Source: Gautieria morchelliformis
Taxonomy: Eukaryota > Basidiomycota > Agaricomycetes > Gomphales > Gomphaceae
Assembly (NCBI GenBank): GCA_015179125.1
Contig: WHVA01000099.1
Span: forward strand, 204,912-268,911
Direction: 5' to 3'
Length of the DNA: 64,000 bases
Within the stretch, counting starts at the first letter, position 1; the number at the start of each line of letters is the position of its first letter. Under the pieces are notes generated by a model, which saw only the letters and a list, made by a program, of their open reading frames with translations, was not told where the DNA came from and did not search any database. The position numbers and the translations under genes are program-made. Shown here piece after piece: positions 1-64,000 of this stretch.

Positions 1-560
1 GAAGTTTTTGGTTTTACGTGTCATCATCCTCTTTCTAACCCAAGCTGGTCCATCCGGCCCAGCAAATTAGAAAACCCCTGCCACTGGAGGCATAGTAAGG
101 TTTTTTGGTCCAAAAAACTGTGAAAAAACTTTAAAAAAATCTTGAGTTTTTTAAGAATTTCTCAATCCCAAAAAAGTGTGATAAAACTGTAAAAAAAAAG
201 TTCAAAAAACTTTAAAAAAACACAAAAAAATTCAAAGTTTCTTGAGACTTTTAGGAATCAAGAAACTCTGTGAAAAATTTTGATTTTTTTCAAGATTTTT
301 TGGGATAAAAAGTCTTGAAAATATTGTAATAAAAATAGCCAAAAACTTTGGAAAATTTTAAAGTTTTTATTACGGTTTTTTTGGTATGAAAATCCTTGAG
401 AAACTGTGGTTTTCCAAAGGTAAAAGTTCGAATGAAATTTATGGTTTTTTTAGAATTTTTTGAGCAAGAAAATCGGGAAAATATTGTAAAAATAAATGTC
501 AGAAAATTGTAAAGAAATCCAAAGTTTTTTTGAAGGTTTTTTAAGGGTTTTTTAAGGGTT
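1..560. other. AT-rich low-complexity DNA
   Basis: Long A and T runs with recurring TTTTTTGGAAAA-like words on both strands. No coding potential or element ends were recognised. It may be decayed transposon DNA. Confidence 0.6.
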
Positions 561-644
561 TCTTGTGAAAAATATCCTTGAAAAATATCAAGCTTTGGTT
601 ATTAGGGGATTTCTTGGCTCAGCTAATTACACCTTGGCTACCCA

Positions 645-1380
645 GACTGCCCCCAAGCGGCTGGGACCGCTATATCTGCCCTTTCGCTATGTGCTGACTA
701 AGCTCTCCGAGGCGCGTCCGGCACTGATGGATGGTGGTCACATGACCACATCGATGGAGAAATGGTCTCGATCTAGAGGACAGCTGTCTCAAAAGGCTTT
801 GCTTTTGAGATATTTTAGAGTAGACAATAATAGTAGACTCCCAATTAAGAATTGGAGAAAACTATTGAGATTTAAGTTCTGTAGCTATCAAACAACACTA
901 CAGATACTTCAGGGGGTGAAACAGTAAATTCTGGATAATTGGTTCATACATTTGTGGTAGCTACTTATACTATAATAGTGATAACTACCAGTGTTCAGGA
1001 TAATGGGTAAATGGGTCGAAAAACTATGTGTAACTAAAGTGGTGACTATTTGTACCCATAAAGATGGGGATAATGACAGGGGTGTTAGGCTTTGGAATAG
1101 AGTCTTGTACCTACTATACAAAGTTCCTATCTACATGGTGTCAAGATAGTAATCAGCTGGTTGTGTCATGGAGCTCAATAGAAAATAGAAATTAAGCTTC
1201 TCTTGCATAGCGTAAATGCTACTCTTGGTGATTGGGCCACTGTCTCTGTATGGGGCAGCTGATTGAGCATATGTGCTTGGAATGGTGTTCTGTCATCATT
1301 CTGCAACATCCGATGCTCCTGTGCAGTCTGTACTCCTCTGCGGCGTTTGGTGCCCACACCTCCTCGGTGCTTTGCACCAC
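645..1380. repeat. Dispersed ~700 bp repeat, copy A
   Basis: This block matches 29825-30533 in the same orientation with scattered substitutions and small indels. Shared landmarks are the GTGCTGACTAAGC start, GTAGCTATCAAACAA in the middle, and GCGGCGTTTGGTGCCC at the end. It carries no protein domain. Its length and lack of coding suggest a solo LTR or a non-autonomous element, but I could not define TG...CA ends or a target-site duplication. Confidence 0.7.
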
Positions 1381-1383
1381 CCA

Positions 1384-1791
1384 GTACAATACCATGGATG
1401 CTACCCTGTATGTTAACCAATACACTACCCTGTGCCCTACCCTGTATGCTATCCTGTAAGCCACCCTGTACGCAACCCTGTAAGGTACCCTGTGGGCTAC
1501 CCCATATGCTACCCTGTACACTACCTTGTTTGCTACACCATACACTGCTATGGGGTACGCTACGCTGTGAGCTACTCTGTACGCTACCCTATAACATACT
1601 CTGTGTGCTACCCCATACACTACCATGTCCACCACCTGGTGCAGTACCCTGTGCAGTACCCTGTGTGCTACCCAGTGCACTACCATGTGCACTACCCCAT
1701 ACACTACCCTGTGTGCCACCCTGTGCACTACCCTTTACACTACCCCCCTATGCTGTATGCTACCCTATAATGTACCCTGTGGGCTACCCCA
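1384..1791. repeat. 12-bp minisatellite, consensus CTACCCTGTRYR
   Basis: About 34 tandem copies of a 12-bp unit. Because 12 is a multiple of 3, several frames stay open on both strands and give spurious tetrapeptide-repeat ORFs. The array stops abruptly at A1791 and resumes in the same pattern at 11037, which suggests that the element at 1792-11036 inserted into it. Confidence 0.9.
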
Positions 1792-1806
1792 TCCCCGACT
1801 CTCTCC
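1792..1806 (+). repeat. 5' terminal inverted repeat of the Helitron2-like element
   Basis: TCCCCGACTCTCTCC, preceded by the target A. It is exactly complementary to 10995-11009. Confidence 0.75.
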
Positions 1807-2609
1807 GAAGGAGAGGGAGGGCTGTATGAACGCAAATAACCGTGCTTGCAGTTTTGCGGAGGAAATTGTATTAATTCTATTGGATGAGTCTTCCTATTGG
1901 TCTTTCGTCCCTGGTGGTGTCTCGTCTTAAGTGTCCGTCCCTCTTTCCGTATCTTTCCGTCTTTGTCATGCCTTGGCTTACTCAGATTGACGCTGACCAC
2001 CCCCCTCACTCTTTTCCTTTCCTGAACGTTGTTTTCGGCCGTTGCAGGCGTTGCTACACGTCGTCCTTGCGCGGCTGCCCTGCTACCCCACGAGGGCTTT
2101 TAGCTGTTTGTTTATTCCCTGCATAGTATCAGCCTCTCCTTGCAGACGGACGGCATTCAATTTTGGGCCTTTCAGCCTGTGCTCCTCATGTGCAGGCGTC
2201 CGTTGAGGTGAACGGGTGAGGAATGCAACAATTTTATGCGTTGCCGGGTACGGGATCGTATTAGGTTTATTGGTTGAGTCGTTTCCTTGCTATGCCAGGC
2301 TTGGTGGGTGACACACCCCTTAGGGGATCTGTTCCACCCTCAGTCTTTTGCCGCGATAGGGGAGGGTGTTATATATAATGATGGGCTGGACGATGTGGGA
2401 AAAAACTCCGCCTCACTCCCTGTCCTCTCCCATCTCACTGCTTGAATACGTTACCCCGCTTCCCTCCCTCTGCTCCCCCATCTTGCTGCTGGAACACCTT
2501 CATCTTGTCTCCCTGTCACGAATGTCTTTTCCACCGCATGTGAGTCGTGCATCGTAACTTGATTTGACAGATCGGTGTCTGATAGTATCTATCTGTTTCG
2601 ATTAATGTA
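1807..2609. other. 5' non-coding leader of the Helitron2-like element
   Basis: No recognised coding segment. Pyrimidine-rich and moderately GC-rich, unlike the AT-rich gene that follows. It presumably holds the promoter and cargo-free 5' region of the element. Confidence 0.4.
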
Positions 2610-3382
2610 ATGGAATTATCGATATCAAATGATTTAAAGTTGATAAATAATTCAGATATTGAAGGTTGTTGCGATGGTAATCCATCGTGGATGACTTTCA
2701 ATAACGAACATCGCGTTCTGTCTTTGAGATCCACACTTAAAAAGGAATTACTTGCTTCTTTGCGTAAAGTTCATCCTCGTACACGGTATGAGCAGTGTTC
2801 TACGGAGCACCTGGTGCTTATTCTGGTCGGTTTCTATTATGATCACTGTCAATATTTCGGGAATTGTTCTAATGGAGAGTTACTTTCGCACCTTCGCTCG
2901 CTTGATGTGAAATGTCGGGTCGGGTCGATCTTATTTGTTAGCCACCGTTTTTGAACGTACATATGGCACACAAATGTTTTCGCTATTGTGTCAGCCTCCC
3001 ACACACATACAGCAGAACGCTGCTGGATCCAGTTAAGTTGCCGTATAATGAATTGTTTTCAGAAACATTTTCCTTTTCTTGTCAAGTGTTAAATACATGT
3101 AAAATTAAATCATGTCTTCAAGGTTTGCATGTCTGTAGAAGGCCGGCTATTGGTCGAGACTTTGCGTCATTGGCTAACAGCCTTATATCAGTCTTTCGGA
3201 ATCGATGTCGTGCTCTTCAAGAGTACGACCGTATTCTACGTCACGAATATGGCGTTGATGTTACACGTGTTATGACACAGAGCAGTCGCACTCGCGTCAC
3301 AGAATCGTTCAAAAAGAGCTGCGTGCGAGTATTCGTGAAGATATGGATGAGAAGGTTTTTGAAGAAAGGTTACCCGTTGTAG
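2610..3382 (+). pseudogene. N-terminal part of DUF6570-type Helitron replicase (degraded)
   Basis: Two overlapping reading frames (2610-2954 and 2951-3382) lie directly upstream of the DUF6570-like region, in the same orientation. The first opens with ATG and runs 114 codons. It is Ser/Leu/Cys-rich and I do not recognise a domain in it. The second ends where the next frame (3343 on) takes over, so at least two frameshifts separate it from the rest of the gene. Position and matching AT-rich codon use suggest that this is the N-terminal region of the same replicase. Confidence 0.5.
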
Positions 3383-4714
3383 GTCGTTGGCCACAGACGA
3401 TTTCTGCAACAGTCGTTCAAAATTGCATGAGAACATATAGAAATGAGACTTGTTATGTACTGCCGTCGTCTTGTGCTTGCTGTGCCCGTGCTCGCACAGG
3501 GCTGCGCATTCATTCAATAACTGTGCATCCTTATGAGCAATTACCTCACAACTTGGCTATCCTTCGTTTCTCGGATCCATTCTTGGCAGAGTATTTTAAT
3601 CATACAGATCATGTTGACATGTCTTATTGTACACCTGTACTGAATGGGTTGCTGCTTTGGAAGGAAGCAGTTGTATTTCACGACGAAGATCAATGTACAG
3701 TCATTAATTTGTGTGCAGATTGTTACAATGCTCTAGGACGAGGAAAAATGCCGTGGTTTGCATTGGCAGACAACTTTTACTGTGGTCGGTTGCCAGTAGA
3801 TCTTCAAGACTTGACTTGGATTGAAGAGATGTGCTGTGCTATTTACCAAACCACCGCTCATGTTACTCGTTTGTATGAATCTAGCGATGATAAAGATCCA
3901 TTTCTCTATCATGGAAATACGTGTGCACATGAGATGAATGTTATTTCCACGCTCAATCATTGCCTCGTACTGTCGCCAATATAAATGGTGTCCTCTCAAT
4001 TGTTTTGTTGGGTGTCGCAAATTTAATCCTCAAAAACTTGGCATGTTTTTTCGGGTCCGAAAACAAAAACTTTGCAGTGTTTTGTTATTTTTGAAGGAGA
4101 ATAACAAACTGTATTCTGATATCCCATTGTCACTTGCTGCATTGGATGAATATCCTGATAATGATACTTTGCCGGGTATTGAAGATAGAGTTGTGTATGA
4201 TCATGTCAGTCATTCAGATGAAGTGTTCGAGGAAGAAACCGTGGGCTTTACTTGTCATCCTGCAGCTGATCGTTCAAATGAAAACTCTCAGATGGATTTT
4301 ATGCTCGAAGCAATGGGTTTATCAGATCCTGAGAATTCTCATATGCCTGCACGCTCATTTGCAGCATTGGCATTGCGTAACTTGATTCCACGGGATACAA
4401 CTGTGCCGGACCTTGTCATCGCCCATGGAGATGCTATAAATGAATATAATAATCCTGCATTGCTACCAGGAATGTTTCCTACTTTGTATCCACTTGGTAC
4501 AGGTGGTTTTGAAGATGAAGGACGTGTTACGCCTGTCGGGTTTCGGCCTCAGGCTGAATATTATCTTGATCTTGATGACTGTTGCTTTCGATATCATAAT
4601 TTTTTTAAGTTTGTGGTGTTGAATATATATCAAAGGCACTTAAGTCACTTGCACACATCTTTTACGGTGCGCGTGAGGACTTCGGAGAAATTGCAAAGAA
4701 GTTTAGTAATCTAA
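3343..4714 (+). pseudogene. DUF6570-like region of Helitron replicase
   Basis: Frame 3343-3984 carries a Cys pair (CACCARA), then a motif of the type 'CxxCYNxLxRGKMPxFALADNFYCGxLPxxLxDLTWIEE' and HGNTCAHEMNV. These are the hallmarks of the DUF6570 region that precedes the Helitron N domain in many basidiomycete Helitron proteins. A frameshift near 3960 moves the gene into the frame 3938-4714 (FVGCRKFNPQKLG, then LPGIEDRV and an acidic stretch), which reaches the start of the Helitron-like N domain (NNPALLPGMFPTLYPLGTGGFED). A further frameshift near 4620 joins it to the Rep part. The function of the domain is not established here. Confidence 0.75.
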
Positions 4715-6885
4715 CATCCCGTCAACTAGAAAGATTAGCTACTCATTTAGAACATGAAAAGATTTTACAAAGTTTATCTGCAGAAGATCGGGTTGGTTTG
4801 GATCTGTTACGTCGTGTAAATATGATTCTGCCCATATTCCTGGTTCTCAAAGTTCAAAACTGTATGCGCGTAATTGTATCCGCACCTATTTTGGACTGTT
4901 TGATGCCTCTTATTTATTTAACCCTAAATCCTTGTGCAGCTCATAGCCCTATTTTTCAGTTAATGTATGGAGACATCAATGTCGATTTGACAGCTAAGTA
5001 TCCTGCTTTGGTTTCTATAGGAGAGCGAGCACTTAGATTACCCAAAGATCCAGTGGCTGCATCAGATTTCTTCACATTTTCTATCCAGTGTATATTTGAA
5101 CATTTATTTGGTTGGGATTATAAAACCAATAGTAGTTGTAACACTGGTGGTATTCTTGGTCATTTGCAAGCATGGTCTGGAACAGTAGAATTGACAGAAC
5201 GTGCAAATTTTCATGGACACTTTCTAATTTGGTTGTTGGGTGGTCTTAATCCATGTGAAATACATCACCGACTTAGAATAGATTCTGATTTTGAACAATG
5301 TTTCTTTGCATATTTTGAATCTATTAGTTGCCATGATTTGCCTAATGAAGATTATGAGCCCTGTTCTAATTACGAGCCTCATGTTGAACGACCACGTTTA
5401 CTTCCTACTGTGGATGCATCAGAATTTGAATGGCGAGACTGGAATGAATATTTCCTTTATGAAATAAAAGCGTGTAGTGAATCATTGCAAAGACATAGTC
5501 ATCGCAAGGTATGTTATAAGTATGGTAAGAGTAATACTTGTCGTTTTTTGTTCCCACATGAGATTATAGACCATTTGTTTTTTGATAAAGAGACAAACTC
5601 TGTTTTCCTTATGTGTCGGGATGCAACTGTTAGCTATTTTAATCCATATATCCTTGTAATGAGCCGTCACAATCATGATATCAAGTGTATATTATCAGGC
5701 TGTGCTGCAAAAGCTGCCATGTTTTATATTACAGATTACATCACTAAAGCAGACCTTAAAACCTATGAGATGTTATCCTTAATGTCTACCGCAGTATCTT
5801 CTATTGACAACCAAATTTCATCCAACAATGTTGAACATGCAAAGCTTCTATTACATCGTTGTCTTTCCCAATACACACGTCAACAACAAATCCATGGACA
5901 ACAGGCTGTAAGATATTTACGAGGATTAGATGATACTATGATGTTGCATAAAACCATTGCAATGTCGTCAGGACTGTTACTGATGCATGTCCATCAGTTT
6001 TATGGAGACAGGAAATGTAACTCATTGTTGTCGGACGTAACTGAGGAACCTTGTGAAAATCCTACTATTCGGCTTAGTGTGGATTATAAAGGGTGTTTAG
6101 TTGACAATAATCAGGTGTTTGATTACTGGTTCCGTGACAACCATGGTGCCAGTTATCGACGGTTTTCCTTGAAATATCCCCATCGCCTTTCACAGACACA
6201 TGAGTTGGTTTTACATACAGATCCTGAAAAGTATGAGTTAGCATCAAACTTACAAGTGCCTAGAATTGTTGGCTGTCCAGTTCCTCGTAAAAGTAATGAT
6301 CATCAATATGCGTTGTTTATGGTAGCACACTTCAAACCTTTCAGCCCGACTATTCCTCTTATTTTAGAAAATGAGTCTTTTGAAGATGTCTATGAGTCTT
6401 ATGCATTTTCTGCATTTAGTTTACGTGTAATGTGTAATTGGGAGGCTATGTGTGAATGTGAGGATGAACGGGATGCTGAACATATACGTAAACGAAATCA
6501 GTTGTTTAAGAAACCTAATGAAATGAGTGTTTCATTAGCAACTTCAGATGAAGATGTGGATGTTGATTTGCATTTGAACCCCTCCCTTTCGAAAGCAACA
6601 GATTCCAATGTTACAAAAGTACTTGGCTTGTTGCAATCATCTAATTGGTTCATAACTGATGGTGAATATTCACATCTTACATCAGAAGGTAATATCCCAC
6701 TTCTGCCCATTTTATCACCTGCTCTCATTAAAAGATGGAAGACAGATATTAAACAACAAGAAGCATTGATTATGCAAAATCATCATAACATGTTGGATGT
6801 TGATAACCAGCAAGCCTCATCCATTGTAAGTACAACACTCACAAGTGAAGAAATTAAATATGTATGTGTTGCATCATCACATTGA
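4636..6885 (+). pseudogene. Helitron Rep (HUH endonuclease) domain, degraded
   Basis: The open frame actually starts near 4636, before its first in-frame start-like codon (4798). Landmarks counted from 4798: LTLNPCAAHSPIFQL at ~41-55, the HUH-type site NFHGHFLIWL (H139, H141), and the two-tyrosine motif FYITDYITK (Y310, Y314). Family knowledge: Rep nicks and joins a single strand during rolling-circle transposition, with the tyrosines as nucleophiles. Two compensating frameshifts near 4825 and 4915 garble the stretch before the LTLNP motif. A TGA at 6883-6885 interrupts the frame, which otherwise continues in phase into the helicase. A usual Helitron protein is one polypeptide, so this is a broken copy. 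Confidence 0.85.
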
Positions 6886-7977
6886 CCTCGCTCAACAGTA
6901 CCTGGTTTGGACAATAACAATCCTCCTAGATCAACTGTTGACTTGTGTTTACAGATCTGTGAGAAATTTACGTTGAATGTTAAGCAGTGGATTGCATTTG
7001 TTATCGCAGCTGATTCATGGTTGCTGTTATGCTCTTTTCATGAACAGTCTCAATTTCTATCATCAGACAGTGCTCTTGAATGACCTACACCGCTTCGTAT
7101 GTTTTTAACGGGTCCTGGAGGAACAGGGAAAACACATGTCATTCATGCATTAAATGACCTAACGTCTTCTTATGGACGTGCATTTTCGATAAGGTATTTA
7201 GCACCTACTGGTGGAGTGGCAAAACTTATTGGAGGTATGACGGTTCATAAAGGACTAGGTATTGCCATTAAACGTCGAAAGAACGGTAAAAGTAATTGCT
7301 CTCCTGGAGAGAATACTGAAGATTATACAGTGTTAGTAAATCTAAATAAAGTTCGTGCCTCTCGTCAGGAATGGAAAGCGGTAGATGTCCTTTTTATTGA
7401 TGAGATTGGCTCTGTTGGAGCCCAGTTACTATCAGAATTGGACCATGCTTTGCGAGTAGCCAAAGAATGTCCTGATGATTGGTTTGGAGGAATGATTGTA
7501 ATCTTTGCAGGTAATTTTCATCAGCACCCACCTGTTTCAGAAACTGCTTTATATCAACCTATATCAAATACTTTCCGTCAAACTAATAATGAAATCAGTA
7601 AACGGCTTGGCCGCATGGCTTGGAAATTGGTAAATACAGTAGTAGAACTGACTGAACAAAAACGTATGGAATAAGATATTCAATATGCAAATGCTGTAAA
7701 TAAGCTGAGGATGCATAACTGTACAATTGAAGATGTTAACTTGTTTAATTCAAGACTTATTAAAAGCGGCAGCAATCCTTATGGCATCGATATGGGTTTA
7801 CATCAAAATATTGAAGCAGTTGCAATTGTATCCACAAACTTATTGCGTTCTTCCATCAATATACAACAATCTCTCACCATTTCAAATTCATCGGCGGGCA
7901 CATATTACCAATATGTGCTGCTCATGATACTATCAATGGAGTTACAGTTCCTGAGCCACATTGCACAACATTATTGA
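6886..7977 (+). pseudogene. PIF1-like SF1 helicase, N-terminal half (Helitron)
   Basis: In phase with the Rep frame but separated by stops at 6883 (TGA), 7081 (TGA) and 7672 (TAA). Visible motifs: Walker A GPGGTGKT (7111 on), Walker B VLFIDEIGSVGAQL and motif III FAGNFHQHPPV. This is the order expected for the PIF1-like helicase that unwinds the displaced strand in Helitron transposition. After 7711 the frame resumes (CTIEDVNLFNSRLIKS) and is lost near 7860 by a frameshift into the 7974 frame. Confidence 0.85.
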
Positions 7978-9446
7978 AGATGAATGTGTCTCACATGAAT
8001 AAAAATGGGGCACTTCCACCATTCATACCACTGTATAATTCAATGCCTATCATTCTGCGCGGTAGGAATTTATCTTCAGAGTTGAAAATTACTAATGGTT
8101 CAAGAGAGATTGTTAGACATATAGAAACAAGACGATGTGCATCTGAGTTTACATATGCCACTGCTGTAATTTTTGAGTTCATGGACAGTATTGTCCATTG
8201 TGAAGGCTTACCACCATCATACTTTGTTATTGAACCTATTACATGGTCATTTACTACTTCACAATTAAAAATTAAGAAACGTGTAACTAGGTATCAATTG
8301 CCTATTGAGCCAGCATTTGCATTAACAAGCCATGCATGTCAGGGACAAACTATTCCTAAAGTACTAGCAGATTTATCAATATCAGGATTTGCTGCTTATG
8401 TACAAGCATCTAGGGCACAATCACGGATGGGATTCTATAGTCTTCAACCAGTCACGCAGCAGCAATTAAACAAACCTTTTTCTTATGCTCTTAAAAAGGA
8501 AGATTCACGTTTAGAATCTTTGGCCCATAATACTCTCATAAAATATGGCTTTATTGAAGGTCATTTTAGAGAGGTTCCCGATATCGAAAGTGAGCAAGGG
8601 GTCTCTCAGGGTAAATTAAATATATCCTTTGAGAATTGTCAACAAAAACGGACAAATATCAACAAGGGAATTTCGCCTGCTACTAATGCACCTTCATCTG
8701 TCGAACAACATTCCCACCTGTTTTCTGGCTGTACATGGGATGCTAACAAATGGTCTTGTGCTTACGATGTAATTCTCATGTGTCTTTTTGCATTATACTC
8801 TACCGGTTCTCCATCCTGTAGAGCAGAGTGGTCCATTCAAACCATGATAACTCAAAAACTGTCCGGCTCTTTATATTCCCTTGTGCAGGATGATGCTTCA
8901 AATACAATCACTTTCAATTTAGCACGTGATAATTTATATACCCTGTTTATTAATGAAAATTGTACACTCTTCCCTAGTGGTCCTGTTCCCACAGCAGCAT
9001 CTGACATTTTACAATACATTCACTCTGAAGCATCGCGGTCCGTAACATGCATATCGTGCCTCCCAGAATCCACACCTGATATGATTCCTCATATGCTAAA
9101 TCATGTACCAACTGTTTTACCCACACAATTCCTGAATACCGCCTGGGTTCAATATGCACCTCAACTTAATTTAAATGCAAAAGCACAGGATGCAACTGTA
9201 CAACAATGGGTGGATGTACTTTTGTCGTCTTGTCATGAAACAATTCGTTGTCATTCCAATTTCATCAGCTTGTGTACATCAGCCTGCTGGTTATGGTTTG
9301 AATTGTCATTTGATGTCACTCCTCAGCCAATTCCAACCATAAATCTAAACATTCCTGGCACAATGAATTACAATTACCAATTGCGAGGGATCGTTTATAA
9401 AACTGAGAACCATTTTACATGTCGATTTCTATACAACAATGTTTGA
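7974..9446 (+). pseudogene. Helicase C-terminus fused to a cysteine-protease-like domain
   Basis: A 490-codon frame. Residues ~110-150 carry the late SF1 helicase motif (ALTSHACQGQTI) and a VQASRAQSRMG stretch typical of Helitron/PIF1 C-termini. After a linker, residues ~255-490 form a separate region with W-S-C-A-Y-D (C262) and a terminal G-I-V-Y-K-x3-N-H-F-T (H480). The spacing of a Cys box and a His box resembles ubiquitin-specific proteases (C19 type). I infer a protease-like or deubiquitinase-like tail, which has not been demonstrated. The frame is intact here, better preserved than the upstream parts, and ends at TGA 9444-9446. Confidence 0.7.
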
Positions 9447-10994
9447 TGGTCGCATGACAGTATTTCACAAGAAGGCCTATGTATACCATTAGAAACTAAT
9501 GTTGCGCATAATCACATCCACTTTCTTAACACCATGAACGATCTCTATGCTCATCTATATATTTATCAGCGTATATCTCACATATAACCCTTAAATGTGA
9601 AACAAACTGCATCCATGCACATTTTTTATTAATCACCGCAAATGCGAGAAGCATCCCAATGAGACATCCAGTACCTGCATTCACCCCTCCATACAGCATA
9701 TCAGGGAGGCGAATCCAACCTTTTACGCTCCCCACTCAGACGTAAAACGTCACGCTCTGCTGAAACAAAAATGGGCTGCATGCACATCACACTGGATGTA
9801 ATGATATTGACCATTGTCCATGACGATGGTAAGTCTTATTCTCCAAAAGCAACCCCTTCAGCTCACCCTAACAAAGTAGCCAGTTATCATTTTAGCAGCG
9901 CTGCTGCATTGTCAAGGGGGGCGCACCACTACTGCAGCCCATCATGACTTCATTAACTTCATTCCCACACCCACCTATATCATGTGGATGTCACCCATTA
10001 CACATAGCGGCTGCACGTCCCTGACTCTCTCTTCACTTTCACTTATCTTTGGAAGTGATATCTAACATTGTGACGCCCAAGGGGAAAGTGGGCATCGCCA
10101 ATGGTGATAGCAACATTCACTCAAACAGTGCCATTGTAACAGCCAAACCGCTGTGTTCATCCAGGTGACTAATACATTGAGCTGTCTTTATAACAGGCAT
10201 TCACCCATCTTGGTAACTGTTGCAGTACAAGCTCTTCATGAAAAATAATTCGCATGGATGCCACTGCCCCAATGAACCTACTGACATACCATGTCACATG
10301 GACTATCAATGTACACCACTGTGCTGCTGTGTGTGTCGGTGTGTCCTAGGATTTGCCTCATCCCAAGGGTTGCAGAGAGTGTGACATCTTTCTCAAACAG
10401 TCAGAAGATGTCTTCGTCGCCATGTACCAAAAATTACATGATGGGTGGATCCTTCATGCTAAGTACAGGCAACGGTTGAAGTCAGGCTGACATGTTTCTG
10501 GAACAGTCAGAAAAAAAGAGGCCTGTGCTGAATATAGGCATATGTTAATAGGTGATAACAGCAACTGCATACCAGCTGCTACCTCCATTTACCTTTTCTT
10601 AACAGGGTCGTCCGTTCCTATATGAGTGGACCCGAAAACCAAGCTTGCCAAGTTGTTCTCCTTTGTGCCTTCGCAATGCAGTGGATCACACGCATGGGCA
10701 AAATACAATCCCGCACGACGAGTGAAATACCTTGAATGGTGTGTGGGTCACATACTTTTGTCTGAACCGACGGTCATAAAAGGCAGGACCTTACAATACT
10801 TTGAATAGATGGTGGAGCTTGCTCTCCATAAAGCATACTCAAAACCATCCTGAGCGGACTCCCGCTAACATTCAAGATCTCCTTTGTTTTTGGTTTCACA
10901 TCTTCCTATGCAGACTTCAAATGAATTACTATTAATGTAGAAAGAGAGACGAAGAAAACTTTCTTAAATCATCTGCCCACTTTAAACTCCACAA
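9447..10994. other. 3' non-coding region of the Helitron2-like element
   Basis: Only short chance frames. No domain, no tandem repeat and no second element end was recognised. It lies between the replicase stop and the 3' inverted repeat. Confidence 0.45.
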
Positions 10995-11036
10995 GGAGAG
11001 AGTCGGGGACTGAGGTGGCAGCCGCCGCCGCTACGA
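10995..11036 (+). repeat. 3' inverted repeat and terminal hairpin of the Helitron2-like element
   Basis: 10995-11009 is the exact reverse complement of the 5' end. A 6-bp stem (GGTGGC with GCCGCC, one G-T wobble, 11014-11029) follows. CTGA occurs at 11010-11013, but the minisatellite target resumes only at T11037, so the true end is best placed at ~11036. Confidence 0.6.
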
Positions 11037-11149
11037 TACACTACCATGCTACCCCATACACTACCCTGTACGCTACCATGTGCGCTACCCCATACACTAC
11101 CCTGTCAGCTACACGGTACGCTACCACATGAGCTACCCTGTACGCTACC
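11037..11149. repeat. 12-bp minisatellite, continuation
   Basis: About nine copies of the CTACCCTGTACG/CTACCCCATACA unit, in register with the array ending at 1791. It is interrupted at 11150 by an LTR. Confidence 0.85.
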
Positions 11150-11599
11150 TGTTAAGGTTGTGTTCGTACCGCAGTTCGGCTATACTAGGCCGAAACTCGG
11201 GTTTCGGGTCGGAAGGCTTGGCTTCAACCTCTTGGGTTGCGCCCCCTCTATGCTCCCCCCTAATTTCGGGATCGGTCTTGGCTATAAGCTGAGATACGGG
11301 TTTCGATAGCAAGCAAAGGTTCTTAAGCACAATAAGGTAATTTGATATCTGAACTGAGGAGCTACTGTACATGGACTGGAGGTCTATATAGTAAAGTAAC
11401 ATGCAGGGTCGCGAAGAGAACATGATCAGATCAACGGTCAGGGGAAACAAGGGGCGGACAAATGGGGAACTAGTTAATAAGGGAATCAGGGGTGATGGGA
11501 AGTGCGAAGGAAAACCCGAAGGAAGCCGAGATATACCCGAGGTTCCCAAATGAGAGCCGAAGCGGAGCTTGGGTCCGGATCTGGGAATGGGTCATAACA
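11150..11599 (-). mobile_element. LTR (TGTTATGACCC...CCTTAACA on minus strand)
   Basis: A 450-bp block with TG/CA ends: TGTTAAGG... at 11150 and ...CATAACA at 11599 on the plus strand. Immediately outside on the right, the minus strand reads AAGGGGGAGGTAC, a polypurine tract, so this is best read as a 3' LTR of a minus-strand element. Flanks CTACC and GTACC match at 4 of 5 bases. No minus-strand gag or pol follows. The next recognisable coding is a plus-strand pseudogene. Confidence 0.6.
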
Positions 11600-11733
11600 G
11601 TACCTCCCCCTTATGGCCAAACCCATGAGGCCATCAGCGAGCTCCCGTAAATCGCCGAGTCAGGGTAGTTACATAAGCTTTGTTTCACATTCTGCTTCTT
11701 GTCTTCTCCTATCATCATCAATTTCAAGGATCA

Positions 11734-12710
11734 ATGTCAGAGACACATGAAATCCCTATCGAGCTTGACGAGGTGGATGAAGTCGACGTGGAGCTCGCAT
11801 GGGCTGAGCGCAAAGCGGCAGGGTGGATGAGGGAATTTCAGGAAAAGCGGTGACTTGCGCAGGAGCGCAAGGCTGCAGTAGAGAGGAAACGGCAGGAGGA
11901 TGCTGAAAAAGCTGAAGCAGAACGGAACGCACAGGCTGAAGCTGCGCGGATTGCCGAAGAGGCGAAAAATGCCGAAGAGGCATGAAAAGCCGAGGAGGCT
12001 CGGGAGGAAGAGAGGCAGGTTTTGAAGGCGAAAGCTGATGAGGCTCAGAAACCAAAATGGCCAGTTTTCGAACATGAGCGCCAGCGACTGATTCAAATGT
12101 TGCAAGCTGAAACAATTTGACAAGCCGATGTGGATCAGAATATCCACATTCCGTCGCCCGAGCCGTTCACATTGGATTCAGCTACCGCGCAAGCGCGGAT
12201 TCTTGCTATGAAGCACGCAGCTGAGAGGAATGCGGCCAAGGGAGAGCTGAAAGCCTCGGGCTCTCGGAAACAGAAAATGACCAAGGAATCAGACGAGTCT
12301 GATGAAGAGGTGAGTCCTTGGGTCAGGGCGATTCGGTTATTTTTTGACTTATGTTTTTTAGCCTGAACCTTGTGATGCATGCAGGCGTCGCCAGACCCGG
12401 TGCCTACGGGGCAAAAAGACAACGTGTCAGCAGTGTGTGGACCGGAAGGTCCAGTGCAGCTTTGTGGACGGGAAGCAGAAGGGGAAGGATGAGGAGGCGA
12501 CCGAGGGACCGGGGCCAAAGAAGGCCAAGGTGTCGCCGGTCAAACCGTCAGGAACGATTCCAACGGTGGACATCCGTGTGGGCCCATCGGGGGCCGGGAT
12601 TAAGGGCTTAACACCCGACAGGTTTTGGGGAGCGGAGGGCTCCCGGATGGTGAGGGGTCTGTTGACTCAGCAAAGCCACCAAGTTGAATGGAGAACCATT
12701 TGCTTCAGGG
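11734..12710 (+). pseudogene. Coiled-coil plus Zn2Cys6 protein pseudogene
   Basis: The frame starts at ATG 11734 and reads through in phase to 12309 with three TGA codons (11851, 11983, 12118). Each could come from CGA by one C-to-T change. The first ~130 codons are rich in Glu, Lys, Ala and Arg (a coiled coil). A 52-nt intron (GTGAGT 12310 to TTTTAG 12361) joins exactly in frame to exon 2, which carries C-x2-C-x6-C-x7-C-x2-C-x6-C (12371-12466 region), a Gal4-type binuclear zinc cluster, followed by a basic KKAK stretch. The frame then runs on into the minisatellite at 12714, so the natural 3' end is lost. It is likely a fungus-specific DNA-binding protein carried with repeats. Confidence 0.7.
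12310..12361 (+). other. Predicted 52-nt spliceosomal intron
   Basis: GTGAGT donor, TTTTTTAG acceptor. Removing it fuses an acidic stretch to the Zn2Cys6 exon in phase. The length is typical of basidiomycete introns. Confidence 0.7.
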
Positions 12711-12713
12711 CGT

Positions 12714-13135
12714 GTGCTACCACGTTTGCTACAACGTACGCTACCACGTGTGCTACCAGGTACGCTACCACCGCTACCATGTGGGCTACCACGTACACTA
12801 CCACATGCACTACCACGTACACTACCAGGTACAATACCACATATGCTACCACGAACGCTACCATGTATGCTACCACGTGCACTACCAGGTACACTACCAA
12901 GTATGCTACCACGTACACTACCAGGTACACTACCATATATGCTACCACGTACGCTACCATGTACGCTACCACATACACTACCATGTACCCTACCAGGTAC
13001 GCTACCAGGTATGCTGCCATGTATGCTACCATGTACGCTACCATGTACGCTACCACATACACTACCATGTATACTACCAGGTACGCTACGAGGTATGCTA
13101 CCACGTCCTCTACCAGGTACACTACCACATACACT
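12714..13135. repeat. 12-bp minisatellite, variant CTACCACGTRYG
   Basis: About 35 copies of a unit related to the 1384-1791 array, with ACG replacing CTG. Several frames are open on both strands with Tyr/Val/His- or Thr-rich repeats; these are not genes. Confidence 0.9.
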
Positions 13136-13263
13136 AATTCTATAATCTCTCTACGTTGTTCCTTAGATATCTGTTTGAGATTTGATATTATCTCATCTTT
13201 TTCTTCTATCCATTCTGTGATTCTGTCAATCCTTTTAGAGAGCTTGACAATCTAGGCTTCCAT
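13133..13263 (-). pseudogene. Short coiled-coil coding remnant
   Basis: From ATG at 13263 (minus) the frame gives one early stop, then about 40 charged residues with heptad-like spacing (KRIDRITEWIEEKDEII...). It ends in the minisatellite. This is probably a fragment of a transposon or host protein; the family was not recognised. Confidence 0.35.
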
Positions 13264-13692
13264 GGCTACTAGACCCAATTTACAATTTCACAGAATCAAT
13301 TTTCAATACTGACTCATCTAATCTGGTTTTATAATTAAATTGTCAACTAGGTCCTTGTCATTGCTAGCACTGTTGTTTAAATTACATATCATCACAAAGA
13401 CTGTCATTATAATCATGCTTGCTAACTATAAAGTTTGGTTTGATTGATTTATCTCCATCTGTTAGTGTATATGTCATCACTTATTGTGGAAGGTAATCTA
13501 GACCAGTAGTTGAGAATATAATTCCAGTAAAATTATATATTCCCTTTATGTTGTTTATGGTTTTATTTAGAGAGTTGAATAGTGAATGCAATATAAAATC
13601 GAAATATATAAAGTCGTCATCTTATCAACGAACTCAACTATACAACACTCCTTTTTCCGACTCATAGTTGTAGCTGAGAACTTGCCTTTATA

Positions 13693-15010
13693 ATGAATGA
13701 GTCACTCCTTGAAGGATATCAAATGTTGATGAATGAACATTGGGGGTTTCTTGATGAAAAATGGCCTTTGTTGAAGCCAACTAAATTTCATAGATCAGGA
13801 CTAAAACCTGTTTCTGAAATAGATCTCGTCAAGAAAAGAGTATTAGAGAAGCTTGGACCAATATCAGTGTTTTTCTTCCTAGTAGTGTTGTTTCCATTCA
13901 AGCACCATCCAGGTCCATATCGAAATGTAGAGAAGGGACTATTAATACTCTATCATCTGCTTGAAGGTTGTACATTTGATGATATGAACAGATTATACCT
14001 GGGAGTACTTTTCATGCGATCCATCAGAGTTTTTTTGGACATGAAAAGGACCTTAATAATGACTTAAATGACAAAATCCTTGATTTGTTGGCTCATATGT
14101 TTTCCAACATAAGGATTAGAATATTATCTGCAAAGCATAATAATAAGGAAGAACTATTCAACACAATAACTTTATTCCTTGATGGTCATGACACAAGAGG
14201 AACAGAAATAGGAAGATCATCTAAAGTACAATGGTCACATAAACACAGAAATTCTGGAATGAGAACTCAAGTAAGTATGGATTTTCATGAAATGGCTTTG
14301 TTTGTTTCTGATTCATTGCCATGTAGCCACTCTGATGGAGCAATGTTCACAGAAATGAACTTAAGAGATAAGATGGATAAGGCATATCGTATGGCTCTTG
14401 ATGGAGGCTATACACTATTTGTGAAACAAGTAGTAAAGCAAGGTAGATTTAAAGAAATGAATTTCTGCCATCCAATTCGGAAGCAGGAGAATGCTGAACT
14501 ATCAGATATGGATAAGCGCTACAATGAAAGATTTGGTAGTTTCAGATCAAAGATAGAAAGGTTATTTGGAGAGTTAGGAATGTCATTTAAGAAGTTAAAT
14601 AATCAGAAGCCTTTCCAAACATCAAATCCTAAGATATTCTCTTTGCAGTTTAGATTAGCATGCTTGCTGCTTAATATCAAACAGTTTGTTAAATTAGGAG
14701 AGCTCCAAGCACAACCTAATCAAATATCATGGATGGAGAGACATTTTGACTATCCATCAACTGATACCCTCGACTTTGAGTCACTGAGAATCTCAACTCT
14801 AAAGGATATTACAGAGGATGCAAAGAAATGTCTAAGTATCAAGCACAATTATTAGCAGGTACAGATACAAATGAAGTGAACAAAATAGTAGATCATAGGA
14901 CAAAAGGAAAGAGAAAAGAATAATTAGTTCAATGGAAAGACTATGAAGATCACACTTGGGTAAGGGAGGAAGATTTTGATACAAGGCAGTGTATGTGGAC
15001 TACATTAGAT
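13693..15010 (+). pseudogene. DDE_Tnp_4-type transposase with C-terminal chromodomain
   Basis: Frame 13693-14067 is the N-terminal part (KHHPGPYRNVEKGLLILYHL resembles a helix-turn-helix region). A frameshift near 14010 leads into 14085-14855, with the catalytic pattern LDGHDT (first D), SHSDGAMF (second D), ALDGGY, and SFRSKIERLFGELG (Glu). This matches the DDE superfamily endonuclease (DDE_Tnp_4, Harbinger-like). A second frameshift leads at ~14857 into EVNKIVDHRTKGKRKE, a TAA, then LVQWKDYEDHTWVREEDF, the hallmark of a chromodomain (14872-14985). Chromodomains on transposases can direct insertion to histone-marked chromatin. It is inactive as read. Terminal inverted repeats were not found. 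Confidence 0.8.
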
Positions 15011-15281
15011 GTCAAAAGAAAAAGGGTAGACACTACTAGGAGGATGTTCACATTGACAACACTGTATATTCTTCTAGGATATATTAGATATCTTTTAAAA
15101 CATCAACCCTAACCAAATTCATAATCCATCATTTTGAGCAACTTGTATATTGTGGACATCCTAAATTTTTTTGAATGTTCTGATATTTTAAAAAATATGG
15201 TTGTATGTGCTAAAGCATGGTGTATTGATATAACAGAGCAATTTCAGAGAGGATGTGGATGACTATATATTAAAAGTATAC

Positions 15282-15408
15282 ATGAAACATGTTAGATGTA
15301 CAATCACAGAATATAGAAGCAAGTATGGACCATATGAGTACATGTTAGAAGTATATATGAAACATGTTAGATGTACAATCACAGAATATAGAAGCAAGTA
15401 TGGACAAT
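15282..15408. repeat. 75-bp tandem duplication
   Basis: The segment ATGAAACATGTTAGATGTAC...AAGTATGGAC occurs at ~15282 and again 75 bp later (~15357), almost unchanged. It lies in AT-rich DNA just 5' of the copia LTR. Confidence 0.8.
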
Positions 15409-15450
15409 ACCTGTACTATAATATTATATATGGTTGAGAGATCTGATTAG

Positions 15451-16190
15451 TGTTGAAAGTATTAAAGAAAACAATATTAACATATTAACTACAAACACAA
15501 CCCCATATCATGACCAATACTCCGATCACCCCTCTCTTGGGATATATGCACCACGGCACTAGTACCCGAAACCGCCGGATCATCATATGCCCACCCAAAT
15601 TGACCCAATCACACCCCCCGACTCCCCCGATGCCACAGGGACAGGTATCACGTGTTACCACGATTTACAACACCCAAAACGCTATCCAAGAACACCGAGC
15701 CCATCCCGAATCACGAGCTTTCCATCAGTCACGTGACCCAATCAAGGGACGCGACACGTCGAGCCGACCCTGCCCATACCCAGACTATGCCCCCTATCCT
15801 TCACTAAACTCCCGTTCCCGCATCCTACTTTACACTCCATCTCCAAGCCCAACCTATTCAACACACGTCGTCACTCCTATCGATACATGTGTGCCGCTCG
15901 CCCCATTCCATCATCCCTTTAGTATCACATCACCGATCCCTTGACCGCCAAGTGCCACCAGTAACTAATAAATACGTAGTCCCATGTACAACGAAATAGT
16001 AGTGAAATAACACCTCGTTTCCCCTCTCATTCCGTAGTAGAATTTCTAGTCGACACTAAAATCGTAAGACACACATACTTACTGTGCGCGCAGATATTCC
16101 TGTCTACTCTAAAATCTCACTCGATTTATCTCACAACCAGGAGATTAAATCAATTATTCTCAATATCATTCCCAGTATAAAAACCACAGA
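15451..16190 (+). mobile_element. 5' LTR of Ty1/copia element
   Basis: It starts TGTTGAAAGTATTAAAG at 15451. The first 254 bp match the 3' LTR at 20720-20973 with four differences, all TG versus CG. The right end is approximate, because the 3' copy is truncated and no clear primer-binding site was recognised before the gag ATG at 16216. Confidence 0.8.
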
Positions 16191-16215
16191 TTAAGAGTCT
16201 CAGACTCTACTCACG

Positions 16216-16809
16216 ATGGCACAGGCACCTACGACCACCCAATCACCACCAAAACACGACATACACAAATTCCGAGACATAAAACCAAAACTCAACAAGA
16301 ACAACTGGATTTCATGGCAGAGGGAACTACTGGAATGGCGAGGGACAGAGGGATATACAAAACCATCATCGGTATGGACATTTACCCTCCCAACACTGAC
16401 CCACGCATCACAGTTATCGCCGGAATCACATGATCGGCAACAGCCCACTCACACAACTACAAGACGAATGGGACGACAGGAACAATGTTGCGTATAGTCA
16501 AATCCTTCTATGTATATCACCAGAATTACAGACGGCCATCGACGAAACGGAATTATGTGCCAGGCATGGAACATACTGATTAGGAAATTCGAATCAACCG
16601 ATCCAAGCAAAATCAGTATTATTAGGACAAGGTATGAGAACTATCACATGACAGAGGGACAATCGGTCTCGGAATATATTACTACCATGAAAGAATATAG
16701 GAATCAATTGGCAAAAATGGGTGACCCCATTGCCGACTCCACACACTGTGCCACTCTACTCAGGAACGTACCTGAATCATGGAGACCCATCGCACAAACC
16801 ATACTATGA
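16216..16809 (+). pseudogene. Copia Gag (UBN2/retrotran_gag_2 type), frameshifted
   Basis: ATG 16216 opens a Gag start with NKNNWISWQRELLE. The frame shifts near 16335, reads about 50 residues of matching Gag (GIYKTIIGMDIYPPNTDPRI) and shifts again to 16510-16809. That part carries the W..L...FES.D.S....IR.RYENYHM pattern and ends ATLLRNVPESWRPIAQTIL. Gag forms the virus-like particle. The breaks are all 1-2 nt indels plus one TGA. Confidence 0.75.
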
Positions 16810-18524
16810 TCACTAGAGACCCAGATGAAATCGAAGAGAAATTGGAAGTGCACGAAGCTGACCTAGGAGCCGTCGAGGTATCAACACAAGCGGCCACGGC
16901 ATTTGTGGCACAGACTCGACAAGCCAGACGTTTCAACAACTCACCAACTCGACCGACATTCAACAGCTACAACACACATCAGAATCGACCCCCGACCCAA
17001 CAATCAGGAGGACACAACTTCTCCTGCAACAACTGCGGCAAACCAAACCATTCAGCATCAAGGTGTCACGCACCAGGAGGAGGGCTAGCGACACACGAAC
17101 CATGGAGGAAATACAACAACGCACACGGAGGGAACATGATGGGAGGAGGGAACTCACAGGGAGGGGGATACAACGGACCCAACAGATTCGAAAATAACAG
17201 ACCGACACCACCTCAGCAACACCAACCGAACACCAACAACGATTCAGCACAATTCGCCAACATACCGAAGAAAGACATCATCATGATGGCACACGAGGAG
17301 ACGAAAACAAACCCCGAGGCCAGTGATATAATCCTATCGACAGATTCCATGGCACTATCAGCCATAAAGGACAATGTACACATCTGGCTAGTCGATTCCG
17401 GAACCACCAGTCACCTATGCGGCAACATCAATTTATTCGACGAAATGCATCCCACACCACCGATTTCCATCGAAACAGCCAGCGGAGACTCCTTCAGAGC
17501 CGATCAGAGGGGAACCATTAGAATAACACTACAAAGCGACGCTCACCTACACCTACCACCTCTAGCCCTCACACTGATCGACGTCATATACATCCCAAGA
17601 CTCAACGCCAACTTACTCTCCGTAGCCAAAATGACCAATGCGAACGTAGACGTCATGTTCAGCAAGGACGACATGTCCCTACTGATGGGAGACGAAATCT
17701 TAGCCCAAGGAACGAGAATCGAGAACTTATACGCATACATGGCTCAACCGTCAAAGGAACCTGAACCAGAGAAGGCTCTCTACTCTGATAAACCGAATCA
17801 ATTGACACTATGGCATCACAGACTAGCACATACTGCCACATCAACAATTCAGAAGATGTGGAAACAGCAGACAGGCGTCGGTTTACCAAAGATCAGTAGT
17901 GAGGAGGAGTTAAACATATGCACCAACTGCCCTTTCGGAAAACAGACGCGTTCACCAATCAAAAACATCGAGGACACACCTGAGAAGATCGGAGACATCA
18001 TATCATCAGACCTATGCGGACCATTCGAAACATCAGTTGGGGGATACAAATATTTCATCACATGGATCGATCATGCCACTCGATACACACACATCAACTT
18101 TCTGAAGAACAAGGAATGCACAACCGTCACGAAATCATTCAAAGAATATATCGCATGGTTAAGGACACAAAGGAAAGCTGAAGTGAGGAGGATAAGGACG
18201 GACAACGGGGGAGAATACACCGGGAAGGAATTCGAAAGTACATGCAGTGAGCTTGCAATTGTTCACAAACCACAACCCCTCACACACCAGAACACAATGG
18301 TATCGCCGAGAGATACAACAGAACTCTACAAGAAGGAGCCCTCACCCTACAGAACGACGCAGAACTCAGCAAACGATTCTGGGTATCCAGCATACACACC
18401 GTCAACTTCGTCAAGAACCGCATACTACACACAAAAATTAACAAGTCACCTTACGAGGCCTTCTGGAAAACCAGACCCAGACTCGATTGGCTGCGAACAT
18501 ACAGATCCAGGTGTTGGGCACTAG
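16779..18524 (+). pseudogene. Copia zinc knuckle, protease and integrase
   Basis: A 581-codon frame. In order: zinc knuckle CNNCGKPNHSASRCH (C-x2-C-x4-H-x4-C), retropepsin active site LVDSGTTSHLC, GAG-pre-integrase LTLWHHRLAH with the Cys pair ICTNCPFGKQ, and the integrase core from SDLCGPF through FITWIDHATRYTH to RTDNGGEYTGKEFE (D, D, and an expected E further on). A frameshift near 18275 puts the remaining integrase (HNGIAERYNRT type) in another frame. Integrase inserts the cDNA. Confidence 0.85.
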
Positions 18525-19083
18525 TCCCAAAAGCCACAAGGAAGAAGGGAGACTACAAAGCGATCGAAGGAATTTTTTGGGATACTTTGACAACTCAAAA
18601 TCTTACAAGGTGCGGATACCACGAACTCAGACGCTGATGAAGTCTAGAGATGCAGTATTCGACGAACTAAAACACGTCGAACATACAACTCTACACGTGG
18701 AAGAGGAGGATGACGACCCCTACCTATGGGTACTCGACGGAAAGCTACCATCATTTTCCCCACCGTCACAATCCAGAAATGATCCAGCTGGAGATGACGA
18801 CGACAACAACATCCCACCACTCATCGATCTAAGTCTGGAAGAAGAGGAGGAGATTGAAGCGGAAGAGGTCGAGGGAATCGTGACGAAACAACGAGAGGAG
18901 GAGGAAAGAACAGAAACAGAAAACAACGAAAGGGAAGAATTAACAGAACAGTCAGAAGGGGGCACAGGAAGAGAAGGAAGCGAGGAAACAGCACCGAAGG
19001 ACTTCTTGAAGGGACCATGGATGAATCCAACAAACACTGATTACGGGAAGGGAAAAGACACACAGCATTACTTACAGAGGTAG
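18487..19083 (+). pseudogene. Copia integrase C-terminus and acidic linker
   Basis: It continues integrase after the 18275 frameshift (LGYFDNSKSYKVRIPRTQTLMKSRDAVFDE is the usual junction to the RT region). A strongly acidic Glu-rich linker of about 120 residues follows (18770-18990). Another frameshift before 19089 leads into reverse transcriptase. Confidence 0.8.
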
Positions 19084-19088
19084 CAGCG

Positions 19089-20610
19089 ATGGCACGAGGA
19101 AGAACGACACTTGAAGAAACGGAGACAGCATTCGTAGTATTAGCAGAGGACGAACCGGCGAGTTACAGAGAGGCGATGAAATCGAGGGACGCAGAGAAAT
19201 GGAGGAAGGCATGTCAGGACGAATACGATCTACTAACGGGATACAAGACATGGGAACTAACCAAGAGACCAGAGGAAACAAACGTTGTAGGGAGCAGATG
19301 GACATTCAGAGTGAAGAGGGATAATCTAGGAGAAGTGGATAAGTTCAAGGTGAGATTCATTGCACAGGGATACTCACAAGTCCCAGGAGTCGATTTCCAA
19401 GAAACATATTCCCCCACCATTCACTCACCTCAATTCGACTTATCCTCGCCCTCGCAACCAAATACAACCTAGAATTACGACACATCGACGTGAAGGGAGC
19501 TTACTTGAACGGAAAGCTCGACAATACCGTATACATGCGACAACCGGAGGGATTTATCAAACAGGGAGAAGAGAATTTGGTCTGCAAACTGAATAAAGGA
19601 ATATATGGACTCAAACAATCGGGGAGAGTATGGCACGGGACACTGAAAGAACAGATGGAGAAAATGGGATTCAAAGCAGGAGAGGCGGATAGAACAATAT
19701 TCCTCAGATTTGGGGAAGGAGACAACATCCAGATCGCAGGATGGTATGTGGACGATGGACTCCTTGCATCGAATTCGTTGACTGCAATGGAGAGGATGAT
19801 CAGAGACATCAGGGGGAGCTTTGACATACAGGATTTGGGAGACCCGACACGATTACTCGGTATCCAGATCGTTAGGAATCGAGAACACGGCACCATACAC
19901 ATCTCCCAACCAGCATTCATTAACACCATCGCCAAACGATTCGAAATAACATCCGGACGTACGATAAATTCCCCAATGGACCCAAACACCGAACTACGAG
20001 TCTCCACCTCCACATCCGAAATCATCGACTACGCTTACGCATCGATAATCGGAAGCTTGAACTACTGTGCAGTGGCAACCCGACCAGACATAGCCTACGC
20101 AGTCAATAGATGCGCACAATTTTCATCCAAGCCTAACATCACTCACTGGGAAGCAGCCAAGAGAATTCTAGATACCTATTGAACACCAAAGAGTACGGTA
20201 TAACATACCTCAGAGAAGGAGACGGGGCCATGGGATTCGCACACAACTTGGCAGGATATACCGACGCAGATTTCGCAGGGGATAAAGATGACAGGAGATC
20301 GACTACCGGATGGTTATTCACATACAACGGGGCACCTATATGTTGGGCATCAAAGAAACAAATCAGTGTCAGCCGATCGACAATGGAATCAGAGGTAGTG
20401 GCAGGATCGTTCGCTTCAGCAGAAGGGATATGGCTCATCAGGTTAGGGAGGGACTTCAGACACGAATTTACCCCCATCCCTATCTTCACCGACAACCAAT
20501 CCGCCATCGCGTTCTCGAACGACAGCATCAACAACAGCAGGACGAAACACATCGATATCCATTACCATTACACCAAAGAACAAATCACGGCTGGAAATAT
20601 CAATCTTTGA
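19089..20610 (+). pseudogene. Copia reverse transcriptase and RNase H
   Basis: 19089-19440 carries the RT entry region (SYREAMKSRDAEKWRKACQ, VVGSRWTFRVKRD). A frameshift near 19435 leads to 19460-20182 with IDVKGAYLNGKLD, the catalytic YVDDGLLA and LGIQIVRN. A third frameshift near 20165 leads to the RNase H part (GYTDADFAGDKDDRRSTTGW, then MESEVVAGSFASAEGIWL, DNQSAIAFS). All catalytic motifs are present, but the polyprotein is split by single-base shifts. Confidence 0.85.
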
Positions 20611-20707
20611 TATATCAAATCGCTTGAGAATCCAGCTGACGTCCTCACCAAGCCGCTGCCAGCTCGCAAGCATCTCCACATCCTCGGGATCCTCGGAATG
20701 CGTCGAG

Positions 20708-20719
20708 CTTGAGGGGGAG
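20708..20719 (+). promoter_or_regulatory. Copia polypurine tract
   Basis: CTTGAGGGGGAG immediately before the 3' LTR; this is the plus-strand DNA primer site. Confidence 0.8.
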
Positions 20720-20973
20720 TGTTGAAAGTATTAAAGAAAACAATATTAACATATTAACTACAAACACAACCCCATATCACGACCAATACTCCGATCACCC
20801 CTCTCTCGGGATATATGCACCACGGCACTAGTACCTGAAACCGCCGGATCATCATATGCCCACCCAAATTGACCCAATCACACCCCCCGACTCCCCCGAC
20901 GCCACAGGGACAGGTATCACGTGTTACCACGATTTACAACACCCAAAACGCTATCCAAGAACACCGAGCCCAT
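20720..20973 (+). mobile_element. Truncated 3' LTR of the copia element
   Basis: It begins TGTTGAAAGTATTAAAG and follows the 5' LTR for 254 bp. It stops abruptly at ~20973 (CGAGCCCATC), where unrelated sequence begins. The break replaces about two thirds of the LTR. Confidence 0.85.
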
Positions 20974-21131
20974 CTCCGGTGAACAATCAGAATCAGTATT
21001 GGTACAGGAAGTGTAGCAATAGAGATTTAACTGAACACATGTAGTTCTTAGATTGTGCAATACTTTGTGAGGTCAAAGAAAGTTATTAGGTGTCCAAGAG
21101 TCCAGATACTTTAAGGGGGAAAGCTACCTAG
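20974..21131 (+). other. 3' internal tail of a second retroelement (tentative)
   Basis: A short frame (NQNQYWYRKCSNRDLTEHM) ends near 21044. A purine tract TTAAGGGGGAAAG follows at 21111, as expected just inside a 3' LTR. The element type is unknown. Confidence 0.35.
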
Positions 21132-22279
21132 TGTCTTAGGACCGCGGGTCGAGTGAATTAAAGACAACAATAATCCCCAAGACGTGAAAAGATAGTTCTG
21201 CGCTTGAACTCTTCCTCAGTTCAAGTATGTCACTATTCTTGTGGCTTTTCTGGTTTTCCAACTTAACAAACGTAGGATATTAACTCACTTACCCTGAGTT
21301 AGGTTAATATCTGCAGTGCGTTGATTGATCAAGAAAGATCAATTACTCAAAAGGCTATTAACCCACTTAACTCAGAGTTAAGTTAATAATCTATTGCGTG
21401 AATTGAATAACTAATAACCAAGTCTATTAGATCACTGCTCAGAGTGGTGTCTAATGGTACATGATTACTAATCAGTTACTCTTAGTAATGTTGCTGTTCG
21501 CAGCGCGATTATTCAGAGCCTGCTGCAATTAAAATAGAGCACTCTTGTACTTCTCAGAGCCAATCAGAGTTGCTGCAATCTTAGACTGTAGCCAAGTCAG
21601 TGAGCCAGTACTTCGGTACAAGGCTGTGTTGAAGTCACACTTCAGTTACTCAAGGTATGAGTGGTTTGGGTGAAAGATGATTGATTGCCTCACTGCTAAA
21701 CTGCAGGCTATTTATACTGCATCTATCTAGCTTATGTAACTACTGCTAGGAACCTTGTAGAGGCTTCTACTACTGTGAAGAACCTTGTGGAAGCTTAGAG
21801 AAGCTTCAGGAAAGGCTTGGAAACTATTGGAAGGCTGTGGAAGGTTCTATTGCTATATTGGGTTAAAGTCACAGCTCTGTGACAGTAAAGCTAAGAATAT
21901 GTAAGAAACTCCCACGCTCATGTGATTATCATGTGATGAAGGAAAGTCATGTGACTTCAAGCTGGATTGATGTCATGTGATTGTCAGGTGACCATAGATA
22001 ATCAAGTGACTTTGAGGTCAGGTGATTGTCAGGTGACTGTAGATAATCAGGTGACTGTGCATGATCAGCTGACTTTGAGCTGTTTTTGAGGTCATGTGAT
22101 TAGTCATGTGACCGTGGGTGATTCTCATCTAAACTATCCAGAGATTGTTGTATCTTGTGGACCCAATGTGAGTGTAGCATAGAAATATTAATACAACCTT
22201 CCTTGAGGACATTTGAAACTAATTAACTACCTAGTAAATGTTCATAAATAGGTAGCTACTTTGTGGACGATCCCTAACA
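21132..22279 (+). mobile_element. Putative LTR with internal GTGATT/GTGACT repeats
   Basis: The block begins TGTCTTAGG after a purine tract and ends CCCTAACA, giving imperfect inverted TG/CA ends about 1148 bp apart. Inside, 21920-22125 holds a degenerate array of TCATGTGATTGTCAGGTGAC-like units. No protein coding. No target-site duplication is visible, so the call is tentative. Confidence 0.4.
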
Positions 22280-22620
22280 CCCCCCATCCCACCTTGCCTT
22301 TGCTCCCATTCCATGAATACAACGGTGACGGGTTGTCCGGTTGCCTCCATGGACACCGGTACCATTGCAATAATGACGGAAAGAGCTCTTGCGACCTCCG
22401 ATCCGGACACTTTCCCACAGGCTGCAGGGCTCAATTGAAGCGTTCAGACCACGTCTTTGCGAGTTTTATATACATTGAACAGGAAATGATATGTCGTTGC
22501 TTTAGAATGGTTGTACTGGTATTTGATCTCATGGGTTGTACAACACCCATATGTCATGTACTGTACTTGTGTCAATTTTTTTCCTTTGATTGTCTGTGAT
22601 GCATCCGAAATATTTGTTCA
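22280..22620. other. No gene recognised
   Basis: Short frames only on both strands; no domain or repeat seen. Confidence 0.4.
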
Positions 22621-23097
22621 ATTCAAGCCCCCATGTTCGTTGCCAGCCACGTGCCTCATTGTGAAAGACATGACGGACATTGAGATGGGGTGAACCTTGC
22701 ATACAACTTGGTTCCTCGCGCATTTCCCGTTGCTAGTCTTAGACTTTGGCCACCTATGCAAGCTCCCCTTCTCGCAGGACAGGCCTTGGGGGGCCCCGCG
22801 AGCACGCACCTTCAAAGCGGCACGAGCCTTGTCCGCCACAGATTCACGGTATGGGGTAATGATAGCGGGAGCTGGAAGCGAGGATTAGATGGTGTTTTGC
22901 AGGCAGACCATACGTGGGGGACGACAATGGAATCTGCGTGGATCACATTCGGAGTTAGCGGCGGAGATACTTAGCGCCTGCGGTCGATCTTCTTCGCTGC
23001 TATATTTAGACTCACATGGCTGTGTCGGCGCGACAGCTTCTGCCGGGGGGTGATCGACCACGTCGATTGTCGATCGTTGGAAGACGAAAAACGCCAT
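22621..23097 (-). CDS. Hypothetical two-exon protein
   Basis: On the minus strand, ATG 23097 opens about 60 codons (MAFFVFQRSTIDVVDHPPAE...). A 42-nt stretch starting GTATGG, with CTAAT near its end and closing CTTCCAG, could be an intron. Removing it continues in frame through ITPYRESVADKARAALK and a basic Cys-containing tail to a stop near 22621. No family was recognised and the intron is shorter than usual. It could equally be a decayed fragment. Confidence 0.3.
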
Positions 23098-23699
23098 TTA
23101 TGGCATGATGTACATCATTATCAACATCCGTGTCGTTGTCCAAGTTATATACCCCTCATTATACTCGAAAGGGACACTAGCTCTCAGAATGTGCTTTCAT
23201 GATATGACTCGCACGGTGAGATTGGTCGAATTGTCCTGGCGACCGGTTCATTGAAATTGAAAGTTGTAGGGTCACCCTTGGTTTGGAGTAGTTTGCACTA
23301 CTTATTTACAAGCTGTTGCGAAGACAGTTGCGTGAACAATCGCTGAATATATAGCCATCAAGGAGCTGAGTTTACCCGCTTGGTGACGTTCGAAGACCGC
23401 GTGACGTTCCGAAATTCATGTCAATGAAATGTCCCTCGCTAGGCTTCAAAGTTTCCGCTCCTAGTAGCCCTCCGGATCACCTTACTGGGAATTGCGCCAA
23501 CTTCAAGTTATTGAACGCCTGAGTATCTTGATCCCAATAAAAAGCCAATCCTGTTAGCGTCGTTCGGTGGAAGCCCTAGAGCGCCAGGTTTAGAATAGAA
23601 TATCTGAAGTAGGGTACTGGGTTTGCACTCGTGCAGGCTACCACAGCATTGTAACATAAGAGTACGACAGGGAGTGTTCTTTCACCAAGAGCGCCCCCT
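23098..23699. other. No gene recognised
   Basis: No convincing frame, repeat or element end in these ~600 bases. Confidence 0.4.
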
Positions 23700-24110
23700 A
23701 GAATAGCGCAATTATAATTCTCCCACTTTTCTCATGGCGTCGCACCCTGGCGAGTGACCGAGATGACAACCTTAGGTATTGGAAAGCAATGTGACATACC
23801 TGCTGATACGCACTGATGCCATTGTCTACCGTTTTGCGGAGGCGAGTGAGGAATAAGGCAGAGATGCCACGAGAGCCTGTTCCACCGATGAGATCGAAGT
23901 AATCGAGACATTTTCCACTCACTGCCTCTTGCTGTTCGTGTGTGACCGACTTCTTTCCACGACGATACACATGAGAACCGGAAAGGAGGCCTTGGACCTC
24001 CAATCCCGCCTCGGAGCGATCAGACTGTGCGTGAAGATGAGTGCGGTGTTCCACGCCGAGCAGAGACGTGAGCCACAACTCAGTCAGAAAGCGATAAAGT
24101 TAGACTCAGG
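23700..24110 (-). pseudogene. Patatin-like phospholipase fragment
   Basis: The minus frame from ~24078 contains CLDYFDLIGGTGSRGISA followed by LTRLRKTVDNGISAYQQ. This aligns with the patatin core (YFDLIGGTSTGG..A..LGRLRMTVDE...AY). The nucleophile box normally reads GTSTGG; here it reads GTGSRG, so the catalytic Ser position is Gly. The family's upstream oxyanion motif (DGGGIRG) is absent, and a GTATGT donor-like site follows AYQQ. Patatins are lipid acyl hydrolases. This copy is a fragment and probably non-functional. Confidence 0.6.
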
Positions 24111-24828
24111 GGAGAGTACAGCACTCAGTTGGGTGATGGAGAACGAGGTGCGATGCTGTAGTCAGCCCAATTGCAGCGGAGCTCCAGCCACTTGAGTCAA
24201 GTCGGACGGCAGGTGCCGAGCTCAGAGGGCAAAGTAACGACTGCGTTCTGCACTTCCATCACTTTGTAGATTGTATCCATCTAAGCCGCACCTTATTCGT
24301 TTGATACTCTGTGGCCTTTCCTGCTATCCGTCCCAGTACTGGTATTGAATATTACAGATCACGGGCCCACGGCATACGGGCAGTTCTCCGATCGGGAGTC
24401 GTCGTCGATCGGGATGATGTTGGTCTCCCTGGCGGATGTAGTAGAGCGAAGTCTGGACTTGAGGTTGGAGGTCAGTTTGTATTCTATTCCGCTTTGGGCT
24501 CACGATGCATTTCATCAACATCCAGATGTAAGTCCAGCCACAGCAAAATCTACACCATCGTGCCCGGACTACAATTCATGGAGTTACTCGCCGTGCTGGT
24601 AAGGCCTATATCTGGTCTGGTAGTGTTGGGAGGCACGCACGTCAGCACATTTGCACTCATGCTTGTCCAGGTCTGACTGCCGAACGCACTGGCGATGACA
24701 CCCTCAACAGTTGACCGGCATAACTGAGAAACATTTTGAAATAGGCACGTCGGAACACGTGCTACTTACAAGCCTTCATCGAAGCTCTCCTCAGCAGCGC
24801 CATCCTTCCACGTAGTTAAATAGAAGCA
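24111..24828. other. Undefined region with a short fragment shared with 28.4 kb
   Basis: No gene recognised. 24650-24678 repeats about 29 bases found at 28412-28440 (TTTGCACTCATGCTTGTCC and on), part of the decayed minus-strand gene there. Confidence 0.5.
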
Positions 24829-26167
24829 TTGTCAGGAGACATTTTAAACCGGCCCCCCTCCAGCGCCACCCCCGCCACCCCCGGCAAGCCTCCGCAAATG
24901 CTCCACCAACTGGAGCACGAGCTCCGCACGGTGCGCCATCCCGCGATCTCGGAGGGCGCGGGGAGGGGCGGGGTTGACAGGGCCGTCGGGAGCTCGCGAC
25001 GTCGCGGTGGCGTGCGTGTGCGCGTGAGCAGAGGAGCAGGAGCCGTAGTGGTTAGCCCAGTCGTGCAGAATGTTGGAGTGTCGAGCAGAAAGAAGCGTGA
25101 AGCGGCGAAAGAAGCTCGGTAGAAGCGTGCCAGAAGCATGCAGAAGCTGAAACAACCGCATTAGGAAGCTCGTGCACGGCACCTCGTCAACGCCAACGCA
25201 CCTTGGTCAAATGCATCCGCCCCCCCGCCGTCGTCGAGCAATTTTCTACGTCGGCATAGGCGCCGTATCCGGGACTATGGGCAGTGCGGTATGTGGGGAC
25301 AGCGTCGTGGTTGTGGGGCGACATGGGTTGCCAAGTTGGGCGCTTAGGGAGCGGTCTGTGCGCGGGCGCCAAGGGGGTGCACGCGCACGACTCGTCAGTC
25401 AGTGGACGCGCGCACGCACAGTACGCACGACTCACCGCCATAGCACACCATCCCTGCGCATCGTGTAGTACTCGTCGGCCTGGAATGCGGCGCGCCCTTC
25501 ATGTGTGGGCAGTGCTGCGCCTGCTGCAGGTGCGGTTAACTCTGGCTCTACGACTGCGCCTGGTGCTGGCCGCCCTGGACATGCGCTTAGGACTGCACCC
25601 CCGCGCTTGCGAGCTGCGTCTGGGCCGGATACGGGAGACGCCAGCAGCGCCGCGGCCGTTATTCCCCACGCCCGCACCCGCACCATCCCCCCCCCCTCAA
25701 CCAGCGGATAAGCGAAGTTCAGGCTGCGCAAGGACTGGATGCGGCGATCCACTGTCGGTGTTGATGCCGACCCCCATGTTGGGGAGAGGGGTCTGCCCTG
25801 CGGATGGGAGGCAGGCTGTGTGGGCCGGACGGGTGCGCGGTGGGTGTGCATATGGAGGCGGCCGGAGCGTGGAAAGGTGGGTGTGTGGCGGCGGACGCAG
25901 CTAAGACGAGTTGAGGAGATGCGTCCGGAGCATATGTGAGCTTAGGTGTTGATGCGGATGCTAGTGCCCCGCGTGTGGATGCTGCTGTTGTGAGGGAGGA
26001 AGCGGGTGCTGGCGTGGTAGGAATGCGACATTGTGCAGGGCGTGTGCAGAGGACGAGGATGAGGTGCGAGATGACGGGGGTGGCGCCGCGCGATGTGCAC
26101 GGTATGCATCGTGTCCTTGTGGCTCATAGTGCCCTGTGTCCTAGTCTCGTCCCAACATGCAGGCAGC
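24829..26167 (-). other. GC-rich island with possible exons of an unrecognised gene
   Basis: Base composition jumps well above both flanks. On the minus strand, frames 25432-25851, 25187-25441 and 24844-25182 are consecutive and could be exons. They include a piece ending GYGAYADVENCST near 25230 and a last one ending in a Gly-rich tail after LVLQLVEHLRRL. GT and CAG dinucleotides sit at plausible joints. GC-rich DNA opens long frames by chance, and no domain was recognised. Confidence 0.3.
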
Positions 26168-27591
26168 ATGAAACAGACCCAGGTTGAAGCCACACGAGCA
26201 GAACCTCAGAATCTCAAGCGTGAGGATGACCGGTGGAGTTACTTGATCCAGTTATATGATCCCCGCCAAGCGAGTACTGTCGATGCTCTTTCCCAGCAGC
26301 AACACCACAACGAGATCTCCCTAAACTGATACCTCCCGATACATCTGACCCGACATCTGACCCACTATACGAGCGCGAGTTTCAGGGCGTACAGCTGGCC
26401 CGTCGATGTTGCCACTCCCCGGAGACAATCAGCTGGCGAGAACTTCGGAGAGTCAAATGACCATGGTACAGCCGAGATCCGTCGGAAGAGATGTCCCCTC
26501 TGACCTGAAAAGCCAAGGAGACATAACCGTGCTGATTCTGAACTGACCCCAAGACTGCTTAAGGGGATGTGTTCTCGATATAATTCTTGATATGCACAGG
26601 TAATTCAAAATAGGTGTGCTGTTTTCTGGAGATTAATGCTTTAAGCAAAGCACTGTGGCCATAATCAGGAACTGGATGGATCTCACCTCGACAGCCCAGC
26701 AGATATCCACCCACACCCATAATAAACTAAGTGTTACATACGGACATGGATGGCAAACAATACACCTGGAATAGTACGGGCTCTAGGACATACGATGGCT
26801 GCATTTAAATGACCTAGCTAGGCTGACGGACTGCTACTATAATCCGCCTCCACAGACAACTGCCATCCTCAGGCTTTGAGAGAGCCAATTGCGACGACCG
26901 GTGGTATTTCCCCAGCAGGGAGATGACCGTTCAAAACTTGGGGTCACATGGCCAAGTACCGTAAGTTGTGTTCTCAAACTTATTCCATGGTGGTTGATGT
27001 GGGATAAGCCGAAGTCGGTAGGCAAAGTGATCTCCAATGATGGTCATTATCACTGGTCGGTATTCTGCTGATAACACCTCCAGTGCCTGTGGATGCTGAC
27101 TGGACTCCCATTTGGTGTCTGTCAGAGAGCGGGGAAGAAGCTATGCTAGCTCACGACTCGGTCACAGGTCGCCTTGCTGCGGCAATCAGAATGAAGCCTT
27201 GATTTTCTAGCTTCAAGTTGAAGTGCTCTCTCTTCTACACCAAGATCTCTCTAGCTTCCTTGCGAAACACGTCCAGACGTGCAGTCTTAAGTAGGTGAGG
27301 GGCTGGACCCACATACGTCTACAAGCGCCGCTTTTCAGTTTTTCACATACGAACGCTTTGATGCGGTCCAAGAACCGGGAACATGGGCGTCGCCTAGGTT
27401 GTCGGTAATGTGCATGTGACCATACGCTGCGATCGTACCCGCCGGCCTTTGCCGACACCATCGCCTCGAGGTTGGCTTGGCATCGTGGGTTCTTTGTGGG
27501 GGTGCCTGGTTCTTTGATACAGTAGCGTGACTGGGTTCTGTATCTCAGGAAGATCCAGAAGCAATATCGAGCACGTGCCCGCGTATCAATA
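26168..27591. other. Intergenic or decayed region
   Basis: A small plus frame from ATG 26168 (54 codons, MKQTQVEATRAE...) and several short minus frames. None matches a family I know. No repeats recognised. Confidence 0.35.
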
Positions 27592-27769
27592 ATGCACCAA
27601 GCTTCTTACAGACGCCTACAGTTCACCACACGGTCCAACACAACCACCGTCATCCTCAGCCAGCTCCAACCTTCAATGACTCATCTGATCCACGCGCTTT
27701 GCCCAGCAAGAAAACGAAGGTCAGCGACAAGAAAAGGTGGATCATGTGCACGGAACTTTTCAACTTACG

Positions 27770-28530
27770 CGGTTGACCAAGCATATTGTCAGCATGATCC
27801 TCGTCGTCTGAAAGGTGCAAGCACAGTCAGTAACAAGCATGGCTTTACATAAACACACAATGTTGTACTTACCGCTTGCGCGCGAGACTCGACTTCCCCA
27901 GCTCCATATTGACATCATCCTCCAGCAATTCCTGTATGTTTTCCAAATCTTCAGCAGGTACGTATGGGAGCTCTCTCTTATCCTTGTTGAAATTATCAAT
28001 ATAGTCGAATTTGATCAAGATCTGTTCTATTAGGTCGCCTCGCTGCAGAAGTTTGAGATCCTTGGTTGCCGCAAGTGGGACATTGACAGCGAGGCACCGT
28101 GGTTCATGGCTAAGTCACATAAGCAGTCCAGTGCGCCTATTGACCACATTGCTTCGTCCTCAGCATCCAACTCCTCAGCGCCGCGATCTCTGTTCCAGCC
28201 AACCCCCCCCCTTCTATTTCCGCTGGTGGGTCTCCAAACATTACTTCTGCCTCGTCAGGGGTCAGGGTATTCAGCCTTCAGCACCTTGTCATAGGCCTTT
28301 ATCGGGGTGTGCCTGCTCCTCAAGAACATCAAGTTTATCGATCCCTTGTTCGTTTGCATTTTCTGCACCATTGCAGTAAGACATTCGTCTCTCGATGACC
28401 CTCCAGTCCCATTTGCACTCATGCTTGTCCAGGTCTGACCCATACTCCATGAAAGTTACGCTCTTGGACCCTAGCGCCGCAGATGACGTGGCTAAGTTGG
28501 CTAGCAGTTCAGCTATCCTGGATTCCAACT
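27770..28530 (-). pseudogene. Decayed unrecognised gene, minus strand
   Basis: Frame 28530-28289 reads MESRIAELLANLATSSAALG and continues with charged coding-like residues. Coding-like sequence then continues in shifted frames (VLKAEYPDP; EDEAMWSIGALDCL; LKLLQRGDLIEQILIKFDYI; AEDLENIQELLEDDVNMELG) to a GTAAGT donor-like site near 27870. After it come an intron-like stretch ending TTTCAG and an acidic DDEDHADN. At least two frameshifts separate the pieces. I do not recognise the family. The patchwork region starts immediately to its right. Confidence 0.4.
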
Positions 28531-28704
28531 TCGTGTGAAGTTGCGCACCGCAGCGCTCATAAGGGATAACGTTGACGAAAACTAAGCCCCAAGGAGCTAA
28601 CAGCTAGCTGTTGGATAGGATACACAAGGCTTTGCCTAGAGGTACATCGAATTCATAGTCCATGGCTTGGCTCAATACCTGCACTGTTGAGGTCCACGAG
28701 TTTG

Positions 28705-29037
28705 TCACCCTATAGTCGAAAGCGAAAGCAGATGCATGTAAAACTGGCATGTACCTTCCTCAGAAGACTGTAGTTCTCTATGAGGCTGGTCTAATCTACA
28801 TGCATCGAATACACCCTTATACGGCCCCTCGACTCGAATGGTCATAAAAGGTCTTGGCTGATTCATTACGTCGCAACCAACGAGTGACAGGAAAGGCACA
28901 GGAAACACCTCACTTATTCGGGAATGACCTACTACTAGATGTGACCAGCATATCAACGCTGCGAGTCCTGCTATTTCGGACAGACTAGCTTGGCAGGATG
29001 TCATAAAGGTGTCCTGGATTGGCCTGACTCGACGCAT
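28705..29037 (-). pseudogene. Chimeric fragment ORF in the patchwork
   Basis: A 110-codon minus frame. Its middle piece (EVFPVPFLSLVGCD) reappears at 32206-32276, and its next piece (QPRPFMTIRVEGPY) reappears in the plus ORF at 31493. In each place it has different neighbours. So the frame is an assembly of blocks, not a gene. The pieces look coding but are unassigned. Confidence 0.5.
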
Positions 29038-29296
29038 GTTACATATCAGTCTCTGTGGGGAATATGTCAGAAGATCTCAGATAGGGGTCCCCTCGTCGGA
29101 GTTATGAGGAGACTACTAATGGGAAGAACGGTGTATAACATAATTAAACATATGAGATGAGTGCATATTCCACACTCATGGCTGCGGCACCCCCTCTCCT
29201 TGTGCCTGATGGCAGTGGGACAGCGGATACCCGATGTGAGATGACGTAGTTAGAGGTATAATTGGAGTTCATAATTGGCTTAGCTGGAGTTCGCGA

Positions 29297-29806
29297 TTGA
29301 CAAGAGAATACATTGGGCTAGTCGACAACGAACAACGAAACAAGCAAGCTTCGTTGAGGCCAATACGTCCTTCGACATCGACTGTGTTACAATCGTTAGA
29401 GCCATGGTGTCACGACATGACCGATATCATATACTACAACATCCACGACGCGGTACTCCACCTCTCCCTAGCGAGCAAAAGCGGGTGGATAACTGAGCTT
29501 ATATCCATGTGCTCAGTTTTCAGGTGTCCTCTCTCAGACGCGGCAAGGTTCATAAGTGGCACCATGGTATCTACCATGCTTGCATCGTACGCCGTATCCG
29601 TGGGACGGATGATAGACTGGTCAGAGGAGGAATGGCCAGAAACCAGGTATAGAGGTGCTTTGGTTCTAGGTCCTACACCTGTCTGCTTGCCTGCAGTGGC
29701 CCGGTACTCCAACACCACATCGGAAACCGGAAGGAGGATGGAAATTTTTAGATTAAGATATCAATTAGTGCCTTTAACAAGTGGAATTCTATTGCTCAGT
29801 GATTGA
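29297..29806 (+). pseudogene. Family B DNA polymerase, Exo III and YxGG-like fragment
   Basis: Within this 169-codon frame, ~residues 40-115 contain DIIYYNIHDAVLHLSLA, which fits the Exo III motif (Y-x3-D) of family B polymerases. A helical stretch follows, then YRGALVLGPTP, which fits the Y-x-GG/A..V..P box that precedes the palm. The frame's first part belongs to blocks shared with 34662-34709 and 35347-35398. Established: the Exo III Tyr and Asp support 3'-5' proofreading. The palm motifs are not here but at 34979-36439 on the opposite strand. Confidence 0.6.
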
Positions 29807-29824
29807 AACCACTGTTCGTCCTTC

Positions 29825-30533
29825 TTCTGTGCGCTGACTAAGCCTTTCGAGGCGTGTCCAGCACTGATGAATGAGGGTCACGTGACCGTGTCGACAGAAG
29901 AACGGCGTCGATCCAAGGGATAGTCAAATCAAAAGCGTTCGCTTTTAAGGTAGTATAGATTAAACAGTGATAGTAGACTCTCAACGAAGATTTGGAATAA
30001 ACTATCATGATCTGAGCTCTGTAGCTATCAAACAAGACTACAGCAATTTCAGGAGGCAGAATAATCGATTCTGGATGATCTCGTTCATACATGTGTACTA
30101 GCTATTTATAATATATTGATAGTAACTACTAGTGTTCAAGATATTGGATGGATGGGTCGAAAAACTACTTTGTAACTAAGGGGTGACTAATTTATAGTCA
30201 TAAGGTCATGGGGTGATGGGGATGGTGTTAGGATTGTCTGGGCCTTGAAATAGAGATCTGTACCTAGTATACAAAGCCCCTGTCCACATGATGTTAAGAT
30301 AGTAATCAGTCAGATGTGTCATGATATTAGAATAGAAAAATGGATCTGAGTCTACCCTGCCCAGCATATATGCTGGTCTTGGAGATGGGGCCGCTGTCTC
30401 TGTGCCCTTTCTGTGGGGCAGCTGATTGAATATGTATACTGCAGGTGACTTTCTCAGGTCACTCCACAGTATCTCATACCCCTGCGCAGTCTATTATTTT
30501 CTGCGGCGTTTGGTGCCCGCACCCCTCGGTGCC
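29825..30533. repeat. Dispersed ~700 bp repeat, copy B
   Basis: Matches 645-1380 in the same orientation. It interrupts the patchwork, so it was either inserted into it or joined with it. The 3' end is shared up to GGTGCCCGCACC. Confidence 0.7.
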
Positions 30534-30964
30534 TATGGCCTGGCGCCTGTTGACGTCATGGCCGATGCCATCACCCGATAGGCGCGCCGTCCCTGATCGA
30601 CCGCACGTGGTCGACGCTCGAACTCCTGTATATCACCCGATTTGTGAGTAATATAGCATGACATAAATTTCGTGTGATCGTCGTCTGCGCCGACGTCTAT
30701 CATGAATATAATTTTTGTTTCTTTTGATTTTTCTTTTGATTTTCTTTTCTTTCTTTATTAGTTTCCTTTTATATATAAATGATTTGGAGTGAAATAATTG
30801 CGTTTGTCACAACAGAAATGTCACCTCTGGGATATCGCAGTTGTATGTCCGCGTATGACAGCTTCCTTCCAAGATGGAACAGAATTAACTACACATGCAC
30901 TTAGATGCTCCCACCCGGAGACCAACCAGCTCCCTTAGACAACCCTAAGTGACAACTCCAGTAA
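30534..30964. other. No gene recognised
   Basis: Contains a GC-rich stretch and then a T-rich tract (30706-30775, TTTTGATTTTTCTTTTG) that could be promoter-like. No coding feature was recognised. Confidence 0.35.
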
Positions 30965-31087
30965 GATGCAGGCCGAACGTTTTATGCCAGGCAACATAGT
31001 ACCTGGTGATTCAAACTATGAGGGTCCGGACCCAGAATATGAAGTCGAGGATATTGGCCGCTGCCCCTCTGCTAAGTTCGCAGCTTA
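30965..31087 (+). CDS. Small acidic ORF, unassigned
   Basis: A 40-codon ORF from ATG 30965 (MQAERFMPGNIVPGDSN...) to TAG 31085-31087, rich in Pro, Glu and Asp. It could be the start of a longer gene cut off by block joining. No family recognised. Confidence 0.25.
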
Positions 31088-31492
31088 GCCGCGGGGATGT
31101 TAGCAAGACAAAGAGCAGTTTAACCAATCCAAGTTGTGACTCTGACGTCAAGCCTAGGTGTCTCACCATTTGAACACGAAGACTATGAGATGGAGAGGGA
31201 GCTTAGCTACCCGGTCGTTACTAGACCCGATAGTCTCAAGGCCAGACAAGCTCCTGGAAGGCCGTAGGGTACTAAACGCAGACGAGTGAAGCACTGACCG
31301 AAGTTGCTATTAGACCGCAGACTAATCCATTAACGAGGCTGAGGTAGGTACAAGGAGACCGAGGCAAAGGATTGGGACAGTAGTAGGAACAGGGAGAAAG
31401 TGATACAAGGAGTGATGCTAAGACTTGGTATTCACGGTCTAATCAATTAAACGAATCTGCTCCGTTGCAAGTCCCTACCGTTCCTCACTTCC

Positions 31493-31837
31493 TTGGGTAT
31501 TGTAGCTATGTCGAGACTAGTCCCTAGAGCTATAATGGATATTGTTACCTCAGTGCTCCAAATTGGAAGCTCCTGGAGCGCGAGAGAGTCCGTCGAAGAT
31601 TCCAAATTTAAGACTCCAATCCGACTGACTGAGGAGCAGTTGGTAGATCTGGAGGAGGAGACATTCGGAGAGTACATATGGACGGTACTCAATAAGAATC
31701 AGCCAAGACCTTTTATGACCATTCGAGTCGAGGGGCCGTATATGGAAACAGTTTCGTGTGCTGACATAGGGTCCAATGAGAGAACCTCTGAACTTGATGT
31801 GGAGGTTTGTGATGCGCTGGCGGTACCTGGTGAATGA
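31493..31837 (+). pseudogene. Chimeric fragment ORF in the patchwork
   Basis: A 114-codon frame. Its first 65 codons (EEQLVDLEEETFGEYIW) are unique, the next 15 are the block at 28820-28864, and the rest is the inverted block shared with 32688-32750. This shows an in-frame join of unrelated blocks. Confidence 0.5.
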
Positions 31838-32501
31838 CGAGGATGTAGAAGCTATGAAGGAATTCTTCAAGTTGAGTCCCAACCTGGCGAATCTTAGTCT
31901 GAGTTCGATCGCGTGTGAAGTTGCGCACCGCAGCACTCATAAGGGATAACGTTGACGAAAACTAAGCCCCAAGGAGCTAACAGGTAGCTGTTGGATAGGA
32001 TACACAAGGCTTTGTCTAGAGGTACATCGAATTCATAGTCCACGGCTTGGCTCAATACCTGCACTGTTGAGGTCCATGAGTTTGTCACCCTATAGTTGAA
32101 AGCGAAAGCAGATGCACATCTTCGAGACCCTATGGGTTTCCTCTTGCCCATGATCCCATCACTCTGTGGATTACAACGACGAGCCAGCTAGAATCTCGAG
32201 GTGTAATCTAGTAGTAGGTCATTCCCGAATAAGTGAGGTGTTTCCTGTGCCTTTCCTGGCACTCGTTGGTTGCGACATAACTCGATAGGTCACACTAGTA
32301 TCTTCTTCGATGCATATCAGACCATCGGCAGGCATGCCAGACATAAGGTCGTTGTCCACCACCCTCGATACGGTCTGCTTTTGGCCGTGTAGATACGATG
32401 GTGTCAACGGAGGCGTTAGTTAAGGTAAGCCTCGCTTACATCTTGGCTCACCAGAACAGCGAATGAAAGGAGGAAGAGCAGAGGTGGTATGATGTCTATG
32501 A

Positions 32502-32862
32502 CGAAGCGCTGAGGGAGGCAAATCGTACTCGAGATGGTGCGGTAGAACTTACCGAATTCCAGTTCTGAGAGGTACCGGAAGATCATCATGGGAACTTGGA
32601 CGCAATGGTTACGGTGATGGCTAAAGAACGAGGTACGTCAAGCGATGATGTGTTGTTACTGAGCCTTACCTCAGGTGTGGTATCCACCGGCGCATCACAA
32701 ACCTCCACATCAAGTTCAGAGGTACTCTCATTGGACCCTATGTCAGCACACTACTCCAGCATAACTCTCGCCCCAGTTGTAACCGACAAACATTTAAACT
32801 GGCAGGTAATCATGTCACCTGCGAGGTCAACATACACAGTCCATTTCTATAGCCAACAATAG
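32502..32862 (+). pseudogene. Fragment ORF with an inverted, split second copy
   Basis: Reads EALREANRTRDGAVELTEF, one TGA, then VPEDHHG and MVTVMAKERGTSSDDVLLLS. The same sequence occurs inverted at 36882-37147. There it is cut in two by the block found at 31217-31268. Unassigned. Confidence 0.45.
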
Positions 32863-33220
32863 GCTTATGATACACCTATGGAAGTCCATCGCGTCAAATG
32901 ACACGGGAAGGTGGTAACACCGGAGGTGATGTGGAGGAGACAGGTGATGCACACGACCAGGAAGGTGGAACTCACGAGGAGGGTTCCCAGAAGCAGGAGA
33001 CAAGTGTAGAAAAGACCGAAAGGCTTAGTATCTAACAGCCGTTTACTTGTCCCTAGTAAGACTGGCCTGCTGCATCTTAGTAAACTAAACACTGTAAGTG
33101 TGGCTAGTATCTGCTAACAGGTAATATGGAGGACTGTGCTCGCCCTCCGTAGAATGCCTTAGGCTCATTCGTTCAAGGTGTGGTGATACACAGTCCATTT
33201 CTATAGCCAACAATAGGCTT

Positions 33221-33544
33221 ATGATACACCTATGGAACTATAGACCTGGCCTATGCTATGTTGTGAGCTCCGTAGAGAAACTTTACCTTATGGACATCAA
33301 CGTTGCCGGGTTAGAGTACATATCTATGAGGTTAATGCCCAAGTTGAAGGAGCTACACTTGTACCTCCCGTATCTTTTGCAGCTATACCCAAGTGCAATG
33401 TCGGCGCTAAGTAAGACCCCCCGGGTGATAATGGTGATACAAAGAGAAGATATAAAGGAATACACATTCGTAAGGGAGTTGCCAAGCAACATAACCCTCA
33501 AAGACTGGTCACCCGAAGCTGCACTTCACTTTGGCGCCCACTAG
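33221..33544 (+). pseudogene. Leucine-rich-repeat-like fragment
   Basis: A 107-codon frame with Leu/Ile at regular spacing (SVEKLYLMDINVAGLEYI, then MPKLKELHLYLPYLLQL), resembling F-box/LRR proteins. The first codons belong to the block shared with 32832-32883. It could be host-derived rather than viral. Confidence 0.35.
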
Positions 33545-34200
33545 CAAGTACATTAGGCTATCTCAGTAGCAGTAGCAATACCCACGACAGTAGTAGCGTG
33601 TACTAAACGCAGATGAGTGAAGCACTGACCGAAGTTGCTATTAGACCGCAGACTAATCCATTAACCATACTAGATACCGTTAGGGTCATAGCCATTGCCA
33701 CTGACATAGCTAACTATGTCGAATATGGTTCGTATGTCTAAATGCGGGAGCAGTTGGCAGATGAGTGATGTAGAGGCCTACAGCATATCCGTTGAACCTA
33801 AGACAAGTAGCGCTAGCTTCTTTGGAGTTCTGGCGGACAACGTAGAACCACGCATCAACGTCGCGGTTTCCGGGCTTTTGGCTGTCATTTCCACCGGAGC
33901 ATACAGGGCCAGGAGACAAGGTCGCGACACAACACGGCCAAAAGCAGACCGTATAGAGGGTGGTGGACAATGACCTTATGCCTATATGCACTGACGTGAG
34001 GACGGGAAGAACGTTTACTCCTGACATAGTCATGGCAGCATCATCGATTCATAATCGTTGTACACCAGGACAAGGACATAAGACACCTGATCCGTTTCAT
34101 GGACCTGGCAGCCAAGGTAGCCGAGGAGTCAACAGTGGACGAATTTTCAAGCAGACTGGGGTCCACACCGGAAGGAATGGATCTCAAACCGCACACCCCC

Positions 34201-34590
34201 TTATCTAACATCCCGAGAGAGAGGATGTACAGCACCAGGGAGGTGAGCGAGTATCGTGTTTATCGTCGCACTTTTACCCTCACCCCCTGCACCATACAAA
34301 TATAGAGCTCTTGGCCTATCGACCGGATCCAATAGTGCGTTACCTACAATCCACTTAACTAGCTTGAGGTCACAGGGTGTCATGACGTTACTTAGGCTTA
34401 CTTCTCCTCTGCTGGGCTTGAACGATCTGACCGTAGATGACATAGTTGTTATCCTTATAGGAGATATACATAGGCCTGTACTTCGCTTAAGCGGGGCCTT
34501 TCCTCCCTCGAACCGCACTACCCTATGTATTGGGGTAAGTTTGATGCCCTTTGAGGGATCATTCGGGTCTATGAAGGATACCATAGACAT
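34201..34590 (-). pseudogene. SF3 (D5-like) helicase fragment
   Basis: A 129-codon minus frame. Near residue 70, LKLVKWIVGNALLD is followed by ALYLYGAGGEGKSATINTIL at ~93-112. A hydrophobic strand, then G-x-G-x2-GKS/T, is the Walker A of superfamily 3 helicases of the D5/primase-helicase kind, used by many DNA viruses and plasmids to unwind DNA at forks. Walker B and motif C are not visible because the frame ends at a block joint. The N-terminal part (PIHRVVRFEGG) is unassigned. Confidence 0.6.
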
Positions 34591-34742
34591 CCAGCTACTT
34601 ATGCGAAGTTGTTAGGGTGCAGTCTAACACACAGTGGAGAGTGTTGAGATAGTTGTCTACCTGGGCTAGTCGACAACGAACAACGAAACAAGCAAGCTTC
34701 GTTGAAGCCACATATAACTTGGGACATAGGTGTATAACATAA

Positions 34743-34994
34743 TTAAACATATGGGATGAGTGCATATTCCACACTCATGGCTGCGGCACCCCCTCTCCTT
34801 GTGCCTGATGGTAGTGGGACAGCGGATACCCGATGTGAGATGAGGGCATACTCCACACCATAGGTACATATGTGTTCACATACCTCGCTTACGAGGACTT
34901 GAGCTACCTTTGGACGATCCTTCCTCACTGGAGCTAACCCCTTAATTTCCTGTCTCAAATTACCGCTAGGAGTATGTACTAGACCGTAGTACAT
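34743..34994 (-). pseudogene. Family B DNA polymerase, thumb-entry fragment
   Basis: After a frameshift near 34990, the polymerase palm frame continues here: MYYGLVHTPSGN, then IKGLAPVRKDRPKVAQ. This fits the conserved K-x-YYG box and the following KG..xVRRD box of family B polymerases, which contact primer-template DNA. The coding is cut near 34844 by the block shared with 29130-29244. Confidence 0.65.
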
Positions 34995-36439
34995 CTTGGG
35001 CTTGACACTAGCTTTAGCCTCACGGAGGCGAAAGGTGTATTGTCTAACACACGGTGGAGAGTGTTGAGATAGTTGTCTACCGTGATATGATGCCTAGACA
35101 CCTTGGTTAAGAACACAGAGTCTGTATCTCTGTATATAACCTCAAATCCTAAAGCCGATGCAACCGAGCCTAGCGTGTTTCTAGCTTCCTCTAGAGTCGC
35201 ATACTCAGGTCTGACTACCAGGCGAGGGCGAAATTCAAACGATGCAAGTTGCATTAGACCTGGCACATGCCGTCGCAGAGGCGTGGCAGAAATCCCATTA
35301 CGGCATAATACATCTATGTAGACTAGAGACCCATCTATCATCTGTTCAGCTCTAACGATTGTAACACAGTCGATGTCGAAGGACGTATGGGCCATACTCG
35401 CCTCCCAGGCGAACACAGTGAGTCTTGCGTCTGGCCTGCATGTATACCATATATAACCGCAGCCTATAACCCAGCACTGCTCTCCATCCGCTTTCCACCT
35501 AAATACGTTAGCTTCCTTGGGAGGCACCAGGACGTCTAGGACCTGTGGACATGCCAGCCTGCACTCAAGCACCAACCGTTGTGGGATGTAGCGCGATAGT
35601 GAAGAGGCATGACCGAAGCTAGTATGAATCCACTTCAGTGCTGCTGAGATTATAGCCCTCGAAGGAGGTACGTCACCTAGTAACTCTAGCTCTGACATAT
35701 AAGTGTCAGATAACTCGTGGTAGTCGCAGCGCATAACCCAGTCATTGTAGTACACTCTCTTTGTCTTAATAACACACTTGTAAGACTGGTCGGTGTGTCT
35801 GGGGGCCATTAAATCGGGCAGTGTATGCTGAAGGTATGCTACCTCCCTTGACTTGCATAAGGTCATGCCCGGACAGAGGACCACTTGTGACTCAGTATAT
35901 TTCAGAGTTGCGATTTCGTCGCTTCGTAACCTCAGTCTGCTACTCACGACGTTACCACCCACTTTGACCGAGGTGGGTACACCATATTCAATGCATTCAA
36001 TGACTTGTGACTTCACTGAGCTGTATATAAGCTTAGATATAGACTTCTCTATTCTTATCTCGTACTCTGTCGTTGATCCTCCATGGTCTGATAGGTCTTC
36101 TAAGCTCAGAGTCACCGGTCTCAAGACTATAGCATCAGAGGGTACAATTCTGCGTTCTGCGGTCACCTTAGTACTCAGCAGATCACCGGAGGTTATGGCC
36201 ATGAGAATCTGAGCTTTGCTAACACCGGTGCTACACCTGCACTTCACTTCCACCTCGGGTTCATCTGCGCCTAGCCTCAATTGCCTTCTTTCTGCCACGT
36301 AAGGTTTCCCACATGCAGGGCAAGGTGAAGACATAACTGTTGCCTTAATTGATTTCTTGGTGGGAGCCAATCCACGCATATGCGTACACATAGAGTTGAG
36401 ATTTATAAATACACAGTCTGAGGTGACCTTTGTCTCCAA
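34979..36439 (-). pseudogene. Family B DNA polymerase, palm fragment
   Basis: A 486-codon minus frame, the longest in this region. Residues 11-16 (INLNSM) sit where motif A (D-F-x-S-L/M-Y-P) would be. C40, C43, C67 and C69 form a possible zinc ribbon. YRDTDSVFL at ~436 is motif C, with the two catalytic Asp. The Kx3NSxYG motif B was not found. An FDIDC at ~354 resembles Exo I and is out of canonical order, so internal rearrangement is possible. Family B polymerases replicate many DNA viruses and linear plasmids. Two stretches inside are duplicated elsewhere in the patchwork (35170-35223, 35347-35398). Confidence 0.7.
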
Positions 36440-36545
36440 TGTACCTCATTTTACCCTTATCGCTCATCAGGTCAGCAGTTGGATTCTTCACTCGATAGGT
36501 CACACTAGTATCTTCTTCAATGCATATCAGACTATCGGCAGGCAT
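36345..36545 (-). pseudogene. Fragment upstream of the polymerase palm
   Basis: A minus frame starting PADSLICIEEDTSVTYRV, which is also found at 32281-32342. It overlaps the palm frame out of phase. It is probably polymerase or neighbouring coding sequence joined to the palm with a frameshift; the domain was not identified. Confidence 0.4.
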
Positions 36546-37249
36546 GTCAGACCCCTCTAGCGTGTTTCTAGCTTCCTCTAGAGTCGCATACTCAGGTCTG
36601 ACTACCAGGCTCGACCAAGGTTTCCTCAGCCGGCAAGACTACTGCGACTCCTACGATGGAGATAAGCAGTTACGATGGGAAGGAAGAGTATAACGCCGGA
36701 AACATACTCGAGCTCTTCATAGCCTTAACGTCAAGCCTTAGCGGTTCATGTACCCTATCTGCGAGGCTCAAGCATACGAGGTCTCATAACGCGGTCAACA
36801 ATCACCGCTTCGACTTAGGCCCCGTGGCCATGCTAAATACAGAGTTTGACCATGGAAGGACGTAAGCATTTGGTCTCATGACCTGAGGTAAGGCTCAGTA
36901 ACAACACATCATCGCTTGACGTACCTCGTTCTTTAGCCATGTCGAGATACCTCTGAGTTACTAGACCCGATAGTCTCAAGGCCAGACGAGCTCCTGGAAG
37001 GCCATAGGAACTACCTGTCCCCAAGACCGCGTCACCGTAACCATTGCGTCCAAGTTCCCATGATGATCTTCCGGTACCTCTCGGAACTGGAATTCGGTAA
37101 GTTCTACCGCACCGTCTCGAGTACGATTTGCCTCCCTCAGCGCTTCGATCGTCTCTGATAGAGTACCTCATAGGACTTTATGGGCCTTCAGCGGTCAGCT
37201 CTAATGATTGTAACACAGTCGATGTCGAAGGACGTATGGGCCATACTTC

Positions 37250-37899
37250 TGGAGAACAGTAGCTAACAAGGCGTGTGTGTGTGGAGATGTAATACTATGT
37301 AGCTAGGAATACATGCATGTGATGGCTTTTAGATCAACACAGAGTAACTCGATGCGCTGGAAACTCAAGCGCGGGATGGTGACCAGCAAAATAATGGTGT
37401 TTTGTTCGGAGCAATCACTCGGTTCTTTATACATTCGTAAATACTGTATCTGGTGATAGGATAGAGGGGGACATGGGTGAGGGTGAGGTCATATGACGGT
37501 GGGCCGGGGGTAGATAATGTCTGTGGAGCACATAGGGGGTAGATCAAGGGGTGGTAACTACCTATGAGTACATTCTGTGGAGCAACATGGTGTGATCGTG
37601 AAATGGAACAGGGTCGTATCAGGGGAAGAAGGGGGCGAGAGGAATGATGGGACTCGATCGTCCGGTTGATCCGCGATGTGAATGCGGCGTTGTGAGCCCG
37701 TGAGCTCGCGTGGGCTCGCGCGGCTCCTCGACTCGGCTCGACTCAACTTGACTCAACTCACTGCACACGTGCGCACCTCGATGGATTCGTTTGATTCGCG
37801 GGGTAATGGGAACTTGTCGGCAGGAAGGAGTGGTCAGTAACTGGTGGATCAGGGAAGGATGAATGGGTCACTGGGTACTGTACAGGTCGTTTCCTAACA
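37250..37899 (-). mobile_element. 3' LTR of a minus-strand Ty1/copia element
   Basis: The right edge at 37899 reads TGTTAGGAAACGACC on the minus strand, directly after a CTTGAGGGGGTG polypurine tract (37900-37911), the same tract as in the copia element at 20708. The left edge is put at ~37250, where patchwork sequence ends. No target-site duplication could be confirmed. Confidence 0.6.
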
Positions 37900-37911
37900 C
37901 ACCCCCTCAAG
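37900..37911 (-). promoter_or_regulatory. Copia polypurine tract, minus strand
   Basis: CTTGAGGGGGTG immediately upstream of the LTR in minus orientation. Confidence 0.7.
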
Positions 37912-38005
37912 CACAGCAGACTCCGAGAAGGTCGAGGAGATAGACGTGCTTGCGCGGCGAGAGTGGCTTCGTGAGGATGTCTGCTGGGTTGTCTGAGCCA
38001 GGGAT

Positions 38006-38977
38006 CTACTGCAGCTGGATGTTCCCGGCGTCGATTTGATTGCGCGTGTAATGGTAGTGTGTGTCGATATGCTTAGTTCCGTTACTGCTGATGTCGTTCT
38101 TCGAGAAGAGGATGAACGACTGGTTGTCTGTGAAGAGCGGAATAGGGGTAAATTTATGATGAAAATCCTTCCCTAGGCGTATCAGCCATATACCCTCGAC
38201 CGACGTGAATGACCCGGCGACTAGTTCGGACTCCATCGATGATCTGGACATGCAGTGCTGCTTCTTGGATGCCCAAGAGAGTGGTGACCCGTTGAAGGTA
38301 AAAACCCAGCCCGTCGTGGATTTGCAATCGTTCACGTCGCCCGCAAAGTCGGCGTCAGTGAAACCGGCTAGATTGTGTGCGTACCCCTCGATTCCGTCGC
38401 CGGCTGCCCTGTATAAGATTCTGTACTCCTTCGTGTGTAACAGGTATCGTATTATGCGTTTCGCGGCCTCCCAATGCTGCAGGGTCGGTCTGGAAATGAA
38501 CTGGGCGCATTTGTTGGTTGCGTATGAGATGTCGGGGCGGGTCACAATGGCGCAGTAGTTCAGACTGCCAATGAGGGACGCGTAGGGAATGTCGAGAGCG
38601 TCGTCAGTGCTGGCGGCCGTGTGGAGATCGATCGACGGGTCCATGGGGGACGTGATGGGCCTGCCGGGGGGGATATCGAATCTTTTTGCGATAGTAGAAA
38701 CGAATGACGGTTGAGATATGTGGATTGTACTCAATGATTTATTTCTGTTGATCCTGATGCCGAGGAGGCGTTCAGGCTCTCCAAGGTCTTGGATGTCGAA
38801 GCTCCCCTTGATGTCTGTTACCATTCGATCCATGGACTGTACAGAGTCAGCCGCGAGAAGGCCATCATCGACGTACCACCCTGCTATCTCGATGGAGCTG
38901 CCATCTCCGAATCGAAAGAAAACGGTGGTGTCGGCTTCCCCGGCCCAGTTCTGTTTGCCTTGCCAGTTCCACTCCAA
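38006..38977 (-). pseudogene. Copia reverse transcriptase (C-terminal) and RNase H fragment
   Basis: An uninterrupted 323-codon frame. It begins in the RT just before the catalytic GWYVDDGLLA, continues LGIRINRNKS, and ends with RNase H (FTDADFAGDVNDCKSTTGW, MESELVAGSFTSVEGIWL, TDNQSFILFS). It is a relative of, but clearly different from, the copia element at 16-20 kb. Everything 5' of the YVDD region is missing past ~39010, so it is a 5'-truncated insertion. Confidence 0.85.
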
Positions 38978-39290
38978 TTTCCGACTTCCACTCTCGGAAC
39001 AGTGTCGTAAATCAAGTGACTCGCATAATGGGTGGCATCAAGGGTCGATCAAGGCTCAGGGAGGTCAGGGGGATGCAGGGTTGATGGCGGGTGCCAAGTG
39101 TTGTCCCTGGCTGTGCAGCGTAGTATAATACAGACTCGCTGACATTGGGGGTCCTTAGACTTTTCTCTTTGGATTTGCCCTTGTCAGGTGAGAATCCCCT
39201 CTCTTGTATTCTCTGTTCATTTATACATAGTTTGGATTTCCCCTTGTCAGTTGTGTGGTAGTGTGATCTCCACAACTAGCCAGGGTTGCC
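38978..39290. other. Junction between copia fragment and Helitron array
   Basis: No gene recognised. CTTTTCTCTTTGGATTTGCC-like and AGTTTGGATTTCCCCTTGTC-like words repeat once. A CTAG at 39276 has no hairpin. Confidence 0.4.
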
Positions 39291-40835
39291 CTTACAATGT
39301 CCCCATGCATAGCATGCTTCTCCCCATGCATAACATTTAATGCATGTCTCTACGCATAACATGCATGTCTCCATGCATAACTTGCGTGTCCCCATACATA
39401 GCATGCGTATCCGCATGCATAGTGTGCGTGTCCCCAAGCATAGGGTGTGTGTCCCCATGCATAACATGTGTGTCCCCATGCATAGTATGTGTAGCATGCC
39501 CTCAAGTATAGCATGTGTAGCATATCCCCAAGGGCCTCAAAGTGAAGGAAGCAGAGGCGGTTACTTATTATTAACTTTTAGCAAAGTCAGGGACATGTAT
39601 CAATATCTATTTTGTGACATATACAGACATAAATAAAATAGTCAAGGAAACCATATTTAAGCAGCTGCTGTCATTAATTTTAGCAAAGTCAGGATTATCT
39701 ATTTTTTGAAAAAATGTCAAGAAAATGTCCAGTACATGTAAGCTGAAACTGTTATTAATTTTAGCTAACATAGGATTATCTATTTTTCGAAAAATGTCAA
39801 AAAAATGCACTGTACATTTAAGCTGGAGCTGTTGCCAATTTTCACAAAGTCAGGATAATTTATTGACATCTATCTGCGAAAAAATGTCAAAAAAATACAG
39901 TACATTGAAGCAGAAGCTGTTATTAATTCCCAGCCAAAGCCAGAGAACCCAGAGACTGACAGAGAAACCCAGAGCCCAACCAAAGCCATAGTAAGCCAGC
40001 CCCCAGTATAGCCAGAGAACACCAGAGCGGAGTGCCTGGTGAGCAGCTTTACAGTAAATAAAACAACACAAAACCACATTGAAAGCAGAATCTGTTGTGG
40101 TGAATTTTAGAAGAAACTCATTGATGTCTATTTGCGAAAAAAAACCTGAAAAATATAAATATTAAAATCCATTTTTGAAATAATTCACAAAAATATAAAG
40201 CAGATGTGACAATACAATATGATGGAAACAAAAGGAACCAATAAAATTACAAACACAGATAAAATAAAATACATGGCAATGCATTAAAAAAGAGATACTA
40301 TCTACCAATAGAAAGCCAGCAAAGCCAATAGATAGCCAGCAAAGCAAAGCAATAGAAAGCCAGCCAACCAAAGCAATAGATAGCCAGCCAACCAAAGCCA
40401 TATGCAGCCAGCCAGCTAAAGGAGGAGAGAGACACCAGAGAAAGCAGACAGCAGACAGAGCAGAGAGCAGAGAGCAGAGAGCAGAGAGCAGAGAGCAGAG
40501 AGCAGAGAGAGCAGACAGCAGAGAGAGGAATTGCTGGTCAAGCAGATTCCTGGCGTTCCATCCTACCGTTCTGCCTTTATGCACCGCGCGCGTGTCGTGC
40601 ACGGACCACGCTCGCATATGCGCGCTATGGTCACGAACGGGTCACGTGACGGCTGCACAGTGTTCATGCTCGCGCCTGCGCCGCTCGCCGTTGACCTAAA
40701 GAGAGAGCCCTGGAGCCGGCAGACCGGCGTAAACCGGTGATAGGGCCAGGGGCTCGTGCTCCGCTGACAAACTAATGACCAAGCATTGGTCAGCGTGCCC
40801 GCAACCTCCCACCGAGCTACTTTCATATAGTGTAA
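39291..40835 (-). mobile_element. Non-autonomous Helitron, 3'-truncated (array unit 1)
   Basis: It contains, left to right, the 21-bp minisatellite, an AT-rich region with ~85-bp imperfect repeats (GCTGTTATTAATTTTAGC..., TCGAAAAA), an AGCAGAG tract and the GC-rich 5' head. It ends exactly at the CTAG of the next unit (40836). The minus 5' end reads TTACACTATATGAAAGTAGC. Its own hairpin/CTAG end is missing on the left. Confidence 0.75.
39297..39530. repeat. 21-bp minisatellite (GTCCCCATGCATAGYRTGYRT)
   Basis: About 11 copies. Unit length 7 x 3 keeps frames open on both strands (Met/Leu/Cys/Gly/Thr heptads), so the long frames here are not genes. Confidence 0.9.
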
Positions 40836-40864
40836 CTAGGTGGGTACCCGCGCTTCACGCAGGG
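40836..40864 (-). other. Helitron 3' end: hairpin region and CTAG (unit 2)
   Basis: The minus strand ends ...GCGTGAAGCGCGGGTACCCACCTAG followed by T. The stem is partly decayed here (CCCGCGC opposite ACGCAGGG). Confidence 0.75.
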
Positions 40865-41017
40865 GTGTAGGTCAAACGCCTCAGTAAGGTCAAACGCATC
40901 AGTAAGTCTAACACATCGGTAAGTCTAACATATAAGTAAGGTCAAGTACATTGGGGAAAATCAAAGTAATCAATTTGCATCAAGTAAAATGAAGTAAAAT
41001 GAAGTAAAACACATAAA

Positions 41018-44000
41018 TCAAGGAGCTCTAAGTAATACATCTTTATATACAATGTTGGTTGTGTCCAAACCCTCCTCAAGCAAGACCTTGACTCTGTTCC
41101 AATTGGTCCCTCTTGATACACCAACATACAGCTGACCATGTCCAAACACTGGATATCTCAGGTCCAGCCCAACGTACCCAAAGACTGTCCATGAGACTTG
41201 TTGATAGTCATTGCAAATGCCAAACGCACTGGAAACTGCCTCCTTTGCAGCACAAATGGCAACTCTCCCTCTGATGGCTTAATGATGATCCTGGGGATGA
41301 AAGCAATATTGCCTGCACATGGACCTGAGATGATCCTGACCTCCAACACTCTAATGCTTATCCTCACCAACCGCAACCTTGTCCCATTGCATAGTCCTTG
41401 CTTCTGATCCAAATTGCGCAACAGCATCAGAGGCACTCCAGGCTTGACTTCCAAGTGAGCAGGAGGAAGACAGCCCATCTCTATGGAATTCAGATACTCC
41501 ACAGGATACCAATCTGCATCATCGGATTCTGCAATGGAATTTGCGCAGTGCAAGACCTGAGCATCACCTGGAAACTCCCTAAACACCATGGAATTGATCT
41601 CATTGACCTCAGTGTTTCTGGCAGAGAGGATGGCACACTTCAAAAAGTAATTGTCCTGGGCAGGGACATGACTGCCAATGCCAGGGTATATTTCCTGGAT
41701 CAGATCTTCAATTCCAGGGCCACAAACCATGTGAGGAGGCAGTGAGAATGTATGATCTAGTGGGGGATCCTTTCCCTGGCCCACATTCTGCAGCCATTCT
41801 GCAAACCTGGCTCTGTCAGGGTCATTTCTCACCCGCATGTTCTCTGTCAGATGGAGGACCTTGATCTTTGGCCACAGATATGACTTCTGAAGGGTAGCTC
41901 CCACGATATCCTCCTTGGAGCCTTTAGGGACAATTGGCAGAGTCTGCTGAAAGTCACCTCCAAAGGCGACTGTGATGCCACCAAAGGGTCTGTCAGGCTG
42001 GTCAAGGAAATCCCTCAGTGTCCTGTCAATGGCCTCTATGGCATGGTGATGCTGCATTGCAGCCTCATCCCAGATGAGGAGACTGGCCTGTCTCAGCGTG
42101 TCAGCCTTGTCAGAGTTCTTTGTGATGGAGGAGAGAGAGCGCTCATGGACAGGAATGGGAATTCCAAGCATGCTATGAGAGGTTGTACCCTTAGTGAGGA
42201 TAAGTGCAGCCATTGCAGATGAGGCTACTGCAATCACAATGAGGCTCTCCACTCTACAGGAGTGGATTAGAGTGTTCCAAGTGAATGATTTCCCAGCACC
42301 ACCTGAGCCAGTGACAAAAAACATTTGTCCATCAGGTTTCCCATGAGCATCTCTGGTCAGTGCCGACTATAATATCTGATCATGGGCAGACCTTTGCCCC
42401 TCATTCAGCTTAGGAACCTCCTCATCAGCCTTTTCCCTCTCTTCAACAGCATCATAGTCCCTCTGCTCAGCTATGAACCTGTTTCCAATGAGGGCCTCCC
42501 ACTCGCCTGCCACCCGAGGCATATCATCAAAGCTGCTCAAGGACATTCCACCCTGATGGAGGATTTTCTCCAGGAGAAAGAGGCCAAAATCATAAACCTG
42601 ATCATCCCATGGATCCTGCATACCATGTCTGATTTGGAGCTGATGTCTGAGATCATCACATATGTGCTCCTTGAAGCCATCCCATAGTCTGCCAGGATTT
42701 GATGGATTGCAATGGCCAAGGATGGTGGCAAAGGATGTCTGAGCTGAGCATCTGTTTTCATGCCACTGGCTTCCTGGAGACACAACCTCAGCTCCTGATC
42801 ATCATCCAGAAGTCCCCTTGCACGACAGGCCTCCTTGTAAGTAGCATATTGTATGCCATCCACCGACCTAAGCTCCTCAAAGGATCTAGCCCCCTTGACC
42901 ACTGTGAGGAGAGTGCGCACAAAAAATCTCTCTCCTGATTTAGGGTTTGCAAAGTGAAGGCAATCGATGCTATAACCTCCTTGGCGTGGTGTCCATACCT
43001 TTTCCTGTGAGTGCCAGGTAAAATGCTCAGGAAACTCCACATAGAGCAGATCACGTGCTTCAGGGTAGATATCATTGGCCTCAAAGTAAGTCATGAGCAG
43101 TGTCTTTTTCGCCTCAGCCCTTTCCAGGATGTTGTCCACATCCTGGTTGGGATCAAATATGATTGTGTGGTGGTCCTTTTCATGGACTGGCAGTGCCATG
43201 ACTGCAGGAACCTGGGTGTGGATTTCCTGCTTCAGCAACCTCCAACAGGCCTCATGAGCACTGACATAGCAAGCGTCCAGGTACTGCTTAATTTCATCCT
43301 GGGTGCGACCAAACTCCATGGTGGTCCGATCATGGCCCTTGTAGAGATACTTGTGGATATACTTGATACACCTCATATTGATGGTGAGTTCAGGGTTGAT
43401 GTCACACCAGAATTTGAGGAAGAGCAGAGCAGAGTATGGCACAACCCATCTGTTGTCCAGCATGTCACCTCTGATATTGTGCAGCCTTCCATCATTGCGA
43501 CGACGATATTTTGGATATCCATCCTCATTCAGACTGGTTTCCTCACAGAATGGCTTTGGGAAGTTTTTCTTGCACTTGCCATTTTCCATGCAGGGTGCGT
43601 TTCGATTCATTTCTCCACAGGGACCATGTGTCATCAGCTCACAGACCAACCGGTAGAGGACAGGATGAGTCTCTGGATTAGGGAACTCTGCCGAAATCAT
43701 TGAATCCACCTGATGTGGATGTCTGATCTTAGAATCTCTTTCAAACCAGATAGGAATATGCATGTGTAGGAGTCCCCTTTTCTGGAATTCAATGGTGTGC
43801 ACGCGAGCAACGGTTTCCCCAAATATCTTTTCCTTGACGATCAAGTCAATGAGGTATTTCCTTTTGAGCTGGAACACCCGCGACACCAGGTCAGGCCTGT
43901 CCTGAGGCGTTTGTCCAGGCAACAACGCATCCAATATCTCCTGCCAGTTGGGATTGGCAGTCATGGTAATAAAGAGATCAGCCACACCATGCTTCCTTGA

Positions 44001-46195
44001 AATGGCCAGAGAGTTCTGCAGGGTTTCCTGCATGTCCCGTGTCCCCCCCTGAAATGTGGCAGGCAGAATGGATCTTGTGCCCAAGTTGTTTGGATCTCTG
44101 TCATTGTCATTGCGATGAAAGGCATCCATCATCTGGTTATACATCTCAGCACGGAGAGTGTGTTGATTTGTCCTGATCCACCACAGCCTGCTTTGCTCTG
44201 CAGCGGCCCAAGAGTCTACAATGTACTGCTGGAATAATTTGCCAGCACGCAGGAGTGTTGTAGGCTCTTCTGTCTCTGGAAGAGATGATAGGAATGGTAC
44301 TGAATTTGGGTGACATGCCCACGTCGCTCATGCTCGCCTGGTAATTGGCGATAGTGAATACCAGGTTGCCACCCCAACTCTCCCCTGGGAAAGAGCAAGA
44401 CATAGTGAAGAGAGGCATAGTTTGGATTCATATCGGATACCCTTCGGAAGCGTCCACCTTTGAGCTGGACAATAACATCCCTAGGTTCAGGGTTGATGCC
44501 ATCTCCAGGAAGAACCACCGCAATCTCATCCGCAGTAGGGATATTATACCTCCTAGGATCCCTGTGTTCCCTGTATGTGAGCCTAGCCCGGATCTCACCA
44601 TTCTGTCCCTGAGCTCTGAGCCTCTCAGCCGCTTGTATATATATGGCAACATGAGGATTGCATAGGAGGAGCATTTCCTGCAAGTCTCCCATGATAGTTG
44701 GAGACAGACCTGGGTTACGCACCTTCCTCTGTGCCAAAGCCAATGCTGGATCATATATATAAAGTTGGGCATACTGTATCTGCCCCCCAGGGTTAGGGAT
44801 GAGAGAGCCATGAATATGATACAGTTCGCCCTGTAGCTTGAGGACATATGGACCACGACCCTCCCGAAGCAAATTGAGGTCAAAGTCGGCACCCAAGGAA
44901 GTGAATGCAAACGCCGCATAATACTGCCTGATGTTCTGGCGAAACTGTTTGGCCTCAGGGTCCTGGCCCTCTAAGAGCCGTCTCAATGGCTGAGGGAGCA
45001 CTGGCAGCTCTGGAAGCTGCATCTTTCCTTCTAAACAGCAATCACCAAATCTGGGCCGCCGATTTGAGGATCTCAGCAGGTGTTCTGCCATCCAGTGTAA
45101 TGCTCCACAGTCAGGGCAGGGAATAACCATGGGACCCAGATCATGACGCTGCACATCTGCCTCAATTATTCTAGAGCAACCAAGTGGAATAGGAGGAGGA
45201 GGTCGCTGAGGACGCTGCAGAGGTACAGGAAGTGGCTGAGGAGGCTGATGAGGTGCAGGGAGTGGCTGAAGAGGCTGTGGAGGTGCAGGGAGTGGCTGAG
45301 GAGGCTGAGGAGGTGCAGGCAGTGGCTGAAGAGGCCGCAGAAGTGCAGGGAGTAGCCGAGGCATTGGTCTTACTGCATTAGCCTGAGCCCGCAATGCTGC
45401 GACCGCTGCAGAACCTACTACAGGAGGTCTAGGAGCTGGTTGTAAAGGTGCCTGCCTGGGTCTTCCCAAGGGCTGTGCTGGGATAGGCTGTATACCAGCA
45501 GTGTGAGCATGCAAATCTGCCACCGCTGTAGAGCCTACTACCGAATGTCCAATTCCAGCCGCCTGAGCATGCAACTGAGCAATTGCTGAAGAACCTACTA
45601 CAAGGTCTAGGAGCTGGTTGTAAAGGTGCCTCCCTGTGTCTTCCCAAGGGCTGTGCTGGGATAGGCTGTATACCAGCAGCATGAGCATGCAAATCTGCCA
45701 CCGCTGTAGAGCCTACTACAGGTTGTCCAATTCCAGCCACCTGAGCACACAACTGAGCAATTGCTGCAGAACCTACTACAGGAGCTGGCTGTCCAGCGTC
45801 AGGCCTATTTCTTCTGAGGGGCTGTAATCGTGGGATAGCTGCTAACTGTGCACAAAGGGCTGCCACCTGGGATCAGGTGGATATGATGGCCCCGCAAGCA
45901 TAGGAGGGCGCGATGATGGCCCTGCAGGCATAGGAGGACGTGATGATGGCCCCGCAGGCATTGGTGGACGTGATGGCCCTGCCACAGGTTGTTGAAAAGG
46001 ATTGGCTGCACTTCTTCTAGAAGGAGGGTGAGGGATGGCAAAAGGCGGTGGTGGAGGGGGTGGCTGGTTCTGAGCTCCAATATGCGCTCTCCGATTACTG
46101 GGTGGTGTCATTACCTCCTGCCCCTCCCTCGCACTTTGACGCACCTGCCGACGGTTGCTCTCTGGGGTAGATGGAGCCCTGAGAAATGCAGGCAT
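41018..46195 (-). pseudogene. Helitron Rep-PIF1 helicase, broken copy
   Basis: Reading from ATG 46195: a Pro/Gln-rich N-terminus with a PAGPSSRPPM-type repeat, a 178-bp tandem duplication (45426/45604) that shifts the frame, Pro-Leu repeats, a zinc-ribbon-like CPDCGALHW..EH..., then the Helitron N domain. Rep motifs HMHIPIWF and YIHKYLYKG follow, then the PIF1 helicase (GSGGAGKS, WDEAAM, GGDFQQTLP). Compared with the copy at 59684-63097 it has 1-nt losses near 44260, 42735 and 41171, and a CGG-to-TAG type stop near 42368. The last helicase motif is KSHGQS rather than KSQGQS. The original stop would be at 41018-41020. Not functional as read. Confidence 0.85.
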
Positions 46196-46971
46196 AAGAG
46201 CAGAGAGAGAATAAAGATATCAATATCAGACTTACATTGCAAGCAGACTAAGGCAAACTCAGGGAAAACAGGCTGTGCGGGTATCTCAGACGGATTGCAA
46301 AGCCACTGATCCTAATATAAATACTGCAAATAGCTGATACAGTTACAAAAACTTACCAGAAAGGGGATAATACCCAGGTAGGGTATGCAGTAGTGACAGG
46401 ACAAATGCACTTGAAAAGTGCCTACAAAATGCCAAAAAAGCAAAGTTATAGCAAATAACAACATTATAAGCATCAATAAAAGGCAGATACAATAGCATAA
46501 CACTCACCAGAAACAGCCAGGTAGCAGGTGCAGCAGTGACAGGACAAATATCACTTGAAAAGTGCCTAAAAAATGCCAAAAAAGCGAAATTATAAATAAC
46601 AAACATAAAAAAAGGCAGTTTCAGTAGCATCAAACTCACCAGAAAGAACCTAGATAGGATGTTAATGGAAATGAAGCAGGTGGTGGGAGGGATGTGAATA
46701 TGTCTCTTTAACCCAATCTAATATAAGGGATGGGATGGGATGGGATGGGATGATGGTAGAAGGAGGGCAGAGGGGACCGGCTGCGCAGCGTCTGCCAGGT
46801 CACCCAGCGCTGTACCGGCAAGCACCAGAGACCGGTTGGTCTGGGCTGGGCCTGGCCTAGGGCTCGCGGCTGCGCCGCTCGCTCCGCTGACCTAATTTTT
46901 ACGTAATATTATTTGTAACATTATTTGTCAGCGGGCCCACAACCACCCACCCCCCGCATTTCACTCTTAGA

Positions 46972-46999
46972 CTAGGTGGATACCCGCGCTTCGTGCGGG
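46972..46999 (-). other. Helitron 3' end: hairpin and CTAG (unit 3)
   Basis: CCCGCGC-TTC-GTGCGGG stem (one wobble), 46983-46999, then 7 nt and CTAG at the minus-strand terminus. It joins TC of unit 2 directly. Confidence 0.85.
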
Positions 47000-47189
47000 G
47001 GTGCAAGTCAAATGCCTCGGTAAGGTCAAATGCACCAGCAAGGTCAAACACCTTGGGTAAATCAAACTTGGGATAAGTCAAACACATTCGGATAAGAAAA
47101 TTTCATTCAGATAAGTAAAACGCATCTTATTGATTGAAGGTAGGTAATGTTATGACCATGCTGCTCGACCAACTCTGGTACCTCCATGC

Positions 47190-47563
47190 TGTCAGGGTTC
47201 ACGCATTTCCTTCCACAAGTTTCTATTTCCTTCCATGAGTTTCCGTTACCTTCCGTCAGTTTCCATAACCTTCTGTCACACTCCGTCACATGTCACATTC
47301 CGTCACCTCTGTAACCTTCTACAAGTTTCCGTCTCCCCTATTATGTAAGCCTTGCCAGCGCTATAAGACTGTAGCCCGTGTGGTGGCGTTTCCTCAGCTT
47401 GATCTCTGAGGATACCCACTACACAGGCAAGTCCCCATGTATCTATCGTTGGTAGAGTTATAACCTGAGGATACCCACTACACAGTTGGTCATTGTCCTA
47501 GTATCGGCTCTTATCTCCTTGAGTATCTTTGGTTGTGGCTTTGTCATTAGTGTTGCCCTCACA
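47190..47563 (+). mobile_element. Solo LTR with CATGC target-site duplication
   Basis: TGTCAGGGTTCACGC...GCCCTCACA, 374 bp, flanked by CATGC at 47185-47189 and 47564-47568. The uninterrupted target (CCTCCATGCCTCCTCTGG) is visible at 55490. Confidence 0.85.
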
Positions 47564-47827
47564 CATGCCTCCTCTGGCTCTATTCCGCAACGTCCACACT
47601 TTGACCTTTTGATCCCCTTGTTCTTTACTATTCATATACTTCCCCTTTTGACTCTATTCACCGGCCTTCCCTACTTGACCCTTAGCATAGCAAGTCCAGA
47701 GCATCAGGAGATCCATTTGTTCCACTATCAATTAGACCCACATTCCCCTTGGTCTTTTGCCTATTGATTGTTCTTAGTTCTCCCTGGCACCCCCTTGTAG
47801 TTCCTCTTGTTCCATATTAGTTACTTA

Positions 47828-49110
47828 AAGAAGAAGACTAATTCCGGAAACAACAACTCCGGAAACAACAACAGTTCCGGCTCCAACTCCAGCAACCGGA
47901 ACAACAACTCCACCCCTCGCAACAACCAGGTCTCTGGTTCCAACACCAACACCCGAAAGAGCACTCCGGACCTCTCCGACAAACTTGGGAAGGACAGAAA
48001 ACTAACCCCTGTAGAATGCCAGCGTCGCATGGACAACAACCTTTGCCTTTTCTGCGGCAAAGGCGGTCACGTCGCTCGCGACTGCACTCGCGCTTCCGCC
48101 TCCGCTGCTAAGGCCAAGGGCTGCGCAGCAAAGACGGAAGAGAAATCCGAAGCGGCTCCCACTGCGGATTCAAAAAAATAGTCAGCAGTCCTCCGGCCTC
48201 CGCACGAGCTGAGGGCTGTGTTGACCCCATTCGTGCGACAAATGAGGTTAAACTCAACGCATCCGCTCTTTCGTCCTCCGACTCCCTCTCTGTCCCGCTC
48301 ACTTCCGACACCATTTCCGCACCCCCGTTTACAGCATTGATCGACTCCAGTTCGACTCATTGTTTCCTCGATTCCAACTTTGTTTTGAAACATAAACTTC
48401 CGACCCGCAACATTCCGACAATTCCGCTCCACCTTTTCGACGGGTCGTCTAACACGGCAATTTCCCAAGTCGTGGACCTGTCTATCCGTTTCGCTAGTGG
48501 GGACAACCATGAAGTTACCTTTTACGTTACTCCGCTAGATGCTAGCTGTTCCGTTGTACTAGGACACAATTGGCTCCCCTGCTATAATCCGTCGATTAAC
48601 TGGGCATTGGGTCAAATACAGTTCCGTACCCCGGATCAGCTTCCGTCTATTCCGACGTCATCCGCAAAGATGGCTCAGGCCTCTTCTGCAACTCCGCTCG
48701 TGTATTCAGTTCCGCACTCCGGTCCCGCTTTAGCACCTCCGACCCTCGAAGCTCCTCGAATTGCGCTCGTTTCCGCCACCGCTTTCCGCGTATTGCAACG
48801 GCAAGAAGACACGACTGTTTTCCAGCTTCACCTTTCCGATTCGGTTTCAGTCAAGGCTCGTTCCGCCTCTATTTCCACTCTGGTCGACATGAGCTCAGTT
48901 CCGGAAGAATATCGTGACTTCCCGGACATGTTCAACAAGGCCAAAGCCGATAAACCAGCTGAACATCGCCCTTACGATTTGAATATAGATTGGAAGAAGG
49001 AGCATCTCCGCCCCTTGGACCGATCTACTCCCTTTCGCAAAGTGAACTCCTAACTCTCCGCGAGTTCGTCGATGAACATCTCAACATGGGCTTTATCCGC
49101 CCTTCGCTGT
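47828..49110 (+). pseudogene. Ty3/gypsy Gag-protease-RT fragment inside an LTR
   Basis: Frame 47828-48181 has an Asn/Ser-rich Gag tail, MTPVECQRRM-like spacing and the zinc knuckle CLFCGKGGHVARDC. 48337-49053 (from TALIDSS at 48331) is retropepsin with D-S-S-STHCFLD, where D-S-G is expected, then the HNWLPCYNPSINW box. It ends with EEYRDFPDMFNKAKADKLP-like and HRPYDLNID sequence. A frameshift near 49045 continues into LREFVDEHLNMGFIRPS, the start of the RT. The fragment has no own LTRs and is joined at both sides to the middle of a different LTR. Confidence 0.8.
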
Positions 49111-49366
49111 CTCCATTTATCCTAGTTACTTTGCTTGCACTGGAATTGCTTACCTCTACCTTCTGACATGTTGTCTCAGCTCTTTGTAAACCCAGTCATG
49201 TGTGCCTCTGTTCTGCAATCAGATAATTGACTTTGATATGTGACTCCCTTTGCACTGTTTCCTGTTCTTACCACAGCAAGTGCTTGCAAGGCCTCTGTCT
49301 CTCTGACCTCTGCCTTCCAACTTGATTTCTGATATCCAACTTAACTCGATTCTTGAACCCTTACCT

Positions 49367-49396
49367 CTAGGTGGATACCCATGCTTCACACAGGGG
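49367..49396 (-). other. Internal decayed Helitron 3' end (unit 3)
   Basis: CTAG at 49367-49370 with the stem eroded (CCCATGC/ACACAGGGG). The next minus-strand base after CTAG is A, not the usual T. Confidence 0.7.
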
Positions 49397-49496
49397 TGTA
49401 GGTCAAACGCATTGGGTAAATCAAACTTGGGATAGGTAAAACACATCTCATTGCAATTGAAAGTAGCTACAAGTAACACATCAAGATAGGTAATGT

Positions 49497-50300
49497 CTCT
49501 ACACATGTCTGCATGTGCCCAAGTATAGCATGCATAGCATGTCCTCCATGCATAGCCTCAAATATAGCATGCTTATTGTGTCCCTGGCCCACATATAACA
49601 TGTCCCCAAGTATAGTGTGCGTAGCATGTCCTCCATGCATAGTGTGTCTCCACATGTAGCATATCCCCAAGTACAGTGTGCATGGCATGTCCCACATGCA
49701 TATCCTGTCGCTGGTTTGTAGCATGTCCCCAAACATAGCGTGTCCCTAAATTATAGCATGTGTGTCCCCCATGCATAGCGTGTCCACATGTGTAGCATGT
49801 CCCTACATGTAGTGTGTGTAGCATCTCCCTCAAGTATAGTGTGCAAAGTGTGTCCCCCATGCATAACATGTCCCCCAAGTATAGCATGTGTAGAATGTCC
49901 CTGTTTGTAGTGTTTTCCCCACACATAGTGTGTGTAACGTGTCTCTTGTTTGTATCGTGTCCCCCAAGCATAGTGTGTCTGTCCCCAAGCATCGTGTGTC
50001 CCCATGCATAGCCCGTCTGTCCCCAAGAATAGTGTGTCCCCACATGTAACATGCATATCCCCATGCATAGCGTACATGTCCCCAAGCATAGGGTGCGTGT
50101 CCCCACACATAACATGCATGTCTCCACGCATAGTGTGCGTATCCCCAAGCATAGCATGAGTGTCCCCACGCATAACATGCGTGTCTCCATGCATAGCTTG
50201 CATGTCCCCATGCATAACATGCATGTCTCCATGCATAACATGCGTGTCCCCATGCATAGTGTGTGTAGCATGTCCCAATGGTATGTGTAGCATATCCCAA
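49497..50300. repeat. 21-bp minisatellite with degenerate longer-period part
   Basis: The right part (50040-50270) is regular GTCCCCATGCATAACATGCAT-type units. The left part is degenerate (CATGTCC/CCCCAAG variants). Long frames here are artefacts. Confidence 0.85.
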
Positions 50301-51541
50301 AGGGCCTCAAAGTGAAGCAAGCAGAGGCTGTTACTACTTGCAAACTCAGGGACATGTATCAATATCTATTTTGTGACATATACAGACATAAATAAAATAG
50401 TCAAGGAAACCATATTTAAGCAGCTGCTGTCATTAATTTTAGCAAAGTCAGGATTATCTATTCTTCGAAAAAATGTCAAGAAAATGTCCAGTACATGTAA
50501 GCTGAAGCTGTTATTAATTTTAGGATTATCTATCTTTCAAAAAATGTCAAAAAAATGCACTGTACATTTAACCTGGAGCTGTTGTCAATTTTCACAAAAT
50601 AATTTATTGATATCTATTTGCAAAAAAAATGTCAAAAAAGTACAGTACATTGAAGCAGAAGCTGTTATTAATGCCCAGCCAAAGCCAGAGAAGCCCAGAG
50701 ACTGACAGAGAAACCCAGAGCCCAGCCAAAGCCATAGTAAGCCAGCCACCAGTATAGCCAGAGAGGAGTTAAGCAGCTTTACAGTAAATAAAACAATAAA
50801 ACAAACCACAATTAAAAGCAGAATCTATTGTCATTAATTTTAGAGGAAACTTATTGATGTCTATTTTCGAAAAAAAACCTGAAAAATATTGATATTAAAA
50901 TACATTTTTTTCAGCAGTCTTTGGATGTTATTTAAATCAATTTTCGAAAAAAAAAGACAAAAATATAATGCACATGTGACAATACTATATGATGAAAAAA
51001 GAAGGAACCAATAAAAGTACCAACACAAATAAAATACATGGCAATGCATTAAAAAAAAAAAAGATATTACCTACCAATAGAAAGCCTGCCAAGCCAATAG
51101 ATAGCCAGCCAGCCAAAGCAATAGACAGCAGCCAGCTAAAGGAGGAGACAGCAGACAACACAGAGAGCAGACAGAGCAGACAGCCAACAGCAGACAGCAG
51201 ACAGCAGACAGAGGAATCGCCGGTTGGGCAGGTTCCTGGAGTTCCCTCCTTACCGTTCGGCCTTTATACCGCGCGCGCGTGTCGTGCACGGACCACGCTC
51301 GCATATGCGCGCTCTGGTCGCGAATGGGTCATGTGACCGCTGTGCAGCATTCTATGCTCGCGGCTGTGCCGCTCGCCGCTGACCTAATTTGGAACGCAAA
51401 CGGTCACGTGACCATGCTGCGCAGCGTTCTTGGCTCGCGGCTGCGCTGCTCGCGTCCGATTGGCCAGCTGACTAAGGCTGACCTAAAACCTGACATAAGC
51501 TCGACGCCCACAACCCACCAAGGCGCTTTCATATAGTGTAA

Positions 51542-51569
51542 CTAGGTGGATACCCGCGCGAAGCGCGGG
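51542..51569 (-). other. Helitron 3' end: perfect hairpin and CTAG (unit 4)
   Basis: CCCGCGC-GAA-GCGCGGG, 51553-51569, 7-bp perfect stem. The loop is inverted relative to the other copies (GAA versus TTC). Followed on the minus strand by TATCCACCTAG and T. Confidence 0.9.
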
Positions 51570-51738
51570 TGCAAGTCAAACGCCTCGGTAAGGTCAAACA
51601 CATCAGTAAGGTCAAACACCTTCAGTAAATCAAACTTGGGATAAGTCAAACACATTCGGATAATAAAGTTTCCTTCAGATAAGTAAAACACATCTTATTG
51701 ATTCAAAGTAGCTCTAAGTAACACATCAAGGTAGGTAG

Positions 51739-52234
51739 TGTTATGACCATGCTGCTCGACCAACTCTGGTACCTCCGCACCTCCGCCGACTCTATTCCAC
51801 AACATCTGCACTTTGACCTTTTGATCCCCTTGTTCTTTGCTATTCACATACTTCCCCTTTTGACTCTATTCACCAGCCCTCCCTACTTAACCCTTAGCAT
51901 AGCAAGTCTGGAGCATCAGGAGTTCCATTTGTTCCACTATCAATTAGACCTACATGCCTATTGCTCTTAGTTCTACACGGCACCCCCTTGTAGTTCCTCT
52001 TGTTCCATATTAGTTACTTACTCCATTCATCCTAGTTACTTTTGCTCACACCAGAATTGCTTACCTCTACCTTCTGACATGTTGTCTCAGCACTTTGTAT
52101 AAAACCCAGTCATGTATGCCTCTGTTCTGCAATCAGATAATTGACTATGATATGTGACTCCCTTTGCGCTGTTTCCTGTTCTTAGCACAGCGAGTACTTG
52201 CAAGGCCTCGGTCTCTCTGACCTCTGACCTCTGG
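51739..52234 (+). mobile_element. Truncated LTR (TGTTATGACC family)
   Basis: Starts TGTTATGACCATGCTGC and stops in CTCTGACCTCTGG at the inner Helitron end 52235, a different breakpoint from the copies at 47148 and 55453. Confidence 0.75.
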
Positions 52235-52263
52235 CTAGGTGGATACCCGCGCTTTGCACGGGG
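52235..52263 (-). other. Internal Helitron 3' end (unit 4)
   Basis: CTAG 52235-52238 with a one-mismatch stem (CCCGCGC/GCACGGG). Flanked by C on the minus strand. Confidence 0.7.
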
Positions 52264-52364
52264 GTGCAAGTCAAACGCATCGGTAAGGTCAAATGCATCA
52301 GCAAGGTCAAACGCATTGGGTGAATCAAACTTGGGATGAGTCAAACACATTCCAAGGTAGGTAA

Positions 52365-53053
52365 TGTTATGACCATACTGGTTGACCAACTCCAGTACCT
52401 CCACACCTCCTCCAACTCTATTCCGCAACATCCGCACTTTGACCTTTTGATCCCCTTGTTCTTTCCTATTCACATGCTTCCCCCTATGCCTCTATTCACC
52501 GGCCTTCCGTACTCAACTGTCAGCACAGCAAGTCTGGATCATCAGAAGTTCCATTTGTTTTGCTATCAATTAGACCTACACACCCCTTGTTCTTTTGCCC
52601 ATTGTTCTTAGTTCTACCCTGCACCCCCTGGTAGTTCCTCTTGTTCCGCATTAGTTACTTACTCCATGTATCCTAGTGACTTTCGCTTGCACTGGAATTG
52701 CTTACCTCTCTACCTTCTGACATGTTGTCTCAGCTCTTTGTATAAAACCCAGTCACGTATGCCTCTGTTCTACAATCAGATAATCAACTTTAATATGTGA
52801 CTCCCTTTGCACTGTTTCCTATTCTTAGCACAGCAAGTACTTGCAAGGCCTCTGCCTCTCTCACCTCCATCTTCCAACTCGATTTCTGATATCCAACTTC
52901 GCTTAATTCTTGAACCCTTACCTCTTCAGTTATAATACTTGACCTCTTCCAACTTCCGATCTCTAATCTCCAAAATACTTAGGATGATAGTTGGGGGCGC
53001 AACATATTAAGTTGAAGCCGAAGTCCTTTTAGAGCCAAACCCGATACATAACT
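52365..53053 (+). mobile_element. Complete solo LTR with GGTAA target-site duplication
   Basis: TGTTATGACC...GATACATAACT, 689 bp, flanked by GGTAA at 52360-52364 and 53054-53058. The empty site (GGTAATGTCTCTACAC) is seen in the inner Helitron 3' regions at ~49485 and ~56895. The last base is T rather than A. Confidence 0.85.
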
Positions 53054-53084
53054 GGTAATCACTCTACACATTTCTCCCATGTCT

Positions 53085-53975
53085 GTGTGTCCCCTACCTC
53101 ATGTGTAGCATGTCCTCACCTGTAGTGTGTCATCACACTTCATCTGTCCTCACACATATCGCATCCTCACACGTAGCATGTCCTCACAGGTGGCATGTCC
53201 CCACATGTACTGTGTCCCCAAGTATAGTGTGCATAGTGTGTCCCTCAAGTATAGTGTGTGTAGTGTGTCCCTTGTTTGTAACGTGACCCTACATATAGTG
53301 TGCATAGTGTGTCCCCACATGCAGCATGTCCCCAAGTACCATGTGTGTGGCATGTCCCACATGCATAACATATCCCTCAAGTATTTTGTGTGTAGCATGT
53401 CCCTAAATTATAGCATGTGTGTCCCCATGCATAGCGTGTCCACATGTGTAGCATCTCCCTACACATAGTGTGTGTAGCATCTCCCTACACATAGTGTGTG
53501 TAGCCTCTCCCTCAAGTATAGTGTGCAAAGTGTGTCCCCCATGCATAGTGTGCGTAGTGTGTCTCATGTTTGTACCGTGTCCCCCAAGCATAGTGTGTCT
53601 GTCCCCAAGCATAGTATGTCCCCAAGCATAGTGTATCCCACCATATAGTGTGCACATCCCCATGCATAGTGTGTGTGTCCCCATGCGTAACATGTGTGTC
53701 TCTACGCATAACATGCATGTCCCCAAGCATAGCATGCGTGTCCCCAAGCATAGCATGCGTGTCCCCAAGCATAGCATGTGTGTCCCCAAGCATAGCATGC
53801 GTGTCCCCAAGCATAGCATGCGTGTCCCCATGCACAACATGCATGTCTCCACACCTAACATGCATGTCTCCACGCATAACATATGTGTCTCCATGCATAG
53901 CGTGCGTGTCCCCATGCATAGCGTGCATGTCCCCATGCATAGTGTGTGTAGCATGTCCCAATGGCATGTGTAGCA
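53085..53975. repeat. 21-bp minisatellite
   Basis: Regular from 53640 to 53950, including five near-identical GTCCCCAAGCATAGCATGCGT units (53722-53830); degenerate on the left. Confidence 0.9.
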
Positions 53976-54736
53976 TATCCCAAGGGCCTCAAAGCGAAGC
54001 AAGCAGAGGCTGTCTTTTCATTAAGTTTTAGCAAACTCAGGGACATGTATCAACATCTATTTTGTGACATACAGATATAAATAAAATAGTAACGGAAGCC
54101 ATATTTAAGCAGCTGCTGTCATTAATTTTAGCAAAGTCAGGATTATCTATTTTTTGAAAAATGTCAAAACAAATGTCCAGTACATTTAAGCTGAAGTTAT
54201 TATTAATTTTAGCAGAGTCAAGATTATCTATTTTTCGAAAAATGTCAAAAAATGCACTGTATCGAGCTGTTGTTTATTTTCACAAAGTCAGGATAATTTA
54301 TTGACATCTATTTGTGAAAAAATGCCAAAAAAGTACAGTACATGGAAACAGAAGCTGTTATTAATGCCCAGCCCAAGCCAGAGAAGCGCAGAGACTGACA
54401 GAGAAACCCAGAGCCCAGCCAAAGCCATAGTAAGCCAGCCACCAGTATAGCCAGAGAAGGAGTGCCTGGCAGCTTTACAGTAAATAAAACAACAAAACAA
54501 ACCACATTTAAAAGTAGAACCTATTGTCATTAATTTTAGAGGAAACTTATTGATGTCTATTTTCGAAAAAAAACCTGAAAAATATATATATAAAAATGCT
54601 TTTTTTCAGCACAGGCTTGGGATATTATTTAAATGTATTTTCGAAAAAATTCACAAAAATATAAAGCACATGTGACAATACAATATGATGAAAAAAAAAA
54701 AAATGGAACCAATAAAATTACAAACACAAATAAAAT

Positions 54737-54880
54737 CAACCAAAGCAAGCCAACCAAAGCAAGCCAACCAAAGCAAGCCAACCAAAGCAAGCCAACCAAA
54801 GCAAGCCAACCAAAGCAAGCCAACCAAAGCAAGCCAACCAAGCAAGCCAACCAAAGCAAGCCAACCAAAGCAATAGACAG
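54737..54880. repeat. 14-bp tandem array AACCAAAGCAAGCC
   Basis: About ten copies, one shortened. It is unique to this unit; the other units have only single copies at the same place. Confidence 0.9.
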
Positions 54881-55253
54881 CCAGCCAGCTAAATGAAGAG
54901 ACACCAGAGAGCGCAGCAGACAGCAGATAGTGCAGCAGACAGCAGATAGCACAGCAGACAGCAGACAGAGCAGAGAGCAGAGGGCAGACACAGCAGAGAG
55001 CACACAGCAGACAGAGCAGACAGCAGAGAGAGGAATTGCCGGTCGGGCAGATTCCTGGCGTTCCATCCTACCGAACTGCCTTTATATACCGCCCGCGCAT
55101 GTCGTGCACGCACCACGCGCGAACAGGTCACGTGACCACGGACGCTGCTGCGCAGCGTCATTGCTCGCGGCTGCGCCGCTCGCCACTGACCTAATTTTTA
55201 CGTAATATTATTTGTCAGCGGCGCCCACAACCTCCCACCGAGCTACTTTCATA

Positions 55254-55281
55254 CTAGGTGGATACCCGCGCTTCGCGCGGG
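55254..55281 (-). other. Helitron 3' end: perfect hairpin and CTAG (unit 5)
   Basis: CCCGCGC-TTC-GCGCGGG, 55265-55281, then CTAG and T on the minus strand. Confidence 0.9.
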
Positions 55282-55452
55282 GGTGCAAGTCAAACACCTC
55301 GGTAAGGTCAAACGCACCAGCAAGGTCAAACACCTTGGGTAAATCAAACTTGGGATAAGTCAAACACATTCGAATAAGAAAATTTCATTCAGATATGTAA
55401 AATGCATCTTATTGATTGACAGTAGCTCTAAGTAACACATCAAGGTAGGTAA

Positions 55453-56771
55453 TGTTATGACCATGCTGCTTGACCAACTCTGGTACCTCCATGCCTCCTC
55501 TGGCTCTATTCCGCAATGTCCACACTTTGACCTTTTGATCCCCTTGTTCTTTACTATTCACATACTTCCCCCTTTGACTCTATTCACCGGCCTTCCCTAC
55601 TTGACCCTTAGCATAGCAAGTCTGGAGCATCAGGAGATCCATTTGTTCCACAATCAATGTTACGACTGTTCCGCTCAACCATCTCCGCCATATCCGCATA
55701 TCCTCCGCACCACCTCTGCACCGCCTCCGCACCACCTCTGCACCGCCTCCGCACCACCTCCGACTCTATTCCATAACATCCGCACCATCTGCAACCCTCT
55801 ACCTCAACCCTTGTGATTTCAGTACCCCTGGCCACCTCCAGATACCGGCCCCCGTACTCAACCCTGAACACAGCAAGATACCATTTCTGTAATTCCATTT
55901 CTTCCGAGGCCTATTGTACTTACTCGCCTTGTTCTTTGCCATTGTACTTACCCTACCCTGCACCCCCCTTGTCATCCCATTGTTCCGCATTAGTTACTTG
56001 CCCCGTATATCTATCCGATTCCTGCACTCTCCAGAATTTGCTTAGTACCATACCATTACCTGTTGCTTCAGCTCTTTGTATAAAACCCCCTCATGTATAT
56101 CTCCGTTCCTGCAATCAGATAATCAACTTCGATACGTGATTCCCTTCGCACTGTCTCCTGTTCTTAGCACAGCGAGTTTTGCTAGTCTTGTCTCCTTCCG
56201 CTCTCGACCCTCTGTCCTCCACCTCTTCCGACCTTTGTTCTCCGACCCTCGAACCTTGACTCTCAGTACTCTGTTCCCCACTTCTGCCTTCTCCGATATC
56301 CGCAAGTCAATCCCGAAATACTTAGGATGGTAGTTCATCAGGGGCACAACACATAAGTTGAAGCCGTTGTCCTTTCCAGTTCCGACCTCTGTGAATTCCA
56401 ATACGTAACAATCAATTAGACACACATTCCCCTTGCTCTTTTGCCTATTGATTGTTCTTAGTTCCACCCGGCACCCCCTTGTAGTTCCTCTTGTTCCGTA
56501 TTAGTTACTTACTCCATTTATCCTAGTTACTTTTGCTTGCACTGGAATTGCTTACCTCTACCTTCTGACATGTTGTCTCAGCTCTTTGTATAAAACCCAG
56601 TCATGTGTGCCTCTATTCTGCAATCAGATAATTGACTTTGATATGTGACTCCCTTTGCACTGTTTCCTATTCTTACCACAGCAAGTACTTGCAAGGCCTT
56701 TGTCTCTCTGACCTCTGCCTTCCAACTCGATTTCTGATATCCAATTTAACTCAATTCTTGACCCCTTACCT
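55453..56771 (+). mobile_element. Truncated LTR (TGTTATGACC family) with nested solo LTR
   Basis: The same family and truncation as 47148-49366. About 561 bp once the nested LTR is removed. Confidence 0.75.
55658..56410 (+). mobile_element. Nested solo LTR with ATCAA target-site duplication
   Basis: TGTTACGACTGTTCCGC...AATACGTAACA, 753 bp, flanked by ATCAA at 55653-55657 and 56411-56415. The empty target (CTATCAATTAGAC) is seen at 47732. A TATAAAA box lies near 56076, with pyrimidine-rich flanks. Confidence 0.9.
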
Positions 56772-56801
56772 CTAGGTGGATACCCATGCTTCACACGGGG
56801 G
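56772..56801 (-). other. Internal decayed Helitron 3' end (unit 5)
   Basis: CTAG 56772-56775 with an eroded stem (CCCATGC/ACACGGGGG). Followed by A on the minus strand, like 49367. Confidence 0.7.
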
Positions 56802-56899
56802 TGTAGGTCAAACACATTGGGTAAATCAAACTTGGGATAAGTAAAACACATCTCATTGCAATTGAAAGTAGCTATAAGTAACACATCAAGATAGGTAAT

Positions 56900-58215
56900 G
56901 TCTCTACGCATGTCTGCATGTGCCCAAGTATAGTGTGCATAGCCTTGAATATAGCATGCTTATTGTGTCCCTGGTTTGTAACATGCACACATAACATGTC
57001 CCCAAGTATAGTGTGCGTAGCATGTCCTCCATGCATAGTGTGTCCCCACATGTAGCATGTCACCAAGTACAGTGTGCATGGTGTGTCTCACATGCATAGC
57101 ATGTTCCTGGTTTGTAGCATGTCCCCAAACATAGTGTGTCCATAAATTATAGCATGTGTGTCCCCCATGCATAGCGTGTCCACATGTGTAGCATGTCCCT
57201 ACATGTAGTGTGTGTAGCATCTCCCTCAAATATAGTGTGCAAAGTGTGTCCCCAATGCATAGCATGTCCCCCAAGTATAGTGTGCATAGCATGTCCTTTG
57301 TTTGTAGCGTGTCCCCCAAGCATAGCATGTGTAGAATGTCCCTTGTTTGTAGTGTTTTCCCCTGTAGTGTGTCCCTTGTTCGTACCGTGTCCCCCAAGCA
57401 TAGTGTGTCCCCACATATAGTGTGCACATCCCCATGCATAGTGTGCGTGTGCCCATGCATAGCCTGTGTGTCCCATCCCCCAAGCATAGTGTGTCCCCAC
57501 ATGCAGCATGTCACCAAGTACAGTGTGTGTGGCATGTCCCACATGCATAACATATCCCTCAAGTATTTTGTGTGTAGCATGTCCCTAAATTATAGCATGT
57601 GTGTCCCCCATGCATAGCATGTCCACATGTGTAGCATCTCCCTACACATAGTGTGTGTAGCCTCTCCCTACACATAGTGTGTGTAGCCTCTCCCTCAAGT
57701 ATAGTGTGCACAGTGTGTCCCCCATGCATAACATGTCCCCCAAGGATAGCACGTATAGAATGTCCCTTGTTTTTCCCCATGCATAGTGTGCGTAGTGTGT
57801 CTCTTGTTTGTACCGTGTCCCCCAATCATAGTGTGTCTGTCCCCAAGCATAGTATGTCCCCAAGCATAGTGTATCCCACCATATAGTGTGCACATCCCCA
57901 TACATAGTGTGTGTGTGCCCATGCATAGCATGCTTGTCCCCATGCATAACATGTGTGTCTCTACGCATAACATGCTTGTCCCCAAGCATAGCATGCATGT
58001 CCCCATGCACAACACGCATGTCTCCACGCCTAACGTGCATGTCTCCACACCTAACATGCATGTCTCCACGCATAACATGCATGTCTTCACGCCTAACATA
58101 CATGTCTCCATGCATAACATATGTGTCTCCATGCATAGCGTGCGTGTCCCCATGCATAGCGTGCGTGTCCCCATGCATAGTGTGTGTAGCATGTCCCAAT
58201 GGCATGTGTAGCATA
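56900..58215. repeat. 21-bp minisatellite, longest array
   Basis: A regular part at 57900-58190 with long degenerate sequence to its left. Overlapping frames of 130-206 codons on both strands are repeat artefacts. Confidence 0.88.
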
Positions 58216-59534
58216 TCCCAAGGGCCTCAAAGTGAAGCAAGCAGAGGCTGTTACTTATCATTTACTTTTCGCAAACTCAGGGACATGTATCAATATCTAT
58301 TTTGTGACATATACAGACATAAATAAAATAGTAAAGGAAGCCATATTTAAGCAGCTGCTGTCATTAGTTTTAACAAAGTCAGGATTATCTCAAAACAAAT
58401 GTCCAGTACGTTTAAGCTGAAGTTGTTATTAATTTTAGCAAAGTCAAGATTATGTATTTTTTGAAAAATGTCAAAAAAATGCACTGTACATTTAAGCTCC
58501 AACTGTTGTCAATTTTCATAAAGTCAGGATAATTTATTGACATCTATCTGCGAAAAAATGTCAACAAAGTACAGTACATTGAAGCAGAAGTTGTTATTAA
58601 TGCCCAGCCAAAGCCAGAGAAGCCCAGAGACTGACAGAGAAACCCAGAGCCCAGCCAAAGCCATAGTAAGCCAGCCACCAGTATAGCCAGAGAAGGAGTG
58701 CCTGGCAGCTTTACAGTAAATAAAACAACAAAACAAACCACATTTAAAAGCAGAACATATTGCCATTAATTTTAGAAGAAACTTATTGATGCCTATTTTC
58801 GAAAAAAACCTGAAAAATATATGTATCAAAATACATTTTTTTCAGCAGTCTTGGGATTTTATTTAAATCTATTTTTGAAAAAAATAACAAAAATATAAAG
58901 CAAATGTGAATACAATATGATAAAAAAAAAGGAACCAATAAAATTACAAACACAAATCAAATCAAATACATTGGAATGCATTAAAAAAGAGATATTACTT
59001 ACCAATAGATAGTCAGCCAACCAAAGCCATAGACAGCCAGCCAGCTAAAGGAGGAGACAGCAGACAGAGCAGACAGCAGACAGCACCCAGAGCAGACAGA
59101 GCACAGAGCAGACAGCGGACAGAGAACAGAGCAGACAGCGGACAGAGCACAGAGCAGACAGCACAGAGCACAGAGCAGACAGAGCACATAGCAGACAGCA
59201 GACAGAGGAATCGCCGGTTGGGCAGGTTCCTGGCGTTATGTCCTTACCGTTCGGCCTTTATACCGTGCGCGCGTGTCGTGCACGGACCACACTCGCATAT
59301 GCGCGCTCTGGTCGCGAACGGGTCACGTGACCACTGCGCAGCGTTCTCTCGCGGCTGCGCCGCTCGCCGCTGACCTAATTTGGAACGCAAACAGTCACGT
59401 GACCATGCTGCGCAGCGTTCTTGGCTCGCGGCTGCGCCGCTCGCGCGCTCCGCTGACAAACTAATGACCAAGCATTGGTCAGCATTGGTCAGCATGCCCA
59501 CAACCTCCCACCGTGCTACTTTCACCTATAGGAA

Positions 59535-59562
59535 CTAGGTGGGTACCCGCGCTTCGCGCGGG
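59535..59562 (-). other. Helitron 3' end: perfect hairpin and CTAG (unit 6)
   Basis: CCCGCGC-TTC-GCGCGGG then GTACCCACCTAG on the minus strand, 122 bp past the stop codon of the replicase. Confidence 0.9.
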
Positions 59563-59683
59563 GGTGTAGGTCAAACGCATCGGTAAGGTCAAGTGCATTG
59601 TGGAAAATAAAAGTAACCAATTTGCATCAAGTAAAATCAAGTAACACACATAAACCATATCAAGAGAAGTGGCTATAATAAAA

Positions 59684-62600
59684 TCAAGGAGCTCTAAGTA
59701 ATACATCTTTATATACAATGTTGGTTGTGTCCAAACCCGCCTCAAGCAAGACCTTCACTCTGTTCCAGTTGGTCCCTCTTGATACACCAACATACAACTG
59801 ACCATGTCCAAACACTGGATATCTCAGGTCCAGCCCAACCGTACCCAAAGACTGTCCCTGAGACTTGTTGATAGTCATTGCAAATGCCAAACGCACTGGA
59901 AACTGCCTCCTTTGCAGCACAAATGGCAACTCTCCCTCTGATGGCTTAATGATGATCCTGGGGATGAAAGCAATATTGCCTGCACATGGACCTGAGATGA
60001 TCCTGACCTCCAACACTCTAATGCTTATCCTCACCAACCGCAACCTTGTCCCATTGCATAGTCCTTGCTTCTGATCCAAATTGCGCAACAGCATCAGAGG
60101 CACTCCAGGCTTGACTTCCAAGCGAGCAGGAGGAAGACAGCCCATCTCTATGGAATTCAGATACTCCACAGGATACCAATCTGCATCGTCGGACTCTTCA
60201 ATGGAATTTGCACAGTGCAAGACCTGAGCATCACCTGGAAACTCCCTAAACACCATGGAATTGATCTCATTGACCTCAGTGTTTCTGGCACAGAGGATGG
60301 CACGCTCCAAAAAGTAATTGTCCTGGGCAGGGACATGATTGCCAATGCCAGGGTATATTTCCTGGATCAGATCTTCAATTCCAGGGCCACAAACCATGTG
60401 AGGAGGCAGTGAGAACGTATGATCTAGTGGGAGATCCTTTCCCTGGCCCACATTCTGCAGCCATTCTGCAAACCTGGCTCTGTCAGGGTCATTTCTCACC
60501 CGCATGTTCTCTGTCAGATGGAGGACCCTGATCTTTGGCCACAGATATGACTTCTGAAGGGTAGCTCCCACGATATCCTCCTTGGAGCCTTTAGGGACAA
60601 TTGGCAGAGTCTGCTGAAAGTCACCTCCAAAGGCGACTGTGATGCCACCAAAGGGTCTGTCAGGCTGGTCAAGGAAATCCCTCAGTGTCCTGTCAATGGC
60701 CTCTATGGCATGGTGATGCTGCATTGCAGCCTCATCCCAGATGAGGAGACTGGCCTGTCTCAGCATGTCAGCCTTGTCAGAGTTCTTTGTGATGAAGGAG
60801 AGAGAGCGCTCATGGACAGGAATGGGAATTCCAAGCATGCTATGAGAGGTTGTACCCTTAGTGAGGATAAGTGCAGCCATTGCAGATGAGGCTACTGCAA
60901 TCACAATGAGGCTCTCCGCTCTACAGGAGTGGATTAGAGTGTTCCATGTGAATGATTTCCCAGCACCACCTGAGCCAGTGACAAAAAACATTTGTCCATC
61001 AGGTTTCCCATGAGCATCTCTGGTCAGTGCCGACCGTAATATCTGATCATGCGCGGACCTTTGCCCCTCATTCAGCCTGGGAACCTCCTCATCAGCTATG
61101 TTCCTCTCTTCAACACGGTCATAGTCCCTCTGCTCAGCTATGAACCTGTTTCCAATGAGGGCCTCCCACTCGCCTGCCACCCGAGGCATATCATCAAAGC
61201 TGCTCAAGGACATTCCACCCTGCTGGAGGATTTTTTCGAAGAGAAAGAGGCCAAAATCATAAACCTGATCGTCCTGTGGATCCTGCATGCCATGTCTGAT
61301 TTGGAGCTGATGTCTGAGATCATCACATATGTGCTCCCTGAAGCCATCCCATAGTCTGCCAGGACCCGATGGATTGCAATGGCCAAGGATGGTGGCAAAG
61401 AGATGTCTGAGCTGAGCACCTGTTTTCATGCCACTGGCTTCCTGGAGACACAACCTCAACTCCTGATCATCATCCAGAAGTCCCCTTGCACGACAGGCCT
61501 CCTTGTAAGTAGCATATTGTATGCCATCCACCGACCTAAGCTCCTCAAAGGATCTAGCCCCCTTGACCACTGTGAGGAGAGTGCGCACAAAAAATCTCTC
61601 TCCTGATCTAGGGTTTGCAAAGTGAAGGCGACCGATGCTATAACCTCCTTGGCGTGGTGTCCATACCTTGTCCTGTGAGTGCCAGGTAAAATGCTCAGGA
61701 AACTCCACATAGAGCAGATCACGTGCTTCAGGGTAGATATCATTGGCCTCAAAGTAAGCCATGAGCGATGTCTTTTTCGCCTCAGCCCTTTCCAGGATGT
61801 TGTCCACATCCTGGTTGGGATCAAAGATGATTGTGTGGTGGTCCTTTTCATGGACTGGCAGTGCCATGACTGCAGGCACCTGGGTGTGGATTTCCCGCTC
61901 CAGCAACCTCCAACAGGCCTCATGAGCACTGACATAGCGAGCGTCCAGGTACTGCTTAATTTCATCCTGGGTGCGACCAAACTCCATGGTGGTCCGATCA
62001 TGGCCCTTGTAGAGATACTTGTGGATATACTTGATACACCTCACATTGATGGTGAGTTCAGGGTTGATGTGACACCAGAATTTGAGCAAGAGCAGGGCAG
62101 AGTATGGCACAACCCATCTGTTGTCCAGCATGTCACCTCTGACATTGTGCAGCCTTCCATCATTGCGACGACGATATTTTGGATATCCATCCTCATTCAG
62201 ACTGGTTTCCTCACAGAATGGCTTTGGGAAGTTTTTCTTGCACTTGCCATTTTCCATGCAGGGTGCGTTTGGTTTCATTTGTCCACAGGGACCATGTGTC
62301 ATCAGCTCACAGACCAACCGGTAGAGGACAGGATGAGTCTCTGGATCAGGGAACTCTGCCAAAATCATTGAATCCACCTCATGTGGATGTCTGATCTTGG
62401 AATCTCGTTCAAACCAGATAAGAATATGCATGTGTGGGAGTCCCCTTTTCTGGAATTCAATGGTGTGGACGCGAGCGACGGTTTCCCCAAAAATCATTTC
62501 CTTGACGATCAAGTCAATGAGGTATTTCTTTTTGAGCTGGAACACCCGCGACACCAGGTCAGGTCTGTCCTGAGGAGTTTGTCCGGGCAACAATGCATCC

Positions 62601-63097
62601 AATACCTCCTGCCAGTTGGGATTGGCAGTCATGGTAATAAAGAGATCTGCCACACCATGCTTCCTTGAAATGGCCAGAGAGTTCTGCAGGTTTTCCTGCA
62701 TGTCCCGTGTCCCCCCCTGAAATGTGGCAGGCAGAATGGATCTTATGCCCAAGTTGTTTGGATCTCTGTCATTGTCATTGCGATGAAAGGCATCCATCAT
62801 CTGGTTATACATCTCAGCACGGAGAGTGTGTTGATTTGTCCTGATCCACCACAGCCTGCTTTGCTCTGCAGCGGCCCAAGAGTCTACAATGTACTGCTGG
62901 AATAATTTGCCAGCACACAGGAGTGTTGTAGGTTCTTCTGTTCTCTGGAAGAGACGATAGGAATGGAACTGAATTTGGGTGACATGCCCACTTCGCTCAT
63001 GCCCGTCTGGTAATGGCGATAGCGAATACCCGGTTGCCACCCCAACTCTCCCTGGAAAGATCAAGACATAGTGAAGAGAGGCATAGTTTGGATTCAT
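59684..63097 (-). CDS. Helitron Rep-PIF1 helicase, long intact stretch
   Basis: An 1137-codon open frame. Its first Met (63097) lies inside the family's N domain, so the true start is further upstream, where the frame is broken. Motifs: GHVTQIQFHSYRLF and LFITMTANPNW at ~38-161, the HUH site LPHMHILIWF (H222, H224), a Cys-rich CGQMKPNAPC..GKCKKNFPK at ~271-292, and the catalytic tyrosines in KYIHKYLYKG (Y357, Y361). The helicase follows with Walker A GSGGAGKS 708-715, DEAAM 788-792, GGDFQQT 824-830, KSQGQS 1078-1083 and a YVGVSRG end box. It nicks, displaces and rejoins one strand in rolling-circle transposition. It could serve the non-autonomous units, which share its ends, if the N-terminus is intact in the genome. 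Confidence 0.88.
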   Translation of the reverse strand: MNPNYASLHYVLIFPGRVGVATGYSLSPLPDGHERSGHVTQIQFHSYRLFQRTEEPTTLLCAGKLFQQYIVDSWAAAEQSRLWWIRTNQHTLRAEMYNQMMDAFHRNDNDRDPNNLGIRSILPATFQGGTRDMQENLQNSLAISRKHGVADLFITMTANPNWQEVLDALLPGQTPQDRPDLVSRVFQLKKKYLIDLIVKEMIFGETVARVHTIEFQKRGLPHMHILIWFERDSKIRHPHEVDSMILAEFPDPETHPVLYRLVCELMTHGPCGQMKPNAPCMENGKCKKNFPKPFCEETSLNEDGYPKYRRRNDGRLHNVRGDMLDNRWVVPYSALLLLKFWCHINPELTINVRCIKYIHKYLYKGHDRTTMEFGRTQDEIKQYLDARYVSAHEACWRLLEREIHTQVPAVMALPVHEKDHHTIIFDPNQDVDNILERAEAKKTSLMAYFEANDIYPEARDLLYVEFPEHFTWHSQDKVWTPRQGGYSIGRLHFANPRSGERFFVRTLLTVVKGARSFEELRSVDGIQYATYKEACRARGLLDDDQELRLCLQEASGMKTGAQLRHLFATILGHCNPSGPGRLWDGFREHICDDLRHQLQIRHGMQDPQDDQVYDFGLFLFEKILQQGGMSLSSFDDMPRVAGEWEALIGNRFIAEQRDYDRVEERNIADEEVPRLNEGQRSAHDQILRSALTRDAHGKPDGQMFFVTGSGGAGKSFTWNTLIHSCRAESLIVIAVASSAMAALILTKGTTSHSMLGIPIPVHERSLSFITKNSDKADMLRQASLLIWDEAAMQHHHAIEAIDRTLRDFLDQPDRPFGGITVAFGGDFQQTLPIVPKGSKEDIVGATLQKSYLWPKIRVLHLTENMRVRNDPDRARFAEWLQNVGQGKDLPLDHTFSLPPHMVCGPGIEDLIQEIYPGIGNHVPAQDNYFLERAILCARNTEVNEINSMVFREFPGDAQVLHCANSIEESDDADWYPVEYLNSIEMGCLPPARLEVKPGVPLMLLRNLDQKQGLCNGTRLRLVRISIRVLEVRIISGPCAGNIAFIPRIIIKPSEGELPFVLQRRQFPVRLAFAMTINKSQGQSLGTVGLDLRYPVFGHGQLYVGVSRGTNWNRVKVLLEAGLDTTNIVYKDVLLRAP

Positions 63098-63830
63098 ATC
63101 GGATACCCTTTTAAAACGTCCACCTTTGAGCTGGACAATAATATCCCTAGGTTTCAGGATGATGCCATCTCCAGGAAAACCACCGCAATCTCATCCGCAG
63201 TAGGGATATTATACCGCCTAGGATCCCTGTGTTCCCTGTACGTGAGCCTAGCCCGGATCTCACCATTCTGTCCCTGAGCTCTGAGCCTCTCAGCCGCTTG
63301 TCTATATATGGAACATGAGGATTGCATAAGAGGAGCATTTCCTGCAAGTCTCCCATATAGTTGGAGACAGACCTGGGTTACGCGTGTTCCTCTTGCCAAG
63401 CCAATGCTGGATCATATATATAAGTTGGGCATACTGTATCCGCCTCCCAGGGTGGGATGAGAGAGCCATGAATATGATACAGTTCGCCCTGCAGCTTGAG
63501 ACATATGGACCACGACCCTCCGAAGCAAATCTAGATCAAACTCGGCTCCCAAGGAAGTGAATGCACATGCAGCATTGTACTGCCTGATGTTCTGGCGAAA
63601 CTGTTTGGCCTCAGGCCCTGCCCTCTAAGAGCCGTCTCAATGGCTGAGGGAGCACTGGCAGCTCTGGAAGCTGCACCTTCCTTCCATACAGCAATCACCA
63701 AATCTGGGCCGCCGATTTGAGGATCTCTCAGCATTCTGCCATCCAGTGTAATCTCCACAGTCAGGCAGGGAATAACATGGGACCCAGATCATGACGCTGC
63801 ACATCTGCCTCAATTATTCTAGAGCGACAA
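63098..63830 (-). pseudogene. N-terminal part of the same Helitron replicase, frameshifted
   Basis: It aligns with 44420-45170 of the first copy (AERLRAQGQNGEIRARLTYREHRDPRRYNIPTADEI; LPALP..; zinc-ribbon region), but loses single bases repeatedly: 63170, 63310, 63350, 63400-63450, 63500, 63620, 63670, 63750 and 63770 regions. The density of 1-nt deletions is far higher than in 59684-63097. This is either local decay or poor consensus quality. Confidence 0.75.
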
Positions 63831-64000
63831 GTGGAACAGGAGGAGGTCGCTGAGGACGCTGCCGAGGTACAGGAGTGGCTGAGGAGGCTGAGGAGGTGCA
63901 GGGAGTGGCTGAAGAGGCTGTGGAGGTGCAGGGAGTGGCTGAGGAGGTGAGGAGGAGCAGGGAGTGGCTGAGGAGGCTGAGGAGGTGCAGGCAGTCGCTG
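63831..64000. repeat. ~36-bp Pro/Leu-coding tandem repeat
   Basis: GAGGTGCAGGGAGTGGCTGAGGAGGCT-type units, also at 45195-45370 in the other copy. On the minus strand they encode the Pro-Leu-Gln-rich linker of the replicase N-terminus. Confidence 0.8.

What the first reader, a model, noticed from the sequence alone, without database searches (positions are those of the whole stretch)
28532..37247. A shattered and reshuffled DNA-virus-like insertion
At least 15 blocks of ~40-205 bp occur two or three times, direct and inverted, each copy with different neighbours, at ~95-100% identity. The blocks include family B polymerase and SF3 helicase coding. Ordinary transposon nesting, tandem duplication or gene decay does not give this pattern. 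It looks like fragmentation and random re-ligation of an invading DNA genome, with some pieces copied more than once. A programmed rearrangement or an assembly artefact are the alternatives.
Basis: partly seen in the sequence, partly recalled or inferred. Interest (0 to 1): 0.93.

Follow-up and report, generated by a model that had tools for sequence, protein, structure and literature searches.

The report
Shredded DNA virus in mushroom genome
A stretch of a truffle-like mushroom's genome is a jumble of short pieces, in both directions and some of them two or three times over, of a roughly 20,000-base virus-like DNA element of a kind we found no paper on, apparently joined at random during DNA break repair.

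Summary
Between 28532 and 37247 there are 18 repeat pairs (16 families, one in three copies), 10 direct and 8 inverted, 94-100% identical; 50 Markov resamples gave none. The host is the basidiomycete Gautieria morchelliformis.

Of 20 such proteins 12 have a longest contig of 19-28 kb; one polymerase is from a chytrid. Mapped to them, pieces of the three genes are interleaved. Overlap statistics give a donor of about 18 kb (12-29); gene coverage about 16 kb. Ten two-sided joints show 0-8 bp microhomology or 1-2 extra bases.

Copy differences are mainly CpG decay, and a dispersed element with a 5-bp duplication sits inside, so an assembly error is unlikely. C504 holds a second, differently ordered locus.

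Best reading: several near-identical genomes of a ~20-kb virus-like element were cut into ~100-bp shards and captured by end joining. Lineage and degree of shredding look new; no capsid gene was shown; repair route and cutter are inferred.

The parts
28532..37247 (.). Scrambled insertion: shards of one kind of virus-like DNA element, 18 repeat pairs in both orientations
   Evidence: Self-blastn and Markov control; homologue map. Left edge not exact; right edge abuts an LTR.
28532..28736 (+). 205-bp block, second copy 31912-32116 (+), 97%
29405..29680 (+). Polymerase B shard, residues 267-358 of P0007 (88% identity)
   Evidence: E=6e-50
29746..30814 (.). Later insertion of a dispersed 1069-bp element (solo-LTR-like), GAAAT on both sides
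   Evidence: 39 other places scored for window 30000-31000; ends and flanks
31742..31801 (+). Possible polymerase B shard, P0007 residues 384-403 (50% identity); weak
   Evidence: E=0.007; a presumably chance hit in the LTR reaches E=0.004 in the same call
32116..32163 (+). Polymerase B shard, P0007 residues 104-119 (94%)
   Evidence: E=2e-5
32261..32341 (-). Capping-like gene shard, P0002 residues 391-416 (74%)
   Evidence: E=2e-7; near-copy at 36490-36552
32502..32676 (+). Block contiguous here, but split by a ~91-bp piece in its inverted copy at 36881-37147
34210..34629 (-). Helicase shard (P4/D5-like), residues 107-246 of P0006 (82% identity), holds the P-loop
   Evidence: P0006 matches TIGR01613 below its cut-off
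34622..34661 (-). Polymerase B shard (near P0007 529-547), 40 bp, copy at 35042-35081
   Evidence: E=0.004
34842..35167 (-). Polymerase B shard(s), P0007 residues 504-556 and 565-620, with a gap of about 8 residues between
35183..36334 (-). Largest piece: capping-like gene, P0002 residue 1 to about 385 (67% identity); KADGE motif
36426..36608 (-). Capping-like shard, P0002 residues 372-432, overlaps the previous piece in gene coordinates
37195..37247 (+). Last block, copy of 35346-35398 and (inverted) 29358-29402
37248..37899 (-). LTR-like block of a Copia element abutting and hiding the right edge
   Evidence: 10 copies start at 37248; twice ~5.1 kb apart in each of three contigs; RVT_2 frame 38006-38977

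Best explanation
Shown: the region is a patchwork of short pieces, in both orientations, and the pieces that can be named come from three genes (family B polymerase, P4/D5-type helicase, capping-like protein) of one lineage of DNA element. Inferred: in a nucleus of an ancestor of this Gautieria strain, several near-identical molecules of a virus-like element of about 16-24 kb were cut into some 70 pieces averaging about 100 bp (one piece over 1 kb), and the pieces were joined in random order and orientation and captured at a chromosome break by end joining (classical or microhomology-mediated). Blocks present twice or three times are overlaps between pieces from different molecules. Afterwards the locus sat silent, lost CpG sites by deamination, and was hit by at least one dispersed element. 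A second such event (C504), apparently from the same or a very close strain, and a smaller captured stretch (C521/C211) exist in the same genome.
For: Repeat structure, 0 in 50 resamples. Homologue map with three interleaved genes. Of 20 lineage proteins (P0002-P0021) 12 have a longest contig of 18,971-27,952 bp, 8 a shorter one. Donor size: overlap formula 23.7 kb; simulation median 18.0 kb (5-95% 12.2-28.8), mean piece 94 bp (62-148; the lower bound touches the prior edge of 60), median 74 pieces; gene coverage 16.4 kb. Ten two-sided joints, overlaps -1, 5, 0, 1, 4, 1, -2, 0, 8, 2; null P(>=4)=0.016 per joint; 3 of 10 gives p=5e-4, 2 of 10 p=0.011. With each copy pair once, 14 of 26 differences are CpG transitions while CpG positions are 128 of 1147 (p=1e-7). 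C504 against the main locus: 17 differences in 399 bp, 6/5/6 over codon positions, 16 transitions. Yeast captures 22-492 bp extranuclear pieces by NHEJ, two to four joined in complex cases (PMC10802722, preprint, passages).
Against: The yeast passages report at most four joined pieces; some 70 is far outside that. No reads were available. No capsid gene was shown, and 5054 of 7738 inserted bases match none of the three reference genes, so some may be host-derived. Only 10 joints were resolved; the one at 32617 may be native sequence with the insertion in the other copy; the 8-bp overlap rests on a 91%-identical copy and holds a site at which copies differ. The codon-position test has only 17 differences. 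Template switching predicts similar joints.
Confidence: 0.74

Rival explanations
1. Replicative template switching (MMBIR/chromoanasynthesis-like): a repair polymerase at a chromosome break hopped between viral genomes, copying ~100 bp at a time, rather than ligating ready-made pieces.
For: Microhomology above chance; multiple copies of blocks; the 32502-32676 block is contiguous while its inverted copy holds a ~91-bp piece at the same point, as a switch away and back would give. PMC11724301 (passages) describes both routes.
Against: Some 70 switches would be needed (estimate); 4 of 10 joints are blunt or carry 1-2 extra bases.
Confidence: 0.17
2. Assembly or chimera artefact: fragments of a contaminating element wrongly joined by the assembler or library.
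For: No reads could be examined; the block order was found once only.
Against: A 1069-bp dispersed element with its own 5-bp duplication lies inside; copies differ by 2.3% with CpG-decay bias; the region abuts an LTR-like block; a second scrambled locus is on another contig.
Confidence: 0.04
3. Capture by a transposon (Helitron or Pack-type): an element picked up many gene pieces and inserted them here.
For: Helitrons lie nearby (window 39297-63998); the C521/C211 pieces are inside a 1976-bp segment present twice at 98%.
Against: The named pieces come from one lineage; the main locus was found once in the genome; 8 of 18 pairs are inverted. Terminal signals of such elements were not searched for.
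Confidence: 0.04
4. Programmed rearrangement (ciliate-like scrambled gene) or a host-made archive of viral pieces, such as an RNAi memory locus.
For: Several loci hold pieces of the same lineage.
Against: Block lengths and joints look irregular; no such programme is known to me in fungi (recalled).
Confidence: 0.01

Closest known systems
Complex NUMTs and extranuclear DNA capture at breaks in yeast (PMC10802722, passages seen)
   Same: Short pieces of non-nuclear DNA joined to each other and captured by NHEJ with microhomology; sizes 22-492 bp
   Different: Two to four pieces there, some 70 estimated here; donor here is a virus-like element, not mitochondrial or Ty DNA
Endogenous rice tungro bacilliform virus-like sequences (PMC526188, passages seen)
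   Same: Rearranged endogenous DNA-virus segments with no intact ORFs, illegitimate recombination suggested
   Different: A plant pararetrovirus (genome of about 8 kb, recalled); here a ~20-kb polymerase/helicase/capping-like element and much shorter pieces
Rearranged NUPT/NUMT clusters in plants (PMC7037861, passages seen)
   Same: Pieces from different regions of one donor genome in non-uniform orientation
   Different: Organelle donor
Cytoplasmic linear plasmids / polinton-related elements (PMC11071308, passages seen; PMC6211774, search listing only)
   Same: Small DNA elements of fungi with a family B polymerase; yeast ones are also known for capping enzymes (recalled; term counts in the listing)
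   Different: Theirs is protein-primed PolB; the relatives here match PF00136 at 131.9 bits and PF03175 at only 12.7 bits (P0007), with polymerase delta as best solved match
Asfarvirus-like 1.5-Mb region in Rhizophagus irregularis (PMC10640383, abstract seen)
   Same: Integrated dsDNA virus in a fungus
   Different: There a continuous giant-virus region; here a small element in shreds

Membership tests
End-joining capture of fragmented extrachromosomal DNA (NUMT-like mosaic) | Pieces from one donor, random order and orientation | tested here: met
   10 direct / 8 inverted pairs, p=0.81; gene map; the unnamed two thirds of the bases could not be assigned
End-joining capture of fragmented extrachromosomal DNA (NUMT-like mosaic) | Joints blunt, with short microhomology or a few added bases | tested here: met
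   10 two-sided joints, -2 to 8 bp
End-joining capture of fragmented extrachromosomal DNA (NUMT-like mosaic) | Dependence on NHEJ or alt-EJ enzymes | not testable with these tools
   needs genetics
Endogenous element of a DNA virus | Viral-type replication genes with free-standing relatives | tested here: met
   PolB, helicase and capping-like relatives; 12 of 20 with longest contig 19-28 kb; that these contigs are free genomes is inferred
Endogenous element of a DNA virus | Capsid or packaging genes | not tested
   no capsid reference of this lineage at hand; 24 distinct frames of the region and its flanks given to Pfam showed none
Polintons / cytoplasmic linear plasmids (Preplasmiviricota-related) | Protein-primed family B polymerase (PF03175 type) | tested here: not met
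   Tested on the relatives: P0007 PF00136 131.9 vs PF03175 12.7 bits, P0009 124.9 vs 13.4
Polintons / cytoplasmic linear plasmids (Preplasmiviricota-related) | Double jelly-roll capsid, integrase | not testable with these tools
   the relatives' contigs could not be fetched; metagenome scans capped at 0
Nucleocytoviricota | PolB plus D5-like helicase plus capping enzyme | tested here: inconclusive
Nucleocytoviricota | Large genome (tens of kb to Mb; recalled) | tested here: inconclusive
   donor-size estimates 16-24 kb and contigs of 19-28 kb speak against; contigs may be partial
SF3 (P4/D5-type) helicase | P4/D5 helicase profile and Walker A | tested here: met
   P0006: TIGR01613 E=4.6e-6, far below its curated cut-off (25.7 of 108.7 bits), PHROG 1156 E=1.3e-10; P0010 weaker (0.023, 4e-4); GxGGEGKS in 4 of 4
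mRNA capping enzyme | KxDGE and downstream nucleotidyltransferase motifs plus methyltransferase motif | tested here: inconclusive
   motifs (recalled) invariant in 3 of 3, first ones kept in the C608 relative; no Pfam hit over cut-off, no PDB sequence hit, model too poor
Helitron or Pack-type transposon capture | Several copies of the captured patchwork | tested here: not met
   main patchwork found once in the genome
Helitron or Pack-type transposon capture | Element termini around the captured pieces | not tested
   edges not exact; no terminal-signal search was run

The most novel reading that the evidence does not exclude
A so far undescribed family of ~20-kb dsDNA viruses (delta-like family B polymerase, P4/D5-type helicase, own capping enzyme) infects fungi from chytrids to mushrooms, and Gautieria carries fossils of its destruction: host or stress nucleases cut replicating viral DNA to ~100-bp pieces, which were swept into chromosome breaks at several loci, so that the patchwork records how fungal cells shred invading DNA.
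Probability: 0.33. Interest if true: 0.92.

Novelty: new variant of a known kind. Interest (0 to 1): 0.8.

Why it matters
A 2023 paper states that no dsDNA virus infecting fungi is known (PMC10640383, abstract). This locus ties a small dsDNA virus-like lineage, which I otherwise saw only as unnamed metagenome proteins and one protein labelled with a chytrid, to a mushroom nucleus. It is also an extreme natural case of shredding and re-joining of an invading genome: an estimated 70 pieces in one place. Because the pieces overlap, the patchwork itself yields donor size and piece length, a measurable record of how fungal cells break foreign DNA.

Tried and rejected
Viral collection: seven scans of IMG/VR. 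Six confirmed no relative. So the lineage was not seen there, but the scans are not exhaustive. Protein searches were capped too: 7994, 509 and 7995 candidates scored.

Structures: the capping model had mean pLDDT 46 and the helicase model 28; the PDB fold search of the former had no match at E<=0.001, so I draw nothing from either. PDB sequence searches with the window frame, A2 and A4 gave nothing; with A5, best matches are polymerase delta.

Host-genome searches: PF03175 and P0007 did not complete, so a full count of polymerase pieces genome-wide is missing; PF00136 stands in, and part of its 17 matches are probably cellular polymerases.

Considered and set aside: tandem duplication (no tandem order), nested transposons (blocks not dispersed genome-wide), plain gene decay (inverted and interleaved pieces), mitochondrial or cytoplasmic plasmid insertion (polymerase type). 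Rows dropped: rows with E above 0.01 were left off the map, among them 37194-37247 on the capping gene (E=0.037); one hit with E=0.004 lies in the LTR (37425-37547, P0010) and is taken as chance, which makes 31742-31801 (E=0.007) doubtful. In one search, 12 rows became 10 joints: one is the third copy of the same joint; 36552/36557 is contiguous in the capping gene. In one search the indel pair 31756-31827 / 32679-32751 was left out (17 of 18 pairs), and one site of the three-copy family counts twice; one search repeats the count with 16 pairs.
Full report
What was checked. The window lies at G000:C1103:204912-268911 of a 122-Mb, 1113-contig assembly. The deposited protein for this locus, on a contig of 268,911 bp, is named 'hypothetical protein JB92DRAFT_3312587 [Gautieria morchelliformis]', a basidiomycete of the Gomphales. 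Self-blastn of the window and a filtered count give 22 pairs of 38-260 bp at 94% identity or more, 18 of them inside 28532-37247: 10 direct, 8 inverted. I count 16 families, one with three copies. 50 Markov resamples give no self-hit at E<=1e-5.

Later insertions. 29746-30814 is a dispersed element (39 other places scored for window 30000-31000 at 93-99%) with GAAAT on both sides. From 37248 rightwards runs a block that 10 other places share from the same point and that occurs twice about 5.1 kb apart in contigs C809, C146 and C114, as LTRs do; a Copia-type frame follows (RVT_2 in 38006-38977). The first came after the scramble; for the second the order is not shown. The left edge is not located; a 30-bp block, 28410-28439, equals 24648-24677 and is unexplained.

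What the pieces are. The 486-aa frame 34979-36439(-) has three metagenome relatives, P0002-P0004 (730-807 aa; longest contigs 23,188, 19,347 and 19,224 bp). It is colinear with P0002 up to about residue 388 and then joins a polymerase piece. A second search, with part of the deposited gene model, found helicase relatives P0005, P0006, P0010, P0011 and polymerases P0007-P0009. A third, with a two-sequence polymerase alignment, found 15 proteins including those two; ten new ones are 39-60% identical, among them one labelled Clydaea vesicula, a chytrid, on a 26,321-bp contig, and three are more distant. Of the 20 proteins P0002-P0021, 12 have a longest contig of 18,971-27,952 bp and 8 of 2,312-13,089 bp. 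Helicase P0011 and polymerase P0014 are both listed with 21,972 bp, and P0010 and P0013 with 10,901 bp, which suggests linkage; the capping-like gene is not linked to them by this token.

Names. P0007 scores 131.9 bits with PF00136 and 12.7 with PF03175. P0006 matches TIGR01613 (E 4.6e-6, but 25.7 bits against a cut-off of 108.7) and PHROG 1156 (E 1.3e-10); P0010 is weaker. The window's own frames give only sub-threshold Pfam matches. The capping assignment rests on motifs that I recall (KxDGE, DGxxxI, DxGxG), invariant in three of three relatives, the first two also in a diverged host copy at C608; the only capping-type Pfam hint is LEF-4 at E 0.08 for P0003, below cut-off.

The map. tblastn places, along the window: polymerase 267-358 (+), 384-403 (+, weak), 104-119 (+), capping 391-416 (-), helicase 107-246 (-), polymerase 529-547 (-, weak), 565-620 and 504-556 (-), capping 1 to about 385 (-), capping 372-432 (-). 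The genes are interleaved, polymerase pieces on both strands. No hit at E<=1e-3 lies elsewhere in the window.

Other loci. C504:61317-62171 has pieces of polymerase and capping gene in another order. C521 and C211 share a 1976-bp segment, 98% alike, with a capping start (15 residues) next to a 128-bp piece. C368 shares 33 bp within a small palindrome; whether that is the same kind of thing I cannot say. C200 has a 25-residue match of 76% to the capping-like protein, perhaps one more shard, not followed. Older relatives with long open frames lie at C198 (helicase 27-28%, polymerase 33-41%), C608 (25-30%) and, by weaker hits, C342, C948, C637, C152 and C160. Stretches of C198 and C342 give no DNA match to the window region.

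How many pieces and how big a donor. If random pieces totalling 7738 bp overlap by 1264 bp in pairs, the donor is about 23.7 kb; simulation (336 of 60,000 draws accepted; donor prior 4-80 kb, piece prior 60-400 bp, one piece fixed at 1200 bp) gives a median of 18.0 kb (5-95% 12.2-28.8), mean piece 94 bp (62-148, the lower bound touching the prior edge) and 74 pieces. It assumes that all bases come from the donor. Coverage of the three reference genes (2684 of 5703 bp) gives 16.4 kb. These agree with the longer contigs without using them.

Joints. Ten joints have both sides resolved by other copies: overlaps -1, 5, 0, 1, 4, 1, -2, 0, 8, 2 (after dropping one row contiguous in the gene and one duplicate). 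Overlaps of 4 or more occur in 3 of 10 against 1.6% expected per joint (p=5e-4; without the 8-bp case, 2 of 10, p=0.011). The negative values may be sequence decay near the joint. The joint at 32617 may be native sequence, the foreign piece lying in the other copy.

Time after insertion. Among 17 of 18 pairs 28 of 1192 positions differ, 22 by transition. Counting each copy pair once (16 pairs), 14 of 26 differences are CpG transitions, with CpG positions 128 of 1147 (p=1e-7). Between the main locus and C504, 17 differences in 399 bp fall 6/5/6 on codon positions, 16 transitions, 9 CpG-type. So the differences look as if they arose after insertion rather than while the gene was in use, though 17 are few. 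The C521 piece (11 of 128, 10 transitions, 2 CpG-type) is more distant and could be another strain or older.

Mechanism. Yeast captures extranuclear DNA pieces of 22-492 bp by Pol4-dependent NHEJ, with nearly 4,000 of about 33,000 insertions holding two to four pieces (PMC10802722, preprint, passages). Plant organelle insertions and rice endogenous pararetroviruses show rearranged pieces (PMC7037861, PMC526188, passages). The same process, with much more donor DNA, would explain the locus. Template switching is the main rival (PMC11724301, passages). Which enzyme cut the DNA is unknown; that a host nuclease did so is my inference.

In print. Ten literature searches listed no paper on this locus, this lineage or this degree of shredding of a DNA-virus integration, judged by titles and starts of abstracts; several lists were cut (12 of 2,842 and 12 of 47), and the library holds open-licence papers only. 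PMC10640383 (abstract) says no dsDNA virus infecting fungi was known in 2023; PMC9894930 (one passage) speaks of a putative fungal host for giant viruses.

Noticed in passing
window 39297-45356 and 57997-63998: Two ~6-kb Helitron copies, 90% alike; the frame 59684-63097(-) is open over 1137 aa with Helitron_like_N and PIF1 domains.
   Followed up: partly
window 1390-1792, 11037-11149, 12712-13136: Three arrays of a 12-bp repeat related in sequence (CTACC-type unit), up to 35 copies.
   Followed up: no
L064:4635-5042 (G000:C368): 37-52 bp blocks at 100% in direct and inverted copies, and a 93-bp palindrome (90%) holding 33 bp identical to window 31164-31196.
   Followed up: partly
G000:C198:148701-152500 (L158, L159): Diverged helicase (399-aa open frame) and polymerase piece (231-aa open frame) of the same family, within about 3.5 kb, each gene piece unbroken as far as seen.
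   Followed up: partly
G000:C608:56603-57073 (L160): Diverged capping-like open frame with the KxDGE motif kept (KIDGE).
   Followed up: partly
G000:C200:137525-137599: 25-residue match of 76% to the capping-like protein P0002, E=1e-3; perhaps one more shard.
   Followed up: no
window 24648-24677 and 28410-28439: Identical 30-bp block at the left side of the insertion and 3.7 kb upstream, perhaps a templated insertion.
   Followed up: no
window 34979-36439 and around: The deposited gene model JB92DRAFT_3312587 splices pieces of three broken genes into one predicted protein, an annotation pitfall.
   Followed up: yes
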